A model generated the notes under the pieces. It was not told the origin of the DNA. It was given only the letters and a program-made list of their open reading frames with translations, and did no database searches. The position numbers and the translations under genes were made by a program. DNA of 26,286 nucleotides from a virus, in the IMG/VR virus record IMGVR_UViG_3300047473_000003, positions 1 through 26,286 of that record, one strand, 5' to 3'. Each line of letters opens with the position of its first letter. Position 1 is the stretch's first letter. This document shows positions 1-26,286 of this stretch, in pieces.

Positions 1-2
1 CA

Positions 3-203
3 TCCTCGAACTGGAACGGTGCCACGGCGACGATTCAGATCCTCGGGCCGGATGGGTCCACGTGGCTGACCGCATCATCGACCAACGGCGTTTTTACGGC
101 GAACGGAACGGGAGTAATCCAACTCCCGCCGTGCTCTGTTTGCGTGTCCGTGAGCGGATCACCCACCAGCCTGTATTGCACCATCGCGCGGATTGTCGCG
201 TAG
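3..203 (+). CDS. 3' end of a phage structural protein (partial)
   Basis: The frame that is open from base 3 ends at TAG 201-203 and gives 66 residues, starting SSNWNGATATIQILGPDG and ending IARIVA. The Thr/Ser/Gly-rich, beta-strand-like composition is typical of small head or tail structural proteins of tailed phages. The TAG is followed within 11 bases by the next gene, whose ribosome binding site (AGAGG) overlaps this stop, so the two look co-transcribed. The 5' part lies outside the window. The exact role (decoration, head-tail joining or tail protein) is not visible. Confidence 0.7.
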   Translation, partial: SSNWNGATATIQILGPDGSTWLTASSTNGVFTANGTGVIQLPPCSVCVSVSGSPTSLYCTIARIVA

Positions 204-213
204 AGGAATCTCG

Positions 214-1650
214 ATGAAACGGCTTCTTGCTGCGTTACTGGCATTGTTCGCGGCAGCGTCCGCTTATGGCGATCTGGGGCCGACTTCGCCGACGGCCACA
301 CAAATCATCGGGGCATTCTCTGGATCATGTTCCAGTTCCACTTATTTGCGCGGCGACGGAGTATGTAACGCGGTCGGTGGTGGCAGTTCAGCGTTCAGCG
401 CGTTGACCGGTGGCACCAATACGGCCGCAGCGATGGTTGTCGGAACCGGCGCGAGTCTTACCGCGACCGGCTCCGGTTCTATCGCTGCAACCGACGTTAC
501 CGCAACGTCGAACTCGACACTGACGACGTTAAGCGTGCTGAGCTTGCCGTCGACGCAGGTTACGGGGCTTGGGACCTTAGCGACCGCGAATGCCGCGACG
601 CCTCCGGCGCTCGGCGGCACCACACCAGCGGCTGGCACGTTCACAACCCTGACCGGCACGGGTACGGTGGCTCTCGGCGGCGCGGCGAGCGCAGCGCCCA
701 CGGTCCAGTCCTCCACGCAAACGACCGCGCGCCCCATCGCAGGCTCGCAGGACGTGCAAACGTTCACGTCGAGCGGCACGTGGACGGCCCCGAGTGCGGG
801 GTATAAGACGGTTCGGCTGATAGTGATGGGCGCTGGAGGCGGCGGCGGCGGCGGCATCACCACAGTCATCGGAACCACCAGCTCTGGCGGATCGGGCGGC
901 GGCGGCGGGGACTTTGATGACATTCTCTATCCAGGGTCCGCGATCACATCCCCGCAGACGGTAACCATCGGCGCGGGCGGCACGGCGGGCGGCCCAGGTG
1001 CCGCGGGCGGCAACGGCGGCACAACCTCGTTCGGGTCAATCCTGTCCGCCTATGGCGGCGGGGGCGGGTTTCAAGGGCAATCGAACGCAAATTCCGGCGG
1101 TGGCGGCGGCGCTTCGCACCGCGCAACCGGAAACGCCGGAACAAATTCGGCCGGCGGCGCGGCTGCCGGTAATAGCGGCGGCGGGGGTTTTGGCGCTATG
1201 GGTATAAACGCTTCAACCCCAAACGTAGGAAACGGAGGGTCCGGAGGGGTTAACGGCGCTGCGGGCAGTAACGCCCCAAACTACCTTTCGGTACTAAGTG
1301 GCGGGAGCGGTGGCGCGGCTGGTGGCGGGAATACTGCGGCGGCGGCGACGGCCGGAGGTTTTTTCGCAAATTGGAATGCGAGTGGTGTTGGAATAGCGGG
1401 AGGCGCGGCGGGTTCGGGCGGCAACGGCGGCAACGGCGGCAACGGCTCGACCCTCGCAACTCCGCTGTACGCGGCGGGGGCTGCTGGTTCGGGTGGCGGT
1501 TCCGCCATTTCCACGTTTACCGCCGGCAACGGCGGAACCGGGGGCGTGGCTTCCGGCGGTGGCGGCGGCGGTTCGGCAGCTTCGACAGGCACCGCAGGCA
1601 GTGGCGGTGCCGGCGGCCCCGGAATCGTCATCGTAATCATCACCTACTGA
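214..1650 (+). CDS. Glycine-rich tail-fibre/adhesin-like protein with signal peptide
   Basis: Encodes 478 residues. I chose ATG 214 because AGAGG lies 8 bases upstream and the product then starts with a classical signal peptide (MKRLLAALLALFAAASAYG, residues 1-19). A TTG 21 bases upstream is possible but unlikely. Residues about 30-45 (GSCSSSTYLRGDGVC) and the following FSALTGGTNTAAAMVVGTGA stretch resemble repeats seen in many phage fibre proteins. From about residue 180 comes a block beginning QTFTSSGTWTAPSAG and VRLIVMGAGGGGGGG, the hallmark of the phage glycine-rich tail domain, followed by about 280 residues of Gly/Ala/Ser-rich sequence. The family is used as tail tips or adhesins. It sits at the head of a fibre/spike cluster. 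A signal peptide on a virion protein is odd. Confidence 0.85.
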   Translation: MKRLLAALLALFAAASAYGDLGPTSPTATQIIGAFSGSCSSSTYLRGDGVCNAVGGGSSAFSALTGGTNTAAAMVVGTGASLTATGSGSIAATDVTATSNSTLTTLSVLSLPSTQVTGLGTLATANAATPPALGGTTPAAGTFTTLTGTGTVALGGAASAAPTVQSSTQTTARPIAGSQDVQTFTSSGTWTAPSAGYKTVRLIVMGAGGGGGGGITTVIGTTSSGGSGGGGGDFDDILYPGSAITSPQTVTIGAGGTAGGPGAAGGNGGTTSFGSILSAYGGGGGFQGQSNANSGGGGGASHRATGNAGTNSAGGAAAGNSGGGGFGAMGINASTPNVGNGGSGGVNGAAGSNAPNYLSVLSGGSGGAAGGGNTAAAATAGGFFANWNASGVGIAGGAAGSGGNGGNGGNGSTLATPLYAAGAAGSGGGSAISTFTAGNGGTGGVASGGGGGGSAASTGTAGSGGAGGPGIVIVIITY

Positions 1651-1658
1651 GGCACCCC

Positions 1659-2156
1659 ATGTCACTGTACGCTGTCATCTCCCCATCAAACGCCGTCATC
1701 AATCTTGTGACGTGGGACGGAGTGACACCCTTCGACGTCACACCGAATACGCTGGTGTCCGCGAGCGGTCAGCCAAATGCGCAAATCGGTGGGACGTATG
1801 CCAATGGCGTGTTTACCGCGCCGTCCGCGCCGACACCGCCGCAGGGAATCGTGTTTCAAAACTCCCCGGTGAGTGGCGCGACGGTGGCGCTTCCGTCCGC
1901 GTATTCGCCCGGTGCGGGGTTTCGCAAACTCTACGTGTATTTGCAACCGGCCGCCGCGCTCGCGGCGCTGACGCTCTCCCTCGATAGCACGGCTCAGGAT
2001 GGCGATGTGGTGTATATCGTGTCCACCAAAGCCATCACGGCGCTGACGCTCGCGCCCACTCCTGCCAACGGCGGCGCGACGGCGGCGCTTGGCGCGGGGG
2101 TGTTTTCGCAGCTGGAGTATTCCGCGCAGTTGGCTTTCTGGTATCGAATAAAATGA
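1659..2156 (+). CDS. Small tail-fibre-associated protein
   Basis: Encodes 165 residues from ATG 1659, 8 bases after the previous stop. The frame is open much further upstream, but only as a shadow of the glycine-rich gene, so the internal ATG is the credible start. The N-terminus (MSLYAVISPSNAVINLVTWDG) is followed by a flexible Pro/Ala segment. The second half (residues about 75-165) is strand-rich, with GDVVYIVSTKAITALTLAP and a final aromatic strand FWYRIK, like the C-terminal beta-structured part of phage fibre or baseplate accessory proteins. No catalytic motif is visible. Its place between two fibre-like genes suggests a fibre accessory or tip protein, which is inference. Confidence 0.75.
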   Translation: MSLYAVISPSNAVINLVTWDGVTPFDVTPNTLVSASGQPNAQIGGTYANGVFTAPSAPTPPQGIVFQNSPVSGATVALPSAYSPGAGFRKLYVYLQPAAALAALTLSLDSTAQDGDVVYIVSTKAITALTLAPTPANGGATAALGAGVFSQLEYSAQLAFWYRIK

Positions 2157-2160
2157 GAAT

Positions 2161-4137
2161 ATGAAATACGCCATCCTTCTTCTGTTGTTCCTGTGCTCGG
2201 CCGCAAATGCGGATTCCTCGTTGCAAAGGCTGAACAGCCTCGCGCAATTGCCCGGTCCCGTCACGTCCCAATATGGCGGCGTCGCGACCATACCACTTCT
2301 CTCGCAGGGCATGGTGTGCAACGGCATGGTTATCACGGCGGTGACGACCACGGCATCGAGCGGCACCGTGACCGGGACCGGATTCACAGCCGCGATGAAT
2401 GGGCAACTGATTACCATCCCCGGCGGCGGTACGGCGGGAGCCGTTTACAATGGGACCATCACGGCGGCATCTACGGGCTCGGTGACGGTCTCGCCCGTCG
2501 TCACCACCGCGATTGCTGGAACCGGCACGGCGACGACCGGAACCCCGGACGATGCGGCTTTGCAAACCGCATTCACCAATGCGGCGGCGGCCGGTGGTGC
2601 CACGCTTGAACTTCCGACCGGCATCTGCATCATCTCGGCCAGCATCTCGCCAACGTCGAACGTGAGCCTGCGCGGGCAAGGCGCGTCAAAGTCGATTCTC
2701 AAATGGATCAGCACATCCGACATGGCCAACGGCGTGATCTACAATAACGGCACCAGCGGTAATTGCACGCTCGCCTACGCCAAGGCGAATTACAGCAATA
2801 TCAATCTGAGCTATTTCGAGGTTGACGGATCGGCGGCCACGATGTCGAGCTACGTCGCATCTGGCAAGGGCATCAACATCACGTGCGGCTACAACGTGAC
2901 TATCGATCACGTGTACGTCCACGATACCCCGGCAACGTGCATCGCGACGGACTTCGGCCAGCCGTCGATCGTGACGAACAACATCGCGGAAAATTGCGGC
3001 AGGCTGTCCAATACGTCGGCTGGCGGCAACGGGATAGGGCATGGCGTTATCGGGCTTGCGCGCGAGGCGTACACGCTTACCGGAAACGTGGTCATCAATC
3101 CACAGCACTACGGAATCATCCTGGAGGGCCAAAACACCACGACAACGCTGCCTCTTGCCGCGACCATCGCAGGCAACGTCATCATCGAGGGCAGCAACAG
3201 CACGAATTCGTCCGGAACATGGACGGCCGGCATTGGCGTTTCCGGGGCATACGGCGGCAGCGTCTCCGGAAATTCCATCTTCGGATTGGATACGAGCGCG
3301 AGCTGGGCCGGCATCTCTATTGACGCAGGAACGCAAGGCACCACAGATCCGGCTGGCACGCAAACCACTGTCTCTGCAAACAATGTGTACGGTGCCAACG
3401 TCGGTATTCTGGTCAACTTCATCGAGACAAACCCGTCATCCGGGTTCAAATCCAACGTCAACATTCACGGCAACAGCGTATTTTCCAGCTACCTTGCCGG
3501 CATTCAGATTGAGACGAACGCCACGACAGGCGGCTTTATGGACGGGGTCAATATCAGCGGCAACGTTTCCTGCGGCAATGGCAGCGCCGGAATACTGTTC
3601 GTCAGCACTGCGAACGTCGCTGCCACAAATGTCAACGTCAGCAACAATACTCTTTGCAACAACGGAACAACGGTCGCGACGAATTATCGGCAGTCGGGTT
3701 TTGGGACCAATATAAGCATCACCGGCCTGACGTTCGTCGGCAACACCATCTACGACAACCTTGCGACCCACAAGCAGATTTATGGCTTCGGCGTTGCGAG
3801 CGGCGCGACTGTTTCGACTGCGCTCATTCAATCGAACAATTTCACAGCTGCAACCTCCGCGTTTGAGAATCTCGGCACCATAACTGGGGTCATCAAGGAC
3901 AACATCGGCTGGAATCCTGTCGGTCTTTCGACCGTCACTGTCACGGCAAGTCCATTCACGTATACCTGCGGAAATTCACCCTGCCAGGTTTACATTTCCG
4001 GCGGCACGATTACGACAGTAACCAAGTCAGGAACCACATTGCCTTCAGCTGCATATGGTTCGATCCCGCTGGCACCGGGTCAGTCTGTGATCGTCACGTA
4101 CACGGTCGCCCCGTCCATGATCGTCGATATCAACTAA
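2161..4137 (+). CDS. Beta-helix tail-spike-like protein with signal peptide
   Basis: Encodes 658 residues. The N-terminus MKYAILLLLFLCSAANA is a textbook signal peptide (cleavage expected after ANA, about residue 17). After a Thr/Gly-rich segment (residues 50-130) comes LRGQGASKSILKW at about residue 170. Then follow many Asn/Gly/Val-rich turns of about 25 residues (NVSLRG, NVTIDHVYVHDT, VSGNSIFGL, NVNIHGNSVFSS, NVSNNTLCNN), the signature of a right-handed parallel beta-helix of the pectate-lyase/NosD type. Such proteins in phages are usually trimeric receptor-binding spikes or polysaccharide depolymerases. It lacks an obvious phage head-binding domain. The start lies 4 bases after the previous stop and the end abuts the next ATG, so these genes form one operon. 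Confidence 0.85.
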   Translation: MKYAILLLLFLCSAANADSSLQRLNSLAQLPGPVTSQYGGVATIPLLSQGMVCNGMVITAVTTTASSGTVTGTGFTAAMNGQLITIPGGGTAGAVYNGTITAASTGSVTVSPVVTTAIAGTGTATTGTPDDAALQTAFTNAAAAGGATLELPTGICIISASISPTSNVSLRGQGASKSILKWISTSDMANGVIYNNGTSGNCTLAYAKANYSNINLSYFEVDGSAATMSSYVASGKGINITCGYNVTIDHVYVHDTPATCIATDFGQPSIVTNNIAENCGRLSNTSAGGNGIGHGVIGLAREAYTLTGNVVINPQHYGIILEGQNTTTTLPLAATIAGNVIIEGSNSTNSSGTWTAGIGVSGAYGGSVSGNSIFGLDTSASWAGISIDAGTQGTTDPAGTQTTVSANNVYGANVGILVNFIETNPSSGFKSNVNIHGNSVFSSYLAGIQIETNATTGGFMDGVNISGNVSCGNGSAGILFVSTANVAATNVNVSNNTLCNNGTTVATNYRQSGFGTNISITGLTFVGNTIYDNLATHKQIYGFGVASGATVSTALIQSNNFTAATSAFENLGTITGVIKDNIGWNPVGLSTVTVTASPFTYTCGNSPCQVYISGGTITTVTKSGTTLPSAAYGSIPLAPGQSVIVTYTVAPSMIVDIN

Positions 4138-6399
4138 ATGAGCAATCTCTACCAGCCAATCGTCACGACCGCGACGGGGGATACCCTCCCGGGTGGTGGC
4201 AACAAAATCAACTCAAACTTCCAGTTTTTCTCAAGGGCTGGCGGCAACGCATCGACCGGTCAGAGTGCGGCGGAAGTGGCCTGCTCGGTCATCCCCGGCA
4301 ACTCGTTCTACGACGAATGCGACATTCGCAGGTACATCTACACGTCGGACACCGGCTACGCCTTTAACAACGGCTCTCCCACGGTCACGGACTACGTTGC
4401 CGCCTATAACCGGGCAAAAACAGTCTGTGCGCAAACCGGGCGGTCCATGTCTCTTGCTGGCCTGACAATGACGTTCGGCTCGGCAATATCCTTCGATCCG
4501 AATCTGTACGGGATCGAGGGGCAGAGTTGCACGATGAACTTTCCATCCCTGTCGTCGGGGCCGGCGATCACGATCAAAACCGCGGTGCAGGGCTTTGCCC
4601 ACAACTACGTCAACCCGATGCGGAACTTTGTCCTGGTCGGACCATCCGGGTGGTCGTCGGGGACGGTCGACGGCATTCAGTTTGGCGGCGACAGTGGTGT
4701 CGGCGGGACCGCAACCGGAGGGTCTACTACGGCATTGGTGGACTTAGGCCAAGCGTGGTCGACCAACCAATGGGCCGGCGGTCAGGTCACCATCGGGACC
4801 ACGATCATCGGCATATTGAGCAACTCGGCGACCACGCTCAACTTCTCGTCTGCTCAGTCGGCCGTGACCGCGGGGACCGTCTACCGGAATCTTTCAGCGA
4901 TCAACGCAGCCCCCGTCGGGGCGTTGTCCTGCATTGAGTATTTCGACATCTCGCAGTTCCGCAGGGGACTCGTCTGGTCGGACAATACGTGGCTGAACGA
5001 CATTGGCCGCGGGAACTTCATCAACTGCGTATACGCGGCCTATTACCCTTCGGGGCTCGCGAACTCAGGAGAAAACATCCATTTCGGCTGCGTCGCGATT
5101 GGCGAATGTACCCACGGCATTTATCTGAATGCCGGCACGTTCAACATCGACCACATCTCGTTCGACTATAACAACGGGCGCGCCATCGACGTTTTAGGGG
5201 GCGGTTCTTTCCATGCGGCCCGGTGCTACATCGAGAACGGCGGATCGGCCACCTACGACGGCGATTACTGGCTGCACCTACAGGATGTGGACTCGTCGCT
5301 GTCGATTGACGACTTTGAAGTCACGCTGAACGGGACAAAAACGGCCTATCCCTTTGCCTATTGCCTGGACAATTCGAGCGCGAAAATCACTGTCAGAACC
5401 CTGACCCTGAACAACGTCACCGAAGCCAATTATGACTTTGGCTACTTCTGCCAGGGCCGCATGACGGCAGACAGCATCGCCTCGTTCAACCAGACCAGCT
5501 CGAGCGGGACTTCGGCTTGCGTGACAGCATCGAGCCAAACCATCACGGCGGACGGCGGCTTTACCAACTCCAAGGTTATCGATTGGTTGTCGGCGGGAAC
5601 TTCCCAGGAAGCCGTCAGCGCCTCGCAAACGTATTCGGGGAATACGGTCTACAGCGGGACCAACTCCCTTGCCATGGCTCCCACATCGTCCCAGACGGCT
5701 GTTGCCGCCCGGTGGGACGAATGCGCTCCTGGAGTGGCCATCCAGCTGTCGCTGAGGATGAAGCAAACCGGCACGGCGTCGACCGATTCGGCCTTCATCG
5801 GCATTACGTTTATGGACCAAAACGGCAACAATTTGTCGCTGAATGCGATCAGCCGGCAGATCTCGACCCTGCCGACGACGTGGACACGATATGCCCTGAT
5901 GCCGTTCGGTGTCGCCCCTCCTGGAACTTGTTACTGCCGAATCCTTCTGTCCCGGACGGCTTCGGGTGGCGGTAACTCGGACGGCAACGGGGTTCTCTAT
6001 TGGGATGACATCTACCTCGTCGGCAACGGCGGTGTCTACCGGCCGTTACAGCATGGGGCGTATCCTCCTCGGACGTCCGTGTTTACGGCCAACGCCTCGT
6101 TTACCCTTCCGAAAGGGCTGGCGATGGACTACCTGCATCTTCAAAACACCACGGCAAACGCCATCACCGGCTTTCAGATCGGGACCTCTTCGGGGGCGTC
6201 CGACGTATTCGGGCCTGTCAATATCGGGGCCAACGCCGAGTTGGTGTATTCGCCCCTGTCCATTGCCAAACCGTATTTAGCCTCGACCGGGACCCAGACC
6301 TATTTCGTTTCGACTCCTGCGGTGTCCACTACCAATTGGAACTCGGGGTCGGTTACGCTTACTGTCCTGCCGAAGAGGGTGCTGACCATAGGATACTGA
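4138..6399 (+). CDS. Tail spike with virion-attachment N-terminus and beta-helix-like body
   Basis: Encodes 753 residues, with ATG directly following the TAA of the upstream spike (TAAATG). Residues 1-35 contain TATGDTLPGGGNKINSNFQ, similar to the GDTL..GG.KIN.NF motif at the N-terminus of many phage fibres that anchor to the virion. The middle (about 130-460) has repeated short Asn/Gly strands (AINAAPVGALSCIEYFDIS, FNIDHISFDYNNGRAIDVL) fitting a beta-helix. A segment at about 490-620 (VSASQTYSGNTVYSGTNSL, YWDDIYLVG) looks like a carbohydrate-binding beta-sandwich, and the last 110 residues are a further beta-rich tip. The likely role is host surface polysaccharide binding or cleavage; catalytic residues cannot be assigned by eye. 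Its TGA overlaps the next ATG. Confidence 0.8.
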   Translation: MSNLYQPIVTTATGDTLPGGGNKINSNFQFFSRAGGNASTGQSAAEVACSVIPGNSFYDECDIRRYIYTSDTGYAFNNGSPTVTDYVAAYNRAKTVCAQTGRSMSLAGLTMTFGSAISFDPNLYGIEGQSCTMNFPSLSSGPAITIKTAVQGFAHNYVNPMRNFVLVGPSGWSSGTVDGIQFGGDSGVGGTATGGSTTALVDLGQAWSTNQWAGGQVTIGTTIIGILSNSATTLNFSSAQSAVTAGTVYRNLSAINAAPVGALSCIEYFDISQFRRGLVWSDNTWLNDIGRGNFINCVYAAYYPSGLANSGENIHFGCVAIGECTHGIYLNAGTFNIDHISFDYNNGRAIDVLGGGSFHAARCYIENGGSATYDGDYWLHLQDVDSSLSIDDFEVTLNGTKTAYPFAYCLDNSSAKITVRTLTLNNVTEANYDFGYFCQGRMTADSIASFNQTSSSGTSACVTASSQTITADGGFTNSKVIDWLSAGTSQEAVSASQTYSGNTVYSGTNSLAMAPTSSQTAVAARWDECAPGVAIQLSLRMKQTGTASTDSAFIGITFMDQNGNNLSLNAISRQISTLPTTWTRYALMPFGVAPPGTCYCRILLSRTASGGGNSDGNGVLYWDDIYLVGNGGVYRPLQHGAYPPRTSVFTANASFTLPKGLAMDYLHLQNTTANAITGFQIGTSSGASDVFGPVNIGANAELVYSPLSIAKPYLASTGTQTYFVSTPAVSTTNWNSGSVTLTVLPKRVLTIGY

Positions 6400-7043
6400 T
6401 GAACAGCCAGACCGACATTTCCAACGTGGCGCTTACCATGTTGGGGTTACCCACCATCAATGCGGTCAGCGACCAGTCAAACCCCGCGCGGACCCTTGCG
6501 GGGATCTGGAACGTCGAACGGGACAACGAACTGCGGGCGCGCGTGTGGAAGTTCGCCATCCGCCGCACGACCCTGCCGTTGTTATCGCAGGTTCCCGCCT
6601 CGGGACCCTTTAACCTGATGTTCGCCCTGCCGCAACAATGCCTGCGGATTCTGCTGGCTGGCAACTCCTATCCGGGCGGGGATATCTCGGACTTGCGGTA
6701 TGGGGAATTGGACGAGGATTATGCCCTGGAGGGCAACAACATCCTGACCAATCTCCCGGCCCCTTTGTGGCTGACCTTCATCCTGCAAGTGACCGACCCG
6801 ACCCAATGGGATCCCTGCTTTTCCAAGATGTTTGCGTGTCGACTAGCGATGACTTCCTGCTTCCGCCTGACGAACTCCATGGACATGAAAAAAACCCTCA
6901 TGCAGGAGTACAAGGAAGCGCAAAGGGATGCGCTCAGGGCGAACGCCTTTGAAACAACGCCGCAGTACCCGGCGGACGATTCCTGGGTATCCTCCCGCAT
7001 GGGTGGAGCAGGAGCCCCTGGGGCGGCGAAGATCAATTACTGA
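6399..7043 (+). CDS. Tail tubular protein A-like (T7 gp11-like adaptor)
   Basis: Encodes 214 residues. The frame opens further upstream, but ATG 6399 overlaps the previous stop as TGATG and gives MNSQTDISNVALTMLGL, the conserved start of the family. Supporting features are the ARTLAGIWNVERDNELRARVWKFA region (a Trp/Arg helix after the N-terminus), FALPQQCLRIL (the P..CLRI motif, about residue 75) and the C-terminal helix with MKKTLMQEYKEAQRDAL. In T7-like phages this protein forms a ring between the portal and the nozzle. The adjacency to a gp12-like gene, again by TGATG overlap, supports this. The length (T7 gp11 is 196 residues) fits. Confidence 0.85.
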   Translation: MNSQTDISNVALTMLGLPTINAVSDQSNPARTLAGIWNVERDNELRARVWKFAIRRTTLPLLSQVPASGPFNLMFALPQQCLRILLAGNSYPGGDISDLRYGELDEDYALEGNNILTNLPAPLWLTFILQVTDPTQWDPCFSKMFACRLAMTSCFRLTNSMDMKKTLMQEYKEAQRDALRANAFETTPQYPADDSWVSSRMGGAGAPGAAKINY

Positions 7044-9595
7044 TGGCAAAGGCTACCCCAGCCCTCGAATCGTTCAACGCCGGCGAGCTCTCTCCCGACT
7101 TCGCGGGACGGGTCACGAACGAAAAGTACGCGGTCGGGTGCGACACGCTCGAGAACTACATCCCCATGATCCAGGGGCCGGCCAAGCGCCGCCCTGGCTT
7201 TCGCTTTGTCGAACCGGTCGCGAACTCGGCCAACCGGACGTGGCTGAGGAAGTTTATCTACTCCGAGGACCAGGCGTACCAACTGGAATTTGGGGTCGGC
7301 TACATCCGGTTCTATACGAACCACGGACAGGTAACGTCGGGGGGTAACGTCTACCAAATTGCGAGCCCTTACACCGCGTCGATGCTCACCAACGCGGACA
7401 ATACCTGCGGGCTACAGATGGAGCAGTCCGGGGACGTGGTGTACATCGCGTGCGCGGGAACCTATCCCATGACGTTAAAGCGTCTGGGAAACACCAACTG
7501 GACACTAACCGCCTACGCGCCCCCGGACGGGCCATTTCTCGATCAGACCCCATCAAACAGCCCCGCCCTGTACATCGCGACCATCGCGGGTTCCCCGAAT
7601 CAGGTGACGTGTTATGCGACCGCGGCGGTATTCAGCCCGTCCGATGTGGCGACCGCCACCACTCCCGGCAGGCTCGTCCGCATCGGCGTGCAGACCTATA
7701 ACATCTCCCCGTGGGAGCAGGGGGTGGGATATACCGCCAACACCCTCGTCCGTTACAACGGCTGTACCTTCAAGTGCATTTACTCGGGGACTTCGGGGAA
7801 CACGCCACCGACCCAGACATCCGGCACGCAGTGGGATGGAGCCTATCAGGTCGGGTGCTTGTGGCTTTACCAGGATTGCGGCTACGGGATCGGCTACGTC
7901 TCGGCCTATACGAGCCCAACCCAGGTGACGCTGACGGTTTCCGCCTACGCAGGGCAGAACAACAACCCCGGAATGCAACTCTACGGCTTTCCCGCGGCAA
8001 CCATCGGAACGGTGGCGACCGTGACCGGAATCACCAATGCAGCCCCCGCCGTGGTGACCGCGGTGGGGCATGGATTTAGCGTGGGCGATCCTGTCTACCT
8101 GACGGGTATTCAGGGCATGACGCAGATCTCGGAGCAGGCGTTTACCATCGTCGCGGTCACGTCGAACACATTCAGCCTCGCCGGGACCGACTCGACAAAC
8201 TACGGCACCTGGGCATCCGGAGGCACGCAGCAGGCGATCAAGGATGCGACCCTCAACTGGCAGATCGGCGCGTGGGGGATCGGCTCGACTCAATTCCCCG
8301 GCACGTTTCCATCGTCGTTGGCGTTTTTCGAGGACAGGCTTTTTTGGGGCGGTGGGATCAAATGGTGGGGATCGGCTCCCGGAATCTACAATTCTCACAC
8401 GCAGGACCTCTACAGCCTCGTCACGGCGGATTGTGCGGTGTCTGGAATCATCGCCTTCCATCAGGTCGATCAGATTACTTGGATGTCCGCGGCCATCGTG
8501 CTTTTGATCGGGACGAAGGGCGGGGAGTTTGCCTTATCCGCTTTGAACCAGAACGCGCCCATAGGACCCGGAAATACATCAGTTGAGCGTCAATCGGATA
8601 TCCGGTCGCGGCCAGTGCGAGCAGAGATGATCGGAGTGTCAAACTTCTACGTCCAGCTCGGCGGAAAGCGGGTGATGAAGCAGGACTATAATTTCTACCT
8701 GAACCGGTACGACAGCACAAACCAGACCCGTCTGGCGAATCACATCGCCGGTTATTCCGTCACTTCGGGCCTCATCGACATGGACTGGCATGCAGAACCG
8801 TATGAAGTCCTGTGGGCGGTCAGGAACGACGGGATCCTGGTCGGGTATACGTTCGACTCCGAAGACAAGGTGACTGGCTGGCATCAGCATCCGCTTGGGT
8901 CGACCATAGCGGGTGCGGCGGTGGTTGAGTGTGTTTCCGTCATCCCCGCGCCCGATGGGACTCGGGACGAAGTGTGGGCGATTGTAAATCGCACGATTGG
9001 CGGCGTAACCGTCCGCAGCGTCGAGTACATGGAAAAGGACTACGAGACCGGCGACTCGCAGAGCGCGGCGTGCTATGTCGACATGTCCGGTAGCTATGTC
9101 GGTGCTCCCACAACGACCATCACCGGCCTATCGTATCTCAATGGGGAAACGGTGTCAGTGCTGCGGGACGGTGGCGGTCATCCGGATTGCGTCGTTTCCG
9201 GTGGTCAGATCACCCTGGCCCTTCCCGGATCAGTGGTTCAGGTGGGATTGGCCTGCCCCGCAAACCTCATCGCCATGCGACTGGAGGCGGGATCGGAGCA
9301 GGGCGGAACCGCGCAGGCAAAGATCAAAACCATCACCCGCGTCGCGGTGCGGGTCAAGAACACGCTCGGCTTGGTCGGCGGGGTGGAGGGGGGCATTTTG
9401 GACCTTCTGACGCCAAACGAATCCTCGACCCCCCTGGCATCCCCGCCGCCGTTATTTAGCGGCGATGTTTTCGTCAGTACCGACAACATATCGGACACGG
9501 ATGCGAAAATTCAGATTCTGCAAACCAACCCGTTTCCGTCACAGATCACGGCCATCTTCCCCGTCATCCATGTCCACGAGCCGATCCCGCAATGA
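7043..9595 (+). CDS. Tail tubular protein B-like nozzle protein (T7 gp12-like)
   Basis: Encodes 850 residues; ATG overlaps the previous stop (TGATG). The N-terminus MAKATPALESFNAGELSP followed by GCDTLENYIPMIQGPAKRRPG (about residues 34-54) is the signature of the large phage tail tubular B/nozzle family, which in T7 (gp12, 794 residues) forms the distal tail tube that binds the fibres. Residues about 322-394 hold an inserted module (PAVVTAVGHGFSVGDPVYL and TFSLAGTDSTNYGTW) of the kind annotated as a ubiquitin-activating E1 FCCH-like domain in phage proteins. In phages this is a beta-barrel insertion and does not indicate ubiquitin chemistry. SLAFFEDRLFWGG (about 428-440) is another family motif. 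Confidence 0.88.
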   Translation: MAKATPALESFNAGELSPDFAGRVTNEKYAVGCDTLENYIPMIQGPAKRRPGFRFVEPVANSANRTWLRKFIYSEDQAYQLEFGVGYIRFYTNHGQVTSGGNVYQIASPYTASMLTNADNTCGLQMEQSGDVVYIACAGTYPMTLKRLGNTNWTLTAYAPPDGPFLDQTPSNSPALYIATIAGSPNQVTCYATAAVFSPSDVATATTPGRLVRIGVQTYNISPWEQGVGYTANTLVRYNGCTFKCIYSGTSGNTPPTQTSGTQWDGAYQVGCLWLYQDCGYGIGYVSAYTSPTQVTLTVSAYAGQNNNPGMQLYGFPAATIGTVATVTGITNAAPAVVTAVGHGFSVGDPVYLTGIQGMTQISEQAFTIVAVTSNTFSLAGTDSTNYGTWASGGTQQAIKDATLNWQIGAWGIGSTQFPGTFPSSLAFFEDRLFWGGGIKWWGSAPGIYNSHTQDLYSLVTADCAVSGIIAFHQVDQITWMSAAIVLLIGTKGGEFALSALNQNAPIGPGNTSVERQSDIRSRPVRAEMIGVSNFYVQLGGKRVMKQDYNFYLNRYDSTNQTRLANHIAGYSVTSGLIDMDWHAEPYEVLWAVRNDGILVGYTFDSEDKVTGWHQHPLGSTIAGAAVVECVSVIPAPDGTRDEVWAIVNRTIGGVTVRSVEYMEKDYETGDSQSAACYVDMSGSYVGAPTTTITGLSYLNGETVSVLRDGGGHPDCVVSGGQITLALPGSVVQVGLACPANLIAMRLEAGSEQGGTAQAKIKTITRVAVRVKNTLGLVGGVEGGILDLLTPNESSTPLASPPPLFSGDVFVSTDNISDTDAKIQILQTNPFPSQITAIFPVIHVHEPIPQ

Positions 9596-10017
9596 ACCTC
9601 GTCGACTTCGATCCAAGACACATCCGCGAAATGCGACTACAGGAAGCGCAAGTGTGGGCGTTATCCGTGATCCCCCCGGTGTATACGGAGGCGCTGAACC
9701 GGCTGGGGCCCGCGGTCACGGCCATGGACGGCGAGACGATTCTGGCGTCTGCCGGCATCGTGGGTTCTGGGTTTGGGTCAGGAACCCTGTGGGGGTTTGT
9801 GAGTCAGGACGCCGGAAAGCATATGGTTTCAATAATCAAGGTGTTAAATCGGCTGCTGGTGTTCGTCCAGCTGCGCAGAATCGAGGCATCGACGGAGACT
9901 GATTTCAAGCAGGGGTGTCGCCTTTTGGAACTGGTGAAGTTCAAAAACGAGGGCGTCATGGAGTCATACGGGGCGGACGGTCGGGACCATTTCCGCTACG
10001 CGAGGATATTCCGATGA
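9592..10017 (+). CDS. T7 gp13-like acyltransferase-fold protein
   Basis: Encodes 141 residues; its ATG overlaps the gp12-like stop as ATGA. The N-terminus MNLVDFDPRHIREM, the middle segment GIVGSGFGSGTLWGFV and the end (residues about 95-140) with RIEASTETDFKQGCRLLELV and GADGRDHFRYARIF fit the phage gp13 family, which has a GNAT-like shape: the last segment resembles the 'higher-than-average similarity to an older neighbour' positions F..G.R..E..GF of acetyltransferases. T7 gp13 (138 residues) is needed for virion assembly. The position between gp12- and gp14-like genes is the T7 order. Whether it has acyltransferase activity is unknown. Confidence 0.75.
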   Translation: MNLVDFDPRHIREMRLQEAQVWALSVIPPVYTEALNRLGPAVTAMDGETILASAGIVGSGFGSGTLWGFVSQDAGKHMVSIIKVLNRLLVFVQLRRIEASTETDFKQGCRLLELVKFKNEGVMESYGADGRDHFRYARIFR

Positions 10018-10475
10018 GCGGTATTGCAAACATGTTCGGCATTGGGGCCTCCGTTCGGGGCTTTGGCGACATCATGCAGGGCAATGACCAGGCCACAGCC
10101 ATGCGGACCAACGCACAGATCTATGGCGGGGAAGCCTCTACGGCCTCCACGCAGGGCTTTCAGGCGGAAGCCACCCAAAGACGCGCGGGGGCCATGGCGA
10201 TCGGCCGGGAGACGGCTGCGGCGGGGCAGGCCGGGGGTGGGTATGGTGGGTCGACCGGCAGGGCCATTGGACAGTCCATACAGAACGCCGAATTGGATGC
10301 GTTGAACGTCCGCTACAAGTCCCAAATGCAGCGGTGGTCGTATGGAACCCAAGCGGCTTTTATGAACCAGGAAGCCAAAACGCAGGGACAGAATGGGCTG
10401 CTCAAGGCGGGGGCCTCTCTCTTGCAAGGGTATTCGTCGCAATACACCGGACCTGCGCAAATACCAGTCAGTTGA
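10014..10475 (+). CDS. Internal virion protein, gp14-like
   Basis: Encodes 153 residues. ATG 10014 overlaps the previous stop (ATGA) and was preferred to the longer upstream opening, which only shadows the preceding gene. The sequence starts MSGIANMFGIGASVRGFGD and is rich in Ala, Gly and Gln, with a long predicted helix (about residues 25-100) containing repeated AxxxA spacing and no Trp/Cys motif. Composition, size and position match gp14-type internal core proteins, which are ejected into the host envelope at the start of infection. Sequence similarity to T7 gp14 is not obvious by eye, so the assignment is mainly positional. Confidence 0.7.
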   Translation: MSGIANMFGIGASVRGFGDIMQGNDQATAMRTNAQIYGGEASTASTQGFQAEATQRRAGAMAIGRETAAAGQAGGGYGGSTGRAIGQSIQNAELDALNVRYKSQMQRWSYGTQAAFMNQEAKTQGQNGLLKAGASLLQGYSSQYTGPAQIPVS

Positions 10476-10508
10476 TTTTCGGACCCGAGATGAGGGATAA
10501 ACTCATGG

Positions 10509-10826
10509 ATGAGCGGCATCGTCAAAAGCCTGTTACCGATTGCCGGGGCAATCGGCGGCTCTTTGCTGCTGCCCGGAGTGGGAACCGCTGCCGGGGCGGC
10601 GTTAGGCGGTGCGGCGGGAGTTGGCGCGGCTGACCTGATCCATACCGGCGGGAAGGTCCCCCCACCCCCGACAGCCCCTTCGCAGGACACCGCGGCCAAT
10701 GCCGCTCTCGCCCAACAGAATGCCCTGATGCGTCGACGGGGCCTGCTCGCCAACATCGCGGGCGGGGCCCTTCCCGGCGCTGCCACCGCACCGACGACGC
10801 AGACCAAATCCGCCCTGGGTAACTGA
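10509..10826 (+). CDS. Small Gly/Ala-rich hydrophobic virion or membrane protein
   Basis: Encodes 105 residues. Residues 1-45 are hydrophobic, with glycine-zipper spacing (LPIAGAIGGSLLLPGVG and GAALGGAAGVGAADL). They are followed by a Pro-rich linker (GGKVPPPPTAP) and an Ala/Gln-rich helix ending MRRRGLLANIAGG. GAGGG-like GAGG lies about 13 bases upstream of ATG 10509. An ATG 4 bases earlier is in another frame. The gene lies between the gp14- and gp15-like genes and its TGA overlaps the next ATG. Membrane-active glycine-zipper proteins occur among phage ejection proteins, so a second internal virion protein is the best guess. A holin is less likely because a separate lysis block exists downstream. 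Confidence 0.65.
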   Translation: MSGIVKSLLPIAGAIGGSLLLPGVGTAAGAALGGAAGVGAADLIHTGGKVPPPPTAPSQDTAANAALAQQNALMRRRGLLANIAGGALPGAATAPTTQTKSALGN

Positions 10827-12988
10827 TGCCACGCGGTGGCGTCCAGATCGGGGATTACGAACCGACCGTCCCCGTTCAGGAGGGACTGCGTAGGGTAGTC
10901 CCAGAAATGCGCCCCGACACCCTGGGGACGGGATTACAGGAAGTCGGCTCATCCATCGAAGAAGCGCAAAACCGCATGCAGCGGGTGGACGCGGCCTCCT
11001 ATGTGGGGACTCAAGCGGCAAACCTGCGGGTGGCGGCTGAACAGCATCTCGAGGCGAACAGCCAGAAGCCGGCCGATATCTTGGCCAAGGGCGGTGGCTT
11101 TACCCCCTCGGTAATGAACGATTTTAAGGCCACGGCGGATGCTGCGATCAAGGGGGCACCGAACGGCCTTGCCCGCAACATGATGCAGGAGCATGTGGCA
11201 AACGTCGGGGCGGACTTGCAGATCCGCGCGATGAAGCAGGAGGCGGCAACCCGCATCTATCAACGGGCGACGACTGCGGTGCAGGCGGCAGAGCATGCGG
11301 CAACGGCGGTCGAACTGAACCCGTCTTCCTGGCAGGACGCGGGCGCTGAGCAAATCCACGCTGTCCAAAATATGGGACTGGACCCCGAGACGACCCTCAA
11401 ACTGTCCAAGGAAATCGATCACGTCATTTCGACCGCCGCTGCCAAGGGATACGCAAAAACGGACCCGGACGGGACATTGAAGCGGCTGAAAGATGTCAAC
11501 GATCCCCTCTTTTCCAACATGTCCATCGAGGAACGGGAGCGGACTCAGGGGTACGCCACCGGACAGGTGGAAACCAACCACGCCAACGGGGTTATTGCCG
11601 CGTACCGGGGGATGGGGCCTGTACAGGGGGCGAAAGCCTTACAGTCCGTCGACAAACTGGATCTTCCCGAAGAAATCAAAGAAGGCATACGCTCCAAAGT
11701 CGAGGCGGGTATTGGCCAGTTCCGGCAAGAGCAGCGGCAGGTAAACCAGCAGTCCATCATGGGGTTGGAAACCCGCTTGGCCGCAGGCAAAACCAATCCA
11801 GGCGATGTGGGCCTGGCGTACAGCCTTTGGCGTAAAGGCGCATGGACGGCAGAGCAGACCGGCGAGACGGTGGGCCGGATCGAGAAAGCGCAGCAGGTGG
11901 AAGTCGATGACAACGCATTAGAGAAAGCGGCGACGCAAGCCTATCAAAATGGGCAGGCCTTGGACCCGCACGACAAAGACTGGCGCAAAGGCATTGATGC
12001 CACGTTTCAAACCGCGACCAAGGGAGTACAGGCAGGGTCCGCTGAATGGATCAACCGGGCGGCAGACATCGGAGCGAAAACCGGAGTGACCCCGGATTCC
12101 GTGGTTGATTGGTCTCGCGCGCATTTGGTGAGCGGCGACCCACAGACCGCAGCCGCAGCTGCCAATGCGATCCAGCGTGTTACCGACGCAAACCCACGGG
12201 GAACCCCGTTTGCTCTTGATGAGCGGACGCGCGCCATGTCGCGGATGATTAACGATGCGGTAAAGGCAGGAACGGACCCCACAACGGCGGTAACCAATGC
12301 CCGTCAGGTTACATCACTTCCAGACGCAGACGTGAAACGGCTGGACGAAATCTACAAGCAAAAGCAACTCGGATCGAAAGCGGAGGGGGATCTTAAAACA
12401 CAGCTAAAAGCAGACGAGCGGTTTAAGCCGCATTTCTGGTCAAGCATCCCCGACATCCCGCCGCAAATGACCGGCGAGTTTGAAAAACTACGCCAGACCT
12501 ATTTCAAGCTGACGAACGGCAATCCCGATCAAGCGTCAAAACTTGCCGCGGACGACATGAAAAACGTCTGGGGCATCACGCAAGTCAACGGTAAGCCGGA
12601 GTTTATGGAGTTTGCGCCGGAATCGATGAATCCGGGACTCACGACCAAAGCCATTCAGGACGACATGCGAAAGGCCGGCGAAGGGCATACCTGGGAAAAC
12701 AGTTCCAGTCTGCGCCTCGTTCCGACGGCCAACACATATCAAACGCGGGGGCAGGAGTGGGGCATCGGCGCGCCGGATAAGTTTGGTGCGTACAGCATCC
12801 TGACGGACGACAAAGGCAGACCTTTGCGGTATCAACTCCCGACGGCAACGCAAGGGGCAAGACAGCAATACGAAAAAGCATCTCAAGAAGGCATGGCGCG
12901 ACTCAAAGAGGCGCAGGCACAGCAGCGAGCCAGGCAGCAAAACATGGCTGGTGAAGTGTACGCACAGGGTCGACAAGGGGGTCTCTAA
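10826..12988 (+). CDS. Internal virion core protein, gp15-like
   Basis: Encodes 720 residues (T7 gp15 is 747). ATG overlaps the upstream stop (TGATG). The protein is almost wholly helical and rich in Ala, Gln, Glu and Lys. It begins with MPRGGVQIGDYEPTVPVQEGL and has long helices such as DLQIRAMKQEAATRIYQRA (about residues 130-150). A region with AKGYAKTDPDGTLKRLKD (about residues 210-230) is typical of phage core proteins. No enzyme motif is apparent. In T7, gp15 forms part of the internal core and then the trans-periplasmic ejection channel. The order gp14-, gp15-, gp16-like supports the assignment. The stop overlaps the next ATG (TAATG). Confidence 0.8.
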   Translation: MPRGGVQIGDYEPTVPVQEGLRRVVPEMRPDTLGTGLQEVGSSIEEAQNRMQRVDAASYVGTQAANLRVAAEQHLEANSQKPADILAKGGGFTPSVMNDFKATADAAIKGAPNGLARNMMQEHVANVGADLQIRAMKQEAATRIYQRATTAVQAAEHAATAVELNPSSWQDAGAEQIHAVQNMGLDPETTLKLSKEIDHVISTAAAKGYAKTDPDGTLKRLKDVNDPLFSNMSIEERERTQGYATGQVETNHANGVIAAYRGMGPVQGAKALQSVDKLDLPEEIKEGIRSKVEAGIGQFRQEQRQVNQQSIMGLETRLAAGKTNPGDVGLAYSLWRKGAWTAEQTGETVGRIEKAQQVEVDDNALEKAATQAYQNGQALDPHDKDWRKGIDATFQTATKGVQAGSAEWINRAADIGAKTGVTPDSVVDWSRAHLVSGDPQTAAAAANAIQRVTDANPRGTPFALDERTRAMSRMINDAVKAGTDPTTAVTNARQVTSLPDADVKRLDEIYKQKQLGSKAEGDLKTQLKADERFKPHFWSSIPDIPPQMTGEFEKLRQTYFKLTNGNPDQASKLAADDMKNVWGITQVNGKPEFMEFAPESMNPGLTTKAIQDDMRKAGEGHTWENSSSLRLVPTANTYQTRGQEWGIGAPDKFGAYSILTDDKGRPLRYQLPTATQGARQQYEKASQEGMARLKEAQAQQRARQQNMAGEVYAQGRQGGL

Positions 12989-15900
12989 TGCCGCTCATCC
13001 CCAACGACGATCAAATGAGCCTGCCCGACGTTCGCGGCTCGCTGCCGGCACCTACGGCACCGGACATGTCATCGACCGGTGATCTTCTGGGCGCGGCTTT
13101 TCGGCGGCAAAATCTTGTCGGAACGTTGTATGAGCGTGCGATGTATCCAGCCCCGGAAGCTCCCGCCAAACCCGGCTTCGACCCGGAAGTATCGGTCCCC
13201 AAGGGGGCTGAGGATCACGCGCAGATATTCGCGGGTGCGCTGAACGAGCAGGACATCCAATGGCGCGAACAGCAGTACCAGCGGGAGCAAATCGATAAAC
13301 GCATCATCGACGCTCACGGCGGATGGGGCGTGGCCGCAACGATGCTCGCCGGAGCAACGGACCCGTTGACGCTTGCCAGCATGGCGATCCCTATTGTGGG
13401 AGAAACCCGTCTGGCGCAAGCGGGAATCATGGCGGGCGTAGCAGGAGTAACCACGGCGGCGCAGGAGGGCGTCAGAAGGGGGATGGAAGTCTCCGGGACC
13501 AACACGGAATCGGCGTTGAACATCGCAGGATCGATGATCCTGGGCGGCATCATCGGCGCGGCCATCCGCCCGCATGTCCCGGTATCGGAATTTCAAGCGG
13601 CTGCGGCCAAGATCGATGAATCGTTCAGGAACGAAGGCGCGCAGCCGATGGGTCCGATTGACGGTCGCCAGTCGATCATTCCCGAGACGCATGTCGAAGT
13701 CGCGCCGCCGCACCCGGAATCGGGGAAGGCGGCTGAGCCGGGCGGACGGGCGGATGTGCCTAAGGAAGGCAAATGGATAGCCGCCGACAAGCCAATATGG
13801 GAAATGTCGGCGGACGAGCTGCACGCCCATGCCGACAAACTGGACTCGGAAAGTGTCGACACACTAACTTCGATTTTTGGAAACAAAAAAGATGCAACCA
13901 AGTTTCACAGACTCGCCAATAGCGAGCGAGACAGCGACTATGCCGCGTCTGAAAAAATGGTTGAAAGTCTGCCAGAAGACAAGCAGAGATTAATCGAGCA
14001 GTGGGATACCGGTGGTGGTCTCCATGCCATCAATGGGAGCGAGTTGCGAGATCTTGAAAAGGCGGTGAGATCCATGCATGCAGTGGGGTCACCGGAAGAG
14101 TTGGCCGAACGGCTCAAACATGCGCTGACCAACATTGGCGACGCGACAGATCCCAGTTTAATGAAAACCAAAGAAATGCGCGCGCTCATGGAAACCAAAG
14201 CGGCGCACGAAGTAGCGACCGAAAATGGATGGGACCTGAAACAGATCAGCGAACAGGCGATCAAATCGGCGGCTTCCAGATTCTCAGATCCAAATGACGC
14301 AGAATTTATGCTTGGGCGATTTTTGAAAGAGCCAGAAGTGACGACCCCGCACGGACCAACACCGCTCAAGATTGGCGCGGCAGAAGGCGGCGAGTCAGTG
14401 GCGAAGTCAGAGCAGCCGAAAGCCGCTCTCCCCGACGTTCCCCAGGCCATCGGCGAACTGCACGTAAACCCGGAGGCGGAATCGACCGCCGGGGCCGCGC
14501 AAGCATCAAACCCCACGCTACGCGGCGAGACGATTGCGCGCGGGGCGGAAACGCTGTCGAACACGTTGGGGCGTGTGTCTCCGGGTGGGCGGTTGATGAA
14601 CTCGCCGTCCATCGAATCGCGCAAGCTATTGCAGGAATTGGCGAACCTTCCCGAGACGACAGAGAAAAACTGGCAAGGGGCGTCTACGGCATCGCCAATC
14701 GAAAGGGAGCTGTGGAAGTACGACGGCGTACACCATGAGGGCATGCAGGCGCGGGCGGAACAATGGAAGGCGTACAAAGAGCGCATGGCGGGACTCGGAC
14801 AAAAGACGATGACGCGGCAGGAGTTTTATGAATCAATCGCGCACGCCATGCGACGCGGCGACCAACATCCAGTGCCAGAAGTCGCAGCGGCAGCGAAGAA
14901 AACTCGCGAGATTGAATTTGACCCGTTGAAAGAACGGGCAATCAAAGCCGGGTTACTGCCCGAAGGCGTCACCCCGAAAGGGGCCATGTCCTACCTGATG
15001 CGCCAATACGATACGGAAAAAATTCGCGCCAACTTGGGCGACTGGTTGAAGCTCTTGCGGGAAGGATTTCAAAAGCAGGGCGTGGACGCGGCGGAAGCGG
15101 CGGACATTGCCCACAGCGTTACCAGAAACATCATGGGATCGGAACGCGGCACGATGGACTGGAAAGTCCTGGATGACGTAGTGCCGAAATCGGGTCAGAT
15201 GAAGGAGCGCACACTGAATCTGCCCGATGAAGTGCTGGAACCATACCTCAACAGCGACATCGACCATGTGGCGCACAGTTACCTGCGCTCGATGGCTCCC
15301 GAAGTGGAAATGACGGAGCGGTTCGGCTCAAGGGATATGAAGGATCAAATCAGCGCAGTACATGACGACTACGCCAGAATGATCGAGCGCGCTCCCGACA
15401 ACGCGAGCAAGGAAGAACTATCGAAACATATGGAAGCGGATTTGCGGGATCTGACGGCGGTACGCGACCGGCTCTACGGCATTTATGGCGCACCGAAAGA
15501 CGCAAGCCATTTTGCGGTAAGGGCGGGACGGCTTCTGCGGTCAGTCAACGCAGCGAGACTTCTGGGTGCCGCAACCCTTGCGCATTTTCCAGACATCGCC
15601 AACGTCATGATGCGGTACGGGCTTGGCAATACGATGGCGGCCATCGGCAAGGTATTGACGAGCCCCGAGGCGTTCAACCTGACCCGCTCGGAGGCAAAAC
15701 GGATGGGCGCGGGGCTCGATATGTCCATGAACGCCACGGCGGCGATGCTTGGCGACTACGCCAACCACAGTCAGTGGGGACCGCAGCGATTCATGAACCG
15801 ACTGTCGCGTGCATTTACCATTGCCACATTGGAAACCCCGCTGATTACTGCCGTTCAACAACTGACATCGACCATGGCGCAGGACGCCATCGTGCGTGCC

Positions 15901-16764
15901 GCACAGAAAGTCGCGGGCGGCGGGGCGATTGCCGATGCGCGCATGGCCGCGATGGCCGCGGCGGGAATCGACCGGGACATGCTCGGGAGAATCGCGGCTC
16001 AACATGAACAATTCGGCGCAAAGGTCAACGGCCTTCATTTCGGCATGTCGGACCAGTGGGCAGACAAGGAAGCGGCCCGTGTTTTCGAGTCTGCGATATT
16101 GCGTGACGCGCACTCGGTCACACTTCGACCTGGGGCGGGTGATACGCCGTTGTTCATGTCGACAGAATGGGGTAAGGCGCTGCGGCAATTTACGACATTT
16201 GGCTATGCCGCGCAGCGCTCTGTCGTCAATCCGCTAATGCAGGGACTTGCGCATGGCGACCCCAGGGCGGCGCAGGCATTATTTGCTCTCGCGGCGGCGG
16301 GAACACTGTCGTATGTGTCGAAACAGAAAGCAGCTGGACAACCCATTGAGCCGTTCGACTCGCCCCGGTTCGCGCTCGAAGTGTTGGATAAATCGAACCT
16401 GATGGGCTGGACATCAGACCTCGTGTTCCCCGCTCTGTGGACGATGGGGTTTAAGAATCTATCCCGCTGGTCGGATCGCGACCCGGTAGAAACCATTGGC
16501 GGGCCTGTTGTGGGGACAGTATTCAGCACGTATGGGCGTCAACTGCCGGGCAAGCTTATCGCACCATTGCGGGATGACGACTCGGGACAAAAAGGCATCA
16601 GCCGCGCAGACCTTCACTTTATGCGCCGTCTCATGCCAGCGCAGAATCTTTGGTATCTACGCAACGGCATCAACAGTTTAGAGGACGCCACAGGCGACGC
16701 CTTCGACCTTCCCGGTAAATCCAACGCGGATCGAGCCGCGGAACTAGCGAGTACAGCAGAATGA
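12988..16764 (+). CDS. Large internal virion protein, gp16-like
   Basis: Encodes 1258 residues (T7 gp16 is 1318). Residues about 110-195 are hydrophobic, with GATDPLTLASMAIPIVGE and a glycine-rich stretch ending GSMILGGIIGAAIRPHV, which could insert in membranes during ejection. A variable low-conservation part (about 200-520) is followed by a long helical region with features common to large phage ejection proteins (SDIDHVAHSYLRSMAPEVEM at about residue 750; FGSRDMKDQI). T7 gp16 has an N-terminal transglycosylase; I see no convincing lysozyme-like catalytic motif at either end here. The stop overlaps the tail-fibre start (ATGA). Confidence 0.78.
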   Translation: MPLIPNDDQMSLPDVRGSLPAPTAPDMSSTGDLLGAAFRRQNLVGTLYERAMYPAPEAPAKPGFDPEVSVPKGAEDHAQIFAGALNEQDIQWREQQYQREQIDKRIIDAHGGWGVAATMLAGATDPLTLASMAIPIVGETRLAQAGIMAGVAGVTTAAQEGVRRGMEVSGTNTESALNIAGSMILGGIIGAAIRPHVPVSEFQAAAAKIDESFRNEGAQPMGPIDGRQSIIPETHVEVAPPHPESGKAAEPGGRADVPKEGKWIAADKPIWEMSADELHAHADKLDSESVDTLTSIFGNKKDATKFHRLANSERDSDYAASEKMVESLPEDKQRLIEQWDTGGGLHAINGSELRDLEKAVRSMHAVGSPEELAERLKHALTNIGDATDPSLMKTKEMRALMETKAAHEVATENGWDLKQISEQAIKSAASRFSDPNDAEFMLGRFLKEPEVTTPHGPTPLKIGAAEGGESVAKSEQPKAALPDVPQAIGELHVNPEAESTAGAAQASNPTLRGETIARGAETLSNTLGRVSPGGRLMNSPSIESRKLLQELANLPETTEKNWQGASTASPIERELWKYDGVHHEGMQARAEQWKAYKERMAGLGQKTMTRQEFYESIAHAMRRGDQHPVPEVAAAAKKTREIEFDPLKERAIKAGLLPEGVTPKGAMSYLMRQYDTEKIRANLGDWLKLLREGFQKQGVDAAEAADIAHSVTRNIMGSERGTMDWKVLDDVVPKSGQMKERTLNLPDEVLEPYLNSDIDHVAHSYLRSMAPEVEMTERFGSRDMKDQISAVHDDYARMIERAPDNASKEELSKHMEADLRDLTAVRDRLYGIYGAPKDASHFAVRAGRLLRSVNAARLLGAATLAHFPDIANVMMRYGLGNTMAAIGKVLTSPEAFNLTRSEAKRMGAGLDMSMNATAAMLGDYANHSQWGPQRFMNRLSRAFTIATLETPLITAVQQLTSTMAQDAIVRAAQKVAGGGAIADARMAAMAAAGIDRDMLGRIAAQHEQFGAKVNGLHFGMSDQWADKEAARVFESAILRDAHSVTLRPGAGDTPLFMSTEWGKALRQFTTFGYAAQRSVVNPLMQGLAHGDPRAAQALFALAAAGTLSYVSKQKAAGQPIEPFDSPRFALEVLDKSNLMGWTSDLVFPALWTMGFKNLSRWSDRDPVETIGGPVVGTVFSTYGRQLPGKLIAPLRDDDSGQKGISRADLHFMRRLMPAQNLWYLRNGINSLEDATGDAFDLPGKSNADRAAELASTAE

Positions 16765-18929
16765 CAGTTTCATCCCAAACGATCCGCGTCAGCTACACCG
16801 GGGACGGCACGACGACCGCCTTTACCGTGCCCTTTCTGTTCTACGCCAACACGGACCTTGAGGTTTTTACGAACGGCGCACAGGTCAGCACGGGCTTTTC
16901 GGTAACCGGGGCGGGCATTGGGTCTGGAACGATCACGTTCTCGCAACCGCCGTCGGCGGGCGTGAACATCCAGTGCATTCTCTCGCCGCCGATCACGCAG
17001 CTGGTTAATCTGGTCGACGGTACGGCCTTCCCCTCGGCAACGCTCAACCAGGTCAACGACCGGGCAATCCAGATCGATCTGCGGCTACAGGATCAGATCA
17101 GCCGGTCGATCGTGGCCCCCGATGGGGATGTATCGCCACAGTTCGGACTGCCGAAAGCGTCTGTCCGTGCGGGCGGCTTTCTGACCTTCGACGCCAACGG
17201 CAATCTCGCAGTATCGCAAACCCTTCCTCCGGGAACGGTCCTAAACGCAGCGGCGGTGGGAGCCCTGATCTACCCGCAGACAGCCCAGGAGGCGGCGAAC
17301 AACATTGTCCCGTCCGTGCCCTGGTGGCCTCCCGGTCGACCGGAGCGGTACGGTGCCGTGGCGGACGGGAAAACGGATGACACGGTGGCGGTACAGGCGG
17401 CGATCACCGGCTCGAACATCGTCACCTTGTCCGCCGGCAAGATCTACGCGGTAACGTCCGTCACCATTTCCAATGCATTCACGCGCTATTACGGCAACGG
17501 CGGAGTATTGGCTGGCATCTCTGCCACGGCAAAGTCTGCCGTGGTGCAAATCCTGACGAGCTATGCCGCGTACTACGATCTGGTGACATCGACAAATCTC
17601 GGCACGGTGGTCCCGAATCCCAATTACACCTGCTCGGTCTGGTTCGGTGCTGCAACCGGAAACTACCAGTGGAACAAGTTCTATGGCTTGTTCATGACCT
17701 CGGCAACCCGTGGGCTTGTGATCGGTGCGCTACCGGGAAATACCCCGGATGCAAATAGCCTCATCAGCGAAAACCAATGGTACGGCTTTGGTACGGTGGG
17801 GGTGCAAAACCCGTTCTATCACAACTGCACACAAGGGTTTGCCTGGTTCAGCAACCCCGTATTTTATTCGGGATCGGAGAACTGGACGGGAACGTTCAGC
17901 CAATCGGCTGCCAGGGCAATCGAGAACGTGCTCGGTGCCATGTTCTGCCAGGGCGGGGAAATCGAGTTTCCCTACAACTCGGGGGCTTATGCTGCTTCGA
18001 TCAAGAGCGCCATTTTGATCGGCATGTACATCGAGAAAAACGTGCCGTTCTATCTGACCGGCGATGGCCTGAGCATGTCGGATTGTTTGATTTATGACCT
18101 CGTTCCTGGGGCATCGTCCATCACGCTGGCAAGCGGCGCAACGGGGTTCTGCAAGATCGAGGGGTGTGAGTTTCAGCGTCCGTCGACCCCTCCCCCTGGC
18201 GTGGGTTCCTACGATGGAACGTCCATGATTGATGCGTCCGTGGCGGGAGCGTTTACCGTCTCCCTGTCGGGATGCATCACAAAGGAATGGTCATGGAACA
18301 CGGTCAACGGCAATACGCGGCTCGTCAAAACGACCGATGGCAATGGCACGCTGGTCCGTTACCGCGACCACATCATGCAGAAAACCGCGCAGGCGGCGTT
18401 TGACACCAATATCTACGCATTCGACTCCCCCGGCGATTCCATGCTGGACGGTTCGACCTTCGACCGCCTGGGGTACAGCACGACCGGGTGGGAACTCGTC
18501 ATCGTGAACGGTGGTGGAACCACCATGACCAACACGACCGCCGCGGGACCGACCGGCTATAACGCGAAGCAGATCCAACTGCTTGCGACCGGGAACTATT
18601 CGGTCATCTCCCCGTCCACGCACATCCCGTGCGCGCCGGGCGAACTCTTTTGGGTGTCCTGCTGGATCAATACCATCTCAGGCGGCAACGGCAAACTCGT
18701 CCTGCGCTGCTTCGACACCAGCAACACGGAAATTTTCTCGGCCGGTCAGCCGGCAATCATCCTCGCGGACTCGGGAAGCATCCCGGCGAATACATGGACG
18801 TTCTGCGAGTCCCCCTCTGGATCTTTGCCAACAGGAACGGCCTATGTCGCGCCCGCAATCTATGGAAATACGTCGACGGTCATCGCCACCGACATGCGGA
18901 TACGTCACGCCGATGCGGACAACCAATGA
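16761..18929 (+). CDS. Tail fibre/spike with T7 gp17-type N-terminal domain
   Basis: Encodes 722 residues. Residues 1-150 match the T7 tail-fibre N-terminal attachment domain: YTGDGTTTAFTVPFLFY, a strand with VFTNGAQV, then FPSATLNQVNDRAIQ and LQDQISRS. Residues 196-208 (RYGAVADGKTDDT) are the classical start of a pectate-lyase-type beta-helix, so the fibre continues as an enzymatic-type spike. The rest has Asn/Gly-rich strands, a possible carbohydrate-binding part (about 570-700, with PGELFWVSCWINT) and a short acidic end. It probably attaches to the nozzle and recognises or cuts host surface glycans. It overlaps the gp16-like stop by ATGA, the same gene order as T7 gp16-gp17. Confidence 0.88.
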   Translation: MTVSSQTIRVSYTGDGTTTAFTVPFLFYANTDLEVFTNGAQVSTGFSVTGAGIGSGTITFSQPPSAGVNIQCILSPPITQLVNLVDGTAFPSATLNQVNDRAIQIDLRLQDQISRSIVAPDGDVSPQFGLPKASVRAGGFLTFDANGNLAVSQTLPPGTVLNAAAVGALIYPQTAQEAANNIVPSVPWWPPGRPERYGAVADGKTDDTVAVQAAITGSNIVTLSAGKIYAVTSVTISNAFTRYYGNGGVLAGISATAKSAVVQILTSYAAYYDLVTSTNLGTVVPNPNYTCSVWFGAATGNYQWNKFYGLFMTSATRGLVIGALPGNTPDANSLISENQWYGFGTVGVQNPFYHNCTQGFAWFSNPVFYSGSENWTGTFSQSAARAIENVLGAMFCQGGEIEFPYNSGAYAASIKSAILIGMYIEKNVPFYLTGDGLSMSDCLIYDLVPGASSITLASGATGFCKIEGCEFQRPSTPPPGVGSYDGTSMIDASVAGAFTVSLSGCITKEWSWNTVNGNTRLVKTTDGNGTLVRYRDHIMQKTAQAAFDTNIYAFDSPGDSMLDGSTFDRLGYSTTGWELVIVNGGGTTMTNTTAAGPTGYNAKQIQLLATGNYSVISPSTHIPCAPGELFWVSCWINTISGGNGKLVLRCFDTSNTEIFSAGQPAIILADSGSIPANTWTFCESPSGSLPTGTAYVAPAIYGNTSTVIATDMRIRHADADNQ

Positions 18930-19150
18930 CACAGGCGAAAGAAGTGATTGAGTGCGGCCTATTGGGCTTAGGCCCGGTGGCCGCGGTCGCGGTGGTCAAC
19001 CACGCTGCCTCGTTCGATATGTCAAGCCTTTTCGCGGAAGAGCTGATTATAAACACGATACTGCAGACCATCGTTCTATTGTTGGGCGGCATCTCGGCCG
19101 CGCTCGGTATCTATCTTGCGATCAAGCGCATCAAGGGGCCGAAGGAATGA
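18926..19150 (+). CDS. Candidate holin
   Basis: Encodes 74 residues from ATG 18926, overlapping the fibre stop (ATGA). Residues about 10-27 (CGLLGLGPVAAVAVVNHA) are moderately hydrophobic. Residues about 43-67 (a run of Ile/Leu/Val/Gly including TIVLLLGGISAALGIYLAI) form a strong transmembrane segment, followed by the basic end KRIKGPKE. Small size, one or two membrane segments, a charged C-terminus and an ATGA overlap with a muralytic gene fit a phage holin. Sequence alone cannot prove pore formation. Confidence 0.65.
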   Translation: MTQAKEVIECGLLGLGPVAAVAVVNHAASFDMSSLFAEELIINTILQTIVLLLGGISAALGIYLAIKRIKGPKE

Positions 19151-19830
19151 ACAATCTTCTAATCAACAACCCGCTCAACATCAAGAATGTGCCGGGCCAA
19201 GTCTGGGTGGGAACGGACCCGCGCAATTCGGGGCCTTTCGTCTGGTTCCTCAAGCCGGAGGATTGCTACCGCGCGGGAACGAAAATCATCATGCGGCACT
19301 ACGTCGAGGGAGACACGAAGATCCCCGACGTGATCGGCCATTGGGCCCCGCCGGCAGAGAACAACACAGACGCCTATGCCGCGGCGGTCGACAAGTTCAT
19401 GGCACAGGGAGGCAGGCCGCTCAATCTGCCCGCAGAACTCTCCACGATGCTCCACGCCATGACGATTCAGGAGCAGGGGCACTGCCCCTATGACGACAGC
19501 GTGATCTTGAATGGTATTGCGATGGCGGGTGACCTGACCGTAGACCATCACGTCGATACGCTGCTCGCGCCGGCGGTCGCGGCAACAGCCCCAAAAGCTC
19601 CCGATGGTTCCCCGGCCTCGGCACCTTGGTACACGTCCAAGGTGCAGATCGGAATGTTGGTGACGGCGGCGATCCTGGTGCTGCAAAAGGCGGGAGTCAA
19701 AATCCCGGAAAGCCTGCAATCGGAAACGACCAATTTTATTTACGACCTGTCCCCGTTCCTGCCGCTTGGCTTCGCCATAGTCAAACGGTGGGTGTCGGAA
19801 CTTCAACCATTGACCATAAGGCGGCATTGA
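19147..19830 (+). CDS. NNPxNI-type muralytic protein with C-terminal membrane segments
   Basis: Encodes 227 residues from ATG 19147, overlapping the holin candidate by ATGA. The N-terminal part has INNPLNIKN (residues 6-14), FVWFLKPEDCYRAG (31-44) and HWAPPAENNTDAY (65-77). This is the pattern NNPxNIR...F..PExGxRA...WAPPxENdTxxY of the family named after PRD1 structural protein P5-like entries and often annotated as virion-associated or lysis peptidoglycan-active protein. An Ala/Pro linker (about 140-160) leads to a hydrophobic segment (about 165-182, KVQIGMLVTAAILVLQKAG) and a second one (about 201-216). The combination of a peptidoglycan domain with a membrane tail next to a holin suggests a lysis function. 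Catalytic residues cannot be stated with certainty. Confidence 0.7.
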   Translation: MNNLLINNPLNIKNVPGQVWVGTDPRNSGPFVWFLKPEDCYRAGTKIIMRHYVEGDTKIPDVIGHWAPPAENNTDAYAAAVDKFMAQGGRPLNLPAELSTMLHAMTIQEQGHCPYDDSVILNGIAMAGDLTVDHHVDTLLAPAVAATAPKAPDGSPASAPWYTSKVQIGMLVTAAILVLQKAGVKIPESLQSETTNFIYDLSPFLPLGFAIVKRWVSELQPLTIRRH

Positions 19831-19859
19831 GCCGCGCTATTTTCACTAAGGAGATGCCC

Positions 19860-20156
19860 ATGTCCACGACCCCCAGTCCCTTCCTCGTCGCCGCCGCCCC
19901 CGCTCTGAGCGCTCAAGTAGACGCCGTGCTTGCCTTTATCCACAACTTGGGCACCGATCCCATGAAACTCCCGCTGACAGTCGGGCCGGCGGTTACCGTG
20001 CTGATCGGTCAACTCGGCCTGCAGCTCCCCGGCCTGGCCTCCGCTGAATGGGGTGTTATTCAAACGGACGCGACGACCAAGCTGTCCGGGATCAGCGCGT
20101 ACCTCAAGGGTCTGGGTGCGGCTCCTGCGGCTCCTGCTCCGGGGCTCGGTGCGTGA
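19860..20156 (+). CDS. Small protein of unknown function in the lysis block
   Basis: Encodes 98 residues. ATG 19860 is used because AAGGAG (19848-19853) lies 6 bases upstream. The in-frame ATG at 19854 is too close to it. The upstream gene ends 29 bases before, so this is one of the few genes here with its own clear ribosome binding site. The protein is Ala/Leu/Pro-rich with moderately hydrophobic helices (PFLVAAAPALSAQVDAVLAF; VGPAVTVLIGQLGLQLPG) and an Ala/Pro end. I do not recognise it. A minor virion protein or a lysis regulator are possibilities. Confidence 0.6.
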   Translation: MSTTPSPFLVAAAPALSAQVDAVLAFIHNLGTDPMKLPLTVGPAVTVLIGQLGLQLPGLASAEWGVIQTDATTKLSGISAYLKGLGAAPAAPAPGLGA

Positions 20157-20653
20157 AGGAGATCACCTGGAGGCTACAGCGTGGCCTCTCCCTAACTTCC
20201 ACGCTGATCGGTTGGTTCGGCAGGGGGTATTACAGTCACATCGACGTAGTGACCCCTACCGGCAAGTTACGGGGCTCCCGGTCAGACATCATCGCGGGTG
20301 TCGCACCGGGATACCGCGACAGACCCTACCCCTACGAAGAGGCTGCTCGCGCAACGCTGTTTACCGTCACCGTTGCGGACGATCAGCACGCAAAGTACTG
20401 GGACTTCTCCGACCGTCAGCTGGGGGTTCCTTACGACACCCACGGACTGTTCGACACCTACATCCTCGGTAGGGATTGGCGGGATGACGGGCAGTGGTGG
20501 TGCTCGGAGGAAGTCGCCGCGAATTTGGAGTATGCGGGGATCATCGACCAGCTGCCCGACAACCTCAAATCAGTCAGTCCCGGCGACTGCGCGCGGATTC
20601 TGGAGGGCCTGCGGGCGAAGGTAAGGGAGGACGCATGCGGTATCCGGTCCTGA
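20153..20653 (+). CDS. NlpC/P60-like (YiiX-type) cysteine hydrolase
   Basis: Encodes 166 residues from GTG 20153, which overlaps the previous stop as GTGA and has no better ATG. Key residues are RGYYSHIDVV (residues 24-33, His29), GVPYD (91-95) and QWWCSEEVAANLEYAG (114-129, Cys117). A His before the Cys, in a GxxSHI...WxCSE layout, is the circularly permuted NlpC/P60 (YiiX/YebB-like) papain-fold arrangement. Such proteins can cut peptide, amide or thioester bonds. Near a holin, cleavage of peptidoglycan peptides is plausible, though phage examples are often left as hypothetical. An SPGDCARIL motif (142-150) ends the fold. It overlaps the lipoprotein gene by 19 bases. Confidence 0.78.
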   Translation: MKEITWRLQRGLSLTSTLIGWFGRGYYSHIDVVTPTGKLRGSRSDIIAGVAPGYRDRPYPYEEAARATLFTVTVADDQHAKYWDFSDRQLGVPYDTHGLFDTYILGRDWRDDGQWWCSEEVAANLEYAGIIDQLPDNLKSVSPGDCARILEGLRAKVREDACGIRS

Positions 20654-20832
20654 TCTTAGCGATCCTTTCGGCAATCGCAATTCTCGGCCTCTGCGGCTGC
20701 GCCTCGACCCTCGAGCACCGGCAGACATGGGAAGTGCAACCCATCGCGGACAGCCCGCCTGCGACCTGTCCGGGGCAGCACAAGGAAGTCATCAATGACT
20801 ACGATTCAACTTTCTTCATCTTCTGCTGGTGA
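20635..20832 (+). CDS. Small lipoprotein (Rz1-like candidate)
   Basis: Encodes 65 residues from ATG 20635, with AAGGGAGG (20623-20630) 4 bases upstream, inside the hydrolase gene. Residues 1-22 form a lipoprotein signal (MRYPVLILAILSAIAILG then LCGC), with the modified cysteine most likely Cys22. The mature part of about 44 residues has PIADSPPATCPG and ends FFIFCW. As the last gene of the lysis block, it could be the outer-membrane spanin subunit. Against this, no inner-membrane spanin partner (Rz) is visible and the mature part is not markedly Pro-rich. It may instead be a small moron lipoprotein. Confidence 0.65.
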   Translation: MRYPVLILAILSAIAILGLCGCASTLEHRQTWEVQPIADSPPATCPGQHKEVINDYDSTFFIFCW

Positions 20833-20835
20833 GAA

Positions 20836-20851
20836 TGCCCCTTGCGGGGCA
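20836..20851. terminator. GC hairpin at the convergence point
   Basis: TGCCCC (20836-20841), loop TTGC and GGGGCA (20846-20851) form a perfect 6-bp stem 4 bases after the lipoprotein stop and 6 bases before the end of the opposing ORF. Position between convergent operons fits a bidirectional terminator. There is no T-run on either side, so it is weak as an intrinsic terminator. Confidence 0.4.
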
Positions 20852-20856
20852 CCCGG

Positions 20857-21033
20857 TTAGGTGAACAGCGCCAGAAACGATGCGACCGCGAGAGGCCAAA
20901 GAAAACCAATATGAATTGCGTGCAAAGTCATGCTCCTGTTGTTTCGACAGGCGCACGATAGCGCGTAGCACCAGCCCAGGATAGCGACTACTGCACGCTT
21001 TGCTTCAGTGCTTTGTTGGGGAACTATATACAT
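20857..21033 (-). CDS. Doubtful small membrane protein
   Basis: This reads as 58 residues from ATG 21033, with AAAAGGGAG just upstream; a GTG at 21048 is also in frame. Residues about 36-58 (SMTLHAIHIGFLWPLAVASF and onward) are hydrophobic and could span a membrane. Its first codons run through the 27-bp repeat, which appears to be the leftover 3' end of a different gene in another frame. The ORF may therefore be accidental. No family is recognised. Confidence 0.35.
   Translation of the reverse strand: MYIVPQQSTEAKRAVVAILGWCYALSCACRNNRSMTLHAIHIGFLWPLAVASFLALFT
20992..21018. repeat. 27-bp direct repeat, copy A (left of mom-like gene)
   Basis: This is identical to 21655-21681 over 27 bases, with mismatching bases on both sides. 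On the - strand, in the frame used by the Ala/Trp-rich gene, copy A reads N-K-A-L-K-Q-S-V-Q followed at once by TAG, i.e. a complete C-terminus. Copy B lies inside the Ala/Trp-rich gene and encodes the same residues, then continues. Confidence 0.9.
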
Positions 21034-21051
21034 GACTCCCTTTTCCACCGT

Positions 21052-21627
21052 TCATGACGCCAACCGATAGATAAACCGATGCTTCGATATCCGAGCTATG
21101 CGCTTGATCGTCACGCCAGCGGGAACATGACCCCGCCGACTGTAGCGTTTGCCGGTGTCGGCGCAGGCATAGTCAAAGCGCGGCGTCTTGCGCTCTTGGT
21201 CCGTGCGACCGTCCGCAATCCAGTTGGCAGCCTTGTAGATCGTGCCGCCGTGGCCCGCCGAAGGATCAGCATAGGAAACCAGAACGCGAACCAGCGGGCA
21301 GTTCTGCCGGATGTATTTGACGGCCTTGGCGATCAACCAGGTTTCGGCGTTCTGCGGAACCGAGTCGTCAAGCCAGAACCGGGCGAGTTCCCATGTCTCC
21401 CCGCCGTACCGCTTCGAGGTTTCGCGCGGCGGCAGCGCAAACACGACAATTCCTATAAATTGGTTCCATGCGTCTTTCTTCCTCATGCCGAGGATCAGCG
21501 TACAAACGCCGGGCCATTTGCCGATGTAGTGGCGCTTAATCATCGCGTCGCCTTCGGCGCGCCCGATGCGCTCAATCAGGCAGTCGGCGCGCCATACCTT
21601 GTCGAACACCGGACAATCAGGCTTCAC
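21052..21627 (-). CDS. Mom-like DNA modification protein (GNAT-fold)
   Basis: Encodes 191 residues from GTG 21627, which overlaps the upstream stop as GTGA. A much longer frame reading poly-glycine upstream is only a shadow of the Ala-rich gene. Motifs are IKRHYIGKWPG (residues 30-40), IGIVVFALPP (58-67), WELARFWLDD (79-88), PQNAETWLIAKAVKYI (91-106) and the strongly diagnostic SYADPSAGHGGTIYKAANW (118-136). This layout is that of the phage Mom family, whose Mu member converts adenines in phage DNA to a carbamoylmethyl derivative and so blocks host restriction enzymes. Other restriction-avoiding or RNA-acting GNAT relatives share the motif, so the exact chemistry is inferred. It is the last clear gene of the leftward operon, and 27-bp direct repeats flank it. 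Confidence 0.82.
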   Translation of the reverse strand: MKPDCPVFDKVWRADCLIERIGRAEGDAMIKRHYIGKWPGVCTLILGMRKKDAWNQFIGIVVFALPPRETSKRYGGETWELARFWLDDSVPQNAETWLIAKAVKYIRQNCPLVRVLVSYADPSAGHGGTIYKAANWIADGRTDQERKTPRFDYACADTGKRYSRRGHVPAGVTIKRIARISKHRFIYRLAS

Positions 21628-21980
21628 GTTTTGCCGCCTTCCGCGCCCGTCTCTTGCACGCTTTGCTTCAGTGCTTTGTTGACCCAATACGATACGCGCT
21701 TCGCCCTCTCCGCCGCCACCGCCGCCTCCGCCTCCGCCGCCACCGCCGCCGCCGCCGCACGCCGCGCACCCCACGCCGCAGCCGCCGCCGCCTCCGCCGC
21801 ATCCCACGCCGCCACTGCCGTGCGCTCCGCCTCCGCCGCATCCCACGCATTCCACGCATTCCACGCCGCAGCCGCTGTGCGCTCTGTAGTCATCTTGCGC
21901 CATGCGTCACCGAAGCCGTGCGCATCGGCCAACGGTTGCAGCTTCGTCAACTCATTCCACATGCTTGATAGATCGATCAT
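21624..21980 (-). CDS. Ala/Trp-rich repeat protein of unknown function
   Basis: Encodes 118 residues from ATG 21980, overlapping the tiny upstream ORF by ATGA. Residues 1-33 are ordinary (MIDLSSMWNELTKLQPLADA, then GFGDAWRKM). Residues about 34-92 are alanine-dominated with Trp at intervals (AAAAWNAWNAWDAAEAERTA; AVAAWDAAEAAAAAAWGARR), predicted as one long helix. The end has VNKALKQSVQETGAEGGKT. Similar AAWAA-type repeats occur in many phage early-region proteins of unknown role. The DNA is a low-complexity GCN repeat, which creates long false frames on both strands. Its stop overlaps the GTG start of the mom-like gene, so the two are translationally linked. Confidence 0.7.
   Translation of the reverse strand: MIDLSSMWNELTKLQPLADAHGFGDAWRKMTTERTAAAAWNAWNAWDAAEAERTAVAAWDAAEAAAAAAWGARRAAAAAVAAEAEAAVAAERAKRVSYWVNKALKQSVQETGAEGGKT
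21655..21681. repeat. 27-bp direct repeat, copy B (right of mom-like gene)
   Basis: This is the second copy of the repeat at 20992-21018, at a spacing of 663 bp. It lies within codons for NKALKQSVQ near the end of the Ala/Trp-rich gene, and the mom-like gene lies wholly between the copies. Confidence 0.9.
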
Positions 21981-22045
21981 GTCTGCTGCTCCTTCGGTGC
22001 GAGGGCGGCAATGCCGAGATAATCCGCCAATTCCGCGTCACTCAT
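21977..22045 (-). CDS. Tiny ORF (22 residues) in the accessory operon
   Basis: ATG 22045 to TGA 21977-21979 encodes MSDAELADYLGIAALAPKEQ plus QT. A strong purine-rich ribosome binding site (GGGGAGGGGAGC) directly precedes it, supplied by the repeated junction element. Its stop overlaps the ATG of the Ala/Trp-rich gene (ATGA). It may be a real small protein, the end of a decayed gene, or a leader that couples translation. Function is unknown. Confidence 0.45.
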   Translation of the reverse strand: MSDAELADYLGIAALAPKEQQT

Positions 22046-22214
22046 GCTCCCCTCCCCGGTCCTGCGGATCAAACTTCCGCTTGCCGCATTCTATGCAAAC
22101 AGCAATGGGGCCTTTGGCAGGGACGCCTAGATACGGCTCCGCAGATCGGTAAACCGGCAGCCAGTAATGGTTGCAGGGTTGGCTCGCCGTGACCTCGCCT
22201 AGCGGGTTACTCAT
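22038..22214 (-). CDS. Small zinc-ribbon-like protein
   Basis: Encodes 58 residues from ATG 22214; a GTG 6 bases upstream is less likely because GGGGAGGTGAGC then spaces poorly. The product MSNPLGEVTASQPCNHYWLP continues to a second metal-binding-like knuckle VCIECGKRK (about residues 41-49). Cys14/His16 plus the CxxC pair could bind one zinc ion. The last nine residues (PQDRGGEHE) are encoded by the repeated junction element. Such zinc-knuckle mini-proteins are common in phage early operons. The target is not known. Confidence 0.6.
   Translation of the reverse strand: MSNPLGEVTASQPCNHYWLPVYRSAEPYLGVPAKGPIAVCIECGKRKFDPQDRGGEHE
22043..22066. repeat. Gene-junction repeat, copy 3
   Basis: These 24 bases match the copies at 22212-22239 and 22576-22603, with one substitution against the 22212 copy. 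On the - strand the element encodes QDRGGEH at the end of the upstream gene and gives the next gene its GGGGAGGGGAGC-ATG start. Confidence 0.85.
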
Positions 22215-22578
22215 GCTCACCTCCCCGGTCCTGCGCTGCGCCTGCTGTCATTTCCGCGACGACCGACTGCGTTAATGCAAGCGCTTGGTGAGGCGCGCGA
22301 GCGGGGCGCTCCAGCCACTCTTTGATCTCGTCGTGCAACTGGTTCGGGCCACCGTCGCGGTACCGCTCCGGGATGGCTGCCAGCGCCGCACGCATCAGCG
22401 TCACGCCATCGTCCAGATACTTCCATGCGGCGGCTGCGGGGCTGCGCCGGTCGTCGAGCGCCGCCTCAAGCTCGGCGATGCGGGCCATCGTGCCGACCGG
22501 GCACACTTCATGCGTGCTAACGATCTTCATGGGCGGGGCCACATAGTCGTCATCGCTTAAAAATTCATCGTCAGCCAT
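22207..22578 (-). CDS. Hypothetical early protein
   Basis: Encodes 123 residues from ATG 22578, with GGGGAGGGGAGC immediately upstream. The N-terminus MADDEFLSDDDYVAPP is acidic. Residues about 30-45 (TMARIAELEAALDDRR) suggest a short coiled coil, and WKYLDDGVTLMRAALAAIPE and LHDEIKEWLERPAR indicate further helices. The C-terminus ends AAQDRGGEHE, which comes from the repeated junction element and is shared with neighbours. I recognise no family. It overlaps the zinc-ribbon gene by 8 bases. Confidence 0.6.
   Translation of the reverse strand: MADDEFLSDDDYVAPPMKIVSTHEVCPVGTMARIAELEAALDDRRSPAAAAWKYLDDGVTLMRAALAAIPERYRDGGPNQLHDEIKEWLERPARAPHQALALTQSVVAEMTAGAAQDRGGEHE
22212..22239. repeat. Gene-junction repeat, copy 2
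   Basis: These 28 bases match 22576-22603 with a single substitution. They form the end of the 123-residue gene (AAQDRGGEH) and the ribosome binding site and ATG of the zinc-ribbon gene. Confidence 0.85.
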
Positions 22579-22615
22579 GCTCCCCTCCCCGGTCCTGCGC
22601 TGCTAGTGTGCTCAT
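22571..22615 (-). CDS. Micro-ORF of 14 residues (MSTLAAQDRGGEHG)
   Basis: ATG 22615 overlaps the stop of the YbcO-like gene (ATGA), and its TGA overlaps the start of the 123-residue gene by 8 bases. Ten of its 14 residues come from the junction repeat, so it is probably the stump of a lost gene, or a coupling leader rather than a functional protein. Confidence 0.3.
   Translation of the reverse strand: MSTLAAQDRGGEHG
22576..22603. repeat. Gene-junction repeat, copy 1
   Basis: This is the reference copy of a 24-28 bp element found at three successive gene junctions (others at 22212-22239 and 22043-22066). On the - strand it contains GGGGAGGGGAGC directly before the ATG at 22578. Confidence 0.85.
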
Positions 22616-22911
22616 TTAAATACTATCCTCCCATCCTGTAAAAGCACGTAAATCGTTTCCAGCACCGCCTCGGCATGCGCGAGCCGCACCATATCGCGGC
22701 TGTGCCCGTGGCGAAAGACGCGCGCATCGACGACATCGTGGCATGGCGCGCAGGCCCAGGCGGCGAACAGATCATGCGGTTTAAGGCGCGCGCCAGCCCC
22801 CAGGCGCAGCGATCTGTAGTGGGCCGCTACCGTGGTATCGCCCCCACCATCACAGCATGGCAGACGCACCGTGCAGGGGCGACCGCGCGCGAGTTTTGTG
22901 AGTGCGCTCAC
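22612..22911 (-). CDS. YbcO/DUF1364-like putative nuclease
   Basis: Encodes 99 residues from GTG 22911, overlapping the ninB stop as GTGA. The sequence follows the DUF1364 pattern: ALTKLARGRPCTVRLPCC (residues 3-20), TTVAAHY (26-32), LKPHDLFAAWACAPCHDVVD (43-62) and a final helix. Cys13, Cys19 or Cys20, His31, Cys54, Cys57 and His58 are the likely metal and active-site residues. The E. coli prophage homologue YbcO has a HNH-like structure and is a putative DNA nuclease. Its place beside ninB, yqaJ-type and erf-type genes fits phage recombination. The start codon lies in a TGTGA-N6-TCACA palindrome. Confidence 0.82.
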   Translation of the reverse strand: MSALTKLARGRPCTVRLPCCDGGGDTTVAAHYRSLRLGAGARLKPHDLFAAWACAPCHDVVDARVFRHGHSRDMVRLAHAEAVLETIYVLLQDGRIVFK

Positions 22912-22912
22912 A
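22897..22912. promoter_or_regulatory. TGTGA-N6-TCACA palindrome at a gene junction, copy 1
   Basis: TGTGA (22897-22901), six bases GTGCGC, then TCACA (22908-22912) is a perfect inverted repeat with the CRP-type core spacing. It covers the stop of ninB and the start of the YbcO-like gene. Since both are coding, the symmetry may be coincidental. Confidence 0.35.
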
Positions 22913-23309
22913 GTTCCCCCGGCACATTGATAGCAACCCCGCGCTGCGCCATGAAGCGCAGGACAAACTCCACGTGATCTGAAAACTCCATCTTCGTCAG
23001 CTTCGACGACCGGCGAAGCGGTCGCAATTTGCGCTTGCCGAAAATGTCGACCGTCTCAGCGCCGTAGTGCTCCATCAAAAAGAAGTCGTGCAGTTCTGAT
23101 GACTCCCATCCCCCCATCGCTTCGCCGCCGCGCTTGATAATCTCGTCATAGATCGCCCACAGCAGGGCGTTCTGCGACAAAGAGCGTTTTTGCTTGTGCT
23201 CCTCGACCGTGACCTTGTACGGCCTGTCCTGCGGCAGGGACGATAAAAAAAGGCCGGCGCGGGCAATGACGCGCTCTCGTCCGCCGGCCGGGAGGATGAA
23301 CGTTTCCAT
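22908..23309 (-). CDS. ninB: NinB-like recombination protein
   Basis: Encodes 133 residues from ATG 23309, overlapping the exonuclease stop (TAATG). Residues 31-75 contain YKVTVEEHKQKRSLSQNALLW in pieces (KRSLSQNALLW, 41-51), then AIYDEI, GGWESSELHDFF. The RSxxQNxxxW motif and the following helix with LHDFF identify the NinB family (lambda Orf, 146 residues), which binds SSB and DNA and can replace RecFOR functions in phage recombination. The rest (VDIFGKRKLRPLRRSS, SDHVEFVLRFMAQRGV) fits. It lies with an exonuclease and an annealing protein, the expected functional partners. Confidence 0.85.
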   Translation of the reverse strand: METFILPAGGRERVIARAGLFLSSLPQDRPYKVTVEEHKQKRSLSQNALLWAIYDEIIKRGGEAMGGWESSELHDFFLMEHYGAETVDIFGKRKLRPLRRSSKLTKMEFSDHVEFVLRFMAQRGVAINVPGEL

Positions 23310-23953
23310 TACGGTAGCTTCGCCATCTCGCGCAGCGCCTCGACCTCGCGATCCAGTTCCAACAGAAAACCCGCCAGCGCGACCCGATACTCCGGGATTG
23401 GCAATTCTTCCCGCGTCACCCGCTGGACGAACAGCCTCAACCCCCCAGGCAGGCGCGGATCATAGCTCGCAAAGTCGCACCATTGCGCGCCCGACACCAG
23501 CATGTTGTGCGTCAGTTGCGGGATGTAATCGGTGGGGATCTTCCCGGCCCACAAGTACGTCAAATGCGTGGACGTTTTCGGGCATTTCAGTTCGATGATC
23601 CCCTCGAAATCGTCCACGCTACCGTCAAGGGAACAGCCGGCCCGGTGCTCATCGGCGGACAGAAAGCCAGTTTCTGTGACGACATTCCCCGTATGCGCCT
23701 CGTATGCCGCCCGCGCAAACGGCTCCTGCTGCACCCCCCACTCCATCGCGGCGTTGCTGTACGTGTTCTCTGTCGGCACGCCGGTCAGGATTTCGCAGGC
23801 AAGCTCCAGCCGGTAGTCGCGGCGCTTGACTGACTCAGCGCCCCCCTTGCCGGCGGCCTGGATACAGTCGGCGCGGGAGCCGGTCACACGACCGGCGCGG
23901 GCGAGAAACCATTCGGGCGAACGCTGCGGAGCGTCAATAATGGTGAATTTCAT
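23309..23953 (-). CDS. YqaJ-type viral recombinase exonuclease
   Basis: Encodes 214 residues from ATG 23953, with GGAGGGG 8 bases upstream; a TTG 15 bases earlier is less likely. Motifs run in order: RSPEWFLARAGRVTGS (residues 11-26), EWGVQQEPFARAAYE (71-85, Glu77), CSLDGSVDDFEGIIELKCPK (107-126, Asp110, Glu121, Lys123) and YIPQLTHNMLVSG (143-155). These are the metal-binding and catalytic positions of the lambda-exonuclease/YqaJ PD-(D/E)XK fold. The enzyme degrades one strand of a DNA end to expose the strand bound by the neighbouring Erf-type protein, which lies 2 bases upstream, a standard phage recombination pair. Confidence 0.9.
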   Translation of the reverse strand: MKFTIIDAPQRSPEWFLARAGRVTGSRADCIQAAGKGGAESVKRRDYRLELACEILTGVPTENTYSNAAMEWGVQQEPFARAAYEAHTGNVVTETGFLSADEHRAGCSLDGSVDDFEGIIELKCPKTSTHLTYLWAGKIPTDYIPQLTHNMLVSGAQWCDFASYDPRLPGGLRLFVQRVTREELPIPEYRVALAGFLLELDREVEALREMAKLP

Positions 23954-23955
23954 GA

Positions 23956-24705
23956 TTAGCCCCTCCAACCGGGTTCGCAGTCGTACACGGGTTCCGCAGC
24001 CTTGCGGGCCTCAGCCTTGCGGGCCTCAGCCTTGCGGGCCTTCGTGTTCGCGCCCGCAATTGCCTTGATCGTGTCCCATTTCGCCTTGTACGGCCCGGTG
24101 ATGAGCGCCCGCGTTTCCTCCGACACTTCCTCTTTCATGAAGCGCGTAACTTCCGCATTGCCAATCGCCGCCGCATCCGACAGAGCAGTCCAGCAGTCTT
24201 CAGGGACGGTCTGCGGAGCGACATCGTGCGTCGTCGCGTCGGCGTCGTCGGAGCCCTGAGTGGGGATGCAGAAAACTTGCATGCAGGCGTATTTGAACGC
24301 AGCACTCATCGCCTTGTTCGTTGCCTTGTCCGCTGAGTCCATTGCTTCGCCGACGACGGCGATGGTGTGCTTGCTGCCGTCCAGCGCGCAGACGATATCG
24401 AACTCCATATCAAGGACCACGTAGAACAGCACGCCGCCCTTCTGGGTTGTGCGCTCCGTAACCTCCCGCTTGAGCACGCGCGGCAGAATGCACAAGCCGT
24501 TGTTGGCGAGGGCGGCATTGAGCGCATTGTAAACGTCATCGATGCCGCGAAATTTGTAGCCCTGCTGCTCGTTTTTCCGATCCTTGCTGATGCCCTCTCG
24601 TCCCACCAGTCGCATCACCCCCGCGATGGCGCTGTAAACCTGCGGGGCGCTGTGCTCTATCGGTTCCGGTCCCGCGTTGACGGGCCATTTCTCAGCGGCG
24701 CTCAT
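23956..24705 (-). CDS. erf: ERF-superfamily single-strand annealing protein
   Basis: Encodes 249 residues from ATG 24705, which overlaps the stop of the 58-residue gene (ATGA). PQVYSAIAGVMRLVG (residues 21-35), YKFRGIDDVYNALNAALANN (50-69) and GEAMDSADKATNKAMSAAF (119-137) followed by KYACMQVFCIPT (138-149) are the diagnostic ERF motifs, as in P22 Erf (204 residues). The protein anneals complementary strands during phage recombination and acts with the adjacent exonuclease. The C-terminal tail is variable, with a basic repeat of KAEAR units (residues 222-236) encoded by a 15-base tandem repeat, likely a flexible linker to the conserved acidic end. Confidence 0.9.
   Translation of the reverse strand: MSAAEKWPVNAGPEPIEHSAPQVYSAIAGVMRLVGREGISKDRKNEQQGYKFRGIDDVYNALNAALANNGLCILPRVLKREVTERTTQKGGVLFYVVLDMEFDIVCALDGSKHTIAVVGEAMDSADKATNKAMSAAFKYACMQVFCIPTQGSDDADATTHDVAPQTVPEDCWTALSDAAAIGNAEVTRFMKEEVSEETRALITGPYKAKWDTIKAIAGANTKARKAEARKAEARKAAEPVYDCEPGWRG
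24000..24044. repeat. Short tandem repeat inside erf
   Basis: Three imperfect units of 15 bases (GCCTTGCGGGCCTCA type) encode the KAEAR/KAEAR/KA tract near the C-terminus of the annealing protein. Copy number could vary by slippage without breaking the frame. Confidence 0.7.
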
Positions 24706-24878
24706 TCAGACACCGCCGGCGCTTGCGCCGCATCCGTCAACGTGAACTGCACGTCGTCGCGGTACGTATTCCAGTCGCACTCAAGCACGCGAAAATTGGG
24801 CATTCCAAGCACTTGCGTGATCGCTGCCTTGACGATGACGATCGCATCTTCCTGCGAAATTGATAACTTGATTTCCAT
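24702..24878 (-). CDS. Small protein upstream of erf (58 residues, unknown)
   Basis: ATG 24878 to TGA 24702-24704. The product MEIKLSISQEDAIVIVKAAI is followed by a short loop with VLGMPNFRVLECDWNTYRDD and an Ala/Pro end. GGGAGGA lies 8 bases upstream in a leader that also precedes the 68-residue gene. The stop overlaps the erf start (ATGA), so it is the first gene of the recombination unit. The strand-helix-strand layout is compatible with a small partner of the annealing protein, but no family is recognised. Confidence 0.7.
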   Translation of the reverse strand: MEIKLSISQEDAIVIVKAAITQVLGMPNFRVLECDWNTYRDDVQFTLTDAAQAPAVSE

Positions 24879-24883
24879 GACAA

Positions 24884-24906
24884 ATCCTCCCAGTTAAACG
24901 TTTTAC
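24884..24906 (-). promoter_or_regulatory. Repeated leader/RBS element, copy 1
   Basis: These 23 bases are identical to 25150-25172. On the - strand each has the palindrome AAACGTTT followed by AACT and GGGAGGA, the ribosome binding site of the gene downstream. This copy precedes the 58-residue gene. Confidence 0.75.
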
Positions 24907-24923
24907 CAATTACAAACTAGCTT

Positions 24924-24939
24924 TGTGATTGCGCTCACA
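24924..24939. promoter_or_regulatory. TGTGA-N6-TCACA palindrome, copy 2
   Basis: TGTGA (24924-24928), TTGCGC, TCACA (24935-24939) is a perfect inverted repeat with CRP-type core spacing. It lies at the end of the 68-residue gene and about 46 bases before the 58-residue gene that heads the recombination unit. It could be an operator, but it also equals the start of a vestigial gene (see findings). Confidence 0.4.
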
Positions 24940-25141
24940 GCGGCTTCCCCCTGGCCAAGCGCTCGCCATACCGCCGCGTGACGCCCTTTGTTCGCGGTCT
25001 ACCTGCCCTGCTTTTCGGCGCATCGAGCGGCTTGCCACGGTGAAACCGGCTCTGCACGCATTCGTAAGTCAGGCCGGTTGCCAGCGCCCAGCCGCAGAGC
25101 GTCTTGCGCACGCCATTGAACTCGAAAAGTTTAATCTTCAT
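24935..25141 (-). CDS. Small putative DNA-binding protein
   Basis: Encodes 68 residues from ATG 25141, with GGGAGG about 10 bases upstream. The sequence (MKIKLFEFNGVRKTLCGWAL, ATGLTYECVQSRFHRGKPLD, then a basic tail APKSRAGRPRTKG) follows the phage pattern FNG...TL..WA...GL.Y..V..R...G, a helix-turn-helix-like module that also occurs beside phage HNH nucleases. The tail contains a GRPR AT-hook-like tetrad. A role in DNA binding or transcription control of the early region is plausible. The gene lies between two copies of a repeated leader element. Confidence 0.65.
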   Translation of the reverse strand: MKIKLFEFNGVRKTLCGWALATGLTYECVQSRFHRGKPLDAPKSRAGRPRTKGVTRRYGERLARGKPL

Positions 25142-25149
25142 GATCGTTC

Positions 25150-25172
25150 ATCCTCCCAGTTAAACGTTTTAC
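25150..25172 (-). promoter_or_regulatory. Repeated leader/RBS element, copy 2
   Basis: This is the second identical 23-base copy of the element at 24884-24906. It overlaps the TAA stop of the 59-residue membrane-protein gene and provides the GGGAGG for the 68-residue gene. Confidence 0.75.
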
Positions 25173-25348
25173 AAATTCGGCCTATCTTTCACATCAGTCC
25201 CAACAGCGCCCCACCGAGTCGTGTACGCGCCGTCCCAGTCAATCGCGCGCCGCCGCCTGCGCTTGCGCCATGTCGGACGCAGCGCGGCCAACAGCCCGAG
25301 TGCGGCGATACCGAAGCAGATTGAGCACAGCGGTAGCTGCCAGCTCAC
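25169..25348 (-). CDS. Small membrane protein (59 residues)
   Basis: GTG 25348 overlaps the stop of the upstream paralogue gene (GTGA) and the frame ends at TAA 25169-25171. The product starts MSWQLPLCSICFGIAALGLL, giving a transmembrane segment (about residues 5-24), then RPTWRKRRRRR (24-34), a strong cytoplasmic basic anchor, and a soluble end with DWDGAYTTRWGAVGTDVKD. One membrane span plus a positive cluster suggests an inner-membrane protein. No family is recognised. Confidence 0.6.
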   Translation of the reverse strand: MSWQLPLCSICFGIAALGLLAALRPTWRKRRRRRAIDWDGAYTTRWGAVGTDVKDRPNL

Positions 25349-25588
25349 GGCGTGACCTCGCCGAGAACCTCACGTCGCAGAGCCCCGTATTGGTAATCGT
25401 TGCCGACCACGTCACCTATCAGCGCGACGATCCACAACCGCGCGCCAGGCCATTGCGGCGGGAGCATCGTCGCGTGTAGTGCCTTTTCCGTGCAGAGTTC
25501 CGATTTGCGCGCACGCAGTTTGGTAACGTCCCCGACCTGCACGCCGCGATCAAATGATCGGCCGATCATCGGCTGGCCATATTGATCC
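25341..25588. repeat. 248-bp tandem duplication, copy 1
   Basis: Matches 26039-26286 with 7 differences by my count (about 97%). It encodes the last ~80 residues of the protein at 25345-26046 and the GTGA junction with the next gene. The right copy runs off the window edge, so the duplication may be longer. Confidence 0.93.
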
Positions 25589-26046
25589 GACCGCCAATAC
25601 GCTATCTTTGCGCCGCGCGCTCTCAGCGCCGCCATGCGCGCGCGCTGCGCATCGGTCCATGACGCAGCAACCACTGTAATTACCGCAGCCCAGTACGCAC
25701 CGTCGCCGAAGCCGCCGCCGAAGCCGTTGCCGGAGCCGTTGCCGAAGCCGTTGCCGCCGTCGCCGGAGCCGGAGCCGTTGCCGGAGCCGTTGCCGTAGTC
25801 GCCGTCGCCGGAGCCGTCGCCGTCGCCGTCGCCGTTGCCGGAGCCGTCGCCGTCGCCGTCGCCGTAGCCGAAGCCGTTGCCGTCGCCGGAGCCGGAGCCG
25901 TAGCCGTAGCCGTCGCCGTAGCCGTAGTCGCCGTCGCCGTCGCCGGAGCCGTTGCCGTAGCCGTAGTCGCCGTAGCCGAAGCCGGAGCCGTGCGTCGCCC
26001 ATGCGGGCGGCGTACCTCGGATCAGATAGTCCATACACCAGCTCAC
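25345..26046 (-). CDS. (Gly-X)n repeat protein with conserved C-terminal domain
   Basis: Encodes 233 residues from GTG 26046, overlapping the upstream stop as GTGA; ATG 26034 is an alternative. Residues 5-19 (MDYLIRGTPPAWATH) lead to about 98 residues (20-118) of alternating Gly and one of Asp, Tyr, Ser, Asn or Phe. Residues about 119-150 (AVITVVAASWTDAQRARMAA) form a linker. The C-terminal domain (about 152-233: IAYWRSDQYGQPM, CTEKALHATMLPPQWPGARL, WIVALIGDV, ALRREVLGEV) is found at the end of repeat proteins, including pentapeptide-repeat ones, in phages and bacteria (DUF7666-like, by memory). Its function is unknown to me. Confidence 0.75.
   Translation of the reverse strand: MSWCMDYLIRGTPPAWATHGSGFGYGDYGYGNGSGDGDGDYGYGDGYGYGSGSGDGNGFGYGDGDGDGSGNGDGDGDGSGDGDYGNGSGNGSGSGDGGNGFGNGSGNGFGGGFGDGAYWAAVITVVAASWTDAQRARMAALRARGAKIAYWRSDQYGQPMIGRSFDRGVQVGDVTKLRARKSELCTEKALHATMLPPQWPGARLWIVALIGDVVGNDYQYGALRREVLGEVTP
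25690..25990. repeat. Hexanucleotide-type low-complexity repeat (GCCGNN)n
   Basis: About 300 bases of GCC followed by a varied triplet, encoding the Gly-X tract on the - strand. The X codons seen are GAC, TAC, TCC, AAC and TTC, so third positions are always C. Changes in repeat number keep the frame. Confidence 0.9.
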
Positions 26047-26286
26047 GGCGTGACCTCGCCGAGAACCTCACGTTGCAGAGCCCCGTATTTGTAATCGTTG
26101 CCGATCACGTCACCTATCAGCGCGACGATCCACAACCGCGCGCCAGGCCATTTCGGCGGGAGCATCGTCGCGTGTAGTGCCTTTTCCGTGCAGAGTTCCG
26201 ATTTGCGCGCACGCAGTTTGGTAACGTCCCCGACCTGCACGCCGCGATCAAATGATCGGCCGTGCATCGGCTGGCCATATTCATCC
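26039..26286. repeat. 248-bp tandem duplication, copy 2
   Basis: This is the right-hand copy of 25341-25588 at a 698-bp offset, cut by the end of the window. Confidence 0.93.
26043..26286 (-). CDS. Paralogue of the (Gly-X)n protein, C-terminal part (partial)
   Basis: The frame is open to the window edge and ends at TGA 26043-26045. The visible 80 residues include DEYGQPMHGRSFDRGVQVGD, CTEKALHATMLPPKWPGARL and ALQREVLGEVTP, differing from the downstream paralogue at only a few positions. An ATG at 26267 exists but is internal to the conserved domain, since DEYGQP upstream of it aligns with DQYGQP of the paralogue. The start therefore lies outside the window. Whether it also carries a Gly-X tract cannot be seen. 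Confidence 0.8.
   Translation of the reverse strand, partial: DEYGQPMHGRSFDRGVQVGDVTKLRARKSELCTEKALHATMLPPKWPGARLWIVALIGDVIGNDYKYGALQREVLGEVTP

Follow-up and report, generated by a model that had tools for sequence, protein, structure and literature searches.

Sec signal peptides and cysteine pairs in fibre-like proteins encoded among phage tail genes

Tailed phages are presumed to make and assemble their adhesins in the cytoplasm, as is the norm for virion proteins and ordinary phage tails. The window analyzed here, a stretch of 26,286 nucleotides from the IMG/VR virus record IMGVR_UViG_3300047473_000003, raises the question of why two proteins encoded within it, P0001 and P0002, begin with what look like Sec signal peptides (Table 1). 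The original prediction offered two answers: either the proteins are exported from the infected or lysogenic cell to act at its surface, for example by modifying or masking receptors, or their hydrophobic N-termini serve as virion anchors.

Table 1. Positions in the window of the two signal-bearing genes, their N-terminal features and neighboring tail genes
Feature	Position	Strand	Description	Family match
P0001	214..1650	+	glycine-rich, fibre-like, signal-bearing, 478 aa	phrog_863, 4.3e-17; Gly_rich_2 below cut-off
P0001 putative Sec signal peptide	214..270	+	predicted cut after AYG, residue 19; scorer favors residue 15	
P0001 two-cysteine module SCSSSTYLRGDGVC	325..366	+	residues 38-51; export-linked form	
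P0003	1659..2156	+	small, no signal, no cysteines, between P0001 and P0002	phrog_14370, no function assigned
P0002	2161..4137	+	beta-helix-like, signal-bearing, 658 aa	Beta_helix below cut-off; phrog_34028
P0002 putative Sec signal peptide	2161..2211	+	predicted cut after ANA	
P0004	4138..6399	+	tail-spike-like, no signal	weak, sub-cut-off T4 gp9/10-like N-terminus
Tail tubular A-like protein	6396..7043	+		phrog_394
Tail tubular B-like protein	7043..9595	+		phrog_376
P0005	16761..18929	+	tail-spike-like, no signal	phrog_1640 tail-protein N-terminus; Phage_T7_tail below cut-off

Signal peptides at the two N-termini

The N-termini were scored with a rule-based scorer of our own. For calibration we took 80 annotated genes of E. 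coli K-12, whose labels we assigned from gene name and product. At a score of at least 5, the scorer passes 19 of 19 labelled secreted proteins and 2 of 3 lipoproteins, along with 5 of 15 labelled membrane proteins and none of 43 cytoplasmic proteins; hspQ, a cytoplasmic control, reaches 4.15. P0001, whose N-terminus reads MKRLLAALLALFAAASAYG before the putative cut and D after it, scores 7.0, and P0002 (MKYAILLLLFLCSAANA, then DS) scores 8.0. The P0001 start, ATG 214, has AGAGG 7 bases upstream. When residues 2-61 were shuffled in 20000 trials, the protein's own score was reached 24 times for P0001 and 4 times for P0002, and when 60 residues were drawn from the whole protein it was reached in 1/20000 and 0/20000 trials, respectively. 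Shuffled N-termini of other genes scored 7 once in 2883. Reading the window's 149 six-frame ORFs from their first start gives six that score at least 5 and two that score at least 7. Controls and shuffles confirm the claim that both proteins carry canonical Sec signals, each N-terminus reading as a signal with a cleavage-type site. The companion claim, that the other spikes lack such signals, also holds: the scorer returned zero candidates for P0004 and P0005, as it did for P0003. One called gene at 10509-10823 (105 aa) scores 5.4 and is probably a false positive. The label "tail protein" is borne out for P0001 by family match, phrog_863 being listed as tail fiber assembly. P0002 has only the sub-cut-off Beta_helix match and phrog_34028, to which no function is assigned, and both proteins are no more than candidate virion components.

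Paired cysteines in signal-bearing proteins

Mature P0001 contains exactly two cysteines, C39 and C51, which frame the module GSCSSSTYLRGDGVC. Among deduplicated viral ORFs (near-identical ORFs removed and truncated ORFs kept apart), a signal was found in 24/24 with the two-cysteine form versus 2/35 (L063 and L092) with the cysteine-less TYLRGDGxW form. The 24 include the window's own P0001 and two ORFs from a single contig (L008); 23 score at least 5, and L099 scores 4.7. Fisher's test gives a p of 1.5e-14, which overstates the association because the ORFs are related. Clustering at 40% identity over half length yields eight cysteine-only clusters with a signal, twelve cysteine-less clusters without, two cysteine-less clusters with, and one that is mixed. 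Relaxing the thresholds to 30% identity over 30% of length merges every ORF into a single cluster, so the signal and cysteine events are not independent; moreover, the two viral sets differ in GC, so host group may contribute to the pattern. Not one of 111 modules has a single cysteine, and two signal-bearing fibres (L052 and L037) also hold cysteine-less W-like modules. Set A1 comprises nine sequences, all of the two-cysteine form, and one row, that of the window's own module, extends back into the signal; the confirming sequence, L011, is mature sequence from one of the nine. In one search the best 80 of 87 relatives were kept. One set of ten loci included two chance frames and one ORF truncated at the locus end, and 10 of 20 ORFs in another set were chance frames.

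Two further handles were searched. YLGADGxC occurs in ten fibre ORFs, of which seven have a signal by script and one by hand; the others comprise one with a signal-like N-terminus that lacks a standard start and one that is truncated. ORFs with the fibre-tip domain carry a signal in 14/14 cases, although for one of them this holds only from a start codon far inside the ORF. In one phage (L137, seen again as L143) the tip occurs twice, with both cysteines in the signal-bearing fibre and none in the signal-less one. The tip-domain model (pLDDT 77.6) finds a weak best PDB match (E 9.4e-4), with a C1q head at 5e-3, and resembles collagen-type fibre tips of uncultured phages. The AlphaFold model of P0002 alone is poor (mean pLDDT 40.7) and usable at about residues 600-658 only, where C603 is predicted to lie within, and C608 at the end of, a turn joining two C-terminal tip strands. 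The C-terminal tip pattern of P0002 adds no separate test, because the only other matching ORF in the loci searched, L076, was chance-like.

Cysteine number was also counted in complete ORFs of at least 200 aa, setting aside those whose score fell between 0 and 6. Mature cysteines of the signal-bearing ORFs (n=72) were even in 58, odd in 11 and zero in three, as against 192 even, 231 odd and 110 zero for the signal-less ORFs (n=533). Representatives of the signal-bearing clusters gave 42 even to 10 odd. Selection of cysteine-pair ORFs was considered as the source of this parity and rejected by the residual count: the remaining cysteines of the 27 motif- or tip-bearing ORFs were even in 25, odd in one and zero in one, and the other 45 signal ORFs, which lack the searched motifs, had 32 even, 10 odd and three zero. 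Some of the 72, odd and even alike, are probably false signals (e.g., L041, L004 and L086). Mature P0002 has ten cysteines, which, like the two of P0001 and the mostly even counts of the class, fits the cysteine-count pattern expected of Sec-exported, disulfide-bonded proteins, a pattern seen in E. coli and more weakly in B. pseudomallei (PMC7678975). Counting against export, P0004 and P0005 have 15 and 12 cysteines, respectively, yet no signal. Because signals pair with the cysteine form and counts are mostly even, the class appears to be made for the oxidizing periplasm, and the sequence evidence for export and disulfide competence is strong. Thus, of the two answers first offered, export from the cell is well supported, with signals tracking cysteine pairs in all three searched handles.

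Genomic setting and comparison with known systems

The P0001 and P0002 genes are packed within the window's tail gene run. Signal-bearing genes of the class are likewise found in tail regions and frequently form tandem arrangements; a phosphoesterase and a GH30-like enzyme are among their signal-bearing neighbors. Phage tail or baseplate families adjoin them in the window, L039, L044, L055 and L137, and ordinary fibres or spikes do so in four of these five loci, L044 being ambiguous. These ordinary proteins (P0004, P0005, L137:2717-4384 and phrog_12796 in L039) are of the same general kind, and the one in L137 shares the tip family, but they lack a signal and the L137 tip, where comparable, is cysteine-free. 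Pfam and PHROGs were scanned for 52 of the 72 signal ORFs, leaving out six longer than 1100 aa, six previously scanned and eight taken for false or doubtful signals; Collar, Peptidase_S74 and collagen each occur in one of the 52, and tail-fibre PHROGs are present.

Neither P0001 nor P0002, whole or in pieces, had a homologue among cultured phages, nor did the whole proteins in IMG/VR. The tip domain had no match in cultured phages, where two fibre-module searches gave three and four weak records. The window's tail tubular B-like protein matched 176 cultured-phage records, all below 60% identity, and had no match in a close-relative search of IMG/VR. A search of open-access journal papers listed no class of exported or signal-bearing tail fibres.

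In bacterial genomes, the cysteine form was found in 0/24 ORFs by a scan that required [SN][TSG]TYLRGDG. Fourteen bacterial ORFs have a signal, six of them in Bdellovibrio records and with a cysteine-less module. Bdellovibrio mosaic adhesive trimer (MAT) proteins are described in PMC10769870 as a signal peptide and a conserved beta-rich domain of about 130 aa, followed by a trimeric, phage-tail-fibre-like fibre that acts extracellularly. They thus resemble P0001 and P0002 in joining a signal to a tail-fibre-like protein, but they are bacterial and chromosomal and the module of the Bdellovibrio relatives lacks the cysteine pair, whereas P0001 and P0002 are phage-encoded among tail genes. Lambda Lom is also a signal-bearing phage gene product encoded between tail genes but is an outer-membrane beta-barrel expressed in lysogeny (PMC12309495) rather than a fibre. 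A tyrosine integrase was found in 3/23 class records, a count to be read with the fact that many records are fragments and the tyrosine type alone was sought. With the absence of the cysteine form from the 24 bacterial ORFs, this led us to reject a lysogenic-conversion gene; these counts and the tail-run packing lean toward the infected cell of the original prediction over its lysogenic alternative.

Possible roles of the putatively exported proteins

The account we favor, which we hold to be about an even call, is that P0001, P0002 and their class are late products, exported and disulfide-bonded, that the cell releases as free adhesins or enzymes when it lyses. P0001 and P0002 would be translated together with the tail genes, carried across the inner membrane by Sec and cut by signal peptidase. 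They would then fold in the oxidizing periplasm, where their cysteine pairs could close as disulfides, gather there as the cell dies, and leave at lysis beside the virions. Once outside, in what is the least certain step, they might work as unattached, disulfide-stapled adhesins or as glycan-active enzymes whose targets are surface glycans, debris or neighboring cells; receptors might, for example, be covered or trimmed, sparing progeny from being lost to debris. Receptor masking or modification is possible as one of several jobs. If fibre genes that combine a Sec signal with a disulfide-adapted module form a recurrent class, some phages maintain an exported adhesin and enzyme set of their own. 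A rule that the cysteine pair goes with the signal could help to separate exported from virion fibres in metagenomes, and such fibres would be naturally disulfide-stapled binding proteins, useful for detection tools.

A lesser but real chance attaches to completion of the tail outside the cytoplasm, in which the exported, disulfide-bonded fibres are virion parts that dock on short, signal-less fibre proteins once the cell opens. Distal fibres and enzymes would then join virions only at lysis, and the tail genes of some uncultured phages would conceal a second assembly line. The position of the genes, the tail-fibre domains of the class and the likeness of the tip model to collagen-type phage tips all fit, and short signal-less fibre proteins lie directly upstream in L039 (phrog_12796, twice) and, by sequence likeness, in L037. 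Against it, Pfam and PHROGs give no virion-attachment or docking domain downstream of the signal in either P0001 or P0002, though the absence of a match is weak evidence, and the four loci with ordinary fibres or spikes already have such proteins. We know of no tailed phage that completes its tails outside the cytoplasm.

It is doubtful that the main role is to mask receptors or exclude superinfecting phages in a living infected cell's envelope (or a lysogen's), in the way of T4 Spackle or T5 Llp. T5 Llp reportedly works in the periplasm in masking or exclusion, and is said to have no fibre or tip domain. T4 Spackle shows that periplasmic phage proteins with such a role exist, but it is made early and inhibits the gp5 lysozyme (PMC7677548) and has no fibre or tip domain, whereas P0001 and P0002 are encoded within the window's run of tail genes. 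The phage whose signal-bearing and signal-less fibres share a tip family speaks for masking; long fibres rather than small inhibitors, and the few integrases, speak against it. As a general rule, masking of the same receptor was rejected: BLAST of signal-bearing against other ORFs over 74 loci gave nine matches, of which only L137/L143 was informative.

That the N-termini are uncleaved virion or membrane anchors, the second answer first offered, is very improbable. Signal anchors can look alike, and the scorer passes a third of the membrane controls (5/15), but here the h-region is followed directly by a cleavage-type c-region, beyond which fibre sequence begins. Nor would anchoring to a particle assembled in the cytoplasm account for the cysteine pairing and parity. 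Least probable is chance or artefact, through misplaced starts or bacterial DNA contaminating the viral contigs: these contigs come from metagenomes and their ORFs were called mechanically, but phage tail or baseplate families adjoin the signal-bearing genes in all five loci named above, the cysteine form is absent from the 24 bacterial-genome ORFs, and the pattern recurs over many contigs.

Signal peptides of P0001 and P0002

The N-termini of the Gly-rich fibre-like P0001 and the beta-helix-like P0002 carry textbook Sec signals. We scored them with a home-made, rule-based scorer, for which 80 E. coli K-12 genes served as calibration set; at its cut of 5 or more, it passes 19/19 secreted proteins, 2/3 lipoproteins, 5/15 membrane proteins, and 0/43 cytoplasmic proteins. 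The scores of 7.0 and 8.0, respectively, bear out the canonical signals originally predicted for both proteins. When each protein's own residues 2-61 were shuffled 20000 times, these values were reached 24 and 4 times. As also predicted, no candidate was found in the tail-spike-like P0004 and P0005; the scorer found none in the small protein P0003 either. The genes for P0001-P0004 and two tail tubular-like genes are consecutive, separated by roughly ten bases at most or overlapping slightly. This close spacing makes a common late transcript very likely. The window is a linear virus record of 26,286 bases, and such records are often fragments.

Cysteine pairs and signals in fibre genes

C39 and C51 are the sole mature cysteines of P0001 and frame the module GSCSSSTYLRGDGVC. 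Scanning IMG/VR for a pattern of this module returned 10 loci: two chance frames, one truncated gene, and seven fibre-like genes, all seven with a signal at the start. A module alignment was also searched against bacterial and archaeal genomes (23 loci) and viral contigs (79 loci, from the best 80 of 87 relatives), with [SN][TSG]TYLRGDG and [TSG]TYLRGDG as scan patterns. Among the deduplicated viral ORFs, a signal accompanies the cysteine pair: all 24 two-cysteine ORFs bear one (23 score 5 or more, L099 4.7; P0001 itself is included and contig L008 contributes two), versus 2 of 35 with the cysteine-less TYLRGDGxW form (L063 and L092; Fisher p 1.5e-14, inflated by relatedness). Clustering at 40% identity gives eight cysteine-only groups that carry signals, 12 cysteine-less groups that lack them, two cysteine-less groups that have them, and one mixed group; at 30% identity over 30% of length, all module ORFs merge into one cluster. 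None of 111 module instances has a single cysteine. GC ranges overlap, at 0.41-0.64 in the cysteine-form viral set and 0.35-0.67 in the cysteine-less set, which is mostly lower; host group may therefore play a part. Among the remaining genes of at least 200 aa, 27/168 passed the scorer in cysteine-form loci versus 10/219 in cysteine-less loci.

All 24 module ORFs from bacterial genomes are cysteine-less; 14 carry a signal (12 of them in Bacteroidota or Bdellovibrio relatives, taxon as recorded), two a weak one, five none, and three are truncated. Thus, the signal does not require the cysteines. Cysteine-less W-like modules also lie inside the signal-bearing fibres of L052 and L037. The bacterial loci (L013-L035), largely from Bacteroidota and Bdellovibrio relatives, perhaps encode cell-surface fibres of MAT type. 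Bdellovibrio MAT fibres (PMC10769870) appear to resemble the signal-bearing class in two features, a signal and a tail-fibre-like adhesin.

A second motif, YLGADGxC, occurs at 20 loci, which include 10 fibre ORFs (one of them, L005, known beforehand; L118 and L124 near-identical). A script called seven signals, and an eighth, starting from an internal Met (L129), was assigned by hand; one N-terminus is signal-like, without a standard start codon (L120), and one ORF is truncated (L130). A search with the tip at the C-terminus of the L044 fibre retrieved 6 and then 14 loci, the contigs of L044 and L134 included. Signals are present in 14/14 tip ORFs, 13 inside the first 150 codons; in L145 the signal follows only from a start far inside the ORF. 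Both tip cysteines are invariant, and the first motif is absent from 9 of the 11 tip ORFs listed, out of 14. The tip is predicted to fold entirely as beta structure (pLDDT 77.6). Its best matches are collagen-type proteins from uncultured phages (E 2.6e-8); PDB matches are weak (phage baseplate, 9.4e-4; C1q head, 5e-3).

Phage L137 encodes this tip family twice. Its two tips are alike (35% over 118 residues), with glycine replacing the first cysteine in the signal-less fibre (VPYGGTI vs VPYACTI), whose two cysteines in all lie in the body. Both fibres match phrog_35197, and the signal-less one also matches phrog_10330, "virion structural protein", across the tip. Contig L008, shared with L053, carries tandem signal-bearing paralogues, 55% identical, both with the two-cysteine module. 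Several fibres (L009, L011, L038, L043, L044, others) share a short start directly after the signal, roughly TYNLF[SK]PA[SN]G, which may serve for docking or may just be the first repeat.

Cysteine parity and the fate of the fibres

Exported proteins favour even cysteine counts in E. coli and, more weakly, in B. pseudomallei (PMC7678975). Among complete viral ORFs of at least 200 aa, cysteine counts of the mature part were even in 58, odd in 11, and zero in 3 of 72 signal ORFs (score 6 or more); in the 533 that lacked a candidate, they were even in 192, odd in 231, and zero in 110. Even-to-odd ratios were 42 to 10 versus 156 to 174 for cluster representatives, 48 to 11 versus 175 to 203 at an earlier cut, and 32 to 10 (p 4.7e-4) for signal ORFs after excluding those with searched motifs or tips. 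Residual cysteines in 27 motif- or tip-bearing ORFs were even in 25, odd in one, and zero in one. Some signals are probably false, among odd and even alike. Parity is the strongest evidence that the signals are used.

Export and oxidative folding of these fibres are very probable and well supported, which upholds the export part of the proposal that the proteins leave the cell to act at its surface. We infer, at roughly even chances, that the fibres are freed at lysis and then act outside the virion. It is rather doubtful that they join virions outside the cytoplasm. Action in the envelope of the living cell is less probable still. Phage proteins with a signal or in the periplasm are known, such as Lom (PMC12309495). 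The other proposal, an uncleaved virion anchor, is unlikely. Our literature searches found no report of exported tail fibres, nor do passages of PMC3765740, PMC3556154, and PMC6102473 mention them.

Genomic setting and neighbouring features

The fibre genes lie among tail genes in several phages (table), and, by our reading, upstream of tail tubular genes in L139, as in the window. The arrangements in L037 and L041 resemble that of L039 by sequence. We read a gene shortly downstream of the L044 fibre as an endolysin, and, from the genes in these loci, the phages as myo-, sipho-, and podovirus-like. A tyrosine integrase occurs in 3/23 records. A signal-bearing neighbour is present for 53/89 signal ORFs.

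Features of the window and of related loci
Record	Positions (strand)	Feature	Observation
Window	214-1650	P0001	478 aa
Window	1659-2156	P0003	
Window	2161-4137	P0002	658 aa
Window	4138-6399	P0004	
Window	7043-9595	Tail tubular B-like protein	E1_FCCH match, 8.2e-9, above cut-off; CBM_5_12 match, sub-cut-off
Window	16761-18929	P0005	
Window	21052-21980 (-)	Low-complexity stretch	Single stretch
Window	25345-26046 (-)	ORF	Long G/D/Y/N-rich stretch
Window	26043-26285 (-)	Adjoining ORF	
L137	2717-4384	Collagen-type fibre	Signal-less
L137	4999-6417	Cysteine-paired fibre	Signal-bearing
L058	14090-15994	Phosphoesterase	Signal-bearing; PF04185, 2.6e-33; adjoins signal-bearing fibre genes
L049	3682-7896	GH30-like enzyme	Signal-bearing; just above cut-off; adjoins signal-bearing fibre genes
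L039		Signal-bearing fibre	After genes for baseplate and structural proteins (phrog_6, phrog_587) and for two tail fibres of phrog_12796
L044		Signal-bearing fibre	Preceded by a tail protein (phrog_4271) and a protein of 259 aa without family assignment
L055		Signal-bearing fibre	After a protein with tail-fibre matches

The C-terminal segments (GRSFDRGVQVGDVTKLRARKSELCTEKALHATMLPP...) of the two adjoining minus-strand ORFs at the end of the window are almost the same, which looks like tandem gene duplication plus low-complexity expansion. In the low-complexity stretch, overlapping putative frames are Gly-rich or Ala/Trp-rich (AAWNAWNAWDAAEAERTA), and the coding frame is uncertain.
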